From: Paramagnetospirillum magnetotacticum MS-1
GTDB lineage: Bacteria > Pseudomonadota > Alphaproteobacteria > Rhodospirillales > Magnetospirillaceae
NCBI RefSeq assembly: GCF_000829825.1
Contig: NZ_JXSL01000024.1
Location: 1-64,000 of the forward strand
Direction: 5' to 3'
Length of the DNA: 64,000 nucleotides
The position numbers and the translations under genes were made by a program. The notes under the pieces are model-generated. The model did no database searches. It was given only the letters and a program-made list of their open reading frames with translations, and was not told the origin of the DNA. Below are positions 1 through 64,000 of the stretch, in pieces. How positions within the stretch are numbered: the first letter of the stretch is position 1; every line of letters begins with the position of its first letter.

Positions 1-252
1 CACTGGGATCTTTCGCGTCTCGGGATTTTCCCTGAGCCGCCGAAGGCACTCATAGCCATCCATAACCGGCATCATCACATCGAGCAGAATGAGGTCGGGC
101 TGTGGATAGGTTGAGGCGATTTTTAACGCACGCTCGCCCGATGTCGCCACCTTGACCAAATATGATGGCTGCAATAACTCGCCAAGAACTTGGAGGTTCT
201 CGGCAACGTCGTCGACGATAAGAACGACAGGACGCTCGCTTCTCATAACCAT
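1..252 (-). CDS. Response regulator receiver domain protein (partial, runs off left edge)
   Basis: The visible N-terminal ~84 residues begin MVMRSERPVVLIVDDVAENL and form the first part of a CheY-like receiver. The acidic pair after the first strand (IVDDV) and the phospho-acceptor Asp in LILLDVMMPVMDGYE are both present, so this is probably a functional phosphorelay receiver. The rest lies beyond the window, so the output domain is unknown. Two in-frame ATGs (252 and 246) are possible; neither has a clear ribosome binding site. It is read in the same direction as cassette 1, but 320 bp separate them. Confidence 0.85.
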   Translation of the reverse strand, partial: MVMRSERPVVLIVDDVAENLQVLGELLQPSYLVKVATSGERALKIASTYPQPDLILLDVMMPVMDGYECLRRLRENPETRKIPV

Positions 253-574
253 TTTAAGCTCAAAGAACCTGAAGTAGCTCACATGGTAATACTAAAGTGA
301 TTTTGCGACAACAACGGCCTCGCGCGTTTGCGCTGTGGTTGTCTGGACGTCCGGATTGGGTCATGTTGAGCCAGTTGGTCGGGGCGAGGCGGGAGACCGC
401 TGTGCCCCCGGCAGCCGCCATCCAGCGTGAGCGTCCGCTATGCCGGGTCTGTGCCAGATCCAGTCAGTGGCGAAGAATCCTAGTTGCCGACGCAACCCAT
501 GGGAACACCGCCATTTTCCGAGAACATCATTTCTCTTCGCAGCCTATGCGGATGACGGGCTGGATAAATGGCGG
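253..574. other. Gene-free stretch between response regulator and cassette 1
   Basis: The short ORFs here on the plus strand have no recognisable motif, and one runs antisense into the small exported protein gene. I see no convincing terminator, tRNA or repeat. It must contain the end of the cassette 1 transcript and the promoter of the response regulator, but neither can be pinpointed. Confidence 0.4.
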
Positions 575-883
575 CTATTTTCCCACCCCATCCGCGACCA
601 GGTGCAGCCGAGCCAGGGCCGAGTCCAGTTCGGCGGCGATCTTGGCCCTCTGATCGGCGGCCTTGGTCTCACGTAAGCGCCGCAGTGCGCTTTCCGCCTC
701 GTTCAATTCGCCGACGCCCCGGCTATCCTGGCGTGTGGCCAGTTGCAGCTTCACCGATTCCAACTCGGCGGATTTGGAGGATTCATAGGCCTTGTCGATG
801 GGCGCAGGCTGGGCCAGCGCCATGACGACGGGAGCTAAGGCCAGCAACACCGCCACTGCGACCAGACGGACCAAAATGCGCAT
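575..883 (-). CDS. Small exported protein, last gene of cassette 1
   Basis: A 102-residue protein with a signal peptide: hydrophobic core about residues 4-21, with probable cleavage after ALA at residue 24. The mature part (~78 aa) is charged and probably helical, rich in Glu, Ala, Leu and Arg. A paralogue of almost the same length ends cassette 2; residues 22-50 are identical in the two, while the rest has diverged. I do not recognise the family. The second ATG (883) is preferred because GGAGG then lies 6 nt upstream; the first ATG is 3 nt earlier. It follows the M50-HlyD gene by about 37 nt and is presumably cotranscribed. A periplasmic helper of the secretion complex is a guess from position only. 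Confidence 0.75.
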   Translation of the reverse strand: MRILVRLVAVAVLLALAPVVMALAQPAPIDKAYESSKSAELESVKLQLATRQDSRGVGELNEAESALRRLRETKAADQRAKIAAELDSALARLHLVADGVGK

Positions 884-920
884 CATGTACCTCCAGGACT
901 TAATGTTTAAGCATAACAGA

Positions 921-3017
921 TCAGGCTCCCCATTCGCGGATCACCACGGCTGCTACAGAGCGAAGAACCCGGCCAACTAGGGAACGGCGCTCGCCATTCA
1001 TCAGCACCTGGCCCCGCACAGGTGTAAAAATGTCCTCTCCGCCCACGGTCAAGCGAACACGATAGACCGCCAGGTCGGGCACGAGAGACTTATTGTCGAA
1101 ACGCGCGGAGATCGCACCGCCATAAAGAACCGCCAGTTCCGGGTCGGCCAGAGATTTGACGGCGGTGCGGTCGATACCGATGACCGTGGCGGAGCGGGCC
1201 CCACCTGAGCCTTCGGGAATGAAGGTGGCTGATGCGCCAACCGCGATACGGGGCAGATCATCCTCGGCGACGTAAGCTTCGATCTGCGTGCCTGAGCGAA
1301 GGGCCATCATCGGCTCCCTGGGGCCGATCCACTGACCGAGCTGCACCACGGGCGACAGGTCGATGACGGTACCATCGATGGAAGCGGTCAGCATCAGGCG
1401 GGATTGATCGCGGGTGAGCGCGGTGCGCTCCGCCATGACCGATCCCAGTTCCTGGACAATGGCCTGGGCGCGACTGCGGAAGCTGTCGTCGAAGCCAACG
1501 GCCTCGATCTCATATTTCAGCACACCGATACGGCGCTCGATCTGCGCCAGACGTAGCGCCATGTCTGGATTGTCAAGGCGAGCCAGAACCGTTCCGATGG
1601 TGACCTTGTCCCCGGCTTTGACAACCAGTTCACCGATCACCCCTGGCAATGGGGCGTAAACCACCATGTGATCCTTGGCCTTGAGCAGCGCCGGAGCCGA
1701 TACCCGGCTGCTCCATGGCACCACGGCCAACAGAACCAACCCGGAAAACAGGCCGAAGGTGATCCGGCTGCGCTTGGTCGTCCGAATTGCCCTCGCCTTC
1801 TCCCACCATTGATTGAACTCGACGAAGAATGGCCGGGCCACGAACCAGCCGATTTCGACGCAGAACAGCATCACCCCGACCACCTTGATAAAGAAGTGAT
1901 AGACCAGCATGGCGATGCCGAGAAACAGCGTCAGGCGGTAGATCCATATCGCCCAAGCGAAGGCGATCACCCCGGCGTGGATACGGGGAGGAAAGCATTC
2001 GGGGATGGTTTCCCCAAGCCCGAATAGGACCTCGCGCAGATGCCAGCGGGCCAAGGCGAAGGCGCGATTGTGCAGGTTGGGCATGTCGAGCGCGTCCATG
2101 GCCAGGAAATAGCCGTCGAAGCGCATGAACGGCGAAAGGTTGATGGCAAGCGATGAAATCCAGGTTGTCGCCGCCAAGGTGAAGGCTAAGGACTTGGCCG
2201 TGCCGTCGGGGAGCAGCCCCCAGGCCAAGGTCGCCCAAGCCGCCAAAGCCAATTCGGACAGGATACCGGCTCCGCCGACCATCAGCCGCTGGCGGCGCGA
2301 GGTTAGCTTCCAGGCTTCGTTGACGTCAGTATACAGCACCGGCATCAGCACCAAGAAGGCCACTCCCATGGTGGGGACACGCAGTCCATAGGATTTGGCC
2401 GTCAGCGCATGGCTCAGCTCATGGACGATCTTGGCAAAGCCCAGGGCGATGCCAAACGAGGCCAGCCCCTCCATGGAGAAATGATCAACGAAGGTCGTGG
2501 TAAAGATGCCCCACTGTCGGCCGACCAGGAACAGGCCGACCACCAACGCCCCCAAGGTGATGAGGCGGAAGGAACGCCGCCCCATCCACTCCACGAAGGG
2601 AAGGATGGCGTCGAGCCATTGGTCGGGGCGCACCAGAGGCACCCGGAAGAACAGATAATGATGCAACGCCCAGGTCAGCCAACCGGTCTTGTGGGCGTCA
2701 TGGATGGCCAACAGGCGCTCTACATCCCTCGACCCCGACGGCTTGAGCAACTGGCTGCGTGCCAGGAACTCAACCACGTCACTCACGTCGTCGGCCTCCA
2801 AGGCCAAGGTCGTTTCGGCGGATACGGAGAGAGCGATGGCTTCGGAGTGTCCCAGATGCCACCGCGACAGCACCTCGAAAACAGGCCAAGTCAGGCGGAA
2901 GAACTGGTTACGCAAAGGATCGTGCAACAGCCAGGTCGGCGCCCCGTCATGGCCGACCGGGCCGGAATGAAGCGCCAGTTCATCGCGCAGGGCCGGGAGA
3001 GCGGCGCCGGCCGACAT
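921..3017 (-). CDS. M50 (site-2-protease-like) metalloprotease fused to HlyD-like adaptor, cassette 1
   Basis: A 698-residue membrane protein. Residues ~15-90 resemble a PqqD-like winged-helix domain. A polytopic region follows with the M50 zinc site HELSH (H199, E200, H203) and the third-ligand segment MRFDGYF (D301). After a last membrane segment near residue 440, the C-terminal ~240 residues form a HlyD-type barrel-sandwich/hairpin region (GDKVTIGTVLARLD and a long polar helix). The family usually cleaves membrane-embedded substrates; here the natural candidates are the cassette's own exported proteins (inference). ATG at 3017 is chosen because it lies 2 nt past the stop of the preceding gene; an upstream start would overlap that gene by 55 nt. 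Its cassette 2 paralogue has the zinc residues at the same positions. Confidence 0.88.
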   Translation of the reverse strand: MSAGAALPALRDELALHSGPVGHDGAPTWLLHDPLRNQFFRLTWPVFEVLSRWHLGHSEAIALSVSAETTLALEADDVSDVVEFLARSQLLKPSGSRDVERLLAIHDAHKTGWLTWALHHYLFFRVPLVRPDQWLDAILPFVEWMGRRSFRLITLGALVVGLFLVGRQWGIFTTTFVDHFSMEGLASFGIALGFAKIVHELSHALTAKSYGLRVPTMGVAFLVLMPVLYTDVNEAWKLTSRRQRLMVGGAGILSELALAAWATLAWGLLPDGTAKSLAFTLAATTWISSLAINLSPFMRFDGYFLAMDALDMPNLHNRAFALARWHLREVLFGLGETIPECFPPRIHAGVIAFAWAIWIYRLTLFLGIAMLVYHFFIKVVGVMLFCVEIGWFVARPFFVEFNQWWEKARAIRTTKRSRITFGLFSGLVLLAVVPWSSRVSAPALLKAKDHMVVYAPLPGVIGELVVKAGDKVTIGTVLARLDNPDMALRLAQIERRIGVLKYEIEAVGFDDSFRSRAQAIVQELGSVMAERTALTRDQSRLMLTASIDGTVIDLSPVVQLGQWIGPREPMMALRSGTQIEAYVAEDDLPRIAVGASATFIPEGSGGARSATVIGIDRTAVKSLADPELAVLYGGAISARFDNKSLVPDLAVYRVRLTVGGEDIFTPVRGQVLMNGERRSLVGRVLRSVAAVVIREWGA

Positions 3018-3019
3018 GA

Positions 3020-4306
3020 TCAGAAGCCCACATATTGGCGAATGGTCGCCAACGGCTTCCTGAACAGCCACCACACCAGCGGCACGGCATCACCGTCGAT
3101 GCGAGCCGTTCCCTTGAGGCCCAGACGTGGCCTGTCGGCCGGATCAGCCAGACTGGCGCGGACCCGATGGACGATGGTGCTGTCGGGCCGGGCCGATGCC
3201 TCGTAGGCTATGCTGCGCACCGTGGCATGCACAGGCGACAACGGGGCGGTGTTGAGGAACATGGTCAGCCGTGCTCCCGCCGTAACCTCGCCCACATCGG
3301 CAACGGCCACCCAGGCATCGATCTCGGTATCCTTCTCGTCGGCCACCGCCATCACTTTCTCGCCCACCGCCACCGGCTTGCCGATCCAGTCGGTGGGATC
3401 ATCGAACACCACCACACCGGCGCGAGGAGATTTGACGGAAATACGGGCCAGCTGACTTTCCAGCAGGCGAACATCGGCGGCCTTTTCCTCGGCCTTGCCG
3501 GCCAGGATCGCCACCTGCGCCTTGGCCTTGCCATCGAATACCATGGCCTGAGCAGCCTGACGGTATTCCGCCTCGGCGGTGGCCCATTGCTGACGGGCCA
3601 CGTCCAGCCTGCCCGTCAACTGTGTGGCATCTAGTTCAAACAGGGGCTGGCCTTCGCTCACGCTGTCATTGGGCTGAACGGCGATATGGTCAACGACACC
3701 ATCGAGCGGCGCACGAACAATGATGGGATGCGCTGGAACGGAATCGGCGGGGGCCAACACTGAGCCAGTCACCGGAAACAGCGCCACAGCCAGCGCGGCG
3801 ATGGCACCGATGCGGGTGCGGCGGCCGTCCGCCGCCTTCAGGCGTTGGCTCAGGGTGGCGCGTGGCAAGAGCGCCAAGCGCGACACCCGTACCAGGGAGG
3901 CGAGATGGGCCAACAGGGCAATCTCCTGCTCGGCAAACGCCTCATCACGGGCATAGAGCAGCGTCTCGCCGTCCATGGGCAGGCCCAGGGCATGGACAGG
4001 CAGCCAGTCACTCCATTGCTCGGTCAGGCCGGCGGGTAAGGCGGCAGCCGTCAGGGCGGTGGGAATACTCAGATTGGACAGATGACGAAAGACCTGGCCC
4101 AGCCACAGCAAATAGGGGCTGCCGCTTTCCACCGTCGCCGCTCCCGACACGGCGATCACTCCGTCGGCCCTTCCCCACAAGGCCGCTTGCCGGTAAGGAA
4201 TCAGGGTGTGAGCAAGATTGACAGCCAGGAAGGCCACCTCGATAGGCCGCTTGGCGGCGAGGATACGTTGTTGTAGATCGAGGAGAGAGAGAAAATCCTC
4301 GTTCAT
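3020..4306 (-). CDS. GAF-like domain plus HlyD-family adaptor, cassette 1
   Basis: A 428-residue protein. Residues ~1-155 look like a degenerate cytoplasmic GAF-type domain (pattern ...LLYARDEAF.EQEIALLAHLA...). One membrane segment follows at ~165-185, then a periplasmic HlyD-like part: a half lipoyl motif (APLDGVVDHIAVQ), a coiled-coil hairpin ~225-290, the second half lipoyl motif (SPRAGVVVFDD) and a beta-barrel. Membrane-fusion proteins bridge inner-membrane machinery to TolC-like channels; an N-terminal sensor-like domain on one is unusual. Its ATG overlaps the stop of the short adaptor gene by 4 nt, and its stop is 2 nt before the M50 gene. The GAF assignment is by pattern only; the HlyD assignment is firm. 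Confidence 0.82.
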   Translation of the reverse strand: MNEDFLSLLDLQQRILAAKRPIEVAFLAVNLAHTLIPYRQAALWGRADGVIAVSGAATVESGSPYLLWLGQVFRHLSNLSIPTALTAAALPAGLTEQWSDWLPVHALGLPMDGETLLYARDEAFAEQEIALLAHLASLVRVSRLALLPRATLSQRLKAADGRRTRIGAIAALAVALFPVTGSVLAPADSVPAHPIIVRAPLDGVVDHIAVQPNDSVSEGQPLFELDATQLTGRLDVARQQWATAEAEYRQAAQAMVFDGKAKAQVAILAGKAEEKAADVRLLESQLARISVKSPRAGVVVFDDPTDWIGKPVAVGEKVMAVADEKDTEIDAWVAVADVGEVTAGARLTMFLNTAPLSPVHATVRSIAYEASARPDSTIVHRVRASLADPADRPRLGLKGTARIDGDAVPLVWWLFRKPLATIRQYVGF

Positions 4307-5031
4307 GGCGGGGGAGTAAGCAGCACCTTGCCGCTCATGCCCGCAGACAGCTCCGGGAACCGCCCGCCGATGGTGCCCATCATCCTCACCGTTTGGCTGA
4401 CTGGATCAATGCGGGCACCTGCTCGGACCAGCTTGACCGGATAGGTCCTGGTTGTCTCGTCGATCACCACCTGGAAGGCGTACCCTGGCTTCAGCCAAAT
4501 CAGCCATTTGCTGGGCACCACGAAATCAACCTCCAGTTCGGTGTCGTCCAGGATGTCCAGCAGGGCTTGCCCCGGCTGGACAAATTGCTGGGAACGGGCC
4601 TTCTGCTCCACCACGCGCCCATCAAATGGAGCGGGGACCTGACACTTGGCGACCACGGCAGCTCCAGCCGAATCCTTGGCGCGGGCCTTATCGACTTCGG
4701 CCTGGGCGAGGTCGTATTCCAACTTGCCGATGGTCTGAAGCTCCAGCAGCCGCTTATTGACCGCCACGGTCTTTTCCGCAGCGCTTAAGGTCGCGCGGGC
4801 TTCGGTCAGTTGCGCCCGCTGCACCGAGCAATCGAAGGCGATCAGCGTTTGTCCTTTGGTAAATCGCTCGCCTTCACGCACCGCGATCTTTTCCACCTTG
4901 GCGCCGATCTCCGCGGCTAGGGTGGTATAATCGCGCGGCGTCAGCTGGGCACGGATGTCACCCTGCGGGGCCTGAGCCCAGGCGGCACCTGGCAGGGTGA
5001 CCGCCAGGACAAGGAGGAAACGTCGCAGCAT
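4303..5031 (-). CDS. Short periplasmic HlyD/RND-type adaptor, cassette 1
   Basis: About 242 residues with a cleavable signal peptide (LLVLAVTLPGAAWA|QA). A compact adaptor follows: half lipoyl motif near residue 50 (VREGERFTKGQTLIAFDC), helical hairpin ~75-130, second half lipoyl (VPAPFDGRVVEQKA) and a short beta-barrel ending in LSAGMSGKVLLTPPP. It is shorter than typical RND adaptors and lacks a membrane-proximal domain. Of the two adjacent ATGs, the downstream one (5031) is better spaced from GGAG. It starts about 14 nt after the giant protein gene ends and overlaps the next gene by 4 nt. It is probably one layer of a periplasmic conduit joining the other two HlyD-like proteins to the TolC-like lipoprotein. 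Confidence 0.88.
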   Translation of the reverse strand: MLRRFLLVLAVTLPGAAWAQAPQGDIRAQLTPRDYTTLAAEIGAKVEKIAVREGERFTKGQTLIAFDCSVQRAQLTEARATLSAAEKTVAVNKRLLELQTIGKLEYDLAQAEVDKARAKDSAGAAVVAKCQVPAPFDGRVVEQKARSQQFVQPGQALLDILDDTELEVDFVVPSKWLIWLKPGYAFQVVIDETTRTYPVKLVRAGARIDPVSQTVRMMGTIGGRFPELSAGMSGKVLLTPPP

Positions 5032-5044
5032 CATCTTCTCCAGC

Positions 5045-8000
5045 CTAGGCGGCGTGTCCGCTCGGCGTCGCGGCCCGGAACAGAGCCATCTGCTTAGCGA
5101 TGCGGCCCTGATGGCCGCTGTCGCGCAGTTGCTGGGTTAGCGAGGGCTTGCCCACGGGCTTCAGCAGGCCTTGGCGACCACCGCCAGGGGCGGCGCCGCC
5201 CTGAGGTTGGCCGTCACTACTGGGAGCGACTTGCCCCTGCCCGGCTTCGCCCACCTTGATGCTGAAGGTCTGCACCGCTTCACGTCCCTCGGCGTCCCGG
5301 GCTACCACCTTGACCGTCACCTCGCCCCGGAAGCCGGGCGGCGGAGTTCCTTCGAAGGTGCCGTTTTGGGGATTGAAGCTCATCCATCCCGGAAGAGCGG
5401 CGCCGTTGACCTGTTGCGCGCTCAGGGTCACCGTTGCGTCGGCCTTGGTATGGGCGAAGGACTCGGCGGAAATCTGCACCGAAATCCGGCTGCCCGCATC
5501 CACGGCAGCGTCCCGGATCGGCGCGGCGACAACCAGAGCGTCGCCACTTCCAGTTCCCCGAGCCGCCACGGCCACCTGGAAGGCACTGGGGGCGGATACC
5601 GTTCTGGCATCCGGCACCACCGGTACACCAGCTGTCGCTGCGCGGGCCGCCGCCGAGACACCGGCGCCGGAAGTCGCCCCACCAGATTCACCGCTGCCGC
5701 TCGCGCCCGCCGCAGTGCCCGAACCCGCACCGACATTAGCAGTCCCTGCGCTTGTCGCGGTTCCCCCTGCAACGCCCACACCGGTTCCACCGGTCCTGGT
5801 ACCGCCATTCTCGCCACCGGTGCCGCCAGTGGTCGTGCCACCGGTTCCATTTCCAGTCCCGCCAGGGCCACCGGCGAAGCCGACGCCCGTGCCACCAGCT
5901 GTGGCACCGCCCGAGGTTCCGACACCGCCATTCTCACCACCGGTCCCGCCAGTGGTCGTGCCGCCGGTTCCAGTTCCGGTCCCGCCAGTGCCACCGGCGA
6001 AGCCGACGCCCGAGCCGCCAGCCGTTGCTCCCCCGCCCAAGCCCACACCGCCAGATGTTCCGCCCGTTCCAGTTCCAGTCCCACCCGTGGACGGGCCGAA
6101 GCTGAATCCTCCGGCCGAGGCACCGCCGCTGAAGCCTACACCGCCAGATGTTCCGCCCGCTCCACTTCCGGTCCCACCCGTGGATGGACCAAAGCTGAAA
6201 CCGCCAGCCGTGGCACCGCCGCTGAAGCCCACGCCGCCAGACGTGCCTCCCCACCCCGATCCGCCGCCCTCATTGGGCAAACCAAAGCCGCCACCAGAGG
6301 ATGTTCCTGTCCCAGTTCCCGCGCCGGTACCGGTTCCGGGGGTGACTCCGCCACCACCCAAGGCTGCGCCGCCGTTCAGGCCGATGCCTCCAGAGGTCGA
6401 CGGCGGCGGCGAGGCATGGGGCGGGGCGTCGAAACTGAACGTCGCCGTCTGCGAGGTCGTGCCTCCGTGGTCGTCACTGGCGGTAATGGTAGCCGTATAG
6501 GTACCTGTCCCGGAGGGAGTGCCTGAAATGGCGCCGGTGGTCGGATTGATGGTCAGACCCGGCGGTAGATTGGTAGCGGTATAGGTAAATGGATCGCTGT
6601 CGCCATCGGTGAAGGTGCCGGGCGGCAGGGGATAGTTGAAATTAACACCCTGCACCCCCTTGGGCGCGCTGGGCACCGGCCCATTCTGTGGCGTCGTGTT
6701 GGCGCGCAGAGTCAGAACCTTGTCAAAGCTGTTGCCGCCGATATCGGTGGTGCGGACCCGGACGGAATAGCTGCTCCCAGGGGTCAGGGTCTGGTTATTC
6801 ACCGACAGGGAGTTCCCCGAAATCGAAAACTTGGCGTTGTCGGTGCTGCCCGCCCCGGCCACCAGGGCGTAGGTGAAGGTGGAATTGGACGACAGATCGG
6901 TGGTGGAGAAGGTGCCGATGGTGGCGTTGGCGTTCCCCGCCTGGTTGATGTCGGTGGTGGATAGGGCAAGGTTCGACGGCGCATTGGCGTCGATGCGCCC
7001 GGTGGTCGTCACCATGGCGGTGGTGTAGGCCGCACTGGAATTTCCGGCGCGATCCACCAGAACCAAATTGACCGGGATCTGCCCGCCACTGGCCGCCACA
7101 TCGCCGCCGCCATCGGCGACGGTAAAGGTGGCGCTCAGATGGGTGGCGTCCACAACGCTCAGGCTTCCCAAGGTGAAGCCGTCGACGGTCTTCGCCGTGC
7201 CCAGGCTATAGTAGCTGTCATTACCGCTGTCAGCGGCCAGGGTGATGGTGGCGGTGATGACGTCGCCTACCTTGTTGGTGGCGTTGGGGATGCTGATCGA
7301 CGAGATCACCGGCAGGGTATGATCGACGGTATAGGCCTGGCCGCTGAAGCCGCCGGTGACAGCCTTGCCATAGGCGATATCGGTGATACCGGTCCCGGCA
7401 TTATTGAGGTTCAGCGCCAGATCGCCGTCGCCGGTGATTCCGGTAACGGTGACGGTGTAGGTCTTGTGGTCGCCACTGTCGGTCACGCTGGCGATGGTGC
7501 CAGCGGCGGTGGTGGCGGACGTGACCGCGCCTGTGGCCGTTCCCGATGTGGTGGCCAGCGCGAAATCAGAGGTATCGACCCCGGCGACCGCCGCGTTGAA
7601 GGTCACCGTCCAGTCACGGCTGGTGGCGTTGGTGTAGGCGGTGGCTCCGGCGGCCCGGTCGAGGGATGAAACGCTGGGGCCGTTATAGACGTCGATCCGG
7701 ACCGTATCGGTGGTGGTGCTGTGGCCGTCCGAGGCGGTGACTTTGAAATAGGACGCCCCCGCATCCGATGCAGCCGAGGTGCCGGAAAAGGTCCGGGTTC
7801 CGGCGGTAAAGCTCAGCCATCCCGGCAAGGCTCCGCCATTGACCAGCGTCCCGGACGAATCGACCCGCTGGACGCTATAGGTCAGGGCATCGGCATCGGC
7901 GTCATGGAAGGTGCCGGACGGAACCTGATAGGTAAAGGCGACGCCGGTCACTGAGGTCTGAGTGGATTGGGCGGCGCTGACCACCGGAGCGCGGTTGAGG

Positions 8001-10831
8001 GTGACGGTGGAATAACCCGCAGAAGTCAGATCGCCACCGGAACCCTGGCCACCGCTGTTGCCGTCATGGAAGGTCCAGTCCAACTGCGCCGTCTGAGCAC
8101 CATCGGCCGAGGGCGGGCTGGTGCGTGAATAGGTGATGTGGTCGAGCACGTCGTTGACCAGGACGGTGGTCGGCTTGGTGCCGTTGTCGGCGAAGGTCAG
8201 CGTGAAAGTGCCGCCGGTCTCGGAGAAGGTGGCGATGACGTGGCCGCCTGCCGAAACATTACCGCCGCTGACTGTATAGCCCGAGCCGTTGGCCACCGAG
8301 ATCACGTCGTTGGCATCCGCCCCGGCATGGTTGACAATGCTGACCGAGGCCCCGGCGTAATTGCCGCTGCCGCCATTGGCGGCGTCCAGTTCCACATCGG
8401 CGATGGTCGCTCCGGAATCCAGGGTGGCGGCTCCGACGCCCTGGTACCAGGACACCGCGTTGGTCATGCCCGACAGGCTCGGCGCCTCGTTGATGGCGGC
8501 GATGGTGACGGTCTGGTCGGCGGCTGTGGCGAGGTTCCATTTGTCGGTGGCGACGAAATGCACCGTCCGGCTCGACGTGCCGGGAGCGTGGGTATTGTCG
8601 TCGTACAAGATCGCCTGGGCCAAGCCACTAACCAGGGTATTGGTGGCGCTGGCGTTGAAGGTGATGGTCCAGGTGGACGAACCGGTCACCTGGGTAGCGC
8701 TGGCGGTGCCGATGGCGGTGTTGGCACTGCCGTCCCAATACTTGATGGCATTGCTGCTGGCGGCATCGACCCAGTACCCCGCCGATCCCGGCTGGCTGGT
8801 GGCCAGATACAGTTTGTCGGTGGCATCGGCATTGGCGCTGATATTCACCGCGAGCGTCCCGCCATTCCATTCGGTATTGCCGTCGGCATCGGCAATGCTG
8901 ATGGCGGGAGCAACTGCGGTCGGGGTGCGTTCGGTGTAGGCGGTGGTGCCGCCCGCCGTCACCGTGGGCGCATTGTCCACCAGGGCACTGAAGCTCTTGG
9001 TCGCCGTGGCGGTGCCGTCGCTGACCTGAACGGTGAACGTCTCGGTGCCGACGAATGAGGCGTTGGGGGTATAGGTGACGGCACCTGTGGGCGAGATTGT
9101 GCCAGCGCCCGAAGTGCCGGTGGCGGAGGTGAAAAGCAAACTGCCGCCATTGTTGGGCGCAACGCTTTGCGACCACGTCTCGGTCTGGCTGGAGTCCGAA
9201 TCGGTAATGCCGAGATACGAGGTGATGTCGTGCGCTGTGGCACCAGGTGCAAACGTCAGATTGGTGGTGCCGCTGCTAACAAAGGCAGGTGTAACGTTGG
9301 GGTTGTAACCAAAGCTTTCCTGATCTGAAAGGCCGGTCAGAGGTATTCCAGTGCCACTGGCATACAAATAGAATGAGACGTATTTCGTGCCTGCTCCGCC
9401 AGTGGGAGCACCGCCAAGGTCTGCCCATGTGACGCCCCAGTCATGCCCAGTGAAGTCACCCCATCCGCTGTTAAAGTGTGTGATAAGAGTGTATTCAGTT
9501 TGAGATCCCCACTGCCCCTTTATCGTGAACGGCCCATCCGTATTTGTAGATGAATTATAGATATTGAATGTGAATTTTAGACCGGTTGCGGTTTGCGATA
9601 CATTCCAAATACTATAAATCGTTAAGGTCCCGTTGCCAACCGAGAGGAGATCATGCGCGTACTGATACACTCCGTCACTCAGTGTCCCTGTGAGATACTT
9701 ATTAGAGCTACTCACGTATTCGAGAGTCCAATTCCCATTGTTGCCGGTGGTGTCGGTAGAGGCCGCCACGTCCGCTCCAGTCGCCGCCGCAAGGTCCGTG
9801 GCAAATTGCCGTCCATCATCTCCCTTGGCCACATCGCAGCCATAGAGTAACAAACCACCATCGGCATTGAGGGAATGTCCAACCTGGTCCAGTTCCGCTT
9901 GGACCACGGCATCACCCAGGGATGAGTCATTGACGGTGCTAGTCCCAATTCTCACAGCGGCTTCAGCGCCGTGCGACAAGATGGAAATGCTGTCGTAGCC
10001 AGCATGGGTCTGCGCCCACTTTGCCATCTGTGCCAAGCCATCTTGGCTGCCGTCGATTAGTTCGATCTCGACGCCCGGATTTACGGCAGCCATCAATGTG
10101 CGGTAGTCGGCAACGCTGGTGTCGATAAACACCACCTCGGTCTTGCCGCCGTTCAACGAGGGATCAGCAGGCTGCACCTGAATGGCACCGGTAGAGGTAT
10201 CAAGCGTCCAATGACCGTCGGCGCCGCTGGGATCGGTGGTGTCACTGAACGCGCCCACCGTCGCGCCCGTAGCGATGCCCATATCCTTCACCAGAAGCTG
10301 TCCGTCGAGGCCTTGCCCGACGCTATTGGCCTCGATCAGCAGTTCACCGCTCGACTTCAGCGCCGCGCCGATTTCAGCCATCTCCGCCTGGGTGGCGGCG
10401 CCCGACAGGCTGGCATCGGCAATGGTGTCGGTACCGAGTTGCAGCGACGCCTCGGAGCCGCGCCCGATCACCGTGATGGAATCATAGCCGGTATTGGCTT
10501 CCGCCCATTTCGCCATCTGCGCCAAGCCGCTCTGGCCGCCGTCGATCTCGACGATTCCTACGCCGTCCTTCACCGCCGCCTCCAGCGCTTGATAATTGGC
10601 AAGCGCGGTGTCGACGAACACCACCTCCTTCTTGCCGCTATCCTTGGACGGGTCGGCAGTGCGGACCACGGCGGGAGCGGTAACATCGGGAATCAACGCC
10701 TTGGCGGCCGCATCGGCAGCGGCATGGGCGGCATCCACCACGGCGGCGCCGTCGAACATCATGCGCGGTTCCAGGGCAAGAATACCTGCCGCCAGATTGA
10801 TTCGCGAATTCTTGCGCTTGATGTGGCTCAT
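5045..10831 (-). CDS. Giant DUF4347/Ig-like surface or secreted protein, cassette 1 (1928 aa)
   Basis: Residues 20-29 carry LEPRMMFDGA, a signature of large DUF4347-containing exported proteins. Two DUF4347 domains follow (~68-215 and ~231-375). They align without gaps at an offset of 163 residues, but only the second has SHG (H287) and YGC (C332); the first has R124 and N169 there. Residues ~380-510 come from an AT-rich segment of unknown function. Then come cadherin/He_PIG/Ig-like repeats (~515-1440), a Gly/Thr-rich linker (~1450-1690), a C-terminal Ig-like domain and a tail containing SLTQQLRDSG. There is no classical signal peptide, no RTX nonapeptides and no sortase signal. GAGGA lies 9 nt before the ATG. 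It follows the TolC-like gene by ~80 nt. It is likely a secreted or surface adhesin, possibly with protease-like activity in the second DUF4347 (inference). Confidence 0.9.
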   Translation of the reverse strand: MSHIKRKNSRINLAAGILALEPRMMFDGAAVVDAAHAAADAAAKALIPDVTAPAVVRTADPSKDSGKKEVVFVDTALANYQALEAAVKDGVGIVEIDGGQSGLAQMAKWAEANTGYDSITVIGRGSEASLQLGTDTIADASLSGAATQAEMAEIGAALKSSGELLIEANSVGQGLDGQLLVKDMGIATGATVGAFSDTTDPSGADGHWTLDTSTGAIQVQPADPSLNGGKTEVVFIDTSVADYRTLMAAVNPGVEIELIDGSQDGLAQMAKWAQTHAGYDSISILSHGAEAAVRIGTSTVNDSSLGDAVVQAELDQVGHSLNADGGLLLYGCDVAKGDDGRQFATDLAAATGADVAASTDTTGNNGNWTLEYVSSSNKYLTGTLSDGVYQYAHDLLSVGNGTLTIYSIWNVSQTATGLKFTFNIYNSSTNTDGPFTIKGQWGSQTEYTLITHFNSGWGDFTGHDWGVTWADLGGAPTGGAGTKYVSFYLYASGTGIPLTGLSDQESFGYNPNVTPAFVSSGTTNLTFAPGATAHDITSYLGITDSDSSQTETWSQSVAPNNGGSLLFTSATGTSGAGTISPTGAVTYTPNASFVGTETFTVQVSDGTATATKSFSALVDNAPTVTAGGTTAYTERTPTAVAPAISIADADGNTEWNGGTLAVNISANADATDKLYLATSQPGSAGYWVDAASSNAIKYWDGSANTAIGTASATQVTGSSTWTITFNASATNTLVSGLAQAILYDDNTHAPGTSSRTVHFVATDKWNLATAADQTVTIAAINEAPSLSGMTNAVSWYQGVGAATLDSGATIADVELDAANGGSGNYAGASVSIVNHAGADANDVISVANGSGYTVSGGNVSAGGHVIATFSETGGTFTLTFADNGTKPTTVLVNDVLDHITYSRTSPPSADGAQTAQLDWTFHDGNSGGQGSGGDLTSAGYSTVTLNRAPVVSAAQSTQTSVTGVAFTYQVPSGTFHDADADALTYSVQRVDSSGTLVNGGALPGWLSFTAGTRTFSGTSAASDAGASYFKVTASDGHSTTTDTVRIDVYNGPSVSSLDRAAGATAYTNATSRDWTVTFNAAVAGVDTSDFALATTSGTATGAVTSATTAAGTIASVTDSGDHKTYTVTVTGITGDGDLALNLNNAGTGITDIAYGKAVTGGFSGQAYTVDHTLPVISSISIPNATNKVGDVITATITLAADSGNDSYYSLGTAKTVDGFTLGSLSVVDATHLSATFTVADGGGDVAASGGQIPVNLVLVDRAGNSSAAYTTAMVTTTGRIDANAPSNLALSTTDINQAGNANATIGTFSTTDLSSNSTFTYALVAGAGSTDNAKFSISGNSLSVNNQTLTPGSSYSVRVRTTDIGGNSFDKVLTLRANTTPQNGPVPSAPKGVQGVNFNYPLPPGTFTDGDSDPFTYTATNLPPGLTINPTTGAISGTPSGTGTYTATITASDDHGGTTSQTATFSFDAPPHASPPPSTSGGIGLNGGAALGGGGVTPGTGTGAGTGTGTSSGGGFGLPNEGGGSGWGGTSGGVGFSGGATAGGFSFGPSTGGTGSGAGGTSGGVGFSGGASAGGFSFGPSTGGTGTGTGGTSGGVGLGGGATAGGSGVGFAGGTGGTGTGTGGTTTGGTGGENGGVGTSGGATAGGTGVGFAGGPGGTGNGTGGTTTGGTGGENGGTRTGGTGVGVAGGTATSAGTANVGAGSGTAAGASGSGESGGATSGAGVSAAARAATAGVPVVPDARTVSAPSAFQVAVAARGTGSGDALVVAAPIRDAAVDAGSRISVQISAESFAHTKADATVTLSAQQVNGAALPGWMSFNPQNGTFEGTPPPGFRGEVTVKVVARDAEGREAVQTFSIKVGEAGQGQVAPSSDGQPQGGAAPGGGRQGLLKPVGKPSLTQQLRDSGHQGRIAKQMALFRAATPSGHAA
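9280..9720 (-). other. AT-rich segment inside cassette 1 giant gene
   Basis: This part of the gene is visibly richer in A and T than the GC-rich repeat DNA around it. It encodes residues ~370-515, just after the second DUF4347 domain, with many aromatic and Asn residues (for example WNVSQTATGLKFTFNIYNSS). I do not recognise a domain. The contrast suggests a module acquired separately from the repeats. Confidence 0.55.
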
Positions 10832-10912
10832 GACTGTGTTCCTCGATTCTTAACCGGCATCCAGGTGGTTCGCCGTTATTCGGACAGCCACCCACGGGAT
10901 CAATCATCGCGC

Positions 10913-12727
10913 TTACCGCACTGATGCGAGATCTTCCGGCCTAGCGGCTTGATCCTTCCCGAGACCGTCCTTCAGAAAGCGAAACGCCTTGTCGAAAATG
11001 CCTGGGCGCTGATCACGCGCATCTTCCAGCGTCGAGGGCGGCGAGAGCTTGATGGCATCCTGGGGGGCGCTCGCGGGAGGAGCGGCAACCGCCTGGGGCT
11101 GCTTCAGTCCATCCTGGAAAAAGCGGACCACGCCGGACAACAGATCGGGCGTGTCCTTGGCGGGTGCAACGGCCTCGATAGCCGAAGGCGGCGGCGCAAC
11201 GGGCGTCTCCTCTGCCACCATTGGGGCAGCCATCTCGCCCTTGCCCCATTGCTCCAACCGCAGCGCGATAATGGTGCTGAGGCCGTTGAGATCGGAGACC
11301 TTGATGCTGTCAGGCAGTAGATCATCGCCCAGCGTGGCCTGCATCTTGGCGTAGGCCTGCTCCACCTGGGCGTAGGTCTGGAAGCGCCGCAATTGCGAGG
11401 CGATGGCCGAGGCATGACCGGCCACGCGCTCCAGAATACCACTGGCGTCATTGGCCGCCTTGGCATCCGACAACTCTGCCAGCCGCCTGTCCACCTTCCA
11501 CAGATCGTCCGACTGCGTGAACTGGCTGCTGGCATTGCGGAATTGCCGCTCCGAGACATGGACCTGAGCCAGAACCGCCATGCGCAACGCCAGACGCCGG
11601 GCCTTGGCGGTCTCTTCGTTGGCGTCGGCGTATTTCAACGCATCATGGCCCGAAATCACGTTCATCAGGTTCCACGACAGCTTGGCCCCGGCCTCGTACC
11701 AGTGGTTGTCCATCAGGAAGCTGTTGTAGTCGTAATTGCGGCTGGCGGAGAAGGTGACGCCGGGCAGCATGCGGATAATGGCCTTCTTGGTGTCATCCAG
11801 GGCGATACGGGTCAGGTAGCCCTGCTCACGCAGATCGGGATTGTTGACGAAGGCCGTCTCTTCCATGCGCTCCAAGCCCATCTGCCAGTCGGGCAGCTTC
11901 ATATCGGTTGGAACATCCAGGACCAGATTGGTTCCCGGCGGCACGTTGATCAGTGCCGCCAGTTCAATGCGGGCGGTGGACAATTCCTGCTGGATCGCGG
12001 TCAGCTGACGGAGCGTTTCCAGCAAGGATTTCTGGTAGCGCAGGCTTTCGACCGGGGCTTTGAGGTTCTCCCGCTCCACCAGACGGGCCTTGTCCAGCGC
12101 TACCTTAGCCTCGGCCACCGCCGCATCGACCTCGCCGTTGAGGGTTTGGTAGGCGGCGGCACGCCAGAAGGCGAAGCGCACCTCGGAGATCAGGTTGTGG
12201 ACGGCCTTGCGTCGGCGCTCGGTCGCCACCAGGGCGCGGTCGGCGTTGGACTTGGCCGTATAATAGGTCAGGCCGAAATCCAGGACGTTCCACGACATGG
12301 TCAGATCGGCGGTCTTGGCGACGCGATCGGCGGAATAGCTGGGATTGGAGGTCGAGGTCGTCTGAGTGTAGAGATCACGCGACCTAGTGGAATTGGGTTC
12401 GGAGCGCTCGTTGTAGCCGGCATTGGCGGTCAGTTTAGGCAGCAGGTCCCAGCGGTCCACATCGGTCTGGCCGAGGGCCAGCGCCTCCTCCATCATCTTG
12501 GAGCGCTTGTCCAGGTTGTAGCGCACCGCGCGGGCAATGGCGTCCGATACCGTCAACGACTTGGTCAGGAGCTCGCCGCCCTTGAACATGTCAGCGAGAT
12601 CCTCCCTGGCATGGGTGGCCAACTCATCCTTGGTGAACGGTTCGGGCGTCACTGCGCAGGCGGCCAGTAGGGCGGCCAGAGAGACGGAGGCCAGCAGACT
12701 GCCGACTCTGAAAGCAGAAAAATTCAT
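10913..12727 (-). CDS. TolC-like outer-membrane efflux lipoprotein, first gene of cassette 1
   Basis: A 604-residue OEP-family protein. The N-terminus has a lipoprotein signal with lipobox LLAAC, so it is probably acylated. The body has the two-fold repeat of the TolC family: long helical stretches, beta segments such as TADLTMSWNVLDFG and GAKLSWNLMNVISG, and a NNPDLREQGY turn. A Pro/Ala-rich extension of ~100 residues follows the OEP fold. The start is set at the ATG directly preceding the signal peptide, with GGGAG about 10 nt upstream; a longer in-frame ORF would run through the promoter. It would form the outer-membrane exit duct. The paralogue in cassette 2 sits after its giant gene instead of before it. 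Confidence 0.9.
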   Translation of the reverse strand: MNFSAFRVGSLLASVSLAALLAACAVTPEPFTKDELATHAREDLADMFKGGELLTKSLTVSDAIARAVRYNLDKRSKMMEEALALGQTDVDRWDLLPKLTANAGYNERSEPNSTRSRDLYTQTTSTSNPSYSADRVAKTADLTMSWNVLDFGLTYYTAKSNADRALVATERRRKAVHNLISEVRFAFWRAAAYQTLNGEVDAAVAEAKVALDKARLVERENLKAPVESLRYQKSLLETLRQLTAIQQELSTARIELAALINVPPGTNLVLDVPTDMKLPDWQMGLERMEETAFVNNPDLREQGYLTRIALDDTKKAIIRMLPGVTFSASRNYDYNSFLMDNHWYEAGAKLSWNLMNVISGHDALKYADANEETAKARRLALRMAVLAQVHVSERQFRNASSQFTQSDDLWKVDRRLAELSDAKAANDASGILERVAGHASAIASQLRRFQTYAQVEQAYAKMQATLGDDLLPDSIKVSDLNGLSTIIALRLEQWGKGEMAAPMVAEETPVAPPPSAIEAVAPAKDTPDLLSGVVRFFQDGLKQPQAVAAPPASAPQDAIKLSPPSTLEDARDQRPGIFDKAFRFLKDGLGKDQAARPEDLASVR

Positions 12728-12833
12728 AGCGTGGCTCTCCCGCGCACGACAAGGCATAATTCGTTCGTATTGTGTACGCCATTCGGAAGGGGCAACTCGA
12801 CCCGTTCGTTCTACGAGAAACGCCCAAATTTCA

Positions 12834-12857
12834 ACGAGATCAGGCAATGCCCAGCAA
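12834..12857. promoter_or_regulatory. Candidate regulator-binding element between cassette 1 and its AraC gene
   Basis: ACGAGATCAGG, then 8 nt, then AGCAA. The intergenic region of cassette 2 has ACGCGATCAGG, 7 nt, AGCAA at 36062-36084. Both lie mid-way between the divergent starts. The two regions otherwise share little, so this is the best candidate for a common operator of the paired AraC-type regulators (inference). Confidence 0.4.
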
Positions 12858-12946
12858 GTCTGTTTATCTTCAGATGGACGTATGGCACGAGTAGTGACCT
12901 ATTGTGGCGAATTGGTATGGCAGGCCCAAAAAAGGCACCCGTCAGG

Positions 12947-13960
12947 ATGAAACCCGGATACGACAGCATCGTTCTGAATTGGCTGATCGACCCCCAGCAA
13001 AGCTGGACGGAAATTCGCGCCGTTGATCGAGATATAGAATGCAGACAGGCCCCCATGCCCCTTGAATTGGGCGTGGGCTGGATATCCAAATACGATCTGC
13101 CCATGGGAATGTCAGTCTTGCGCGCTGACTATCGCTTCAACTCTTCGGCCACTGGAAAACTGGTGCAGACCGCAAGGCTGGAAGCCTCTTTGCCCGTAGA
13201 AACGCTGATGCTGCATACGCTGAGTCATGGCCGCAGCATCCAAGACGATCACATCTTGAAAGAAACTTTCAGCTATGGCGTTGGATTTGACCTGTTTCGC
13301 TACGCCCAAGAAGTAGCCGTGACCCCAGCCGTTGACTGCACCTTTAACTGCCTCGCCACGGTCCTGGCGGTGGGACGGCCCGCCTTGGCCAACCTTCTGG
13401 GAGCGACGGTCGCCGATAGAACCTTGGTCGCCCTGGGGTTGGAGGTAGCCCCCACTGTGGTGGTTCGGGCCATGCCCCCAAGCATCTCATCGATTTTGCA
13501 GAAAGCCATTCCAAACAACATGACGGGCTTAATGCGCACCCTGTTCATCCAGGCTCGGGTCCTTGATTACCTGACCGCGTTGATTGATCATTTGGGCACC
13601 AATGAGAGTGATGCCCCGCCTGTCAAAGTCGCAACCCAACGGGCTAAAGACCTGCACGAATATCTAGTCAACACCTGCGGAAAGCTGCCAACGCTGGAAT
13701 TGCTCGCAGCCCAGTTCAATGTATCGGTTCGCACCTTGAACAATGACTTCCGAGCCGAATATGGGCAGCCCATCCATGCGTTCGTCGCCGAACATCGCTT
13801 GTCAGAAGCCCACGTCGCGATAGAAAGAAGCGATATTCCCCTTAAGACCTTGGCCGAGCGCCTTGGATATTCCCACGTCAATCATTTCCTCGCGGCATTT
13901 CGCAGGAAGTTCGGATATCCACCCGGAAACTTAAGAAAAAGGCAGCCGCGTGAACCGTAA
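12947..13960 (+). CDS. AraC-family transcriptional regulator, divergent from cassette 1
   Basis: 337 residues. The last ~100 residues form the two-HTH AraC domain: LELLAAQFNVSVRTLNNDFR, then LKTLAERLGYSHVNHFLAAFRRKFGYPPG. The N-terminal ~220 residues resemble the effector/dimerisation region of the paralogue at 36157. The ORF is open 216 nt further upstream, but similarity to the paralogue begins at this ATG (MKPGYDS versus MHSAYEF) and the extra part would cover the shared promoter, so the shorter start is used; no strong ribosome binding site is visible. Divergent placement suggests it controls cassette 1 and perhaps itself; the ligand is unknown. Confidence 0.85.
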   Translation: MKPGYDSIVLNWLIDPQQSWTEIRAVDRDIECRQAPMPLELGVGWISKYDLPMGMSVLRADYRFNSSATGKLVQTARLEASLPVETLMLHTLSHGRSIQDDHILKETFSYGVGFDLFRYAQEVAVTPAVDCTFNCLATVLAVGRPALANLLGATVADRTLVALGLEVAPTVVVRAMPPSISSILQKAIPNNMTGLMRTLFIQARVLDYLTALIDHLGTNESDAPPVKVATQRAKDLHEYLVNTCGKLPTLELLAAQFNVSVRTLNNDFRAEYGQPIHAFVAEHRLSEAHVAIERSDIPLKTLAERLGYSHVNHFLAAFRRKFGYPPGNLRKRQPREP

Positions 13961-14358
13961 CATGGTCAAAGACGGCCTAAGCCCCCACGCTGGTGTGGCG
14001 ACACTCGCCCAATAATATCGCTGTTTATTCCGACATCCGCTTTCATATCGGCATCTCCCACGACGCACATGGCAACACCAGCCACCTAGTAACGCGTTAC
14101 TAAGCGCCCAAGATAAAAGTAACGCCGTTGCCATTCGAAAAAGGGCTGACAGTTGACTCATCAGCGGAGACGGCTCTGTGCCCCGGCTCGAATAGCCACC
14201 AGCATGGCACCTGTCCGCTTTACCCCCCCGACAACCGTCACTCGGCTGGAACGTGCGCTACGGCCCAGATGTGCCATAAACAGTCAGATGCGCTTGTGCT
14301 GTTTCGCAGCCGATAGGGGCAGCAGCCCCGCGTGGTATAAAACGGGGCAAATAGAGGT
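13961..14358. other. Gene-free stretch between AraC gene and cassette 2
   Basis: About 400 bp with no ORF I can support. The plus-strand AraC gene and the minus-strand cassette 2 converge here. A small hairpin (GGGGC AGCA GCCCC, 14316-14329) lies 30 bp past the last cassette 2 gene, but no T-run follows it, so it is at best a weak terminator. Confidence 0.4.
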
Positions 14359-14673
14359 CTACCTTTTCAGGCTGGTGTTGTTGGCTTCCAAGCGTAACCG
14401 GATCAAGGCGGATTCCAGTTCGGCGGCGATCTTGCGACGCTGGTCTGGGGCCTTGGTCTCCCTGAGATGGCGTAATGCGCTTTCGGCCTCGTTCAACTCG
14501 GCCAACGCGGTGGGGCTGGAACTGGTGGCCAGTTGCAGCTTTACAGATTCCAATTCCGCCGACTTGGATGATTCATAGGCCTTGTCGATGGGCGCAGGCT
14601 GGGCCAGCGCCACCGCCGACGATGACAGCACCGCCACGGCGAACATGGCCACCACGGTCTGCCGGATTTCCAT
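14359..14673 (-). CDS. Small exported protein, last gene of cassette 2
   Basis: 104 residues; paralogue of the protein at 575-883. Signal peptide with likely cleavage after ALA (residue 24). The mature protein starts QPAPIDKAY and is charged and helical, ending LEANNTSLKR. The start is the ATG with GGAGG 8 nt upstream; an upstream in-frame ATG would add a hydrophilic stretch ahead of the signal peptide. It follows the M50-HlyD gene by ~50 nt. Family and function are not recognised; conservation in both cassettes says it belongs to the system. Confidence 0.75.
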   Translation of the reverse strand: MEIRQTVVAMFAVAVLSSSAVALAQPAPIDKAYESSKSAELESVKLQLATSSSPTALAELNEAESALRHLRETKAPDQRRKIAAELESALIRLRLEANNTSLKR

Positions 14674-14723
14674 GTCATCGTCCTCCATCAATTCAACCGT
14701 ATCGGTCTTTGCACCATCCAACG

Positions 14724-16829
14724 TCAGGCACCCCATTCGCGGACCAGAACCACGAGGGCGGAGCGGACGGCGCGACCGATCATGCTCTGGCCCTGCCCAC
14801 TGATGATAGCATGTCCAATCAACTTTATATCGGGCGCCGGGCCGTTAAGACGGATGGTGACGCGGAAGAATCCGCCCTGGGGCACCAGAGCCTGGCCGGC
14901 GGCACGCACCGGTATGTCGCCGCCATGGAGCGAGGTCAGGGCCGGATCGGTCAGCACCTTGACTGGATTGCGGTCGATGGATAGCACCTTGCCCGCCATA
15001 CCGGCATGGTCGAGGCCGTGGGGGAGGAAGCGGGCGTCATCACCTTCCTTGATCCGTTCCAGATCATCCTCGGCCACATAGGCTGTGGCGATGGCGGCGC
15101 CGTCGGCGCGGATCAGGCCCAACTGCTGCTTCGGTGACAGCCAGGCGCCGGGCTTCAGGTCCGGCAGCGGATCGAGGAACAGACCGGCATGGGGGGCGAT
15201 GATGGTCAGCCGTTCGGCCTCGGCATCCAGCGCCGCCTTCTCTGAGCCGAGCCGCGATAATTCCTCGGTCAAGGCCGAGAGGCGCTCACGGCCGAACGGA
15301 TCGAGCTTGACCGCCTCCAACTCGGCCGCCTTGCCCTCCAGCCGGGCAGCGGTGATGGCGCGCCTTGCGTCGATGTCGGGAGCGATGAAGGTCAGTAGCT
15401 TGGTTCCAGCCACCACATGCTGGCCGCGCTCGACCAGCACCTGCTCCAGTCGGGCTGGTGCCGGCAGGAAGAGCGGTGCCACGATCTCGGCAGTAACCGA
15501 GGCCGGAGCCTCGACCCGCGTGCGCCAGGGAATGATCGCTACCAGCAGGGCAAGGCCGAGGCCGATCAGCGGACGCCTCCACCGGGTGCCTTTGAGGATG
15601 TCACCTCGGCGCTTGCCCCATTGCTTCACCTCATTCCAGATGGGCAGGCACACAAACCAACCGATCTCGACGCAGAACAGCAGCACGCCCACCGCCTTGA
15701 TGAAGAAGTGGTAGACCAAGGCGGCGATGCCGAGGAACAGCACCAGCCGGTAGATCCAGACGGCGAAGGCGAAGGCCACCATGGCCCGGCGTCGATGGAC
15801 ATCCATGGCTTCGGGGGCAGGTTCGCCCAGATCGAACAGCACTTCGCGCAACCACCACCGCGCCATGGCGAAGGCCCTGGGGTGGAGGTTGGGGAGTTCC
15901 AGGGCGTCCATGGCCAGGAAATAGCCGTCGAAGCGCATGAACGGCGACATATTGATGGCCAGCGAAGACACCCAGGTGAAGGCGGCCAACACGAAGACGC
16001 CCTGGCGCAACGCCCCCTCAGGCAGGAAGGCCCACAACAGGGTCGCCCAGGCCGCCACCGCCAATTCGGCCATGATCCCCGCCGCACCGACCAGCAGCCT
16101 TTGATGCCGCGAGGCCAGGGTCCAGGTCTCATTGACATCGGTATAGAGCACCGGCCACATCACCAGGAAGGCCGCTCCCATGGTGGGAACCCGACAGCCG
16201 AACCGCTTGGCGGTGAGGCCGTGGGCCAGTTCATGCACCACCTTCACCAGCGACAGAGCGATGCCATAGCTGACCATGCCGCTGACCGAGAGGGTATCAA
16301 CCAGGGTGGTGGTGAAGACATCCCATTGCCGAGCGACCAGCACCAAACCCAGCAACAGCGCGCCCAAGGTGGTCCAACGGAACCAGACACTGCCCAGCCA
16401 CGCCACCAGCGGCAGCAGCTTGCCCAGGAACCGATCCGGCCGCACCAGGGGGATGCGGAAGAACAGGTAATGATGGAGCAGCCAGTTGAACACCGAGTGC
16501 TTCTCGGCCGCCGCCTGCTCGGCCAGCCGGGCAGTGTCGGCATGGCTGTTGGCCTGGGTAAGCTGGTTGCCGTACAGGAACTTGGCGACGTCCATCACCT
16601 CGTCATCAGTCATGTCGATGGTGGTCTCGGCCCGCACCGCCTCGGCCACCTCACCCGCCGTGCCACCCCAACGGGATAGGGCCTCGAAGGCGGCCCAGCC
16701 GATGCGGAAATATCGGTTTCTCACCGGATCCCGGATGGTCCAGGTGGGCGAGCCGTCGAGGGAGGCCGGGCCGGGATGCAGCGACAGCTCATCACGCAAA
16801 CCCGGCAATGGCATGGTGGCGGCGTCCAT
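14724..16829 (-). CDS. M50 protease-HlyD fusion, cassette 2
   Basis: 701 residues, colinear with the cassette 1 protein. PqqD-like N-terminal region (~15-90), polytopic M50 domain with HELAH (H199, E200, H203) and MRFDGYF (D301), then a C-terminal HlyD-type region with lipoyl-like segment VERGQHVVAGTKLLTF. Both copies end in V(L/I)REWGA. The catalytic residues are intact in both, so the protease activity is probably under selection. The stop of the preceding gene is 2 nt before this ATG. Confidence 0.88.
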   Translation of the reverse strand: MDAATMPLPGLRDELSLHPGPASLDGSPTWTIRDPVRNRYFRIGWAAFEALSRWGGTAGEVAEAVRAETTIDMTDDEVMDVAKFLYGNQLTQANSHADTARLAEQAAAEKHSVFNWLLHHYLFFRIPLVRPDRFLGKLLPLVAWLGSVWFRWTTLGALLLGLVLVARQWDVFTTTLVDTLSVSGMVSYGIALSLVKVVHELAHGLTAKRFGCRVPTMGAAFLVMWPVLYTDVNETWTLASRHQRLLVGAAGIMAELAVAAWATLLWAFLPEGALRQGVFVLAAFTWVSSLAINMSPFMRFDGYFLAMDALELPNLHPRAFAMARWWLREVLFDLGEPAPEAMDVHRRRAMVAFAFAVWIYRLVLFLGIAALVYHFFIKAVGVLLFCVEIGWFVCLPIWNEVKQWGKRRGDILKGTRWRRPLIGLGLALLVAIIPWRTRVEAPASVTAEIVAPLFLPAPARLEQVLVERGQHVVAGTKLLTFIAPDIDARRAITAARLEGKAAELEAVKLDPFGRERLSALTEELSRLGSEKAALDAEAERLTIIAPHAGLFLDPLPDLKPGAWLSPKQQLGLIRADGAAIATAYVAEDDLERIKEGDDARFLPHGLDHAGMAGKVLSIDRNPVKVLTDPALTSLHGGDIPVRAAGQALVPQGGFFRVTIRLNGPAPDIKLIGHAIISGQGQSMIGRAVRSALVVLVREWGA

Positions 16830-16831
16830 CG

Positions 16832-18142
16832 CTACATCCCGAGGAAATTGCGCACGACCGCCAGGGGGCGCCGCGCCAGCCAGTAGATCAGCGCCACCCG
16901 ATGGCCGTCGAGGCGGGCGGTTCCCTTGAGACCGAGACGCGGCCCCAATTCCCCCTTGGCTAGTTCGGCGCGCACCCGGTGGCCCAGGGTGCCGTCGGGC
17001 TGGGGGATCGCTTCATAGGTGACGTAAAGCAGCTTGGCCGAAACCGGCGACAGCGGCTCGGCATTGAGGAACAGGCTGACCGGATCACCCTTCTCCAAGG
17101 CGATGACATCGGCCGGGGCAAGCCAGGCTTCCACCTCCACGTCATTGGGGGACGCCACCGCCAGAACCTTCTCGCCCACATTGACCGGACGGCCCTGCCA
17201 TTCGGCGGGGTCATCCAGCACCGCGACACCGGCACGGGGTGCCTTGACCTGGGAGCGAGCCATCAGGTCTTCCAACTGCGCCGCCTCGGCGCTCCGTTCC
17301 TCGATACGGGCGCGGATCACCGCTAGTGTGCCCTTGGCCTTGGTATCGAAGAATGCCTGCTGGGTCGCCTGATCCAGTTCCGCCTGGGCGGTGGACAGCG
17401 CCTTCTTGGCCACCTCCAGCTTGCCGGTCAGCGTGGTGCGGTCCAGTTCGAACAGCAGATCACCTTCGGCCACTGGCTGATTGGGCCGCACATGCACCTT
17501 CTCGATGACGCCATCCATGGGCGAGCGGATCACCGCCGGGTTATGGGCCACCACCTCGGCTGGAGCCAACACGGACAGGCGCACCGGGAACAGCAGGGCC
17601 AGGATGATCCCCGCTGCCAGCTTGAGATGCCATTTGGGAATGCCGGTGAGCTTCTGCTTCCATTGCGTTATGGGCGACGGGTGATGCAGCACCGCCCAGG
17701 CATGGCCGTAGAAATCCGAGGCGCGGGCCAACAGGGCGATGTCCTGATCGGTCCATTCCTCATCACGGGCCAGCAGCAACGTGCCAAGCCGTTTGCCATC
17801 TCGATCTTTCAACGGCAACAGCAGGGCATGGGGCGGCAGCCATTCCGCCCATTCCTCGGCATCGGCTCTGTCAAGATCAGCGGAATCGGCTTTGCGGATT
17901 TCGTCCGAGGCGAGGTGCTTGTAAATCCGCTCCAGCCATAGGGTGAAGGGCGCCCCTGTCTCGATGCCAGCGACACCCGACACCGCCTTCAGGCCCTCAC
18001 CGTCGATCAGTAGCGCCGCCTGGCGATAGGACGCCAGCGCCCGGCTGTCATTGACCATGACGAAGCCCAGCTCGGTAGAATTGGCCGCCTTTCGGGCGTG
18101 TTCTTCCAATCCCAGCAGGGCAAGCAGCGGGTTGTCATTCAT
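16832..18142 (-). CDS. GAF-like domain plus HlyD-family adaptor, cassette 2
   Basis: 436 residues, paralogue of the protein at 3020-4306. GAF-like N-terminal ~150 residues (LLLARDEEWTDQDIALLARA), one membrane segment at ~172-192 (AAGIILALLFPVRLSVLAP), then a HlyD-type periplasmic part with half lipoyl motifs (SPMDGVIEKVHVRPN; APRAGVAVLDD) and a hairpin ~225-295. It overlaps the short adaptor gene by 4 nt. The GAF domain lacks obvious cofactor residues, so sensing is speculative. Confidence 0.82.
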   Translation of the reverse strand: MNDNPLLALLGLEEHARKAANSTELGFVMVNDSRALASYRQAALLIDGEGLKAVSGVAGIETGAPFTLWLERIYKHLASDEIRKADSADLDRADAEEWAEWLPPHALLLPLKDRDGKRLGTLLLARDEEWTDQDIALLARASDFYGHAWAVLHHPSPITQWKQKLTGIPKWHLKLAAGIILALLFPVRLSVLAPAEVVAHNPAVIRSPMDGVIEKVHVRPNQPVAEGDLLFELDRTTLTGKLEVAKKALSTAQAELDQATQQAFFDTKAKGTLAVIRARIEERSAEAAQLEDLMARSQVKAPRAGVAVLDDPAEWQGRPVNVGEKVLAVASPNDVEVEAWLAPADVIALEKGDPVSLFLNAEPLSPVSAKLLYVTYEAIPQPDGTLGHRVRAELAKGELGPRLGLKGTARLDGHRVALIYWLARRPLAVVRNFLGM

Positions 18143-18900
18143 GGGGCGGGCATCTGGACCCGCCCGGTCATGCCGGCGATCAGCTCGGGATAGTCACCCC
18201 TTACCTCGGCCACCACCTTGACCGAATGGCTGACGGCATCGACCTTGGCGCCGACACGGGCGATCTTGGCCGGATAGACCTTCTTGACCTCGTCCACCGC
18301 CACCTGGACCACCAGACCGGGCTTGAGGTTGCGCACCCAGCCGGATGGTACGATGAATTCAGCTTCCAGGGCAGAATCGTCGAGGATGTCGAGGATGGGC
18401 TGGCCCGCCTGGATGTATTGATGAGCCCGAGCCTTCTGCTCCACCACCCGCCCTGAGAACGGCGCGGTGATGCCGCATTTGGTGGTGACAGCGCGGGCCG
18501 AGTTGAGCTTGGCCTGGGCCACGGCAGCGTCAGAGGCCGATTTCTCGGTCTCCAGCGTGCCAGCGGAGTTCAGTTCCAGCAGGCGCTTGTGCACCGATTT
18601 GGACTTCTCCGCCGCCCCCAGGACGGCTTGCGCCTCATCCAACTGCGCCCGCTGGATGACGCAGTCGAAGGCCACCAGTTGCTGGCCTTCCTTAAAGCGG
18701 TCGCCCTCTTTGACGCTGATCCGATCGATCTTGCCCGGCAGCTCTGCAGACAAGGTGGTGTACTGCACCGCCACCAGTTGGACCGGAATCACCGGTTCCT
18801 GGGCCACTGCCCCGAAGGACAGCAGGCACAGGACCGGGACCGCCCATCCCCAGTGGGCTGCAAGCCCGCCCTTTCCCGAGTCTGGGCGGGAGCTCATCAT
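18139..18900 (-). CDS. Short periplasmic HlyD/RND-type adaptor, cassette 2
   Basis: 253 residues, paralogue of the protein at 4303-5031. N-terminal export signal with a longer n-region (hydrophobic core VPVLCLLSFGAVA), then half lipoyl (VKEGDRFKEGQQLVAFDC), hairpin and second half lipoyl (APFSGRVVEQKARAHQYIQ), with a C-terminal barrel ending LIAGMTGRVQMPAP. The motifs match the cassette 1 copy segment by segment. Its ATG overlaps the stop of the TolC-like gene, and its own stop overlaps the next gene by 4 nt. Confidence 0.88.
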   Translation of the reverse strand: MMSSRPDSGKGGLAAHWGWAVPVLCLLSFGAVAQEPVIPVQLVAVQYTTLSAELPGKIDRISVKEGDRFKEGQQLVAFDCVIQRAQLDEAQAVLGAAEKSKSVHKRLLELNSAGTLETEKSASDAAVAQAKLNSARAVTTKCGITAPFSGRVVEQKARAHQYIQAGQPILDILDDSALEAEFIVPSGWVRNLKPGLVVQVAVDEVKKVYPAKIARVGAKVDAVSHSVKVVAEVRGDYPELIAGMTGRVQMPAP

Positions 18901-20642
18901 TCGCCGACCCGATCCGCCATGCGGCCGATTTTGTCACCCAGCCAGACCAGGCCGTCACGGACCACATCCTTATGTTCGGCCTCAGACGGAGTCTCAGTGG
19001 CGACATCGGCCGGCTTGGCCAGGCCATTGGAGATGAATGAGCCCAGCCATGCCATGGTTCCTGGCTGCGTGGGTTCGGGCTCTCCTGCGGGAGTTACACT
19101 CTCGATGATGGCGGGGGCGGCCAAAGGAACGGGATCGGCCTTCACCACGGGAGGCATGGACAGCACGATGGCGCCCGACAATCCATCCAGCGTATGAGAG
19201 GCCACCCGGTTGGGAATCGGATCGGCACCGATTGTCGCCTGTAGCTTCCCATAAGATGATTGCATCTGGGCATAGGTCTGGAAACGCCGCAGTTCAGCGG
19301 CGATGGCAGAGGTTTCGGTGCTGATGCGCTCGATTTCGTTGGTAGTGCCGCCCCGGCTCTGGTTGCCGGCTGTCTCGGCCAGACGCTTTTCGATCCCCCA
19401 CAGCTTGTCTGCCCGCTCGAACTGCTTGGCGGCGCTGATGAACTGGTGCGACACCACATGGACTTGGGCCAGCACTGCCATGCGGAGTGCCAACCGCTTG
19501 GCATCGGCCACCTGTTCGGCGCTTTCCGAATGGGCGATGCGGTCGGGGGCCGATAGCAGATTGATAAGGTTCCAGCTGAGCTTGGTGCCCACCTCGTTCC
19601 AGCGATTATCCATCAGGAACGAGTTCTGATCGTATTGCCGCGAGAATGACAGGGTGATGCCGGGAAAAAGCTTGAGGATTTCCTTGCGGGTTTCATCGAC
19701 GGCAATGCGGCTTTGGTAGTCCTGCTCGCGCAGGTCCGGGTTGTTAATCAGAGCCGCCTCTTCCATCTGCTCGATGGGCATGATCCATTCTGGAATGGTC
19801 ATGCCACCCTTCTCCGGCACGTCTAACTTGAAATCCGTTCCCGGCGGGATGTTGATCAGGGCTGCCAACTCGGCCTTGGCGGTGGTCAGTTCCTGATCGA
19901 TCGCCTCTAACTGGCGGATGCTTTCCAGCAGAGTCTTCTGGATGCGAAGGCCCTCGATCGGATTGCGAAGCTGCTCGCTTTCCACCCGCTCTGAATCGAG
20001 CAAAGCCTTTTCGGCAGTGGTGATGATCTCGGTAACCTTGCCCTTCAACGTCTGGGCGGCGGCGGCGCGCCAGAAGGTGAAACGCACTTCCTGCACCAGA
20101 TTGGCAACGGTCTTGCGGCGACGCTCGGAGGCGATCAGGGCACGGTCAGCATTCTGGTGAGCGGTGAAGTAGCTGGCTCCAAAATCCAGGATGTTCCAGG
20201 TCAGGCCAAGATCGGTGGTAATGGAAAACCTGTCGGCGGAATAGCTTGGATTCGAGGTGCTGGTCGTCTGGGTATAGAGGTCTCGGGATTTCGTCGCGTT
20301 GGGCGATGACCGCTCGGTATAGCCGGCATTGGCCGCCAGCTTGGGCAGCAGGTCGAAGCGGTCGAGATCAAGCTGGCCCAGGGCCAGCGTCTCCTCCATC
20401 ATCTTGGAACGCTTGTCCAGGTTGTACATCAGCACGCGGGCCACGGACTCGTTGAGGGTCAGAGGCTTGGACAGGGCTTCCTGGCCATTGAACATGGCGG
20501 CGCGATCAGCCTTGGCACGGGCCGCGAATTCATCCTGGCTGTAAGGGGTTGGGGTCAGCGCGCAGGCCGACAGCAGGGCGACGGTGGATACGGCGGCCAG
20601 CAATCGGGTCAAGCGGGTGGAGGAAAGGGTCGTGGTGCTCAT
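18897..20642 (-). CDS. TolC-like outer-membrane efflux lipoprotein, cassette 2
   Basis: 581 residues. N-terminal lipoprotein signal with lipobox LLSAC. OEP-family body with the same landmark segments as the cassette 1 copy: LYTQTTSTSNPSYSADR, LTWNILDFG, NNPDLREQDY, TKLSWNLINLL. It has a shorter Pro-rich tail. The ATG overlaps the stop of the 81-aa ORF. In this cassette it sits downstream of the giant gene, the reverse of cassette 1. Confidence 0.9.
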   Translation of the reverse strand: MSTTTLSSTRLTRLLAAVSTVALLSACALTPTPYSQDEFAARAKADRAAMFNGQEALSKPLTLNESVARVLMYNLDKRSKMMEETLALGQLDLDRFDLLPKLAANAGYTERSSPNATKSRDLYTQTTSTSNPSYSADRFSITTDLGLTWNILDFGASYFTAHQNADRALIASERRRKTVANLVQEVRFTFWRAAAAQTLKGKVTEIITTAEKALLDSERVESEQLRNPIEGLRIQKTLLESIRQLEAIDQELTTAKAELAALINIPPGTDFKLDVPEKGGMTIPEWIMPIEQMEEAALINNPDLREQDYQSRIAVDETRKEILKLFPGITLSFSRQYDQNSFLMDNRWNEVGTKLSWNLINLLSAPDRIAHSESAEQVADAKRLALRMAVLAQVHVVSHQFISAAKQFERADKLWGIEKRLAETAGNQSRGGTTNEIERISTETSAIAAELRRFQTYAQMQSSYGKLQATIGADPIPNRVASHTLDGLSGAIVLSMPPVVKADPVPLAAPAIIESVTPAGEPEPTQPGTMAWLGSFISNGLAKPADVATETPSEAEHKDVVRDGLVWLGDKIGRMADRVGE

Positions 20643-20884
20643 CGTTCAATGTCCCCAAAGCGCGTAGCAACGCCTGCAGCAGCAAAACATTCCGGATCGC
20701 GGAGCACCGACTCGGCAACCGTCATCCGTCGGCCCGAATTTGTCTCAACCAACCGGGCATGGTTCGGCAGGCCGTGAGGTCGGAAGACATCCTCGACCGT
20801 CCAGACCGACCCCCACAGGCCAACCTTCTCGAAGCGAGTTCCAGGCGTCAGAGGGAGGTCCTCCTTACGCTTCATGATGCTCAT
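20639..20884 (-). CDS. 81-aa protein of unknown function, coupled between giant and TolC-like genes
   Basis: 81 residues, basic at the N-terminus, no signal peptide or membrane segment, beginning [20 protein letters not shown]. The central part is probably beta-rich ([13 protein letters not shown]). Its ATG overlaps the stop of the giant gene and its stop overlaps the ATG of the TolC-like gene, a strong sign that it is translated. A second in-frame ATG lies three codons in. No equivalent exists in cassette 1. I do not recognise it; a cytoplasmic chaperone or regulator specific to the larger cargo is possible but unsupported. Confidence 0.7.
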
Positions 20885-23800
20885 GACCGCGCCACCAGTG
20901 CCGCCAGAGCGGCGTTGCGGATATAGGCGGCATTGCGTCCGGCCTGCTTCAATTGCTGGGTGAAGGCGAGCTTCCCGGCCGGAGCGTTACCGAGCTTGAT
21001 CACCTTCCCGTCATGGGTTGATCCGGCATCACCAGTGCGGCCAGCCGGAACGGCCTTGGCGGGAGCCTCACCAGGCGCTGCTGGTTTGGCCGCAGGCTGG
21101 CCATCCCTTGCCGCGCCACCGCCAACCTGAATACGGAAGGTGGTGGCCACCTCATGGCCAGCGCTGTCACGGGCAACCACAACCACCGACAGCGTGCCTT
21201 TGAAGTCGATCGGCGCCTCGCCGACAAACGTCCCCTTGGTGGGATCAAACGACACCCAAGGCGGTAGCGAACGTCCATCGGTCAATTTGGCGGAAAGCTG
21301 GATACCTGCATCAGCGTTGGAATGACCAAAGGCATCGGACGGAACAGCGAAACTGATGACGTTGGAGGTCACCTCTACGGTCGGAATGCCCTTGGCCACG
21401 AACAATGCGCCATCACGCACCGCATTCACTGCAGCCGTCGATACGACGACCTGGAAACCGCCACCCGAGGTCAAGGCCGCAACCTTGGCGGCAACGGCAT
21501 CACCGCGCCCCTGACTGCCTTGATTGAATCCGGCAGTGTCCGACACAGCCGCTCTGATAGAGTTGATCATCGTCGGCGCCTCGGGCCCAGTGGGACCACT
21601 TGGCTTGGGGGCCTCGACCACCGGTGGAGGCGGCGGCGGTGGCGGGGGTGGCGGTGGCGGCTTCGGCAACGAAACCACCGTGGTCAATGCAGTCGATTGC
21701 GGCCCAACATTGCCGTGCGGATCGGTCTGCTGGGTGGTGAAGCTGTGGCTGCCCTCGGGCGCGGTGGCCGAGAACGTCCAGGTGCCGTCGCCGCCCACGG
21801 TCGCCGTGCCGATGACGGTGCCGCCATCACGGATGCTCACCGTCGACCCTGGAACGCCACCGGAGCCACTGAGCGGCACAGACGACGTGCCAGACGTCGC
21901 CGGCCCGGTGGGAGCAGTGGTGGCGGCCACGAAGACATAGCCGGTGCTGCTCTTGCTGCCGCCCAGCAGATTGGCGGTGGTGCCATTGTCATTAAAGGTG
22001 ACGGCGATGTCGTCATTGCCCGGCACGGAACGGGTCGTGGTGTATTTGAGGGTGCTGAGCGCGATGTTCACGTCGGACAACGAGCCGGTGATGGTCACCG
22101 ACCCCGTATCATTCCCACCAACAACCGCCGCGCCTCCCCCGTTGACGAAATTGAGGTTGCCGTACTGGGCGGTCACCGTCGCCGTCACTGAGGTGTTGTG
22201 GTAGGTGTCGGCCACCACCACGCCACCGATGGCGTGCTGGATCGTGTCGTTGAAGGTTCGGGCGGTCGGCACCGTGATGGTCGGCGCGTCATTGCCCGCC
22301 ACCGAGACTTCCACGATGCCGCTGGTGGTCTTGGCCCCGCCGATCAGACTGGTGCCACCATCATTGATGCTGATGGTGACGTTGTCGGCGCCTGACGTGG
22401 TAGCACTGTAGGTCAGGGTACCGAGCGCCGTGTTGACCACGGACAGAGCGCCCGACAAGGTCAGGTTGGCGGTGTTGTCCCCAGAAACGGTCAGACCCGC
22501 CGCGCTGGTCGCATGCAAGTGACCGGTGGTGTCGTGAATGGTCGCCGTGACCGTGCCGCCGCTATAGGCATCGGTGATGCCGATCCCGGACAACGCATGG
22601 GCGTTCATGTCGCTCAAGGATTGCGCCGATGCCAGCGCCAGCGTCGGGGCATCATTGCCGATCAAATCGACCAGGAAAGTATTGGTGGTGCTCTTGGCGC
22701 CGCCCACCAGCGTGGTCGCACCATCATTGACGGTGACCGAAATGGTGTCCAGCCCGGTGGCCGTGGCCGTCGTGGTGTAAGACAACGTGCCCAGGATGGT
22801 GTTCACCGCCGAGGCCGTCCCGCTGATGGTGACGCTGCCCGAACCATTGCCGGTGATGCCGCTGCCAGTGAAATTCAGAGTGCCGTGCTGGGCGGTCACC
22901 GTGGCGGTGACGCTGGCGCCACTCGCCCCATCGGTGAAGGCGACTCCGGAAATGGCATGGGCTAGGGAATCACTGACCGTCTGGCCGCTGGCGACATTGA
23001 CCACTGGGCTATCGTTACCGATCACATCCACGTTCACCGAGGCGGTGGCGGTCTTGTTGCCACCGATGCGGCTGGCGCCACCGTCATCCACCGTGACCGT
23101 GATGGAGTCAGCCCCAGTGCCAGTCAGAGTGGTGGTGTAGTTCAGCGTGCCCAGGATGGTGTTCAGCGCACTGACGCTGGCGGCACTGATGGTGACGCTG
23201 CCGGTGCCATTGCCAGTGATGCCGCTGCCGGTGAACGACAAGGTGCCATTGGAGACACTCACCGTGGCGGTCAGGCTGGTACCGCTATAGGTATCAGACA
23301 CCGCAATGCCCGAGATGGCGTTGGCGGCGCTGGTGGTTACCGACTGACGGGCCGGCATTGTCAGCACCGGAGTATCGTTGCCAAGCAACGCCACGCCCAC
23401 CGTGGCGGTACCGGTATGATCGCCGGTCAGGCGGGCCTTGGTGCTGCCGTTGTCACCAACGGAAACGGTGATGGTATCGTCACCCGAGGTGGTAGCCGTG
23501 GCGGTATAGGTCAGGGTGGCGAGCGCCGCGTTGACGTCCGACAGGGTATTGCCGGAAACCGTGACGCTGGTGGAGCCGGAACCGCTGATGGTGGCGCCGC
23601 CGCTGCCCGTAGTCACGGACAGAAGGCCCGACGTATCGGAGACCGTCGCCGAATAATTCGTGCCATCCAGGCTATCAGTGACCGATATCCCGGAGATGGT
23701 GTGGGCGTTGGTATCGGTCAGAACCTGCTGGGCCGGCACCGTAATGGACGGCGTGTCGTTGTTGACCAGGGTGATGGCGATGGTGCGGCTGGTGGTCTTG

Positions 23801-26800
23801 GCCCCACCCACGCCGGTACTGTTGCCGTCATTGATCTGCACGGTGACCACGTCGGCGGTGGGACCGCCGGAGCCATTGTCGGCGGCGGCATATTGCACCG
23901 TCGCCAGGGCCGTATTCACATTGGCCAGGGTATCGGTGATGGTCATGGTCCTGGGGCCGGAGCTGGTAAAGCCGGTCCCGGTGAGTGTGCCGCCTGCCGT
24001 CGATACCGTGGCGGTGACGGTAGTGCCGGTATAGGTGTCGCTGACGCTGATCCCGCTCAAGGCATGGGCGTTCAGATCGGTGATGTCCTGGGTGGCCGGA
24101 ACCGTCACAACGGGAGCGTCGTTGCCGGTCAGGTTGATCTGGAAGCTTGCGCTGCCGGTCTTGGCCCCGCCGACCCCGTTGGTGTTGTTGTCATTGATCG
24201 ACACACTCACCGTGTCCGTGGCCGTGCCGGTGGCGGTGGTGGTGTATTTCAAGCTGGCCAGGGTGGCGTTGACATCGGCCAGGCTGCCGCTGACGGTGAC
24301 GTTGCCGCTGTTGTTGCTGCCAATACCGGCTGCGCCGCTGGCGGTGAAGTTGAGGTTGCCCGATTGCGCCGTCACCGTGGCGGTCACCGAGGCGGCCGAC
24401 AGCGTGTCGGTTACCGAAGCGCCGGAAATGGCATGCTGATTGGTGTCCGTGTAGCTCTGCAAACCGGGCGCCGTCACCACCGGAGTGTCATTGCCGGTCA
24501 GCGCAATGCCGATGCTGGTGCTGGCCGTCTTGCTGCCACCGATCAGATTGGCGTTGGCGCCATTGTCGTTGACCGACAGGCTGATGGTGTCGCTGGTGGT
24601 CGTGGTGGCGGTGGTGGTGTATTTCAGGCTGTTCAGGGTGGCGCTGACATCGGCCAGGCTGCCGGTGATGGTGACGCTACCGCTGTTGTTGGACCCGATA
24701 CTGGCGCCGCCGCTGGCGGTGAAATTCAGATTGCCGTGCAGATCGCTGATCGTTGCCGTGATGCTGGAATTGCTGTAGGTGTCGGCCAGGGCCAGCCCGG
24801 AAATGGCGTGCTGAAGGGCGTCGGTATAGCTTTGCGCGGCGGGCGTGGTGATGGTCGGCGATTCATTGCCAGTAAGACTTACGAAGATGGTGGCGCTGGC
24901 GTTCTTGGCGCCGCTCACCAAATTGGTGCCGTTGTCGTTGTAGCTGACGGTGATCAGGTCACTGGTGGTGGCGGTGGCCGTCGTCGCGTATTTCAAGGTG
25001 CCCAAGGCGGTATTGACCACCGCCTGAGTGCCGCTGATGGTCACATTGCCCGTGCCATTGCCGGTGATGGTGATGCCGCTGCCCGCCGTGACCTGAAGCG
25101 TGCCGCCATTGGCCGTCAGAGTCGCGGTAACGCTGGCGCCGCCCAGCGAATCGCTGACTGATACCCCGGAAATGGCGTGATAATTGGTGTCGTGATAGCT
25201 CTGCGCTCCGGCCACGGTCACGATGGGGGTATCGTTGCCATTCACGGTAACATTGACCGAGGAACTGGCGCTCTTGCCGTTATCGCTGACACCGATGGAA
25301 ATGACATCGCTGCCGGTGGCGGTCAGGCTGGTGGTGTAGGTCAGGCTGGCGAGAGCCGCGTTCAACTGCGCCAGGGTGCCGGTGATGGTGACGCTGGCAC
25401 TGTCATTGCCGCTGATCGTGGCGCCGCCCGCCGTCACATGCAGATTGCCTCGACTGTCGCTGAGCGTGGCGGTCATGGATGGACCCGACAGTGCCTCCGC
25501 GACGCTGATGCCAGTCACCGAATACTGACCGCTCAGGGTATCGGTCAGGCTGGTGGGCGCGTTGACCACCGGATTGCCGTTGGTGACGCTGACCGCGATC
25601 GTGTTGGAGGCGGTCTTGGCCCCACCGATAAAGCTGCCGCCATTATCGTTGATCGACACGGTGATGGTGTCGGCCCCGGAAGTGGTCAGGCTGGTCGTAT
25701 AGGTCAGGGTGCCCAGAATGGTATTCAGCGCATTGACACTGGCGGCTGAAATGGTCACCGACCCGGAATTGTTGGCGGTAATGCCGGCCCCGGTGAAGCC
25801 CAGCGTACCATGCAGGGCGCTGACCGTGGCGGAGACCGAGCCGCCGCTGACCGTATCGGCGACGCTGACACCGCTAATGGCGTTGGCGCTGGTGTTGCTG
25901 ATGGTCTGGCCACCCGGCACCGTCACCACCGGGATATCGTTGGCCGACAGGGTGACCGTCGCCTGATTGGAAAGCGTGGTCGTGCTGCTGCCGCCCGCCC
26001 CGGTGCCGCCGCTGTCGCTGATGCCGGTCAGGGTGAAGCTGCGTGCCCCCACCGTAGACGAGCCGGCGGCGGTATCGCGGTAGGACAGGCCGCCGATCGT
26101 GGTGTTCCAGTTGCTGGCCGTATCGGTCTTACTGAGCGTCACCGTGGCGGCGCCGCCGGTGATGGTTCCCACCGAATAGGCGATGCCGCCCGCCGTGCCG
26201 CTGGCTCCCGAGGTGAGCGACACCCAGGTGCCACCGATCCGCAACTGCTCGGACGATCCATCGGCCAAGCCGCTAACCGACAGGGTTACGCCGGTAATGC
26301 TTTGCCCCGCCTCAACGGCCGAGCTATTGGCCCCGGTAAACAGGGTGGTGCCGCCGTTGGCCCCGGCCGCCGTATTGATCGAGGCGCTGGCCGCCGACGT
26401 CAAGGACAGGGTCGGCGGAGCATTGACATAGACCACGCTGACCGTGCTGGCGGCGGTGGCGCCGGTGCCGTTGGTGTCGGTGCCGGCCCAGGTGACCGTG
26501 CGGCTGGAGGTGGCGGTTTCGTAAAGATTGGGCGCGGCGAAGGTAACCGAGCGCAGCGCCGTCTGGTAATCGGCGAAGCTGGCAGCCCCCGACAGGGTGA
26601 GCACGCCAGTGCCGGAATTGTAGCTGCCGGTGATGCCGTTCTGGTTGGTGAAGCCTAGAACGTCGCCCGCTACGAAGCCCGAGGAAATTCGCACCGTCGC
26701 CCCGGTCATGTTGGCAGCACCGGTGGCGTTGACCAGAGTCACCCCGGTGTCGATCACCGCCGCTGAGGATCGTTCGTTATAGGTCAGTGTGCCGCCCGCC

Positions 26801-29800
26801 GAGGAGGACGGGCCGCTGGCCCCGGTCAGGGTCAGCGTCTGGGTGTACGCATTGCCGCCCGCATCGGTGCTGCGCACGTTGACGGTATAACTGGTGTTGC
26901 CGGTCAGGGTGGTGGCGTTGGCCACCGCCAGCGTATTGCCGCCGGTGATCTGGAACTTGGCGGCATCGGCGCCGCCGGTGATGGCATAGGTGAAGCTTTC
27001 CGCCCCGGTGCTGGCATCGGTGGTGGACAGCGTCCCCACCACGCCATTGGCCGCCAACGGCGCCGTCGTGCTGGACGCGGCAATGGCGGTGGGTGCGTGG
27101 CTGTCGATGATGGTGCTGGCAATTCCGGTGGTATAGGCGGTGCTGGTATTGCCCACAGCATCGGCCACCTGGACGCTGACCGGCACCGAGCCACTCAGAA
27201 TATCGGCCACCGAAGTGGTTACCGTGAAGCTGGCGGTGCCGGAATGGGTGGTGGTGTTGTAGCTCCAGCCGGACAGGGTCGCGCCATCGATGGTGCTGCC
27301 CGCCGTCAGGGTATAGGCCCCGTTACCGTCATGGGCGTCGGTGGTGATGGTGGCAGTCACCGTGCCGCCGATCTTGTAGGTGGCGGCGTTGAGGGTGACG
27401 CTGCTGATCACCGGCGCGGTGTTGTCGATGGTGTAAAGGCTGGCGGTGTCGGTAAAGCCGCTGCTGGGCGACAGGCTGTAGCTGTCGGTGATGGATGTCA
27501 GGTTGTTGAGCAGATTGAGGCCCAGCGTGCCAGTCCCCGTCACACCAGTGACCGCCACCGTCCAAGTCTTGCCGCCGTCGCCGCTGGTGGGCGTGCCGAT
27601 GGTGCCGGTCACCGAGCCGGTGGTGCCCAAGCTGAAATTGGCGGTACTCAGGCCGCTGATCGCCTCGTTGAAGGTGACGGTGAAGGATTCGGTGGTGGCT
27701 TTGGTCGCCGTGCCCGAGCCGGTGCGCACGATGCTTTGCACCACCGGGGCGATCACATTGATGTTGAAGGTCTTGGCCACCACGCCGCCCTGGCCGTCGC
27801 TGACCTGGATGGTGAAGGTGTCGCTGCCGACATAATCGGTGGTGGGGGTGTAAGTGACCACTGGCCCGGCGATGTTGGTGCTGCCGGAACTGGCCAGGGT
27901 TTTCGAGAAAGACAGCGTGCCGTGGCTGGGGCTGATGCTGGCCGACCAGGTCTCGTTCTGATTGACGTCGGTATCCTTGACCGACAGCGTGGACGACGAA
28001 ATGGTCACCGCACTATTACGGCCGGTATTGAGGGTCTGGGTATCGTTGCCGTTGACGTAGGTGGGCGGCGTATCCGGCGTCACATAGACCTTTTCCGCCA
28101 AGGCATTGCTGCTGCGGCCATAGGCGTCGGTGACGGTGAAGGTCAGGTTGCGGGTACCGGCCGTGGTCGTTGCCGCATCGCTGAACTGGATGGCGTTGAC
28201 CAAGGCCGCCACCGCCGCGTCGGTCGCATAGGAACCGCTGAATTTGATGGTCAGGTTCTGGTTGGGCGCCCCCGTGGCGCCGGTCTGCACCGCGCCGATG
28301 ACATTGCCGTTATAGGAAACCGAAGACCCAGCAATGGTGATGCCGCCCCGTGTCCCCACGTTCAGCATGTCCTGGGCGATGTCGTGGTTGGTGGCGCCGA
28401 ACGCCACGGTCAGATTGCCGCCGGCCCACATGCCGCGGCCCGATAGGTCGGGGGCGTCGGTGACGGTGATGGTGCTGGTGTCGATGGTCTGTGGCGTGCT
28501 GCCGATGGTGGTGCCCGATGCGATGGTCGGATTGCTGTTGGCGAGCGTCGGCGTGCCGGTGCTGGTCACCGTGATAGTGTTGGAGGCCTGAGCGAAGGCC
28601 GAGACCGTGCCGTTGGCATCCCAGCCATCAGTGGTTGCTAGGTTAAAGGTATGGGTGGTAGATACCAGGGCGGCGGTGCCGCTCTTGTCCAGGATGGCAT
28701 CCAGCGCCGATTGATTGGCGCTGGCGATCTGGATCGCCACGCTGGTGGCGGTGGGCGAACCGCTGATGGAATCGCCATTGCCCAGCGTATAGGTGCCGCT
28801 GCCCTCGCCGGTCACTGACAGGCCCGACAGGGTATAATTGGCGGCCAGAGTGGTGAGGTTGGCGCCGGTAATCGTCAGAATGCCGGTAGCGGGATTATAG
28901 GCGACGGAACTGACCTGCGGTACGCCCAGCACATTGACCGTGTCGACAATTGAGGCATTGCGGCCATAGGCATCCGAGGCGTTGAAGGTAACCGTGCGAT
29001 TGCCGATGCTGCTGGTAGTGCCGTTGTCGCTGAACTGGATGGCGCCCACCAAAGCCTGCACGGCGGCATTGGTGGCGTACTGGCCGGAGAGCTTGATGGT
29101 CAGGGCTTGTCCCGGTGTACCGGTGGCTCCGGTGGCGATAGTGCCGATCTGGTTGCCGTTATAGGAAACCGTCGATCCCGCCGTGCTGCCTGACGTGGTG
29201 ATTCCGTTGATGGCCGCGATGGCCAGCTGGTCATGGGCGCTGTCGGCATTGGCGCCGCTGATGGTGGCCGTCAGATTGCCGTAGTTCCAAATGCCGGTGC
29301 CGCTGAAATAGGCTGCGTCATTGGCGGTGATGGTGCTGGAATCGACGGTGACCGCCGTGCTTTGGATATTGGTATCGGTGGGCGTGGCATGCGCGGTGTC
29401 GGTCAGCGTCACCGTGCCGGTGCTGCTGACGTTTATGGCGTTGGTGGGAGACGCCGGTGCAGTGACGCCGTTATACGCATCCCATGACGAGGTGGCGTTC
29501 AGGTTGAAGCTCTGCCCGCCCCAGGCTGTGGTGCCATTCTTGTCGAGGATGGCATTGACCGCCTGAAGGCTGCCCGCCGCAACCTGGATGGTGCAACTGG
29601 TCGAGGTGATGGCGGTCACGCTGGAATTGGCGCCGCTCAGGGTCAAGGACGCGCCGCCTTCGCCGCTGACAGTCAGGTCGCCCAAGGTGACATTGCCGGT
29701 GCTGCCGACGAAATTGCCACCGACCAGGGTCAGGACGCCGGTAAAGGGATTATAGGTGACGCCCGAGATGGTGGGGCCGGACACCACATGGACGATATCC

Positions 29801-32800
29801 GACATCCCGGCGCTGCTGCGGCCATAGGCGTCGGTGACGGTGAAGGTCACCGTACGGTCGCCGATGGTGGTGGTGCCGGTATCCATGAACTGGATGGCAT
29901 TGACCAAGGCAGCCACCACCGTGTCGGTAACGGCCGAGCCGCTGAACTTGATGGTCAGGCTTTGGCCGGGAATGCCGGTGGCACCGGTCTGGACGCTGCC
30001 GATGACGGTGCCGCCATACGACACAGTGGTGCCGGAAATGCTGATCTGGCCGACGTTCCCCACCAGCAACTCGTCATGGCTGGCATCCTTGTTGGTGGCG
30101 CCGATCGATACCGTCAGGTTACCGCCGGCCCACACGCCGGTTCCCGAGAAATCGGGCTGATCAGTGACGGTGACGGCGCTGGTGTCGATGGTCATCGCCG
30201 TGCTGCCGGTCGACGAATCGGCGGGCGGAATCGGGCTGGAATTGGTCAGCGTCGGCGTGCCGGTGCTGACCACGTCGATGGTGTTGATGCTGTAGGCCGG
30301 GGCGATGATGCCGCCGCTGGTGTCCCAGCCGCGAAGGGCCGCCAGGTTCAAATTGTGATTATCAAGCGCGAAGGTGCCGCCGGCATTCAGCAGCGCCACG
30401 ACCGCCGCCCGGTTCGCGTTGGCGATGTTGATGGTCACCGCGCTATTGGTGGCGCTGGTGACGGCATCGCCATTGCCGAGCGTGTAGGAACCGCTGCCCG
30501 CCCCGGTGATGGTCAGGTCGCCCAGGGTGTAATCGGCGATGTTGGTGGTGAGGTTGGTGCCGTTGATGGTCATGTTGCCGGTGTAGGGATCGTAGAAGAC
30601 ACCGGGATAGGAATAGGTCCAGGCACTCAGATTGTTGCTGAAATCGACGCCGACAACGAACACAGAGCCGGTAGATGCGATGGCCATCCCCACATTACCG
30701 TAGCTGCTTATGCTACCGGCGGGGCCAAACGTATTCCATGAATTTGCCGCGCTGTTATAGGTGTATACCGTTGTTCCATCGACAAGATAGACCGTGTTGT
30801 CGGAACCGACGGCCAACGCCACTTGGGAAGAGGGGGTAAGAGTCGTATTGGTGCCTATCTGGGTCCAGCTTCCATTACTGTATGCCTTGACCACCTCCGG
30901 ACTGCTCATGTCAGGTCTTACGGCATAATAAAGTGTATCGTTTGAGGAAAAGGCAAAGGTAGGCTTAAAGTAAAATGGGCTATTTGAAAGGATCTGGTTC
31001 CAATAGAAGCCACCATTGTTATAGTATGCGTTTACAATGTTTCCTATTCCGCCAATATATGAAGCATCGACGATGTATATATTATCAGTTCCTGGGGCGA
31101 ATCCGAAGTAATATAATGACGCGGGATCGTGTGCGCTATTATCCACCGTATTGAGGGGGATTTGCGTCCCGGGCCCAACCTGCGTCCACGAATTGGCCGA
31201 GGCGTTATATGTCATGACCGTCGCGTAATACAGATACGACGAGCCAGAGACACCAAAATATGCAACATCGACCGTGCCATCATATGAAACGGCAATCGAG
31301 GGGCCGACACCCTTCACAGCCGTCCCCGATGACGTCACAATAGATGATGTCTTGACGCCATTGAGGTATGTCGTTATGTCGACATTATAGTAAAAACTTT
31401 GATAACTACTTGATGATGCAACATAAAGCGTCCCAGCGTTTGGCGTGCCTGCTGGGGCCACGGCCATGCTGATTGCGTTAGGATCATTAAGCCCTACTGT
31501 AAATATCTCATTCCACGAGCTGCCATTGTAGGAATATACATGGCCGATCCCGCCATTTGCTGAAAACGCCGCATAGAGCGCGCCATTAGGGCCTGCGGCA
31601 ACGGCAAGGGGGACGGAGTAAGAATACGTCGTCGCGAAGGTCGCGCCACCTGCATTACTCCAACCGACACCCACCACCGCGCCGTTGCCGTTGATGGCCG
31701 GCGTTGCCACCACGGTGACGTTTTCGGTCAGCGTCGAGGTGGTCTTCCCGTAGGCGTCGGTGGCGACGAACCCGACTGTCCGGGCGCCAAGATTGGTGCC
31801 CGAGGCGTCGCTGAACTGGATGGCCTTGATCAGGGCGGCAACGGCGGCATCGTTGGCATAGGTGCCGCTGAATCTGACGGTCAGGCTGTGATTGGGCAGG
31901 CCGGTGTTGGTGCTGTCCACCGTGCCGATCTGATGGCCGTTATAGGAAATGATCTGACCGGCGCCACTGCCCGATGTGGTGATGCCGCCGACCGTGCCCA
32001 CGGTCAACTGGTCGTTTGCCGTGTCACGCGCCGCCCCGCCCACGGTGGCGGTGACGTTGCCGCCGCTCCACACGCCCTGGCCCGACAGATCGGGACTACC
32101 GGTGACGGTGGTGGCGCCGCTGGCGACGCTGGTCGCTATGCTGCCCACTGTCATGTCATAGATGGTGACGGCGCCGCTGTCGGTCAGGGTCGGCGTACCG
32201 CTGCTGCTGACGGTGATGGTGTTGGTGGCGGATGCAACCTCGGTGATGATGCTGCCGCTGACGTCCCAAGCCGCCGCCGCCGCCAGATTGAAGGTGTGGC
32301 CATCGATATTCGCCGTGGTGCCGACCTTGTCCAGAAGCGCGACCATTGTCGCCTGATTGCTAGTGTCGATCTGGATCACCAGCTTGGTGGTGCTGGTGCT
32401 GTAAACAGAATCCGCCGCCCCCAGGGTATAGCTGCCGCTGCCCTCGCCGGTGATGGTCAACTTGGACAGGGTGAAGTCGCCGGGATTGAGGGTCAGATTG
32501 GTGCCGTTGATGGTTAACAGCCCCGTGGCGACGTCATAGGCCACGCTGGAGATGATAGGCGGCGTATAGACATGCACCACGTTGGACAGGGTGGCGCTGC
32601 TGCGCCCGTACATGTCGGTGACGGTGAAGTTGATGGTGCGGTCACCGCCGGTGGTGGTGGCCGTGTCGTTGTAGCGGATGGCCTGGGCCAGGGCGGCCAG
32701 GGCCGCGTCGGTGGCGCTGGCGTTCAGGGTAACGGTCAGGTTTTGACCGGGAATGCCGGTGGCTCCATTGGCGATGATGCCGATGGCGGTGCCGTTATAG

Positions 32801-35800
32801 GATACCGTCGACCCCGTGCTCATTCCCGTTGATAGGGTAATGCCGCCGCTGCTGGCGATGGTCAGTTGGTCGTGGCTGTAATCCTTGTTGGTGGCGCCGA
32901 TGGACACCGTCAGATTGCCGCGATTCCACATTCCCTGGCCCGAGAAATCGGGCGCATCGGCAACCGTCACCGTGCCGCTTTCTATGGTGACGAGCGAGGT
33001 GTCTGTGGACGCCACGCCGGGTGCAGGACAGTTGGTATCAGTCAATGTCGGCGTGCCGCTACTGGTAACCGTCACCGCATTGGTCGCCACTGCCGGGGCG
33101 TGATAGGTGCTGTTCTGATCCCAATTTGCGGCGGCATTGATGTTGAAGGCGTTGCCGCCGACCGCATTGGTGCCGCTTTTGTCGAGCAAGGCATCCACCG
33201 CCGCCTGATTGGCGCTGGCGATATGGATGGTGACGCTGGTACTGGTGGGCGTGCCGGTGATGGCGTCGCCGTTGCCCAGGGTGTAGGTGGAACTGCCCTC
33301 GCCGCTCAGCGTCAGCTTATTCAGGGTGTAATCGGCGACGCTGGTGGTGAAAGCACCGCCAGTCAGCACCAGATTGCCGGTGGCGGGATCATAGCTGGAG
33401 CTGAGGATGGTCGGCCCCAGCAGGGCACGCGCCGTATCGCTGCCCGACGCCGATACCCCCACCCCGTCGGTAACGGTGAAGGTGATGGTACGCTGCGCCG
33501 AAGAACTGGTATTGCCGCCGCTGAACTTGATGGCCTTGGCGACATCGGTGGCCTGGGTGGAGGTGACGCCGCTGGCGAAGGTGATCACCAGATCGGCCCC
33601 CCCCGATCCACCGGTGAAGGTGCCGATTGTGGTGCCGGTATCGGTGATGGAACTGCCGGATACGGCAATGACATCGCCGTTGCCCAGGGTCATGGCGGCC
33701 ACGGCCAAACTGTCATTGGCGGAATCGCCACCCGAAATGCTGGCGCGCAGGGTGCCACCGCCCAAGGCCGCGGCACTGCTGGGGGTGTCGGCATCGGTGA
33801 TGGCGATGCTGCCGTCCACCACCTGCGCCGACTGCCCGACGATATAGATGGCGTTGGTGGCCGAGGTGGTCAGGGTCGGCGGATTGTCCATCAGGACCGT
33901 GATGGTCTGGGTGGTGACCACGTTGTTGCTGCTGGTCGCCTTGATCACGAAGCTGTCATAGCCGACATAGCTGGCGGGGCTGAGGGAATAGCTGATGACA
34001 CCGGTGCTGGGATTGATGTTTGCGCTGCCGTGACCGGGCTGGGACTGGATGGCGTAGGTGATGCTGGACGAAGCCGCGTCGGTGGCCTGGGCGGTCAGGG
34101 CAAACGGATGGGTGGCGTTGACCGTGACCGAACTGGCGTTGCTAAAGGCCGGTCCGGGATCGACGGTTATGCTAAGCGCGCCGGATGCGGTGGAATCGTT
34201 ATAGCCGGTCTCGGACGCCTTGGCGGTGATGGAGTGCGTCCCAGTGGAAAAATTGCCGGTATAGGTCCAGTTGCCGCTGCTGTCGGCAGTGGTGGTGCCG
34301 ATCGACGACGCGCCATCGTAAAGCGTGATGGTGGCGCCGGCATCGGTGCTGCTGGAAGAGCCCGAAATGGTGAGGTTGGTCGCAGTCTTTACCCCACCGC
34401 TGGTGCTGATGGACGGCGTGGTCAGCGTCGGCGTGAAGCCACCCGTGATGCTGAAGCTGAAAACGATGTCGTAATCGGGGTGACCGGTATAGCCAGTCAG
34501 ATTGACCGTAAACTGATGATAGCCGTTATAGACGGCAGTGGTGGTCTTCAGAGCCAGATGGCTGGTGGAATAGCCGATGACGGTGTCGCCAGAGCTGTAC
34601 GCGGTAAAGACACCACCGCTTTGATCGGTGGTGTAGCCGAACGTATAGCCGGAAGGCAGACCACTCAGACTGCCGACCACATAACCAGAAACGAAAGCAT
34701 CACCTGCGGCATCGACGACATTGTTGCCGGCGGTAATGGTTGCACCGCCACCGATTTGTTGCTGGCTGTTCAGGTCGCCATTAAAGGCCGGGGCCGAAAA
34801 CAGGGTCGCGTCAAGGGGGGCTGTCGCGTCATCCAAGCTCCAGCCGCCATCCTTGCCAATTGAGTGGGAGGACGCCCCCACTACGCCCCCGGTGACACTG
34901 GCAAGATCATCGACGAATTTCTGCCCATCCGTTCCAATGGCAACGTTGCAACCGTAAAGCAGGAGATCTCCGCCTAATTTCAGCGCCGCGCCGATTTGGA
35001 CAAGTTGAGCCTTTGTCGTCGCATCGCCCAGGCTGGCTTCGTTGACGATGGCGTTGCCAAGATCGAAACGAGCTTCACCGCCATGGGACAGGATGGTGAT
35101 GCTGTCATAGCCGGAATGCGTTCCAGCCCACGCGGCCATCTGCGCTAGGCCGTTCTGGCCGCCGTCGATCAATTCGATCTCAATGCCCGGCTTCACCGCC
35201 GCCACCAGATCGCGGTAATTGGTGACCGAGGTATCGACGAACACCACCTCGGTCCTGTTTCCGTCCAGCGCCGATTGAGCGGCCTGAAGCTCGATGACCC
35301 CGGTGGAGGTTTGCAAAATCCAGTTGCCGTCACCCCCCGTGGAATCGGTAGGATCGCCGAATACGCCTACGGTGGCTCCGGTAGCGGCGGCGAGATCGCG
35401 GGCAAATTGCTGCCCCTGCGTGTCTGAGGTGCCATTCTCGCCAAACACCAGAAGCTCGCCCCCGGCCTTCAGCGCCGAACCGATCTCGGCCAGTTCAGCA
35501 CGAGTCGCACCGTCGGACAGATTGGCATCGGTGAGCGTATGGGTACCAATCTGGATCGCCGCATCCGTCCCTTGGCCGATCACCGAGATGGAATCGTAGC
35601 CGGTATGGGTCTCTGCCCACTTGGCCATCTGGGCCAGGCCGTCCTGGCCGCCACCGATCTCCTCGATCTCGACACCTGGTTTGACCGCCGCTTCCAGCGC
35701 CTGGTAATTGGACAGGGCGGTATCGACGAATACCACCTCCTTCCGCCCGCCATCCTGAGCAGGATCGGCGGCACGGACCTGCACCGGAGCGGGTGCTTCG

Positions 35801-35937
35801 GGGATCAACGCCTTTGAGCTGGCGTCGGGCGCGGCATGGGCGGCGTCCACCACGGCGGCACCGTCAAACATCCAGCGCGGCTCCAAGGCCATCAGGCCCA
35901 AATTGTTCTTCCGACGCTTGTGTTTGATGTGGCCCAT
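20881..35937 (-). CDS. Giant DUF4347/Ig-repeat surface or secreted protein, cassette 2 (5018 aa)
   Basis: One uninterrupted 15-kb gene. [10 protein letters not shown] at residues 18-27. Two DUF4347 domains (~66-213, ~229-372) align at an offset of 163; the second keeps H285 and C330, the first has Q122 and E167. Then Ig-like domains, five ~280-residue repeats (~842-2620) interrupted at one junction by an AT-rich beta-propeller-like module (~1415-1778), cadherin-like and Ig-like domains, eleven ~123-residue repeats (~3330-4670), a run of 13 prolines, a C-terminal Ig-like domain and a tail with [10 protein letters not shown]. There is no signal peptide or RTX repeat. It is first in its operon, with an AraC gene divergent. 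It is likely a very long secreted or cell-surface fibre; adhesion is inferred from architecture. Confidence 0.9.
21918..25945 (-). repeat. Eleven tandem ~369-bp repeats encoding 123-aa beta-sandwich units
   Basis: Eleven in-frame units, each opening with N-(D/E/G)-x-P and containing AISGVSVSD-, GNVTISG- and KYTTT-type segments and a NDNG-type loop, lie head to tail. The spacing of the repeat starts is about 365-370 bp. Copies differ at many positions, so they are old. They probably make a rigid rod of stacked domains in the giant protein. Confidence 0.8.
28090..33412 (-). repeat. Five ~850-bp repeats encoding ~280-aa units, split by a propeller module
   Basis: Units begin near 33412, 32560, 30600, 29770 and 28920. 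Each encodes YDPATG-type, YTLGNGD-type, D(F/L)SG.G(V/M)W-type and TDAYGRSS-type segments in the same order. The second and third units are separated by the ~1-kb AT-rich insert at 30605-31690. Confidence 0.75.
30605..31690 (-). other. AT-rich beta-propeller-like module within the cassette 2 giant gene
   Basis: This ~1.1-kb stretch is clearly more AT-rich than the flanks. It encodes about 360 residues with recurring blade-like segments: [35 protein letters not shown] and [13 protein letters not shown], separated by [14 protein letters not shown]- and [12 protein letters not shown]-type strands. The pattern suggests a 5-7 bladed propeller. It is placed exactly between two units of the ~280-aa repeat. 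Confidence 0.65.
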
Positions 35938-36061
35938 GGCCTGTCCCCAAATCTAGCATTTAGCTGGCGATGACAAAGTGTCTATGCCGCCAGATTGCGA
36001 CTGTATTTTCATTGGGATAGAAATGCGACAGCGCCGATATTCGCATTCTGGTAAAAATGCT

Positions 36062-36084
36062 ACGCGATCAGGAAAATTTAGCAA
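36062..36084. promoter_or_regulatory. Candidate regulator-binding element between cassette 2 and its AraC gene
   Basis: ACGCGATCAGG, 7 nt, AGCAA; counterpart of the element at 12834-12857. It lies 125 bp from the giant gene ATG and 73 bp before the AraC ATG. A shared operator would imply cross-talk between the two regulators (inference). Confidence 0.4.
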
Positions 36085-36156
36085 AACCCACATTAGGACC
36101 GTGGACTAGAACGATAACCAATGCTTATCTACGGCTGTGGCAACCGGAGAAACGGG

Positions 36157-37182
36157 ATGCATTCCGCGTACGAATTCCTAAAATTCAGCTGGCTCGTCGA
36201 CGACATCGAGGGCGACGGGGTCAGTTTCCAGCCATGGCACAAGGAAATCGAAATTCTTCCCTACCCGCTGCCGCCCGAGATCGGCGAATGCGGGATTGCC
36301 AAACTTGAAATGGCATACGGAATGACGCTGTTTCGTGCGACCCATAAGTTCACCCCGGCTGCGCTCGGGCAGATGGTCCGTATGGCCATGGTTGAGGGAA
36401 GCTTCCCATCCGAATCCTTTATGGCTCAGACGGTCAACGCCGGGATTGTCATCCACCACGAGGAATATCCTGCGAAAGAAGTTGTTTTCCGCCCGGGCTT
36501 CGACCTGTTTCGATTGTCAGATAGGCTGAAGCTGGTTCCTTCGGTCGATGGCTCCGCCAGTAGCGTCATGACCGCCCTAACCGTCAGTCGAGCTGCCATG
36601 GCGGGTCTCGTTGGCGAGGGAGTAGCCGAAGCCACACTGACCGCCTTGGGGCTGATCCCTGCCCCTAGCGTCGTAGTGCGGCCTATACCAGCAGCTATTT
36701 CCGCCCACCTGCATACCGCATTCTCCAGCACTCTTTCCGGTGCCGTCCAACGGCTGACATCTCAGTCGCAAGCGCTGATATATCTATCAGCCTTGATTGA
36801 TCACATGGGGACAAACTCTGATCGCCACGTAATAGGCGCGGGATCGCGCAATCGGGTAAGGGCGCTTCATGAACAACTTATAAATATGCAGGGCAAGGTT
36901 CCGACGCTGGAAGAGCTTGCCGGACAGTTCAACCTGTCGGTCAGAACGCTGAATGATGAATTCAAGGCCGAATACGGAAAGCCCATTCAGACCTTCATCA
37001 CCGAGCACCGCCTCAACGAAGCCCACGCGGCCATCATCAGCACGGACATTCCGCTGAAGTCGGTGGCTCTGCGCCTCGGATATACCCACACCAATCACTT
37101 CCTGACCGCGTTCAAAAAGAAATTTGGCTACAGCCCTGGGAGCCTGCGGAAGAAGGCTGGACCAGACCAGAGCGATGATTGA
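36157..37182 (+). CDS. AraC-family transcriptional regulator, divergent from cassette 2
   Basis: 341 residues, paralogue of the regulator at 12947. The C-terminal AraC domain has LEELAGQFNLSVRTLNDEFK and LKSVALRLGYTHTNHFLTAF. The start has GGAGA 6 nt upstream, and the first residues match the first residues of the paralogue; a longer ORF upstream is not supported. The two proteins are much closer in the DNA-binding half than in the N-terminal half, suggesting similar operators but possibly different effectors. Confidence 0.87.
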   Translation: MHSAYEFLKFSWLVDDIEGDGVSFQPWHKEIEILPYPLPPEIGECGIAKLEMAYGMTLFRATHKFTPAALGQMVRMAMVEGSFPSESFMAQTVNAGIVIHHEEYPAKEVVFRPGFDLFRLSDRLKLVPSVDGSASSVMTALTVSRAAMAGLVGEGVAEATLTALGLIPAPSVVVRPIPAAISAHLHTAFSSTLSGAVQRLTSQSQALIYLSALIDHMGTNSDRHVIGAGSRNRVRALHEQLINMQGKVPTLEELAGQFNLSVRTLNDEFKAEYGKPIQTFITEHRLNEAHAAIISTDIPLKSVALRLGYTHTNHFLTAFKKKFGYSPGSLRKKAGPDQSDD

Positions 37183-37479
37183 GGCCCCGGAAATATTTCG
37201 GTAAGAAATTGGATACTGGGCCGAAGCAGAGGCCATCCTGTCCGCCCTGCGCGTTGACAGCCCGTTTCTCGCTCGCCGATTGGAACAGCGCATCGGCGAA
37301 TATGGGATCCATTTGGAATAAACCAATTGTGATCTCGATAAATGCTCGCGCCCACCTCACAGCCTTGGGCAGCACCGGATCGCCCAATCCACAATAGACA
37401 AATAAATTCAATCACTGATATCGGCAGAAAAGCTTTAACTGCACGCCAATCCAGTTCCAGTTGAATGCCGCTTATGGAT
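37183..37479. other. Gene-free junction between cassette 2 and mobilization region
   Basis: No supported gene. On the plus strand, 37208-37321 could encode a 38-codon remnant (IGYWAEAEAILSALRVD...) that is open only after a stop and has no proper start, so it may be a decayed gene. Nothing else is seen. Confidence 0.4.
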
Positions 37480-37590
37480 AGACTGTCTAGTCACGCGGCA
37501 GGATATAGAGATGTGTCACATATTCACATCATACATTGGCGACTGAAATTTCCGCGCAATTTGCTGCGACAGGATAGATATTTGTACCAC
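37480..37590 (-). other. oriT: Candidate origin of transfer (oriT) with MOBP-type nic sites
   Basis: Read on the minus strand: an inverted repeat GATGTG / CACATC (37525-37530 and 37510-37515, 9-nt spacer), then TCTA, then TATCCTG followed by CC (37505-37499). This matches the layout of IncP-type oriTs: inverted repeat, short gap, then nic in YATCCTG^Y. A second TATCCTG-T lies at 37576-37570, and a GACT/AGTC inverted repeat lies at 37481-37492. The site is 85-115 bp upstream of mobC-like and relaxase genes whose N-terminus resembles RP4 TraI. Nicking is not shown; motif and position are. Confidence 0.6.
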
Positions 37591-37614
37591 AATTTACTCT
37601 AGGCATTGAGCGAG

Positions 37615-37986
37615 ATGGCGAAGATTCGGACCTGCGAAACTGATTTAAACCGGGGTGATTGGCTGCGCTGTCGGGCGAGCCAGGCCGAGTGCGAGGTGGT
37701 GAAGGGCAAAGCCAAGGCAGCAGGACTCGGGCTGAGTGATTTCATGCGGCGGGCCCTGCTCAGTCACCCGATTCGTGATCACAATGACCTTGCCCTCGTC
37801 GCGAGTATACGTGCGGTAGCAGCTCCACTAGCCGATCTCTGTGCCGATGTGCGTATGGCCATAGACCTGGGATTCCCCGACGACCTCAAGGGCATTGACG
37901 AGCGCCTAACCAACATCAATCAGGTCGCCCGTGATCTTCTTGAGGCGATCGCACGCTGGTGCATTGACCAGCGAAAGAGCACCTGA
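37615..37986 (+). CDS. MobC/TraJ-like mobilization accessory protein
   Basis: 123 residues. The segment KGKAKAAGLGLSDFMRRALLSHP is typical of the ribbon-helix-helix region of relaxosome proteins such as MobC and RP4 TraJ, which bind oriT and help the relaxase. The C-terminal half is helical and ends INQVARDLLEAIAR. The stop shares a base with the relaxase ATG, so the two are cotranslated. An alternative TTG start nine bases upstream exists; the ATG is preferred, without a clear ribosome binding site for either. Confidence 0.75.
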   Translation: MAKIRTCETDLNRGDWLRCRASQAECEVVKGKAKAAGLGLSDFMRRALLSHPIRDHNDLALVASIRAVAAPLADLCADVRMAIDLGFPDDLKGIDERLTNINQVARDLLEAIARWCIDQRKST

Positions 37987-40553
37987 TGCTGCCCAAGGTC
38001 GCCGAGCGCAATGTGGGCGAATCCAGTTTTGATGCCTTGATTCGCTATATCAGCGAAGCGGAAAAAACTCTGCCGCCGACCGGCGGGGAGCCACACATAG
38101 CATTTTCGGCGGCCGTTCTCGCGCGAAGCCCGGAAACCGCGGCCATCGAAATGAAGGCATTGGCGATGCAAGCCCGGTCAGACGCCGATCCTGTTTATCA
38201 TTTCGTACTGGCCTGGGAAACCGAGACCTGCCCCTCTTGGCCGGAGATGATGGCGGCCGGGTGGATGATCCTCGATCTGATGGATCTTGGAGCGCATCTA
38301 TGCGTATTGGCGGCTCACCACAATACGCAGCACGTCCATCTCCATTGCTCCGTGTGCCTGATCCACCCCCTATCCCTCAGGCCCGCAAGCATTTGGCAGG
38401 ACTGGCCCCGGCTGCACCATGCCTGCCGCGTCGTGGAACTGGAATTTGGCTGGCCGCAAGACAGGGGATGTTACGAATCGGTCGAGATCGAAGGGCAGTC
38501 GGTGATCGTTCCAACAGTTCGTGTAGACTCGATGTCCAAACCGTCGCGGGGTGCCGTCCAGGCAGAGACCTGGAGCGGCAATTCGTTCCAAAAGTCTATT
38601 CGGAGACTCACTGGCGCGGTGGCCCACGTGCTCCAGCATGAAGGTGCGGGATGGTCAGAACTCCATGATCTGCTGGCAATGAATGGTGTCGGCCTGAGAC
38701 CATGCGACGGCGGTGGGTTGCTGATCTCCCTTGCCGCCCGAGATGATCCCCGGCACCAGGCAAAGGCATCGTTATTGGGTAAGGCTGCGTCATGGCCTGC
38801 CCTGATCCGAAAGCTTGGAGAATTCGAATCTTCAACTGCGGCATCGGGCGCCGCCATCGACTTTCGCCAACCGCACGATCCTGCTCTCGAGCCACTTTGG
38901 AGGTTGTGGGCCTTGGAGCGCGGCAACGCTAGGCTAAACAAGGCGATGGCACCCTATCGTCGCGCGGTTCCGTTGCCTGTGGAGACCTCTTTCCGTATTT
39001 GGCTTGATGCAAGAGCCAAAACCGGCGATTCGGCATCGGTCCGAGCGCTGACACGTCTTTCGGCATTGGCCACCTCACTGGACGAAGGTGAAATCAATCT
39101 CCCTAATGTCAGACCTGCCCGCCCGGGAATCGATGGCACCATGCCCAGACTGGTCACCATCACAGGCTGTGGGTATCAGCGTCATCACGATGGCAGTATC
39201 GAGTATCGGTTACCACGGCACCTCGGATTCATTGACCATGGAGACAGGCTCGTCATCTACGACGTCTCTGAGCCGACGCTGACTCAGGCCCTAGATGTTG
39301 CACGTATCAAATGGCCTTCAGGGATCGAGACGTTCGGCGAACCATCGTTCATTCGGCGAGCTGCCCAGATTGCCCTCTCCGCTGGGATTTGTGTGAATAA
39401 TTCCCCGATGTCGGACGATCCCGCGCTCGGCGCGCGCTTGTCCGAAAGTGAGCGCCGGTTCGCCATCAACATGATCGATCTAACGGAGATTCTGCCAAGG
39501 TATGGGTTCGTCCCCGACAATGATGCGGCCCCGGAGTCTGGGCTTCCATTCTCATTGCGCACAGCCGATGGCAGCCTCACCACCATATTCGTTCAAAGGA
39601 ACACTGTCGGAATATGGCATTGGGTTCAATGGTCCTTTGACGCCCCATTCGGCCTCAGGAATGCGTCGGGAAATGCCGCGCACTTCCTCATCCACTTTGG
39701 GTTCGCGCACAACATGGCCGACGCAATGAAGCAACTGGACGAGGAAATCACGCTCCTCCAGGCCGATGCCATCCGCCAGTCCATGGCCATGCGACGCGAT
39801 GAGGTCAGGCACGACCACACCTCGGCACGGCAGCAATGGACATCGGCTGATCCTTACGAGTTGCGCGGCTACTTGAAGGAAATGGGTATCACCGAAACGA
39901 CCAAGGGCTGGGCCGGTGATGTCTGCCGCTGTGACGATCTCGGCTATGCTGTTTTCCAACGACGGGATGAACGTGGCCATTCGACGGGGTATGAACGCTA
40001 TCACCATATCCGTCAGGATCGGTTGTCTGTAGGCGGAAGCCGGAATGGCATCATCGCCATGGGCGACACCCAGTCTCCGGAAAGGATCGTAATTTTTGAC
40101 AATGCGGTATCCGCGCTGCAAAGCGCGCAGGCGGAGCAACTACCTGCCGCTACTCTATATGTCTCAACCGGTGGAGACGGCGAGAGCAAAGCCCTTCGCC
40201 ATATGCTCGCCTGCCACCCCTCTGCACTCATTCAGGTCGTCGACAGCCCGTGGCTGTCAACCCGCCTGGAAGATGCCGGCCATTCCATAGAGCGCATTCC
40301 CGACACGACCATGGAACCGCATGTGCCAGGACCAATGGCTGCGACCGTCGAGGTCGCTTTCGCTCATGCAATGGCCTCAGATGAGGCTGAGATCACAACC
40401 GAAAGAATCGAATTCATTGGGGTTTTGGATGATGCGCTTATTCATCCCCAGCCGAATAGTGGGGATAACCAGATCAACGATCCTTGCCAGGAAGACGCCC
40501 GGTCAGACCTAAATGAAACTCTGTTGGATCCTGACGACTACCCAGCACCGTAG
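37986..40553 (+). CDS. MOBP-family relaxase with LPD7/DUF3991/TOPRIM-like C-terminal region
   Basis: 855 residues. N-terminal motif I SSFDALIRYI puts the candidate nucleophile at Y21, matching Y22 of RP4 TraI. Motif III HHNTQHVHLHCSVCLIHP (H112, H116, H118, H120) is the metal-binding HxH cluster. Residues ~375-460 resemble an LPD7-type domain, ~475-590 and ~625-690 a DUF3991-like region, and ~690-760 a TOPRIM-like fold (RIVIFDNAVSALQSAQ). It would nick the oriT just upstream and carry the strand into a mating channel supplied by another element. No type IV secretion genes are present in the window. Confidence 0.85.
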   Translation: MLPKVAERNVGESSFDALIRYISEAEKTLPPTGGEPHIAFSAAVLARSPETAAIEMKALAMQARSDADPVYHFVLAWETETCPSWPEMMAAGWMILDLMDLGAHLCVLAAHHNTQHVHLHCSVCLIHPLSLRPASIWQDWPRLHHACRVVELEFGWPQDRGCYESVEIEGQSVIVPTVRVDSMSKPSRGAVQAETWSGNSFQKSIRRLTGAVAHVLQHEGAGWSELHDLLAMNGVGLRPCDGGGLLISLAARDDPRHQAKASLLGKAASWPALIRKLGEFESSTAASGAAIDFRQPHDPALEPLWRLWALERGNARLNKAMAPYRRAVPLPVETSFRIWLDARAKTGDSASVRALTRLSALATSLDEGEINLPNVRPARPGIDGTMPRLVTITGCGYQRHHDGSIEYRLPRHLGFIDHGDRLVIYDVSEPTLTQALDVARIKWPSGIETFGEPSFIRRAAQIALSAGICVNNSPMSDDPALGARLSESERRFAINMIDLTEILPRYGFVPDNDAAPESGLPFSLRTADGSLTTIFVQRNTVGIWHWVQWSFDAPFGLRNASGNAAHFLIHFGFAHNMADAMKQLDEEITLLQADAIRQSMAMRRDEVRHDHTSARQQWTSADPYELRGYLKEMGITETTKGWAGDVCRCDDLGYAVFQRRDERGHSTGYERYHHIRQDRLSVGGSRNGIIAMGDTQSPERIVIFDNAVSALQSAQAEQLPAATLYVSTGGDGESKALRHMLACHPSALIQVVDSPWLSTRLEDAGHSIERIPDTTMEPHVPGPMAATVEVAFAHAMASDEAEITTERIEFIGVLDDALIHPQPNSGDNQINDPCQEDARSDLNETLLDPDDYPAP

Positions 40554-40679
40554 CCGCCCCCCCCAAAGCCCGAAGACGCGAGTGCCCCCCACTAATGACC
40601 TGGTTGGGCCGGAAGCGGACGGGCGGTAATGGGGGTGCGGTCGTGTATAGCAGACAATCGCAAGTTGAGCCGGATGTTG

Positions 40680-40694
40680 CGTTATCGGATAACG
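40680..40694. promoter_or_regulatory. Perfect 15-bp palindrome upstream of PHP-ATPase gene
   Basis: CGTTATC G GATAACG, 153 bp before the PHP-ATPase ATG, in an otherwise gene-free stretch of about 290 bp (40554-40847). It could be an operator, but no partner regulator is identified. Confidence 0.35.
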
Positions 40695-40847
40695 AAGTTT
40701 GGGACAGATCTGATCTCCATGACGCCTTCCGTCTCGCTGGACCTCAGCCCCAGGCTGGAAAACCAAATCGTCATCCGCCAATCGTTGTCGTCCATCCGTC
40801 TATGGTGTATCAATGATTGACTTTTTGGGTTGCCCTTTGGGGGTGCT

Positions 40848-43751
40848 ATGTATGCACGCGGTTCGGAATGGCGCCGGTGGGACCTGCATGTCCACACGCC
40901 AGGCACGTTGCTGAACGACGGCTTCGGCGATAGGTGGGCAGACTACCTCGCCGCCGTCGAGGCTAGCCCCGTCGCCGTCGTCGGCGTGACCGACTACCTC
41001 ACAATCCGCTCATACGTCCGGATGAAGGAGCACAAGGAGGCGGGAAGGCTCGGAAATGTCATCCTCCTGATCCCCAACATCGAATTCCGCATCTCCCCGA
41101 AGACGGCAAGGGGAAACGCGGTAAACATCCATCTACTCATCTCCCCTGACGATCCCGACCATGTCGATCGGATCGAGAACGCCCTGTCCTACCTGGTGTT
41201 CGAGGGCGCCTTCGAGGATAAATTCAAATGCCTGCCGGCCGATTTGGCCAAGCTCGGCAGGGAGACGGGCGGCGCCGACCTCGACCAGGAGGCTGCCATC
41301 CGGGCCGGGGCGAACGTCTTCAAGATCGAATTCGACGTGTTCAAGAAATGGTTCGAAGGCCAGCGATGGCTCCGTGAGAACTCCATCGTCGCGGTGGCGG
41401 CTGGCAACGACGGTCTGTCCGGCTTGCGGAAAGACGACGGTTGGAAGGCGGTGCATGACAAGCTGTCCCACTTCGTCCACGCCCTGTTCACCGCGACTCC
41501 GTCGGACCTGAAGTTCTGGCTCGGAAAGACTGGGAAGAAGGCAGCGGACGATATCCTTCGCCGATACGGGGGGCCAAAGCCGTGCATCCACGGGTGCGAC
41601 GCCCATGACTTCGGAAGGCTCTTCGAGCCGGACGAGCAACGCTATTGCTGGATTAAGGCCGACCCCACCTTCGAAGGTCTCCGGCAGATTCTTTTTGAGC
41701 CCGCCGAACGCGTCCACATCGGACCCAGCTCTCCGGAGATAGCCCTTTCCAAGGCCAATCTGATCTCCTCCATCACCATCGCCGACTCCGACGGCTGGTT
41801 TCCCGAGGCGACCATCCCGGTCAATCCGGGCTTGGTGACGATCATAGGCAAGAAGGGGTCGGGCAAATCCGCTCTCGCCGAGATCGTCGCGGTCGCGGCT
41901 GAACAGCCTCCGTCGAAGAATGATCCCCGCAGCTTCCTCAAACGGGCGAAGGGGCACTTGAAATCGGCCACCGCCACCGTGAAATGGGCGGATGGTTCCG
42001 AGACGAAACAGGTGCTCCAGGCGGCCAACGGTTTTAGCGAACCGAGGGTCAGATACCTCTCCCAGAGTTTCGTCGAGGAGCTTTGCGGAGCCGAGGACGG
42101 CGCGGCGAAGCTGGCGTCGGAGATCGAAGCCATCGTCTTTGCGCATCTCGATCCGACCGAACGGCTGAACGCGTCGAACTTCGACGAGTTGCGGAAGCTG
42201 AAGGTCGAGCGGGTCGAGCGGCGCCGGCAGGACATCCAGTCGAGGATCGAATCCGCCACCAGGGTCTCCCAGGCCATCCATGAACGGAGGCTGACCCTGG
42301 ACGACAAGAAGGCGCAGAAAAAGGCCCTCGAAGAGGAGCTCATCGCGCTGACCGCCCAGGTATCCGCCGGGGCGACCGACGCGGAGGCCAAGTTCGCGGA
42401 GGATATGGCTGCGCTCCAATCCGCGCTCGCCGAGGCCCAGGCGAAGGCTTCCAACGTGAAGCGGCGGATCGTGACGCTGGACGACGTCGCCGGGCGTGTG
42501 GAGGCTTTCCGCAGGGAGGCAGCGAGGTTCCTGAACGAAGTGTCGGTTTCGCTCAAGGCCGTCGGACTCGGCGAGGACGAGATCGGGGCGTTCAGGCCGA
42601 CCTTCGCTGGCGATCCCGAAAGGATGATCGACGCCCGCAAGGCCGCGTTTGCGACCGAGCTTGCGGGCATCGAGGGCGAAGGCGACCCGCCCGCGGAAGG
42701 GACCATCCGTGCGACCTCCGCCGCGTTGGACTTGCTGGCTAAGCGGCAGTCCGACGACCACGCCCGCCGCACCCTGATCCAGACAGCTCAAGTCCGCATG
42801 TCGGAGATACGCGCCCAGGCGCAGCGTCTGGATACGGAGATCGGGCAGATCGAGACCGGGGATGCAGCGGCTTTGGAGGCCGCCCGTCAAGATCGCCTGG
42901 AAGCCTACCTGGAGCACTTCGATTCCCTCGACCAGGAAGCCCGCATTCTGGACGAACTCTACAAGCCGGTGCGCGAACGCCTCAGCCATGGGCGCGGAAA
43001 CGAGCGCCAGCTTGAGTTCGAAATCCGGCGTCGGGTGGACGTCGAGGCGTGGCTCGAACGGGGAGAGGGGCTGGTGGATACCAGAAAGACCCTCGACTTC
43101 GGGAACATCAAGCGATTTGAGGATTTCGCCGCCTTTGCCCGCGAGGCGTTGGCGCCTGCATGGGAGGCTGGCGACAGGGAACTTGTCAAAACGGCTTTCG
43201 CCTTGCTCCTGACAGAAATCCGGACCCGCCCCCAGGGGGACGGCAGCTTCATGAAGAAGAACCGCACTTACACCGATTTCCTCGCCTGGCTTCATGAGGT
43301 CCAGCACATCAGCCTCAACTACGGCCTCGTATATCAGAAGACGCCGCTGGAAAAGCTGTCCCCCGGAACCAAGGGCATAGTCCTACTGATCCTGTATCTG
43401 GCGATGGTGCAGAACGAGCGCCGGCCGCTCATCGTCGACCAGCCGGAGGAAAACCTCGACAACGAGTCGATATTTGCGGACCTTGCAGCCTATTTCCGGG
43501 AGGCGAAGAACCATCGCCAGATCATTCTCATCACGCACAATCCCAACCTCGTGGTGAACACGGACGCCGAGCAGGTTGTCGTCGCCCACTGCGAACGGGG
43601 CGAGGACGGCCTTCCTTCGATGAGATATGTCAGCGGATCTCTGGAAAACGCGGCTCCGGACGAACCCGACATACGGGGGCAGGTCTGCCGGATACTGGAA
43701 GGTGGCGCCGAGGCATTCAGGAAGAGGGACGAGAGATACCGGCTCGGATGA
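40848..43751 (+). CDS. PHP-domain/SMC-like ABC ATPase (TrlF-type), putative defence protein
   Basis: 967 residues. Residues ~8-270 form a PHP phosphoesterase domain with metal ligands in DLHVHT (H14, H16), GVTDY, NIEFR, NIHLL and GCDAHD. An SMC/ABC-type ATPase follows: Walker A GKKGSGKS (334-341), long coiled coils ~430-740, signature LSPGTKG near 850, Walker B PLIVDQPEENLDN near 880, then THNPNL. The arrangement matches TrlF-type PHP-ABC proteins, found in defence islands where the PHP part is presumed to be the nuclease effector. ATG 40848 is chosen over an upstream TTG because it directly precedes conserved sequence. The gene sits in a mobile element beside a nuclease and a DUF4145 protein. 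Confidence 0.82.
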   Translation: MYARGSEWRRWDLHVHTPGTLLNDGFGDRWADYLAAVEASPVAVVGVTDYLTIRSYVRMKEHKEAGRLGNVILLIPNIEFRISPKTARGNAVNIHLLISPDDPDHVDRIENALSYLVFEGAFEDKFKCLPADLAKLGRETGGADLDQEAAIRAGANVFKIEFDVFKKWFEGQRWLRENSIVAVAAGNDGLSGLRKDDGWKAVHDKLSHFVHALFTATPSDLKFWLGKTGKKAADDILRRYGGPKPCIHGCDAHDFGRLFEPDEQRYCWIKADPTFEGLRQILFEPAERVHIGPSSPEIALSKANLISSITIADSDGWFPEATIPVNPGLVTIIGKKGSGKSALAEIVAVAAEQPPSKNDPRSFLKRAKGHLKSATATVKWADGSETKQVLQAANGFSEPRVRYLSQSFVEELCGAEDGAAKLASEIEAIVFAHLDPTERLNASNFDELRKLKVERVERRRQDIQSRIESATRVSQAIHERRLTLDDKKAQKKALEEELIALTAQVSAGATDAEAKFAEDMAALQSALAEAQAKASNVKRRIVTLDDVAGRVEAFRREAARFLNEVSVSLKAVGLGEDEIGAFRPTFAGDPERMIDARKAAFATELAGIEGEGDPPAEGTIRATSAALDLLAKRQSDDHARRTLIQTAQVRMSEIRAQAQRLDTEIGQIETGDAAALEAARQDRLEAYLEHFDSLDQEARILDELYKPVRERLSHGRGNERQLEFEIRRRVDVEAWLERGEGLVDTRKTLDFGNIKRFEDFAAFAREALAPAWEAGDRELVKTAFALLLTEIRTRPQGDGSFMKKNRTYTDFLAWLHEVQHISLNYGLVYQKTPLEKLSPGTKGIVLLILYLAMVQNERRPLIVDQPEENLDNESIFADLAAYFREAKNHRQIILITHNPNLVVNTDAEQVVVAHCERGEDGLPSMRYVSGSLENAAPDEPDIRGQVCRILEGGAEAFRKRDERYRLG

Positions 43752-44035
43752 AGGGGCTTGATGTAAGGGGTTTTCCGCGACATCGATGCGATCCCCTGAA
43801 CGGCAAGATTGCGCGCGAAACCGACTTGAACGGGCCGAAAGCGGAAGGACAGCTCTTGGAGGCGGTGGCGGTTAAGCTGACATTCAATTGCATGCAACGT
43901 CACGGGAACCCCTTCTGGAAAATGTCAAGTTCCGCTCCGGTCGCCCTCGTGTGGCCCATCTGCTGTTGAAAAGCAGGCAACAGCTTCTGGTGTGGAACCA
44001 GAGGTGCTAGATTTGGCCGATCGCTGGGGGCCGAA
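43752..44035. other. Gene-free stretch after PHP-ATPase
   Basis: A 73-codon plus-strand ORF and a longer minus-strand ORF overlapping the ATPase gene exist here, but neither has recognisable domains. I see no clear terminator or repeat. Confidence 0.35.
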
Positions 44036-44404
44036 ATGACGCATTATGACGGGTTCTATTCCATTCTGTTTCGTGGCACGCATGACTTTGGCGTGGGGGT
44101 CATTGTGCTGAACAATGGCGCCATCGTTGGCGCGGATTCGGGCGGGGTGGCCTACGACGGGATCTTCTACGAGGACCCGGAAAGGCGTCGGGTCGTCCTG
44201 AAAATTACCGCTACCGTTCCGCCCGGCGTGGAGTTGGTGCAAGGGGTTCCTGCACAGCAGCGCCCCTATACCTTCAAAATCGAGGCGGCCGTCCCCGACG
44301 ATCTTCGGCGCAGTGAGGCTGCCGCCGGGATTCAAACGCCATTTGGCCCGGTCAACGTCATCTTCCGCCGACTTCGATCACTGCTGCCGCACAGCCATGA
44401 CTGA
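44036..44404 (+). CDS. GrlR-like regulatory protein
   Basis: 122 residues. The N-terminal half, DGFYSILFRG..DFGVGVIVLNNG.IVGADSG, follows the GrlR family pattern (small beta-barrel proteins; the founding member represses type III secretion in enteropathogenic E. coli by binding GrlA). The C-terminal tail is unrelated. No type III secretion genes are near, so here it is probably a ligand- or protein-binding module used by the neighbouring genes. It overlaps the DUF4145 gene by 8 nt. Confidence 0.6.
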   Translation: MTHYDGFYSILFRGTHDFGVGVIVLNNGAIVGADSGGVAYDGIFYEDPERRRVVLKITATVPPGVELVQGVPAQQRPYTFKIEAAVPDDLRRSEAAAGIQTPFGPVNVIFRRLRSLLPHSHD

Positions 44405-45032
44405 AACCATCAAGGCGCCATGCAGTACCTGCTTCGGTGAGCGCAACCACGAGATCCTTCTTGTCGTCGAGGTGCCGATCGCCAAGGTTGACGAGGAAGG
44501 CGTGGAGCGGAATGAGGTTCTCCAGTGCGCCGGATGCGAAACCGTTGTCCTCCGGCGAACTACGTCAACCAGGCGCCCAGGCGAGGATCAGGCCATCAAT
44601 GTGAGGGAGGCTTATTTCCCCCCAACGACGTCGCGGCGGGTGCCGATCTGGCTGGACGATCTGGGGGACGACACCTCAAGGGATCTGCTTGAGCAGATCT
44701 ATGTGGCGACGCAAAACGATCTGAATCGGCTGGCGGCCATGGGGATTCGCGCGCTTGTCGAGCACGTTATGGTGAAGGAGGTGGGGGACCAGGGGAGCTT
44801 CGGCATCAACCTTCGGGCATTCCACGAGGCAGGACACATCAGCGCAGCCGCGAAGGGGGTATTCGAGGTGATCCTGGAAGCTGGGCACGCCACCATGCAC
44901 CGGGCATATGATCCCTCGGATCAGGATATCGACACCCTGCTGGATACGGTGGAGACCATGGTGGAACAGGTCTATATCCATCCGATCCGGGCCGAGGAGA
45001 TGAAGGGGCGCATTCCACCGCGTCGCCGGTAG
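44397..45032 (+). CDS. DUF4145 domain protein with zinc-finger-like N-terminus
   Basis: 211 residues. Two CxxC pairs (C9/C12 and LQCAGC ~40 residues later) suggest a zinc ribbon. Residues ~105-200 match the DUF4145 pattern (LNRLAAMGIRALVEHVM ... AGHISAAAKGVFEVILEAGHATMH ... LLDTVETMVEQVYI). DUF4145 is often found beside or fused to restriction and defence enzymes. The ATG lies 8 nt inside the end of the GrlR-like gene, so the two are probably cotranslated. Function unknown. Confidence 0.72.
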   Translation: MTETIKAPCSTCFGERNHEILLVVEVPIAKVDEEGVERNEVLQCAGCETVVLRRTTSTRRPGEDQAINVREAYFPPTTSRRVPIWLDDLGDDTSRDLLEQIYVATQNDLNRLAAMGIRALVEHVMVKEVGDQGSFGINLRAFHEAGHISAAAKGVFEVILEAGHATMHRAYDPSDQDIDTLLDTVETMVEQVYIHPIRAEEMKGRIPPRRR

Positions 45033-45140
45033 GGTGTCCCGGTGACGGCAAATTGCCCAGCCGGTGGCGCGGGACAAAGCCAAGTCCATCGCCGAGCTGT
45101 TGCCGGTGGCTCTCGATCGCCGGCAGCAGGTGGGTGCCCG

Positions 45141-46391
45141 CTAAGCCGGCGTTGGAATGTCGAAGACCAGTACAGCCAGGTGCAGTTCCCGGACATCATC
45201 GGTGTTTTGGCAAAACACGTAGCGGTACGATGTCGGCGATGCCGCGGGGAGTGCCCGTTTGAAGCTTGGGTGCTTTTCGGTAGCCGCCCGGATGGTTACC
45301 AGGACCTCAGAGAAATTCTTATTCCGATTGAAGATAATAATCGCTGCCTTGGTATCGCGCCACGTCAAGTACGAGAGCAACTGGTCGATGGTTGCCAGGT
45401 ATCCTTTTTCTCCGTGCCAAAACTTGCATTCGCCGATAAAGACGTTTCTCTCGCCAGAACGAATGAGGATGTCCGTTTTTCCGGCGGCGTTGAATGTTTC
45501 TCCAGTCACAGAATCATAATGACTATTTAGAGGAACAAGGATGCTGTCGCGCAGTTCCTCTTCTCCGAACTTTGCAAATGTCGACGGGCTGCGTTCCAAC
45601 ATTACGGCCAGCCTGCCGATCACCTCAAGGATGTGCTCGAACTCGGCTATCTCCAGCACGGGCTCGGGCTTGAAAGGTTGCTTCGGGACCGGCGGCGGAG
45701 TGAGGTTGATCCTCTTCCGAACCTCGGGGGCGGCATAGGTCAATGCGTCGTCGGGCCGCCGCTTCATCGGCAGGCCAATGCCGGCCACAATATTGTGTTG
45801 CTCCATGAGGCGTTGCTTACGGTTAGCCAATACCTGTCGGGCAAAACTAGGCATCCGTCTATTCCAGGCGTCGAAGTCGCTCCTTAGGTAGCCCAGGTGT
45901 GCATTTATGTCTTTGATCAGCCTGTTCATATCGGCCTTGATGCGTTCGCCATCAAGTTTGACATCGGAAAAGCGCAAAATAACGGTGCCGTTTTCAACGG
46001 AAATCCTGGGCGGCGACATGGTGAAGGTGGAGCCCCGGACGTGGAAAAGATCGGGGTCGCCGGTATGAGGAACACCAATCACCACCTCGTGTCCCGGGAC
46101 ATGCTGTCCGCCCCGCCCATCGTGGAAACCGTAATCGAAGCGGTGACTGACGTCGATCTGGGTTTCGCCTTGGCGCTCGATGTAGGCCTCGTCAGCTTTA
46201 AACGTGGGGACATCCAACGTATATTTTTGGATGAGGTAGCCGAGGAGATCGTCTTCGGGGGTGGCGAGGACTTGATTGGCGGGGAACTTTTCGACCTCTT
46301 GCCGGATCAGGCCTTCGTAGGCGCTGATCATAGAAAAGCTGTCGCCTTTATTCCCCATAAGGAAGACGTCGCTGTGCCCCCGTATGCGCAT
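45141..46391 (-). CDS. PD-(D/E)XK restriction-endonuclease-like protein
   Basis: 416 residues. The C-terminal third carries a nuclease core: an acidic helix (EEELRDSI, ~277-284), GKTDIL (D307), then FIGECKF (E321, K323) and a following QLLSYL helix (Q337). The N-terminal ~230 residues are unrecognised and may recognise a target. GGAG lies 7 nt before the ATG. The gene converges on the GrlR-like/DUF4145 pair inside the mobile element; a defence or element-maintenance nuclease is the likely role. Substrate is unknown and no methyltransferase accompanies it. Confidence 0.7.
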   Translation of the reverse strand: MRIRGHSDVFLMGNKGDSFSMISAYEGLIRQEVEKFPANQVLATPEDDLLGYLIQKYTLDVPTFKADEAYIERQGETQIDVSHRFDYGFHDGRGGQHVPGHEVVIGVPHTGDPDLFHVRGSTFTMSPPRISVENGTVILRFSDVKLDGERIKADMNRLIKDINAHLGYLRSDFDAWNRRMPSFARQVLANRKQRLMEQHNIVAGIGLPMKRRPDDALTYAAPEVRKRINLTPPPVPKQPFKPEPVLEIAEFEHILEVIGRLAVMLERSPSTFAKFGEEELRDSILVPLNSHYDSVTGETFNAAGKTDILIRSGERNVFIGECKFWHGEKGYLATIDQLLSYLTWRDTKAAIIIFNRNKNFSEVLVTIRAATEKHPSFKRALPAASPTSYRYVFCQNTDDVRELHLAVLVFDIPTPA

Positions 46392-46712
46392 GGTGTTCTC
46401 CGGCCAATGATGATGGCACTACCAGTGGTCAATATCACCATAGTAACATCTATAGGCTGTTGCAGCTTGAATCTTTCTATCCAATAATGGGGGGCGACCA
46501 TGTCCACTTTCAAAGTTGTGCAGCCTCATGCCATACGTCTTGGGCGGGCGCAAACCGGTCGGAGCCGCGTGTGCAGCGCTGAGAATTAAAGCTACTTCTA
46601 CCCATCCGGACAATGGCAGTGCAGAAAACAACATTCTTTCCACATGATGGACTCTCTCAACACAACTCAAATCGCCATACTGATTAGATTGAAACAGCGT
46701 GTGAATTTCATC
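46392..46712. other. Gene-poor intergenic stretch
   Basis: About 320 bp, relatively AT-rich, between divergent genes, so it should hold both promoters. A 29-codon ORF starts at an ATG at 46500 but has no recognisable feature. Nothing else is seen. Confidence 0.35.
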
Positions 46713-47183
46713 ATGACAACCCAGAACATTTTTTCTCAACTTTCACTCGGGCCAACATTTTCAAGCCATCTGATCGCGGTCCAGTTCACCGAGAACCCTG
46801 CCGCAAGCTTTGGTACCGATACGGCCATTGGGGCCGTGGTTCAGATGCCCCGCACAACGTCGGCGGCATTCACCTATATGACCGTGCGCCAGGCAGCTGA
46901 CGAGCTCCAGGTCCAGCGCAAAACCGTTTATGAATGGATCAAGTCTGGCCTCGTGCGGGCTGGCATCCTGCCCGGCGGAACCGAATACCGGATCCACCGC
47001 GGTGACTGGGCCATCTTCCTGGATAGCTTGTTCACCCAGGGCGGACAGCTATCAGCTCGGCGGCCTTTGAAGCCTCCTTGCCCCACCATTGAGGAAGATC
47101 ATGGCTCCTCCCCTCGCCTGCGGCTCAAGCCGGATTTCTTCACCCTGGGCGCCGAGGGCCGTCGGGCCGGAAAGAGCCTTTAG
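46713..47183 (+). CDS. Excisionase-like helix-turn-helix protein
   Basis: About 156 residues from this ATG. A MerR/Xis-type helix-turn-helix sits mid-protein: YMTVRQAADELQVQRKTVYEW, followed by a wing (GTEYRIHRGDWAIFLD). It lies ~90 bp upstream of the integrase on the same strand, where a recombination directionality factor or element regulator is expected. The start is uncertain: ATGs at 46644 and 46845 are in frame and none has a good ribosome binding site. The helix-turn-helix is clear; the Xis role is inferred from position. Confidence 0.65.
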   Translation: MTTQNIFSQLSLGPTFSSHLIAVQFTENPAASFGTDTAIGAVVQMPRTTSAAFTYMTVRQAADELQVQRKTVYEWIKSGLVRAGILPGGTEYRIHRGDWAIFLDSLFTQGGQLSARRPLKPPCPTIEEDHGSSPRLRLKPDFFTLGAEGRRAGKSL

Positions 47184-47190
47184 CGCATTT

Positions 47191-47221
47191 CAGGACAAAC
47201 TCTGTCCTGAAATCTGTCCTG
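47191..47221. repeat. CAGGACA/TGTCCTG repeats upstream of integrase
   Basis: CAGGACA at 47191 with TGTCCTG at 47203 forms an inverted repeat; a further TGTCCTG lies at 47215. Another CAGGACA occurs downstream of the integrase at 48595. The clustering around int suggests arm-type integrase or Xis sites, or an autoregulatory operator. Confidence 0.4.
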
Positions 47222-47272
47222 GAATCTGATTCATGCTACAATGGCGCCTTCACATCATGATGGAGGTCCGCC

Positions 47273-48550
47273 ATGGGACGAGCATCGAAGCCACCACGGC
47301 TCGTAATAAGGGGAGCCAGCTGGTACATCGTCGATGAAGGCCAGAAGATCGCCTGCGGCACCCGCGACGAAGGCGAGGCTCGGCGCGCCCTGGCGCAATA
47401 CGAAGCTGGCAAGGCAACAGCAAACCATCGCGCAAAGGCTGGCGTTCCATCGGCGAACGCAGATGTGCTGATCAAACACATCCTTGAGGGATATGAGGTC
47501 AGCCGCCTTAATGATCTGAAGAAGAAGAAAAATCGCGCGGTTTATGGTGAGACTCGGATCGCCCTTTTGAAGCAGGGGATTGACGAAGCCGAGGCACATA
47601 CACAGGCCGACTTGGCCTCCAAACGGGCGGAAGCAGACGTCACCACCATCGGCAATGATCGCTTCGTCATGAAGCATTTGAAGGAATATTTTGGCCCATT
47701 GCGGCCCGGGCACATCAGCCAATCGGTGGTCGAGGAATACGCCATCCGCCGCCGGGACGCTGGCATCTCCCGGCGATCCACCGGCCAAGTTATCCGCAGA
47801 ATTGCTGACGCAACAATTGAAAAAGAATTGGTAATCCTGCGCGCTGCCTTGCGCTGGGCCGAAAAAGATGACCGCATCCGTTGGCTTGCAGGTGTTGAAG
47901 CCCCGGCCTTCACCATGCCTGTGTCTGGCGCCCGGGCCCGGATCCGGTGGTTGACCAAAACCGAAGCGGCCAAGCTGATCGCCAGTTGCCACCTGCCCCA
48001 TATCCGGTTGTTTTTCCGTATTGCCCTGGCGACTGGTGCCAGGAAGGAAGCAATCGAACAACTGCGGTGGGATCAGATCGATTTCGATCGGAACCTCATC
48101 GACTTCGGCCAAGTCGCGACTGACAACAACAAGAAGCGCCCGCTGATCCAAATGACTTCGGAAATCCGCAGGGAGCTTTGGAATGCTCAGCAGGTGGCTT
48201 GCTCCAACCATGTCATTGAATTTCGCGGCCGCTGCGCAGGTAACGTGAAAAAGTCCGTGCGCGCCGCCATCGAGAAGGCTGGGCTGAAGAGCGTCGATCC
48301 CACCGAGGACGTGGTTGGGCACATCATGAAGCATACTTTTGTCTCGTGGATGGTACAAAGCGGCAAGGCGTTCGAGGATATCGCCCTGATCCTTAATACC
48401 TCTGCCGCAACGCTGAGGCGCACTTATGCCCATGCCGACCTGACTGCGGCGGCTGACGTCGCCGATGCAGTGGCATTGGATGAGCATATTCAGCGGATTG
48501 AATGGCAGCCCACGACCGCCCTCCTCCTGTCCAAGGATGCGGCCGCCTGA
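47273..48550 (+). CDS. int: Tyrosine recombinase/integrase of the mobile element
   Basis: 425 residues. An N-terminal SAM-like core-binding region (~60-200) and a C-terminal catalytic domain with R257 in ATGARKEAIEQLRW and nucleophile Y385 in LRRTYAHADL. The usual HxLR box reads GHIMKHTF, giving H350 and Lys at 353 where Arg is expected. The later LLGH box reads ILNT, so the usual His/Trp is Thr376. It is therefore a divergent enzyme. It sits 147 bp from a tRNA-Val fragment, as expected for a tRNA-targeting element, and probably catalyses its integration and excision. Confidence 0.88.
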   Translation: MGRASKPPRLVIRGASWYIVDEGQKIACGTRDEGEARRALAQYEAGKATANHRAKAGVPSANADVLIKHILEGYEVSRLNDLKKKKNRAVYGETRIALLKQGIDEAEAHTQADLASKRAEADVTTIGNDRFVMKHLKEYFGPLRPGHISQSVVEEYAIRRRDAGISRRSTGQVIRRIADATIEKELVILRAALRWAEKDDRIRWLAGVEAPAFTMPVSGARARIRWLTKTEAAKLIASCHLPHIRLFFRIALATGARKEAIEQLRWDQIDFDRNLIDFGQVATDNNKKRPLIQMTSEIRRELWNAQQVACSNHVIEFRGRCAGNVKKSVRAAIEKAGLKSVDPTEDVVGHIMKHTFVSWMVQSGKAFEDIALILNTSAATLRRTYAHADLTAAADVADAVALDEHIQRIEWQPTTALLLSKDAAA

Positions 48551-48594
48551 CATCACCCTTGTCCGGAAATCCAGGAATATCCGACTGATTGAAT

Positions 48595-48608
48595 CAGGAC
48601 AATTGTCC
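48595..48608. repeat. Palindrome GGACAATTGTCC downstream of integrase
   Basis: A perfect 12-bp palindrome (48597-48608) that includes a fourth CAGGACA copy (48595-48601). Together with the copies at 47191-47221 it brackets the integrase gene. Confidence 0.35.
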
Positions 48609-48661
48609 CGAAACTAGGTAAACACACGGCTCTAAACGGCACTCTACGGTCATCGCTAAAA

Positions 48662-48685
48662 ATTGTAAGGGATTGAAGTTACAAT
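48662..48685. repeat. Inverted repeat next to the attachment site
   Basis: ATTGTAA, 10 nt, TTACAAT. It lies 12 bp to the left of the tRNA fragment, on the element side, so it may be an integrase or Xis binding site. It could also act as a weak hairpin after int. Confidence 0.35.
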
Positions 48686-48696
48686 CTATCGCCACC

Positions 48697-48741
48697 TTCA
48701 CACGGGAGGGGTCGCAAGTTCAATCCTTGCATCGCCCACCA
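48697..48741 (+). other. attR: Right attachment site: 3' part of a tRNA-Val(CAC) gene
   Basis: From 48697 the sequence reads as a tRNA 3' half: anticodon loop TTCACAC (anticodon CAC), 3' anticodon stem GGGAG, variable GGGTC, T arm GCAAG-TTCAATC-CTTGC, acceptor ATCGCCC, discriminator A and CCA. Upstream there is no D arm or matching 5' acceptor strand (GGGCGAT expected), and the 5' anticodon stem does not pair. It is thus the leftover of a tRNA gene displaced by integration. The intact tRNA should be at the other end of the element, to the left and outside this window. Confidence 0.75.
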
Positions 48742-48765
48742 TTTCCCCCCGGAACGCATCGACGA

Positions 48766-49392
48766 TCACCGAATCTCGGCGCCGACAGCCCTGATCCGGC
48801 GCAGTCTCTCCTCCTCAGAAGCATCCTCGGGAATGCGGGACAGTTCCGCGAATCCCTTTCGGGTACAGCGGCGCTCGCCCCAGGGGATTGGCAGGCGGGG
48901 CAGACGCAAGGGCGAGACCACGCCCTCCACCCATCGTTCGAACAGCCTTAGACTGGCGCCATAGACCAGTTCCGACAGGCGCGTCATATCCGCATCGGGC
49001 GGAATGGCAAAGCTTTCCACATCGCAGATGATCCCGGAATCCGCCCGCGCCGCCATTTCGTGCAAAGTCGCGCCGAACTGGGTGACGCCGTCGTAAAGGG
49101 CAAAGCTGACCGGAGCCCAGCCGGGATAATCCGGCGGGCCGGGATGGATGTTATAGGCGCCGTAACCCAGGCCCTCCAGCGCCGCCACCGGCACGATCTC
49201 GGGAAAGAGAAAAGCCAAAAGCCGGGCCGAACCCAGTTCCGCAGGCAAGTCCTTCACCGAGGCGATCTCCATCACCCGGATCATGGGCTCGGCACGGCGC
49301 AGCCTGTCGGCCAGAACCGGGCGTTCGGCTTCTCCCGCCAGCAAAAGAATGGTATCGAGCATGGCACCCCGGCCTTTGTATTTCGCCATCAT
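48766..49392 (-). CDS. Formyltransferase-family protein
   Basis: 208 residues. YNIHPGPPDYPGWAPVSFALYDG carries the Asn-x-His of formyltransferases (Fmt/PurN superfamily), with a downstream ADSGIICDVE segment that could supply the Asp. It is shorter than methionyl-tRNA formyltransferase and lacks the SLLP loop, so the acceptor is probably different. It lies just beyond the attachment site and is divergent from trpG. A start at the downstream Met (position 11) is also possible. Confidence 0.7.
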   Translation of the reverse strand: MMAKYKGRGAMLDTILLLAGEAERPVLADRLRRAEPMIRVMEIASVKDLPAELGSARLLAFLFPEIVPVAALEGLGYGAYNIHPGPPDYPGWAPVSFALYDGVTQFGATLHEMAARADSGIICDVESFAIPPDADMTRLSELVYGASLRLFERWVEGVVSPLRLPRLPIPWGERRCTRKGFAELSRIPEDASEEERLRRIRAVGAEIR

Positions 49393-49495
49393 GCTACCCT
49401 GCCCGTGGAATCCGTCAAACGGCGTGTGCCAAGCTTGACGCGCCGAAGCCGCCTCTGCATTCTTCCGGCCTGGATTTCTTGCAGGCGTGACGCCG

Positions 49496-50086
49496 ATGTT
49501 TCTTCTGATCGATAATTACGACAGCTTCACCTACAACCTCTGGCACTACCTGGGCGAGCTGGGGGCCGAGGTGGTGGTCAAGCGCAACGACGCGCTCACC
49601 GTCGATCAGGTCCTGGCCCTGCGGCCCCAGGGCATCGTCATTTCGCCCGGTCCCTGCGACCCCGACCGGGCTGGCATCTGCCTGGATCTCATCAAGCGCG
49701 CCGCCGGCATCATCCCGCTGTTCGGGGTCTGCCTGGGCCATCAGGCCATCGGCCAGGCCTTCGGCGGCAAGGTGGTGCGCGCACCCAAGCCCATGCATGG
49801 CAAGGTCGATACCATCACCCATAACGACACCGGCGTGTTCAAGGGCCTGCCCAGCCCGTTCCGCGCCACCCGCTACCACTCGCTGGTGGTGGAGAGGGAA
49901 AGCTTCCCCGACTGCCTGCAGGTCTCGGCCTGGGCGGGTGACGGGCTGGTCATGGGTCTGACCCATAAGGAACTGCCCATCTGGGGCGTCCAGTTCCATC
50001 CCGAAAGCATCGAGACCGAGCACGGCCACGCCATGCTGCGCAATTTCATCGACTTCACCACGACCCGAACCGGACAGGCCGCCTGA
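49496..50086 (+). CDS. trpG: Anthranilate synthase component II (glutamine amidotransferase)
   Basis: 196 residues. A class I glutamine amidotransferase with [13 protein letters not shown] at the N-terminus, nucleophile Cys in [10 protein letters not shown], and His/Glu in [13 protein letters not shown]. It supplies ammonia to TrpE for anthranilate synthesis, the first step to tryptophan, and in many bacteria also serves aminodeoxychorismate synthase. trpE is not in the window. ATG 49496 has a weak GCAGG upstream; a GTG three codons earlier is possible. Its stop shares a base with the trpD ATG. Confidence 0.93.
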
Positions 50087-51126
50087 TGAGTACCGCCCCC
50101 GTTACCCTTGCCCTGATGAAGGAAATCCTGGGCCGCATCGCCGTCGGCGCCAGCCTGTCCGAAACCCAGGCCGAGGAAGTCTTCGAAATCATCATGTCGG
50201 GCGACGCCACCCCGGCCCAGATCGGCGGGTTGCTCATGGGGCTGCGGGTCAGGGGCGAGACGGTGGAGGAGATCACCGGGGCGGCGCGCATCATGCGGGC
50301 CAAGGCCCTGAAGATCGAAGCACCGCCCGGCGCCGTGGACATCGTCGGCACGGGCGGCGACGAGGCCGGGACCTACAACATCTCCACCGCCGCCTCCTTC
50401 GTGGTCGCCGCCTGCGGCGTGCCCGTGGCCAAGCACGGCAACCGGGCGGTGTCGTCCAAATCGGGCGCCTCGGATGTGCTGACCGCTTTGGGCGTCAATA
50501 TCGACGCCGATTTCGCTTTGGTGCGCGAAACCCTGTGGGAGAACAAGGTCGGCTTCCTGATGGCGCCGCGCCACCACAACGCCATGCGCCATGTGGCCGG
50601 TGCGCGGGGAGAATTGGGGACCCGCACCATCTTCAACCTGCTGGGGCCGCTGTCCAATCCGGCCGGAACCACCCGTCAGGTGGTGGGCGTCTTCGCCGAG
50701 CGCTGGGTCGAGCCGCTGGCCCGTGTGCTGGGCCGCCTGGGCGCCGAGCATGCCTGGGTGGTGCACGGCAGCGACGGCCTGGACGAACTGACCACCACCG
50801 GCCCCACCAAGGTGGCCGAGTTCAAAGGGGGAGAGGTCCGCCTCTTCACCGTGACGCCGGAGGAGGTGGGGCTCAAGCGCGCCGCCGCCGCCGATCTGAA
50901 GGGCGGAGATTCCGCCACCAATGCCGCCGCGCTCAAAGGCCTCCTCAAAGGGGAACAGGGAGCCTATCGCGATATCGTCGTGCTAAATTCCGCCGCCGCC
51001 CTGGTGGTGGCCGGAAAGGTCGGCAGCTTGAGCGAGGGTGCGCGCGCGGCGGAACAGGCCATCGATCGGGGCGAGGCCGAAGCCGTGCTTGACCGCATGA
51101 TCGCCATCACCAACCGGACGGCCTGA
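50086..51126 (+). CDS. trpD: Anthranilate phosphoribosyltransferase
   Basis: 346 residues, usual length. It transfers phosphoribose from PRPP to anthranilate. The Gly-rich PRPP loop (DIVGTGGDEAGTYNIS), KHGNRAVSSKSGASD and the RTIFNLLGPLSNPA segment are all present. It is translated from an ATG overlapping the trpG stop, and trpC follows 4 nt later. Confidence 0.95.
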   Translation: MSTAPVTLALMKEILGRIAVGASLSETQAEEVFEIIMSGDATPAQIGGLLMGLRVRGETVEEITGAARIMRAKALKIEAPPGAVDIVGTGGDEAGTYNISTAASFVVAACGVPVAKHGNRAVSSKSGASDVLTALGVNIDADFALVRETLWENKVGFLMAPRHHNAMRHVAGARGELGTRTIFNLLGPLSNPAGTTRQVVGVFAERWVEPLARVLGRLGAEHAWVVHGSDGLDELTTTGPTKVAEFKGGEVRLFTVTPEEVGLKRAAAADLKGGDSATNAAALKGLLKGEQGAYRDIVVLNSAAALVVAGKVGSLSEGARAAEQAIDRGEAEAVLDRMIAITNRTA

Positions 51127-51130
51127 CACC

Positions 51131-51946
51131 ATGAACGCCACCCCCACCATCCTCGACCGCATCTGCGCCGAAAAACGCAAACAGGTTGCCGAACAGAAGA
51201 GCCGACGCCCCATCCAGGAACTGCTGAAGCGCGCCCAGGATCAGGCGCCGCCACGCGGTTTCGCCGCTTCCCTGGACCGCAAGGTCGCCGAAATCGGCTG
51301 GGGCCTGATCACCGAGATCAAGAAGGCCTCGCCCTCGGCCGGTGTGATCCGCGCCGACTTCAAGCCGGAATTCCTGGCGCGCGCCTATCAGCGCGGCGGG
51401 GCCGCCTGCCTGTCGGTGCTGACCGATCAGAAGTTCTTTCAAGGCACCGACGCCGATCTGGGCGCCGCGCGCTCGGCCTGCGACATCCCGGTGTTGCGCA
51501 AGGACTTCATGGTCGATCCCTACCAGATCGTCGAAGCCCGCGCGCTGGGCGCCGATTGCGTCTTGCTGATCGTCGCCTCGCTGACCGATGCCGAGCTCAG
51601 CCAGATGGAAGACATCGCGCTCGGCTACGGCATGGATGTGCTGATCGAGGTCCATAACGAGGCCGAGCTGGAGCGGGCCTTGAAGCTCAAATCCCCGCTG
51701 ATCGGCATCAATAACCGCGACCTCAAGATCATGAAGACCGATCTGGCCACCACCGAGCGTCTGGTCCCTCTGATCCCCGAGGGCAAGATCGTCGTCTCGG
51801 AAAGCGGCCTGGAAGGTCCTGGCGATCTGCGCCGCATGGCCGCCGTGGGTGTCCGGCGTTTCCTGATCGGCGAGGCCCTGATGCGTCGCCCCGATGTGGA
51901 ACAGGCGGTCAAGATCTTGCTGGCTGGCGCGGGTCCGGCCACCTGA
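51131..51946 (+). CDS. trpC: Indole-3-glycerol phosphate synthase
   Basis: 271 residues, a monofunctional TIM-barrel enzyme (no fused TrpF). Catalytic segments [42 protein letters not shown] and VSESGL are all seen. It closes the indole ring in tryptophan synthesis. The stop shares a base with the moaC ATG, joining tryptophan and molybdopterin genes in one transcript. Confidence 0.95.
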
Positions 51947-52443
51947 TGGGCGCCCCCACGACCAAGGATGGCCTCACCCATTTCGACCCGGACGGCAATG
52001 CCGTCATGGTCGATGTCTCGGCCAAGGCGGAAACCGCCCGTGTGGCGGTGGCGCGTGGCTCGGTGGTCATGGCGCCTGAAACCCTGGCCCTGATCGCGGC
52101 GCGCGGCATGAAGAAGGGCGATGTACTGAGCGTCGCCCAACTGGCCGGGATCATGGGCGCCAAGCGCACCCCCGACCTGATTCCGCTCTGCCACCCGCTG
52201 GCACTGTCCTCGGTCGGCGTCGAGCTCAGCCTTGATACCGACGCCTCGGCCGTCCATATCGAAGCCACCTGCAAGCTGGTAGGACGCACCGGGGTTGAGA
52301 TGGAGGCGCTGACCGCCGTCTCGGTGGCGGCGCTCACCGTCTACGACATGTGCAAGGCGGTGGATAAATCCATGCGCATCGAGAATATCCGCCTGATTCA
52401 CAAATCGGGCGGCAAATCAGGCATCTACGAGGCCAAGGAATGA
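51946..52443 (+). CDS. moaC: Cyclic pyranopterin monophosphate synthase
   Basis: 165 residues. It catalyses the second half of the first step of molybdenum cofactor synthesis, acting after MoaA. Typical segments [44 protein letters not shown] and the Lys-rich IHKSGGKSG end are present. It overlaps moeA by 4 nt. Confidence 0.95.
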
Positions 52444-53642
52444 TCTCCGTCGAGGTGGCGCGCGAAACCCTGCTGACCGGCATCAAGCCGGTGGGCACCG
52501 AGGTGATTTCCCTGTCCCAGGCCACGGGCCGCATCCTGGCCGAGGACCTGACGGCGCGCGTTTCTCATCCGCCGGTGGCGGTCTCGGCCATGGACGGTTA
52601 TGCGGTCCGGGCCGAGGATCTGGCCCAGGTTCCTCATACCCTCCAGATGATCGGCCAATCCGCCGCCGGAGCCGCCTTCACCGGAACGGTGGGGCCTGGA
52701 CAATGCATCCGCATCTTCACAGGCGCCCCGGTGCCTAAAGGCGCCGACGCCGTCATCATGCAGGAGAACACCCGCCGGGACGCCGAGCGCATCGAGATCC
52801 TGACCTCCGCTCCTGCGGGCCGCCATGTGCGCCCCGCCGGTCTCGACTTCGCGGCTGGCGACATGCTGATTCCGGCGGGAACGGTCATGGGCGGGCGCAC
52901 CGTCGGTCTGGCGGCGGCCATGAACATTCCCAACCTGCTGGTGCGCCGCAAGCCCCGTATCGCCATCCTGTCCACCGGTGACGAGATCGTCCTGCCCGGT
53001 GATCAGCCCGGCCCCTCCCAGATCGTCGGCAGTAACGGCCCCGGTCTGGCCGCCATGGTCACCGCGCTGGGCGCCGAGGCCATCCATCTGGGCATCGCCA
53101 AGGACACCCGGGATTCGCTGGACACCATGATCAAGGCGGCGGCGGGCGCCGATATGCTGGTCACCACGGGCGGCGCCTCGGTGGGCGACTATGATCTGGT
53201 GCAGGACGCGCTGAAGAGCGCGGGCATGAATCTCGGCTTCTATCAGGTGGCCATGCGGCCGGGAAAGCCGCTGATGTTCGGCGACATGAAGGGCATTCCC
53301 GTTCTCGGCCTGCCGGGCAATCCGGTCTCGTCCATGGTCTGCGCCATCATCTTCCTCGAGCCCGCCATCCGGGCACTGACCGGGCGGTCCACCGTCACCC
53401 AGGCCATCAATGCCCTGCTGGGCCGCGATCTGCCGCCCAATGACGCCCGCATGGAATTCATGCGCGGCACCCTGGAACGCACCGATGACGGTCTGGTGGT
53501 GGCCCTGCCCTTCGAACAGCAAGACAGCGCCGTCATCTCGGGATTGGCGCGGGCCACCTGTCTGGTGGTGCGCCCCCCCCATGCCCCCACCGCCCAGATG
53601 GGCGACATGGTGCAGGTCATTCCGCTGCCCGCCGTTCTCTGA
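52440..53642 (+). CDS. moeA: Molybdopterin molybdenumtransferase
   Basis: 400 residues, full length. It inserts molybdate into adenylated molybdopterin. Domain landmarks are [12 protein letters not shown] near the N-terminus, [15 protein letters not shown], the STGDE motif (ILSTGDEI), [12 protein letters not shown] and [12 protein letters not shown]. It sits last of the moa/moe pair; lexA begins 140 bp downstream with its own operator. Confidence 0.94.
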
Positions 53643-53733
53643 GTTCCCCAGGCTCTTAGGGAAACAAAACGGAATCATCCGTGCAAATTCCCCTTGACCA
53701 TCAGGAGGAACGCGAATAGAACAAAAGCAGATG

Positions 53734-53748
53734 GTTTGTTCTTTGTTC
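53734..53748 (+). promoter_or_regulatory. Candidate LexA (SOS) box upstream of lexA
   Basis: GTTT-GTTCTTT-GTTC, one mismatch from the alphaproteobacterial GTTC-N7-GTTC consensus, 34 bp before the lexA start. A further GTTC-CCG-GAAC overlaps it to the right. Autoregulation of lexA through such a box is the general rule. Confidence 0.55.
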
Positions 53749-53781
53749 CCGGAACAGACTCACGGAAGGGGGAAAACCGCG

Positions 53782-54489
53782 ATGCTGACCCGCAAGCAAT
53801 ATGAATTGTTGATGTTCATCGACGAACGGCTTCGCGCCACCGGAATTTCCCCCTCCTTCGACGAGATGAAGGACGCACTGGACCTCAAGTCCAAGTCGGG
53901 CATCCATCGCCTGATCACCGGGTTGGAGGAACGCGGCTTCATCCGCCGCCTCGCCCACCGCGCCCGCGCCCTGGAAGTGGTCCGCCTGCCGGAAAACCGC
54001 CATGACCAGACCCTGCCGCCACCCGCAAAGGCCTTTGCCCCCAATGTGATCAAGGGCGGCTTCGCCAGCCAGCAATTGGTGGGCGCGCCGGTGGCCGTGC
54101 CGTCGGACTCGGTCAGCCTGCCGCTTTACGGCAAGATCGCTGCCGGTACCGCCATCGAGGCGCTGAGCGATCACTCCCGCAGCATCGACATCCCCGCCTC
54201 CATGCTGGGCAGCGGCAATCACTACGCGCTCACCGTCGAGGGCGATTCCATGATCGAGGCTGGCATCAATGACGGCGACACCGTGGTCATCCGCTCCTGC
54301 GACAGCGCCGAAACGGGAACCATCGTGGTCGCCCTGGTGGACGACACCGAGGTGACGCTGAAGCGCCTGCGCCGCAAGGGCACCTCGGTCGCCCTGGAAC
54401 CCGCCAACAAGGCCTATGAGACCCGCGTCCTGCCCCCCGACCGGGTCAAGGTCCAGGGCCGCCTCGTCGGCCTGCTTCGGAGCTACTGA
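53782..54489 (+). CDS. lexA: LexA SOS repressor
   Basis: 235 residues. The N-terminal winged helix ([20 protein letters not shown], then [18 protein letters not shown]) binds SOS boxes. The C-terminal S24-type peptidase has the Ala-Gly cleavage site in [10 protein letters not shown], catalytic Ser in [11 protein letters not shown] and Lys in [10 protein letters not shown]. RecA-stimulated self-cleavage derepresses DNA-repair genes. The start is placed at MLTRKQ; the ORF upstream runs through the SOS box. Confidence 0.95.
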
Positions 54490-54490
54490 A

Positions 54491-54697
54491 ATGGGAAGCT
54501 TTCGCCCCCTTCGCTTCGGCTTCACCGCCGATGGCAATCCGGCCCAGGACGGCCGCGCCGAGATGAGCGTCACCTATCTGGGCCGCGTCTCGCGCCGCCA
54601 GGCCGAGGCCGACGCAAGGCGCAGATTCGAGGAATGGTCCCGTCTGGGCAATTCCCTGTCCCGCCTGCGCGGCGCCAATCAGGTCGTGCTGGGGTAG
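54491..54697 (+). CDS. Small conserved-looking protein after lexA
   Basis: 68 residues starting 1 nt after the lexA stop, basic and without a signal peptide. It contains MSVTYLGRVSRRQAEADARRRFEEW, which looks like a short strand followed by an amphipathic helix. Close coupling to lexA and normal codon use support it. Family not recognised. Confidence 0.55.
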   Translation: MGSFRPLRFGFTADGNPAQDGRAEMSVTYLGRVSRRQAEADARRRFEEWSRLGNSLSRLRGANQVVLG

Positions 54698-54702
54698 TTT
54701 CT

Positions 54703-54780
54703 GTGGGCTCCGCCCACGCCCGCAAAGGGCCCAAGGCCCTTTGATCCCCTTGGATTATTGGGAATGGGTCGAGGGACTTA
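54703..54780. repeat. Palindromic repeat block, left copy of an inverted pair
   Basis: Two hairpins in series, GTGGGC-TCC-GCCCAC and CAAAGGGCC-CAA-GGCCCTTTG, then GATCCCCTT ... GAGGGACTTA. The same series occurs in reverse orientation at 55948-56024, so the pair flanks the AsmA-like gene. It may also end the lexA transcript. Confidence 0.65.
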
Positions 54781-54816
54781 GAGCTTGTCTGAAGCAAGCT
54801 GAATCAACACCATTTC

Positions 54817-54911
54817 ACCGTCATCCCGGCCTTGAGCCGGGATCCAGGGGGAGCAACATCAAGCGTTACTGCTCGCGACTCCTGGGTCCCGGGTCGAGCC
54901 CGGGACGACGA
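54817..54911. repeat. REP/BIME-like palindromic pair
   Basis: CGTCATCCCGGC-CTTGA-GCCGGGAT, then ~40 nt, then GGTCCCGGGTCGAGCCCGGGACGACG in the opposite orientation. This is the usual form of paired REP elements in proteobacterial intergenic DNA. The rest of 54698-55066 holds no gene. Confidence 0.65.
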
Positions 54912-55021
54912 GGCAAAGTGGTACAGCCTCAAGTCGGGCAGACTAAAAAGACACGACGCGACAGGTCCCCGGCGGGTGCAGGGCAGCACTCCGCGGCCTT
55001 TTCTTTCATCTTCAAAGCAAA

Positions 55022-55057
55022 GCCCCCCGGACCATGCGATCCGGGGGGCCTTTTCTT
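55022..55057. terminator. Bidirectional Rho-independent terminator
   Basis: GCCCCCCGGA, 8-nt loop, TCCGGGGGGC, followed on the plus strand by CTTTTCTT and on the minus strand by TTTGCTTTG. It lies about 10 bp past the stop of the minus-strand AsmA-like gene and can also stop plus-strand transcripts from lexA. Confidence 0.8.
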
Positions 55058-55066
55058 CAGCCGATC

Positions 55067-55825
55067 CTACTTCCCGAACAGGCCCTTGACCGCACCGGCC
55101 GCGTCGCCGGGAACCAGGGCCTTGGCCTTGTCGCCGACCCCACCCAGCAGATTACCGAAGCTGGTGGCGGATTTCAGCGCGCCATTGACCAGGGAATCCA
55201 TGACCTTCTGGGCCACCTGGGCGGAAGAAGCGCCGCCCGAATCCTTGCCGATATTGGTCAGCACGATATCGCCCAGCTTGGCCGTGCCCTCGGCGCCGGG
55301 AATGCCGCCCGCCGCCAACTTGACCTGACCGCCGGTGATGGCCAGACGCTCAATGACCAGCTTCTTTTCTTCGTCCTTGGAAGCAGTCTTGGCGGGTTCG
55401 GCCTTGGCATCGCTGCCGCCATGCTTGGCGGTGAAGGCCTTCACGTTCTTCTGAATGGCGTCGATATTGCTGCCGCCTGAGGCCATCTCATAGGCCACGA
55501 AGGGCGAGGCCACGGTGATGTCCTTGACCACGATGGGGTTCTTGTTGAGCGAACCGGTATCGAGCGCCAGGGCGATCTCGCCCAGCCGGATGGCGGGATC
55601 CGACGAGAAACCGGGCGGATTGGCGACCGTCAGGCCCGCGATGGAGCCCTTGCCCTCGGACAGCGAGATTTTCACCGCGCCGACGGAAACCTTCACCCCG
55701 GTCACCTGGGAGCCCACATCCTCGATCACCTTCTTGACGATGGAGTCCAGCGACGACAGCAGGAACACCGCCGCCCCGATGATCACCGTCACCACAACAC
55801 CGGCACCAATAAGCAGCTTACGCAT
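55067..55825 (-). CDS. Membrane-anchored AsmA-like protein
   Basis: 252 residues. One N-terminal membrane segment (LLIGAGVVVTVIIGAAVFLL), then a periplasmic part with the AsmA/DUF748-type start (VSVGAVKISLSEGKGSIAGLTVANPPGF). A Lys/Ala linker lies at ~140-155, and the C-terminus is Gly/Ala-rich with predicted helices. AsmA-like proteins act in envelope lipid or outer-membrane homeostasis; this is much shorter than AsmA itself. It stands alone between two inverted palindromic blocks. Confidence 0.6.
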   Translation of the reverse strand: MRKLLIGAGVVVTVIIGAAVFLLSSLDSIVKKVIEDVGSQVTGVKVSVGAVKISLSEGKGSIAGLTVANPPGFSSDPAIRLGEIALALDTGSLNKNPIVVKDITVASPFVAYEMASGGSNIDAIQKNVKAFTAKHGGSDAKAEPAKTASKDEEKKLVIERLAITGGQVKLAAGGIPGAEGTAKLGDIVLTNIGKDSGGASSAQVAQKVMDSLVNGALKSATSFGNLLGGVGDKAKALVPGDAAGAVKGLFGK

Positions 55826-55919
55826 GGAAAGCCCCCGACCATGATTAACGAGCGCTCAGTGTGAGCCGGGGCGCCGGGAATGTCGATAGGGCTAAGGACC
55901 GAGCCTCCCCGGCGTTAAC

Positions 55920-56024
55920 TGCAGGGCCCGGCCCTGCACCCGCCAGGGACTTAGTCCCTGGACCCCATTCCGATGAAGGGGATCAAAGGGCCCAAGGCCC
56001 TTTGCGGGTGTGGGCGGAGCCCAC
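55920..56024. repeat. Run of four hairpins, right copy of an inverted pair
   Basis: In order: TGCAGGG/CCCTGCA, CCAGGGAC/GTCCCTGG, CAAAGGGCC/GGCCCTTTG and GTGGGC/GCCCAC. The last two with their spacer mirror 54703-54780. It lies just past the end of the benzoate-CoA ligase gene and probably contributes to termination there. Confidence 0.6.
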
Positions 56025-56050
56025 AAAGACCTTAAACGTTAGGCGGCTCC

Positions 56051-57637
56051 CTACATCTGCGCCAAGCTGCCCCGCAGTTTGAAGCGCTGGATCTTGCCGG
56101 TGGCGGTCTTGGGAAGCGCCTCGACGAATTCGATCCAGCGGGGGTATTTGTAGGGCGCCAGCTTGGCTTTGACATAGGCCTGAAGCTGTTCCTTCAGGAC
56201 TTCCGAGCCGGTCTCGCCGGGCGCCAGGACCACGAAGGCCTTGGGCTTGACCAGGCCTTCGGCGTCGGCCTCGCCGACCACGGCGGCTTCCAGAACCATT
56301 TCGTGGGAGATAAGCGCGGCCTCCACCTCGAAGGGCGAGACCCAGATGCCGCCGACCTTCAGCATGTCGTCGCCACGACCGGCATAGCGGTAATAGCCGT
56401 CTTCATCCACGTAGTATTTGTCACCCGTATGGGTCCATTCGCCACGGAAGGTCTTGAGCGACTTTTCGCGCTGGTTCCAATAGGCCACCGCCGAGCTGGG
56501 ACCGCGCACCACCAGTTCACCCATCTCGCCCTGAGGAACTTCGTGCCCGTCATCGGTGCAGATCTTGAGATCGTAGCCCGGCACCGGCTTGCCCGACGTG
56601 CCGTAGCGGACCTCGCCATGGCGATTGGACAGGAAGATGTGCAGCATTTCAGTAGAACCCAGACCGTCGAGAATGGCGGCGCCGAAGCGTTCCTCCCAGC
56701 GGCGGCCCACATCCTCGGGCAAGGCTTCGCCCGCCGAGACGCAGGCGCGCAGGCGGGTGGACGAGGTTTCGCGCTTGTACTGCGGATCGGCCAGGATGGT
56801 GCCGTACAGGGTGGGCACGCCGTAGAAGATGGTGGGCTGATGATCTTTGAGGATCTTCATCACCGCTTCGGGGGTGGGACGATCCTTCAGCAGCACCGAA
56901 GTGGCGCCCACATGCAGCGAGAAGGTCATGCCGTTGCCCAGGCCATAGGCAAAGAACAGCTTGGCCGCCGAGAAGGTGACGTCGTCCTCGCGGATGCCCA
57001 GGACCTGCTGGCCGTAATGAACGGCGGTGGCGGGCAGGTCGCGCTGGAGGTGAACGGCGCCCTTGGGCGCGCCGGTGGAACCCGAGGAGTAAAGCCAGAA
57101 GGCCACATCATCGCGGGTGGTCTCGGCGGTCTTGAGCTTGGGCTCGGCGGCCGCCATCAGGTCGGAGAGCAGCCTGTGGCCATGGCCGTTCTTGCCCGAG
57201 ATGATCACATGTTCCAGCGTGGGCAGATCAGGCAGGATGGGCTCGACCTTGTCGAACAGCTCCTCGCTGATCACCAGGACGCGGGCGCGGGAGTCCGACA
57301 GCATGTAGCCGTAATCGCCGGTGGTCAGCAAGGTGTTCAGCGGAATGGGGACAATCCCCGCCTTGATGGCGCCCCAGAACACCGAGGGAAAATCCACGGT
57401 GTCGAGCATGATCATGGCGATGCGGTTCTCCATGTGCAGGCCCAGACCTTTGAGCGCATTGCCCGCCCGGTTCACCTTCTCGGCCAACTGGCCATAGGTG
57501 TGGCTGCCATCCGCATCGACGAAGGCCACCTTGTCGGCCCGACCGTCCTTGATGTGGCGGTCGATGAACCAGGTGGCGGCGTTATAATCGCGCGGAATGT
57601 CGAGCGCATGCTCGGACGAGGCATTGGGGGACGTCAT
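56051..57637 (-). CDS. Benzoate-CoA ligase family protein
   Basis: 528 residues, ANL superfamily. The ATP loop YSSGSTGAPKGAV, the LGSTEMLHIFLSN segment typical of the benzoate-CoA ligase branch, the hinge YAGRGDDMLKVGG and the C-terminal KTATGKIQR catalytic Lys are all present. It activates benzoate (or a close aromatic acid) to its CoA thioester, the entry reaction of anaerobic benzoate degradation. AAGGAG precedes the ATG by 8 nt. It follows livF by 45 nt and so probably belongs to the transporter operon. The exact substrate range cannot be read from sequence. Confidence 0.88.
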   Translation of the reverse strand: MTSPNASSEHALDIPRDYNAATWFIDRHIKDGRADKVAFVDADGSHTYGQLAEKVNRAGNALKGLGLHMENRIAMIMLDTVDFPSVFWGAIKAGIVPIPLNTLLTTGDYGYMLSDSRARVLVISEELFDKVEPILPDLPTLEHVIISGKNGHGHRLLSDLMAAAEPKLKTAETTRDDVAFWLYSSGSTGAPKGAVHLQRDLPATAVHYGQQVLGIREDDVTFSAAKLFFAYGLGNGMTFSLHVGATSVLLKDRPTPEAVMKILKDHQPTIFYGVPTLYGTILADPQYKRETSSTRLRACVSAGEALPEDVGRRWEERFGAAILDGLGSTEMLHIFLSNRHGEVRYGTSGKPVPGYDLKICTDDGHEVPQGEMGELVVRGPSSAVAYWNQREKSLKTFRGEWTHTGDKYYVDEDGYYRYAGRGDDMLKVGGIWVSPFEVEAALISHEMVLEAAVVGEADAEGLVKPKAFVVLAPGETGSEVLKEQLQAYVKAKLAPYKYPRWIEFVEALPKTATGKIQRFKLRGSLAQM

Positions 57638-57682
57638 GACGTATTCTCCTTCCTCTCAATCATTTTGCGACTGCTTTGTCGG

Positions 57683-58393
57683 TCACAATCCGATATGCCG
57701 TTCGAGTATGCTCGAATCGCTTTTCAGTTGCTGTGGGCCGCCATCGAACACCACCTCGCCCTTGACGAGGATGACATGACGGTCGGCGAGGTCCAAGAGG
57801 ACCCCCACATTCTTGTCCACCACGATGGTGGCGATGCCGGTTTCCTTGACATGGCGCACCACCCGCCAGATTTCGCGGCGGATGAGCGGGGCTAAGCCCT
57901 CGGTGGCCTCGTCCAGGATCAGCAGATGGGGATTGGTCATGAGCGCGCGGCCGATGGACAGCATCTGCTGTTCGCCACCCGACAGATGGGTGCCCAGATT
58001 GTCCAGACGCTCGGCCAGACGGGGAAAGGTCTCCAGCACCCGCTCATAGGTCCAGTCGTCCCGCCCGTCCACGCCCTTGCGCGCCGCCATCACAAGATGC
58101 TCGCGCACGGTGAGGTTATGGAACATGCCGCGTCCTTCGGGGACATAGGCGATGCCACGGCGGATGATGGCCGAGGTCTCCTGGCCGGTCACATCCTTGC
58201 CCCGGACCGAAACCTTACCCTGGCGGGGAGTGACGATGCCCAGCAGGCTTTTCAGCAGCGTGGACTTTCCCATGCCGTTGCGGCCCATCAGCGCCAGAGT
58301 TTCGCCCTCGCCGACGCGGAAATCCACGCCATGCAGGATATGACTGGCGCCGTAATAGGTGTGCAGGCCGGAAGCCTCGAGGAAGAGTTCCAT
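57683..58393 (-). CDS. HAAT-family ABC importer ATPase (LivF-like)
   Basis: 236 residues. Walker A GRNGMGKST, signature LSGGEQQ, Walker B LLILDEATEG. The short form without C-terminal extension and the YVPEGRGMFHNLTV segment mark it as the LivF-type subunit. It overlaps the LivG-like gene by 3 nt (shared ATGA). Linked to a CoA ligase for benzoate, the importer probably takes up an aromatic acid rather than an amino acid (inference). Confidence 0.9.
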   Translation of the reverse strand: MELFLEASGLHTYYGASHILHGVDFRVGEGETLALMGRNGMGKSTLLKSLLGIVTPRQGKVSVRGKDVTGQETSAIIRRGIAYVPEGRGMFHNLTVREHLVMAARKGVDGRDDWTYERVLETFPRLAERLDNLGTHLSGGEQQMLSIGRALMTNPHLLILDEATEGLAPLIRREIWRVVRHVKETGIATIVVDKNVGVLLDLADRHVILVKGEVVFDGGPQQLKSDSSILERHIGL

Positions 58394-59157
58394 CAATAGG
58401 CCTCCGCCCCGTCGCCGAGATAGGCGTCCTGCACTGCCTTGCTGGCGCGGATCTGGTCCAAGGGCCCGCTTTCCAGCAAGGTGCCGTTGACCATCACCGA
58501 CAGCACCTTGGCGATGGCGAAGACCGCGTCCATGTCGTGTTCGATGAGGATCAGGGTATAGCTGCGGGCCAGATCCTGCAGCAGACGGACCATGCCCTCG
58601 GATTCCTCCTTGCCCATGCCAGCCAGGGGCTCGTCGAGGACCAGAACCTGGGGCGCGGTGGCCAGAACCATGGCGATCTCCAACTGACGCTGCTCGCCAT
58701 AGGACATGGTCCCCGCCATGCGCCCCGCCCTGGACGCCAGCCCGGCCCGCTCCAGGGCCTCGGACGCCCGGGCGGACACCTCGCGATAGGCGGCGGCGGG
58801 GCGCAGGAAGCGCATGGAATGGGGCAGCAGCGACTGCGCCGCCAGACGGCAATTCTCGAAGCAGGTGAAGCTGGGGAAGATATTGGTCTTCTGGTACGAC
58901 CGCCCGATGCCCAGCCGCGCCACTTTGTGGGCGGGCAAGCGGGTGATGTCCGAGCCCTTGTACATCACATGGCCGCCCGAGGCGGGGAGATGCCCGGTCA
59001 GCAGGTTGACGAAGGTGCTCTTGCCCGCACCGTTAGGACCGATGATGGCGTGGGCCTCGCATTCCTTGAAGCCGATGGAGACCGCATTGACCGCGATCAG
59101 GCCGCCGAAGGACTTGGTCAGGCCCTTGGTCTCGAAAAGGAAGGGAGAGACGCTCAT
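58393..59157 (-). CDS. HAAT-family ABC importer ATPase (LivG-like)
   Basis: 254 residues. Walker A GPNGAGKST, signature MSYGEQRQ in place of LSGGQ (usual for LivG), Walker B VLVLDEPLAGMGKEE, then LIEHDMDAVF. It pairs with the LivF-like subunit to power uptake. Its ATG overlaps the LivM-like stop. Confidence 0.9.
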   Translation of the reverse strand: MSVSPFLFETKGLTKSFGGLIAVNAVSIGFKECEAHAIIGPNGAGKSTFVNLLTGHLPASGGHVMYKGSDITRLPAHKVARLGIGRSYQKTNIFPSFTCFENCRLAAQSLLPHSMRFLRPAAAYREVSARASEALERAGLASRAGRMAGTMSYGEQRQLEIAMVLATAPQVLVLDEPLAGMGKEESEGMVRLLQDLARSYTLILIEHDMDAVFAIAKVLSVMVNGTLLESGPLDQIRASKAVQDAYLGDGAEAY

Positions 59158-60245
59158 GGCTCGCCCTCCCCTTTCTTGGCCGGTTCTGTTTGTCCCTCAA
59201 GCGCCGGGCGGTCGCTCTCGCTCCCTTGGCTCCTCCGCTGCGCTTCGGGCGCCTCATTGGCGCCGCGCTCGGCCAAGGCCTCACTCGTTCCACACCACTG
59301 CAAAAGCAGGCCCGCCACGCCCTTGGGCAGGGCGAGGACAATGGCGATGACCAGCGCGCCCATGGGTAGCAGCCAGTGCTCGGTCACCGCTTCCAGACCG
59401 AAATGGGCCAGTTCCAGGATGAAGGCTCCCAGGACGGGACCGAACAGGGTGCCCATGCCGCCCAGGATGACCATGACCAGCACATGGCCCGACTGATGCC
59501 AACCCAGCATGGCGGGACTGACGAAGCCATATTGGGTGGCGGCCAGGAATCCGGCCAACCCGGCCAGGGCGCCCGCGATGGTGAAGGCCACCAGTTTGTA
59601 GGCGGTGGGATTGAAGCCCAGGCCTCGCACCCTGCCCTCGTTGACGCCAATGGCGGCCAGGACACGGCCGAAGGGCGAGGCCAGCACCACGCGCAGTAAC
59701 GCATAGACCGCCACCAATGCGCCCAGCACGGTGAAGAAGAAGGCCTGCTTGTTCTCCAGATTGATCAGGGTGAGGCCAAAGGCCTCGACGCTGGGCTTGA
59801 CGTAGATGTAAGCCCCGTCCGATCCCCCCGCCAGCTTGGAATCGTTGAAGAAATAATAGCCCATCTGGCCGAAGGCCAGGGTCACCATGATGAAGTAGAT
59901 GCCAGCGGTGCGAATGGCTAGAAAGCCCACCACCGCCGAGGCCGCAGCGACAACGGCCATTGTGGCGGGCAGCGCCACCCAGACATTGGCCGCCTCGTAT
60001 TGCGGGCTCAGTATTGCCAGCATATACCCGCCCAATCCGAAGAAGGCGGCATGGCCAAGACTGACCAGCCCGGCCACGCCGACCAGCAGGTCGAGGCTCA
60101 TGGCCAGGATGGCCAGGATCATGATGCCGGTCAGCTTTTGCAGCAGGAAGGCGTATTTGGCGCTAAAGGCCAGCGGCCCCCAGACCGGAAACAGGGCCAG
60201 GACCGCCAGGGCCAGCAGCAGGATCAGGGACAGCCGCCGGGTCAT
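59154..60245 (-). CDS. HAAT-family ABC importer permease (LivM-like)
   Basis: 363 residues with eight to ten membrane segments and the LivM landmark GLVSLGHAAFFGLGGY. The last ~50 residues (after GLLLQW) are hydrophilic and low-complexity, ending PAKKGEGEP, and are unlike the family's usual short tail. They may come from noncoding repeat DNA captured at the 3' end. The start at MTRR overlaps the LivH-like stop. Confidence 0.88.
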   Translation of the reverse strand: MTRRLSLILLLALAVLALFPVWGPLAFSAKYAFLLQKLTGIMILAILAMSLDLLVGVAGLVSLGHAAFFGLGGYMLAILSPQYEAANVWVALPATMAVVAAASAVVGFLAIRTAGIYFIMVTLAFGQMGYYFFNDSKLAGGSDGAYIYVKPSVEAFGLTLINLENKQAFFFTVLGALVAVYALLRVVLASPFGRVLAAIGVNEGRVRGLGFNPTAYKLVAFTIAGALAGLAGFLAATQYGFVSPAMLGWHQSGHVLVMVILGGMGTLFGPVLGAFILELAHFGLEAVTEHWLLPMGALVIAIVLALPKGVAGLLLQWCGTSEALAERGANEAPEAQRRSQGSESDRPALEGQTEPAKKGEGEP

Positions 60246-61102
60246 GCGAACAACCCTCTCGGCTTCCACAACAGCACCGCCGCCATGACGCCATAGACGG
60301 TGAAGCTGGCGAAATCGGGAACGAAGACCTTGCCGAAAGTGTCGGCCAGACCGATCAACATGGCGCCGAGAAAGGCGCCCTTGATGGAGCCCACGCCGCC
60401 GATCACCACCACCACGAAACACAGGATCAGGACGGAATCGCCCATGCCCGGCGCCACCGAGGTGATGGGGGTCGAGATGGCGCCTGCCAGCCCGGCCAGG
60501 GCGGCGCCCAGAGCGAAGACCACGCCGAACAGCAGCTTCACATTGATGCCCAGCGCCGCCACCATGTCGCGGTTCGACGCACCCGCCCTCACCCACATGC
60601 CAAAACGGGTCCGCGTGATCACCAGATACATGGCCACCGCCAGCACGGCGCAGACGCCCGAAAGCATCAGGCGATAGACGGGATAGGACAAGGTATCGGT
60701 CAGCCGGATGGACCAGTTGAGCGCGGCGGGCACCGTCACGCCGTGCACATCGGCGCCCCAGATCATGCGGGTCGCCTCGTTGAAGATGAGGATCAGGCCA
60801 TAGGTCAGCAACACCTGATCCAGATGGTCGCGGCGGTAAAGGGTGCGGACCAGCAGGGCCTCGATCACATAGCCGATGGCGGCGGAAATGGGCAGTGACA
60901 GCACGACCGCCGCCGTCAGGCTGCCCGTGGTCCGGGCCAGCCAATAGGCCAGATAGGCACCCAGCATATAGAAGGCGCCGTGGGCCAGATTGATGATGCC
61001 CATGATGCCGAAGATCAGGGTCAGCCCCGAGGCGACCAGGAACAGCAGCAGCCCGTACTGGACGCCGTTCAGCACCTGAATCAGAAAAAACCAGAAATCC
61101 AT
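60242..61102 (-). CDS. HAAT-family ABC importer permease (LivH-like)
   Basis: 286 residues, about eight membrane segments, with IMGIINLAHGAFYMLGAY typical of LivH. The start is MDFWFFLIQ; an ORF extension upstream runs into palindromic repeat DNA and is not used. It would form the translocation path with the LivM-like protein. Confidence 0.9.
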   Translation of the reverse strand: MDFWFFLIQVLNGVQYGLLLFLVASGLTLIFGIMGIINLAHGAFYMLGAYLAYWLARTTGSLTAAVVLSLPISAAIGYVIEALLVRTLYRRDHLDQVLLTYGLILIFNEATRMIWGADVHGVTVPAALNWSIRLTDTLSYPVYRLMLSGVCAVLAVAMYLVITRTRFGMWVRAGASNRDMVAALGINVKLLFGVVFALGAALAGLAGAISTPITSVAPGMGDSVLILCFVVVVIGGVGSIKGAFLGAMLIGLADTFGKVFVPDFASFTVYGVMAAVLLWKPRGLFA

Positions 61103-61139
61103 CGTGGCTCCAGACCGCCAGAAACCGACCAGCTCTTGA

Positions 61140-61255
61140 ACGCCCTTTCTCGTCACCCCCGCGCAAGCGGGGGTCCATGCCCGACACCTTCCGATCCCAA
61201 CCACAAGGGGTGAAGTGGAAGGCCACATGGATTCCCGCCTGCGCGGGAATGACGA
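61140..61255. repeat. Two REP-like palindromes between LivH- and LivK-like genes
   Basis: ACCCCCGCGCAAGCGGGGGT and, 40 nt on, GGATTCCCGCCTGCGCGGGAATGACG. These are the common proteobacterial repeat of the GTCATTCCCGC type. They sit inside the operon after the binding-protein gene, where such hairpins often stabilise upstream mRNA. Confidence 0.65.
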
Positions 61256-61281
61256 AACAGGGAAAACGCCTGGCTCTGTCC

Positions 61282-62478
61282 TCAGCCCATCTTGCAGCCG
61301 ATGGCGGGATCGGCCAGGGCCTTTTCCGCCACGCCGACCACCACTTCCTGGCCGCCCTTGACCTGGCGCAGATAGATGTCCTGAACCGGGTTATGGGCCT
61401 TGGACAGGGTGAAGGTGCCGCGCGGGCTCTTGATCACCGCCTTTTCCATGGCGGCGATCAGATCAGCCTTGGCCGCGCTGTCGCCCTTGACCGCTCCCAA
61501 GCCCTGGAACATCAACTGGGCCGCGTCATAGCCCTGTACCGCATAGACATCGGCCTCCTTGGTGAAGGCCTTGCGATAGGCGGCGCGGAAGGTCTTGTTA
61601 TCCGCCGTATCCAGCGCATCGGCGTAATGCAGGGTGGTGAGAACGCCCTCGGCCGCCTCGCCCTGCTCCCTCAGCACGCCGTCGGTGAGGAAACCCGGCC
61701 CCATCAGCGGAATGGATTTAAGACCCGCCGCGGCGTAATCCTTGACGAATTTCAGCGCGCCCGATCCGGCGAAGAAGGCAAAGACGCCGTCGGGCTTCAG
61801 AGCGGCGATCTCGGTGAGATTGGCCTGAAACTCCTCTTGCGGGAAAGGCACCAGGATCTGCTTGGCCACCTTGCCGCCCGCCTTGGTGAATCCCTGTTCG
61901 AAGCCAGTCACGGCCTCTTCGCCCGCCGCGTATTTCCACGACATGGTGACCACGTTCTTCATGCCGCGATCCATGGCGACCTTGCCCATGGGATAGGCGG
62001 TCTGCCAATTGGTGAACGAGGTGCGGAAGATATTGGGAGCGCAGAGCGGACCCGTCGCGGCGCCAGCCCCGGCATTGGCGATGATGGCGATGGTGCCGGT
62101 CTCGCGTACCACCTTGACCATGCCCAGCGCCACGCCGGAATGGACCGGCCCGACCACGAAGTCGACATTCTCGCCCGTCACCAGCTTGTTGGTGTTCTCG
62201 GGCCCCTTGGCGGGATTGGATTCGTCATCAACGGCGATGAACTGCACCTCGCGGCCGCCCAGCTTGCCGCCCCGCTCTTCCAGCGCCAGCTTGAAGCCGT
62301 TGGTGATGGCCTCGCCCAGTCCGGCATAGGTGCCGGAATAGGGCAGCAGAAAGCCGACCCTGACCTTGGCGGTGTTACCGATGGCAAAGCGGGTCGGCAC
62401 GAAACCGCCCATGCCAGCAGCCACGATGGCGCCCGTGCGCAAAGCGGCGCGGCGGGAAATTCCCTTCAAATGATCCAT
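61282..62478 (-). CDS. HAAT-family periplasmic substrate-binding protein (LivK-like), probably Tat-exported
   Basis: 398 residues, type I periplasmic binding fold (VRVGFLLPYSGTYAGLGEAI, VDDESNPA, VVGPVHSGVALG). The N-terminus has SRRAALRTG followed by a hydrophobic stretch, a twin-arginine-type signal. ATG 62478 has GGGAGG 6 nt upstream. It is the first gene of the importer/ligase operon; the ligand is probably an aromatic acid, judged from the CoA ligase downstream. Confidence 0.88.
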   Translation of the reverse strand: MDHLKGISRRAALRTGAIVAAGMGGFVPTRFAIGNTAKVRVGFLLPYSGTYAGLGEAITNGFKLALEERGGKLGGREVQFIAVDDESNPAKGPENTNKLVTGENVDFVVGPVHSGVALGMVKVVRETGTIAIIANAGAGAATGPLCAPNIFRTSFTNWQTAYPMGKVAMDRGMKNVVTMSWKYAAGEEAVTGFEQGFTKAGGKVAKQILVPFPQEEFQANLTEIAALKPDGVFAFFAGSGALKFVKDYAAAGLKSIPLMGPGFLTDGVLREQGEAAEGVLTTLHYADALDTADNKTFRAAYRKAFTKEADVYAVQGYDAAQLMFQGLGAVKGDSAAKADLIAAMEKAVIKSPRGTFTLSKAHNPVQDIYLRQVKGGQEVVVGVAEKALADPAIGCKMG

Positions 62479-62663
62479 AAACATCCTCCCAGGCATGCGG
62501 ACCTTATTCGGCCCGTTCCGTTGTCTCGTTGAAGAAGCCCCGGCAATCCCGGCCGCTCCTCTTCCCGCTTCTGTTCCGCTCCACCGGAACGAGGCGACAC
62601 CGCATCGGATACGGATCCATATAAATCGGCATCCTAATGCGTATTTTATCCGAATGCAATCTC

Positions 62664-62702
62664 ACCCCCCTTTGAAGGGGTGTTGATCTTGACCGGCGGT
62701 CG
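62664..62702. promoter_or_regulatory. Palindromes in the divergent promoter region
   Basis: CACCCC...GGGGTG (62664-62683) and GACCG-G-CGGTC (62692-62702) lie between the divergent binding-protein gene and the FAH-family gene. The second resembles an operator half-site pair. The rest of 62479-62747 shows nothing else. Confidence 0.3.
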
Positions 62703-62747
62703 GTCCACCATTCGCTCCATCAGATTTGACCGAAGGAGCGCGGTGCC

Positions 62748-63437
62748 GTGACCATCCATCTTTTCGAGCTTGCCCTACCCGCCGTCGCCGTCAAGGGGGA
62801 AGCGGGACTCTATCCGGTCCGCCGCGTTTTTTGTGTCGGGCGCAACTATGCGGGCCATGCGCGCGAGATGGGCAGCGACCCCAACCGAGAGCCGCCATTC
62901 TATTTCACCAAGCCGGCCGACGCCCTGGTTCCGGGCGGCGGCGACATCCCCTATCCTCCCGGCACCAGCAATCTGCATCACGAGATCGAACTGGTGGTGG
63001 CCTTGTCGCGCCCGGTCTACAAATGCACGCCCCAAGAGGCTCAGACGGCGGTCTTCGGCCATGCGGTGGGTCTGGATATGACGCGGCGCGATCTGCAATT
63101 CGCCGCCCGCGACAAGGGCCGTCCCTGGTGCCTGGGCAAGGCCTTCGAATTCTCGGCCCCCATCTCGGCCCTGGTCCGCGCGGAAAGCCCCAAGCTGTCG
63201 GGACGCATCGCGCTGGAGGTCAATGGGCAGATCCGCCAAAGCGGCGACATCAACGAGATGATCTGGTCGGTGCCGGAAGTGATCGCCCATCTGTCCCAGT
63301 ATTACCATCTGGGCGCGGGCGACCTGATCTTCACCGGCACGCCCGAGGGCGTCGGCCCGGTGGTGGCGGGCGATGTGCTGCGGGGAACAATCGACGGCGT
63401 GGGCGAGCTTGAGGTGCGTATCACCCCGGAACGCTGA
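62748..63437 (+). CDS. Fumarylacetoacetate hydrolase (FAH) family protein
   Basis: 229 residues, single FAH domain: VFCVGRNYAGHAREMG, PPFYFTKPADAL, the metal-binding LHHEIELVVALS and FTGTPEGVGPV. Family members hydrolyse acylpyruvates or hydrate/decarboxylate keto acids; this length fits the fumarylpyruvate hydrolase/FAHD1 group, but the substrate is not determined. GTG start with AAGGAG 11 nt upstream. Divergent from the aromatic importer operon, consistent with an aromatic catabolism role. Confidence 0.85.
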   Translation: MTIHLFELALPAVAVKGEAGLYPVRRVFCVGRNYAGHAREMGSDPNREPPFYFTKPADALVPGGGDIPYPPGTSNLHHEIELVVALSRPVYKCTPQEAQTAVFGHAVGLDMTRRDLQFAARDKGRPWCLGKAFEFSAPISALVRAESPKLSGRIALEVNGQIRQSGDINEMIWSVPEVIAHLSQYYHLGAGDLIFTGTPEGVGPVVAGDVLRGTIDGVGELEVRITPER

Positions 63438-63442
63438 CAGGC

Positions 63443-64000
63443 TCAGCCCGCCGCCGAGCCTCCGGTCGAGGGTCGCAAGGTGAAGTTGATGGTCGTGCCC
63501 TTCTTGGGCTCGGACTCCACCCAGATTGTGCCGCCGAAGCGATGGACGATACGGCGGCACAGCGCCAGGCCGATTCCGGTGCCACCAGGAAAGCGGGCGG
63601 GTTCCAGGCGCTGGAAGATGACGAAGATCTTCTCGAAATAGGCCGGTTCGATACCGATTCCATTGTCGTGCACCGAGACTCGCCACAGCCCCTTGGGCTC
63701 CTGCGTGGCGGTGATCTCTATCTGCGGCGCGGCGTCGGGCTGGCGGTAGATCAGGGCGTTTTCCAGAAGATTCTGGAACAGGCTTTCCACCTGACGGGCT
63801 TCGGCCAATACCACGGGAAGCGCATCCATCTTGACCGTCGCGCCCGAAGCCTGCAAATCGGGGCCCAGATTGGTCAGGACCGAAGTCATCACGGCGTTGA
63901 GATCCACCGGCACCAGTTCCGGCGGCGACCGCGAGACGCGGGCATAGTCCAGAAGATCGGGGATCATCGAGGACATATGCTTGGCGCCGCCGACGATATA
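63443..64000 (-). CDS. Sensor histidine kinase, C-terminal part (runs off right edge)
   Basis: The visible ~185 C-terminal residues contain the end of a HisKA-type helix (MSSMIPDLLDYARVS), N box FQNLLENALIYR, DNGIGIEPAYFEKIFVIFQR and the Gly-rich GGTGIGLALCRRIV. The catalytic ATPase domain is complete. The phospho-acceptor His and sensor part lie outside the window. It converges on the FAH-family gene with 5 bp between stops. Confidence 0.88.
   Translation of the reverse strand, partial: YIVGGAKHMSSMIPDLLDYARVSRSPPELVPVDLNAVMTSVLTNLGPDLQASGATVKMDALPVVLAEARQVESLFQNLLENALIYRQPDAAPQIEITATQEPKGLWRVSVHDNGIGIEPAYFEKIFVIFQRLEPARFPGGTGIGLALCRRIVHRFGGTIWVESEPKKGTTINFTLRPSTGGSAAG

Follow-up and report, generated by a model that had tools for sequence, protein, structure and literature searches.

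A candidate cassette with three HlyD-type adaptors, one fused to an M50 protease, beside tagged giant proteins in Paramagnetospirillum magnetotacticum

Two neighbouring cassettes in the MS-1 window

The window, a 64,000-nucleotide stretch of the Paramagnetospirillum magnetotacticum MS-1 genome, contains two neighbouring cassettes, A and B, each encoding a TolC-like outer membrane factor (T), a soluble adaptor (S), a membrane-anchored adaptor (G), a fusion of PqqD-like domain, M50 intramembrane protease and HlyD adaptor (M), and a giant putative cargo protein. The A and B copies are 50% identical for M, 45% for G, 51% for S and 54% for T. In cassette A, which lies on the minus strand, T (10913..12847; Pfam OEP, E 9.1e-24) has a lipobox-like LLAAC recognized by eye, and its true start is likely internal. 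The giant (5045..10831, 1928 aa) carries an N-terminal tag, LEPRMMFDGA, whose LEPRMMFD core is encoded at 10751..10774, followed by DUF4347 domains, Ig-like and cadherin-like repeats and a C-terminal GKPSLTQQL motif. S (4303..5034, 243 aa) begins like a signal peptide, has its second methionine at 5031, the limit given in the sequence-only reading, and scores 114.4 bits against TIGR01730 (cut-off 94.9). G (3020..4306, 428 aa; HlyD_3, E 4.8e-19) has a predicted cytosolic domain, a single hydrophobic segment at residues 166-184 and a periplasmic HlyD adaptor thereafter, while M (921..3074) comprises 717 aa from a GTG or 698 aa from an ATG at 3017, the likely start. Past these genes, a 103-aa protein (575..886, minus strand) with a hydrophobic N-terminus and no Pfam match is of uncertain membership, and an AraC-type regulator diverges from the cassette (12731..13960, plus strand; HTH_18, E 1e-19).

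Cassette B, likewise on the minus strand, is built from the same parts with a much longer giant (20881..35937, 5018 aa), which has two DUF4347 domains, a C-terminal GKLAFTQQL and the tag core LEPRWMFD, encoded at 35863..35886. T (18897..20642; OEP, E 2e-23) shows a lipobox-like LLSAC by eye, and S (18139..18900) reaches 126.9 bits against TIGR01730, where the cut-off is again 94.9. G (16832..18142) is a GAF-TM-HlyD adaptor with HlyD_3 at E 5.9e-20 and GAF at E 0.0015, the latter under its cut-off, and the AlphaFold model of M (14724..16829) has a mean pLDDT of 89.5. Here too an AraC-type regulator is divergent (36121..37182, plus strand; HTH_18, E 7.7e-22). Profile searches bear out the sequence-only reading of three distinct HlyD-type proteins per cassette, one of them an M50 fusion: HlyD_3 lies above its Pfam cut-off in all six adaptors, and Peptidase_M50 (PF02163) does so in both M proteins, that of A barely (27.4 against 27.2 bits). 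The PqqD-like N-terminus of M, the lack of an ABC gene and the tag on the cargo are additions to that reading.

The M50-HlyD fusion protein and its partners

On sequence criteria M is an M50 (site-2) protease, combining an HExxH motif, a distant aspartate ligand and the profile match. The HELSH/HELAH motif starts at residue 199 and the third ligand, D301, falls within SPFMRFDGY in both copies, confirming that H199, E200, H203 and D301 occupy identical positions in A and B, given the ATG start for A. All four residues are invariant across 56 aligned M homologues (2 from the window, 6 from class-search loci and 48 from the 80 surveyed loci, hand-picked for full length and spread), indicating that the shared positions are not a matter of chance. 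PF02163 was matched by every one of the 56 at E values up to 5.

For the N-terminal domain of M, plain Pfam searches detected PqqD in a single member of the 56, and weakly (E 0.06), and the only PDB sequence returned by phmmer for the N-terminal 115 aa was a ferritin (E 0.24). Comparison with PqqD by hhalign gave a probability of 86.7 and a score of 33.1, whereas none of 30 column-shuffled controls scored above 16.1, and the order of elements predicted in the AlphaFold model is b-b-b-a-a-a. Within a sister M50 subfamily, the protein of L201 matches PqqD above its cut-off (35.9 against 23.4 bits); other sister proteins match weakly in two of five cases and not at all in two of five. Folds of the PqqD-like kind bind leader peptides in peptide maturation, the setting of the daptide and YydH/LiaK M50 proteases (NF041824, NF058609). 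NF041824 is the best NCBIfam match of M, but at 148.5 and 162.1 bits the two copies fall short of the curated daptide cut-off of 300; M differs from these enzymes in its added HlyD domain and in having a giant protein rather than a short peptide as partner. A fold search with the whole M model returned HlyD-type adaptors, with biotin-carrier-like chains in the VIA rows. The HlyD part filled these rows, so that the comparison covers this part of M, which resembled one chain from a MacAB-TolC structure (Z 15.9, rmsd 3.4, 218 aligned).

The four genes follow the order T-S-G-M in 54 of the 80 loci, and G accompanies M in 76; beside M in L052 and L090 no G was found despite space for it. In five loci with a different order, the genes separate into T+S and G+M. 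This joint travel argues against unrelated partners for the adaptors. Together with the 56/56 conservation of the M50 ligands, it also supports in part the earlier proposal of a layered or hetero-oligomeric conduit coupled to proteolysis, with the layering now refined to a T+S set and a G+M set. According to PMC3391258, adaptors dock TolC through a hairpin motif, RxxxLxxxxxx(S/T), also given as RLS/RLT. S retains the arginine in 38 of 64 sequences and the leucine in 51, with E or D rather than S/T at the third position in 63, and inspection of G and M by eye showed neither the arginine nor the leucine. The gene split and this partial motif suggest that S docks TolC onto an inner-membrane G-M unit. 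In the G family, aligned as 39 of 66 usable sequences plus the two from the window, GAF (PF01590) matched 11 of 41 members, at best with E 2.5e-6; the Pfam scan of the cassette A copy gave no GAF match.

The giant proteins and their tag

Among 24 candidate giants whose ORF starts inside the locus, 18 carry an N-terminal tag, LE[PQS]Rx(M/L)FD, a count that begins from the neighbours of the cassette and not from the tag; the six tag-less candidates look like artefacts. In its fuller form the tag consists of a basic stretch followed by LE[PQS]Rx(M/L)FD[GA]A. A DNA pattern for it has two matches in the whole MS-1 genome, one at each giant. An alignment of the tagged N-termini joins 18 cargo proteins to the two from the window; its rows were picked by the tag, so that invariance of the tag inside it is no evidence. 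At the other end of the protein, a GKxxLxxQL motif occurs in 34 of 55 candidate giants, against 0.47 expected on shuffling, and is lacking in those of L076, L083 and L089. The giant N-terminus itself gave FabG chains with low TM-scores as the top Foldseek rows, and a caspase-like reading of this region draws on row 4, on the rows from 11 downward and on VIA.

We also considered DUF4347 as a mark of the cargo. The domain was detected in 71 of the 84 M-bearing genomes versus 13 of the 215 others, such that M-less genomes make up 13 of the 84 with DUF4347, and genomes lacking DUF4347 make up 13 of the 84 with M. As a mark it was rejected: the alignment shows no clear DUF4347 in the tagged giants of L065, L087 and L091, and the tag was absent from all nine DUF4347 loci examined in genomes without M, which were drawn from 21 such genomes.

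A tag variant extends the association beyond the main M subfamily. All 11 genomes with the sister M50 subfamily also have LEPR-XLL, and one linked ORF spans 10,327 aa. Elsewhere, LEPR-XLL scores marginally above its cut-off in 5 of the 39 genomes taken for comparison, and 1 of the 14 controls exceeds it. An additional partial match in genome G550 may belong to the main subfamily. The window tag resembles a variant of the LEPR-XLL domain (NF012209) but reads LEPRxMFDGA as opposed to LEPRLLLSAD, and giant A scores 10.3 bits against that domain, under the cut-off of 17. A Vibrio giant with an LEPR-XLL domain has been described, and a search of that text by terms gave no mention of HlyD, TolC or T1SS (PMC10868602). 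That some members of the G family match GAF hints at ligand sensing, as would be expected if the adaptors and protease served efflux or signalling and the giant were merely adjacent. We consider this highly improbable in view of the association of tag and cassette, the tracking of M50 subfamily by tag type, and the genome-wide co-occurrence.

The tag also bears on whether the giant could cross the inner membrane by the Sec route, using an odd, poorly hydrophobic N-terminus, with the cassette serving outer membrane passage and holding, and M50 cutting the N-terminus for release. Its model is LapG, which releases LapA by an N-terminal cut. S and T do resemble Sec cargo, with a signal peptide and a lipobox found by eye, respectively; M50 enzymes act on membrane-embedded segments; and the tag region of L069 equals a signal peptide in hydrophobicity, with a best 11-residue Kyte-Doolittle mean of 2.35. 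However, the tag regions in general have a median of 1.37 by this measure (n=23), with E, R and D in their core, compared with 2.21 for the S signal-peptide regions (n=58), which were crudely located and range down to 0.4. PqqD-like domains, moreover, work in the cytosol. Taken with these points, a Sec route for the giant appears quite improbable.

A proposed export route and the ABC transporter question

Our preferred reading, to which we assign an even chance, is that the cassette is a dedicated trans-envelope exporter of one tagged giant multi-domain surface protein, in which M recognizes and probably trims the tag. It draws on gene order, the invariance of the M50 ligands, the hhalign and sister-protein evidence for a PqqD-like domain, the MacAB-TolC resemblance of the HlyD part, the tag-cassette association, the co-occurrence of DUF4347 with M, the absence of the tag from the nine DUF4347 loci of M-less genomes, the pairing of sister M50 proteins with LEPR-XLL, and the restriction of the tag's DNA pattern in MS-1 to the two giants. 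The PqqD-like domain of M would bind the N-terminal tag (probably) or the C-terminal motif at the inner membrane, and the M50 site would trim the tag or a nearby segment upon engagement or release of the cargo. G and M may form the inner-membrane unit, with the cytosolic domain of G as a sensor, and S, judging from gene pairing and the partial docking motif, would dock the TolC-like protein and so finish the duct. The weak Pfam match to PqqD, the type I-like C-terminal motif, the mismatches between DUF4347 and M, the missing G in L052 and L090, the giants of L076, L083 and L089 without the C-terminal motif, and the occurrence of LEPR-XLL in some comparison and control genomes weaken this reading. 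Exporting cargo of 1900-5000 aa would also need power, and the apparent want of a recognized ATP hydrolase in the cassette counts against it.

The issue of power leads to ABC transporters. Across the 80 loci, with flanks of at most 10 kb that contig ends often cut short, no ABC exporter was found between the cassette genes; weak ABC matches of 77-99 bits in four loci all lie outside them, the nearest about 3 kb off. Of the parts of a type I system, the cassettes have the adaptor (Pfam HlyD_3) and the TolC-type outer membrane factor (OEP), with no ABC gene seen among them. At the level of genomes the picture differs. We looked for ABC-free cassette genomes by co-occurrence, and this was not borne out: among 38 genomes hand-picked from the 80 loci, mostly isolates, 35 carry a type I ABC of the LssB, HlyB or PrtD family above the curated cut-off, and the other three have weaker ABC relatives. 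An ABC may therefore help in trans. In MS-1 itself, C30 holds an ABC gene with a HlyD protein and a cadherin/RTX giant, and C27 two ABC genes with a HlyD protein.

These type I-like gene sets, the 35 genomes and the motif in 34 giants, a conserved C-terminal motif being expected of type I cargo, are the grounds for a type I system with its ABC encoded elsewhere, in which a shared LapB/HlyB/PrtD-type ABC uses the C-terminal motif, T-S-G-M supply adaptors and duct, and M has an accessory role as a processing protease. Set against these are the lack of any one family common to all cassette genomes (LssB in 14, HlyB in 19 and PrtD in 20), the scarcity and position of ABC matches at the loci themselves, and the fact that known type I sets usually hold ABC and adaptor genes together, and we regard such a system as unlikely. 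Established type I systems for giant adhesins (LapA/LapBCE, HlyBD-TolC) do share with the cassette a TolC-family duct, a HlyD-type adaptor, giant repetitive cargo and, in many cargos, a C-terminal motif. The cassette, in contrast, has no ABC, three adaptors, an N-terminal cargo tag and an adaptor fused to PqqD-like and M50 domains. Two-adaptor efflux pumps such as TriABC-OpmH likewise use more than one adaptor per duct, yet the cassette shows no RND, MFS or ABC pump and has a membrane protease and an adjacent giant.

Literature searches gave no prior description of the cassette among the matches listed. V. parahaemolyticus mfpABC was ruled out as the same system by an ABC gene (PMC7923509), M. 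album S-layer secretion by its ABC type I set (PMC13274458), and a Psychromonas 'peptidase M50' is a list entry (PMC2405808). Going beyond the tagged-exporter reading, the cassette might represent a separate secretion class in which the PqqD-like/M50/HlyD protein replaces the ABC motor. The PqqD-like domain would read the tag, the M50 core would insert and cleave it, and the chain would exit via G, S and TolC with power from Sec or membrane potential, while LEPR-XLL would be the tag that addresses cargo in a sister branch; we put this forward tentatively, as possible though doubtful. The proposal would give one common role to giants with LEPR tags, to M50-HlyD fusions and to TolC cassettes with several adaptors. 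It also makes a claim open to test, namely that proteins thousands of residues long leave through a duct of adaptors and TolC in which a membrane protease takes the position of an ABC motor. At E 1e-40, 84 of the 299 genomes sampled from the phylum have a homologue of M, the sister subfamily included, indicating that many surface proteins may use the route.

Two cassettes with three HlyD-type proteins each

The two neighbouring gene sets of the window, cassettes A and B, are both real and each encodes the three HlyD-type proteins proposed by the sequence-only reading, with Pfam HlyD found in all six adaptors. Cassette A lies on the minus strand and consists of a TolC-like protein (T, 10913-12847, Pfam OEP), a giant putative cargo protein (5045-10831), a soluble HlyD-type adaptor (S, 4303-5034, Pfam HlyD), an adaptor with a cytosolic domain, a TM segment and HlyD (G, 3020-4306, Pfam HlyD) and a PqqD-like/M50/HlyD fusion (M, 921-3074, Pfam M50 and HlyD). 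In cassette B the giant (20881-35937) comes first, and T, S, G and M follow it from 20642 down to 14724. Pfam identified OEP in both T proteins and M50 in both M proteins, and the M50 ligands named in that reading, H199, E200, H203 and D301, are indeed the same in both M copies when the cassette A protein is read from its ATG at 3017. An AraC-type regulator is divergent from each cassette.

We read the cassette as a dedicated exporter of giants that carry a tag, a short LEPRxMFD-like N-terminal motif; export itself we infer. The PqqD-like domain of M would bind the tag, the M50 part would perform the cutting and S would dock TolC. Of the RLS/RLT docking motif given in PMC3391258, S has the R in 38 of 64 sequences and the L in 51, but its third position holds E or D in 63. 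A rough hydrophobicity test indicated that the tag is in general poor as a Sec signal, the exception being locus L069. No published description of this system was found in a literature search that covered mainly open-access papers.

Genes for a MobA/VirD2-like relaxase and an SMC-like ATPase adjoin cassette B (37986-40553 and 40830-43751), hinting at a mobile element. The S-G-M region of cassette A (1-6053) recurs on a second contig of the same genome (L107, G000:C21:4914-10966) with 99.7% identity (17 mismatches in 6053 bases). Genes for a receiver-histidine kinase and a receiver-HD protein come after it there, and the region may be a genuine second copy or a variant of the assembly.

Gene order and the ABC transporter question

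A scan of genome contigs returned at least 574 related stretches, the best 80 of which were used as loci and include, by their titles, alpha-, beta- and gammaproteobacteria, Magnetococcales, Nitrospira and Desulfo-type MAGs. Among these best 80, the order T-S-G-M occurs in 54, G-M alone in 12, S-G-M in three, G-M-T-S in three and G-M with S-T on the opposite strand in two, while the remaining six comprise M alone (three), T-M (one) and orders blurred by overlapping ORF starts (two). In the five loci with another gene order the set splits into G-M and T-S. Contig ends interrupt some G-M-only loci, and T and S were not found within reach in three that have full flanks (L038, L046 and L066). G is present in 76 of the best 80 loci; it is missing in L042 and L074, where upstream sequence extends only ~1 kb, and was not found, improved profile included, in L052 and L090 despite enough room. 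Pfam GAF was detected in 11 of 41 G proteins (best E 2.5e-6).

With eight ABC proteins from this genome as queries, no ABC gene was found between cassette genes in the best 80 of the at least 574 loci, and four of the 80 gave a match anywhere in the locus (77-99 bits), the closest lying ~3 kb from the cassette (L023) and by eye resembling a MacB-type ATPase. An ABC transporter is the defining feature of type I secretion, whereas the cassette itself has no ABC gene and is therefore not classed as type I secretion; the system may work like it, and an ABC partner may act in trans. Across 38 cassette-bearing genomes, type I ABC proteins over cut-off were LssB-type in 14, HlyB-type in 19 and PrtD-type in 20, with three genomes reaching the cut-off for none of these types and one for all three; no single type I ABC family is therefore common to all. 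Apart from the cassettes, the genome of the window holds two type I-like loci: in L101 (G000:C30) a cadherin/RTX giant is encoded together with one ABC gene and an HlyD protein, and in L102 (G000:C27) two adjacent ABC genes stand with an HlyD protein.

Anatomy of M and its sister subfamily

The AlphaFold model of M from cassette B (56 sequences used, mean pLDDT 89.5) has three strands and three helices in residues 16-87, followed by the M50 membrane region, more helices up to residue 432 and the HlyD part, which aligns with chain 9qgy_G of a MacAB-TolC structure (Z 15.9, rmsd 3.4, 218 aligned). The N-terminal domain looks PqqD-like: profile-profile comparison with 30 PqqD sequences gave a probability of 86.7% and a score of 33.1, versus at most 16.1 for 30 column-shuffled controls. 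Pfam PqqD matched one of 56 family members weakly (E 0.06), and the closest NCBIfam match of M is the daptide M50 protease, at a score far under its cut-off.

A sister subfamily of M scores ~300-370 bits; loci L198-L202 and L205-L212 belong to this sister PqqD-M50-HlyD family. The third Asp and HExxH are retained in five of five sister M proteins, and the PqqD profile gave 35.9 bits in L201 (cut-off 23.4), weak matches in two of five and none in two. LEPR-XLL (NCBIfam NF012209), the tag variant of this branch, is over cut-off at E 0.0023 or better in all 11 genomes assigned a sister M (one of which, G550, has an additional partial match that may belong to the main M subfamily), in one of 14 control genomes and, marginally, in five of 39 comparison genomes (E 0.018 or worse). 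The LEPR-XLL ORF and M are on the same contig and near by coordinates in seven of the 11 (G285, G292, G407, G422, G429, G447 and G546) and on separate contigs in four. Eight sister tags follow [LIM]E[PNE]R[LYVI]LLSAD, with EPR in six. In sister-M genomes, the 13 LEPR-XLL matches over cut-off lie in open frames of 144-12,249 aa, and nine of these frames are longer than 4,000 aa.

Giants: terminal motifs and DUF4347

Candidate giants, defined automatically as the longest G/T/S/N/D/A/V-rich ORF of at least 600 aa adjoining the cassette, were obtained in 58 of the best 80 of at least 574 loci, 34 of them cut by the locus start and 24 with the ORF start inside. In 18 of these 24 the tag LE[PQSE]Rx[MLIV][FYL][DSN] lies no more than 250 aa from where the ORF opens. 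Four misses (L026, L057, L068 and L072) are probably shadow ORFs because their arginine content is 8-17%; L036 has a run of X close to the start, and the ORF of L071 begins 99 bases from a contig end. The tag is present also in L069, L086 and L091. It occurs in 22 of the 1147 ORFs of at least 300 aa in the best 80 of at least 574 loci, one of them (L021) unrelated, and LEPRxMFD as a DNA pattern has two matches in this genome, which are the two giants. A common C-terminal motif, G[KR]...[LFIV]xxQ[LFMIV], is found in 34 of 55 candidate C-termini, certain of these ORFs being doubtful, versus a mean of 0.47 and a maximum of 3 after shuffling, and in 44 of all 1147 such ORFs of these loci, giants counted in. 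The giants of the Nitrospira-type loci L076 and L083 have a hydrophobic C-terminal stretch in place of the GKxxLxxQL motif.

In 299 genomes, DUF4347 and M occur together in 71, M only in 13, DUF4347 only in 13 and neither in 202 (Fisher p 2e-41, a value inflated by relatedness); the corresponding counts in a class sample are 8, 3, 9 and 220. Nine of 21 genomes with DUF4347 and no M were inspected, by a single stretch apiece, and these nine stretches contained neither kind of tag in any frame and no match to ABC proteins or to any of the four cassette proteins T, S, G and M; the ORF of one stretch, L197, begins within the domain.

The window giants carry DUF4347 domains at 9692-10135, 10175-10624, 34795-35247 and 35275-35736. 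In the AlphaFold model of the giant N-terminus (mean pLDDT 81.7, tag region <50), the second DUF4347 domain resembles a caspase/CHAT fold, matching chain 9qpe_G of an Hcp3-Tce1 complex (Z 13.1, 145 residues), a SAVED-CHAT protein (Z 9.1) and caspases (Z ~7). SHG and YGC motifs are frequent in aligned DUF4347 sequences and could form a His-Cys pair; in the window giants both are retained in the second domain and absent from the first. DUF4347 may allow self-cleavage of the giants.
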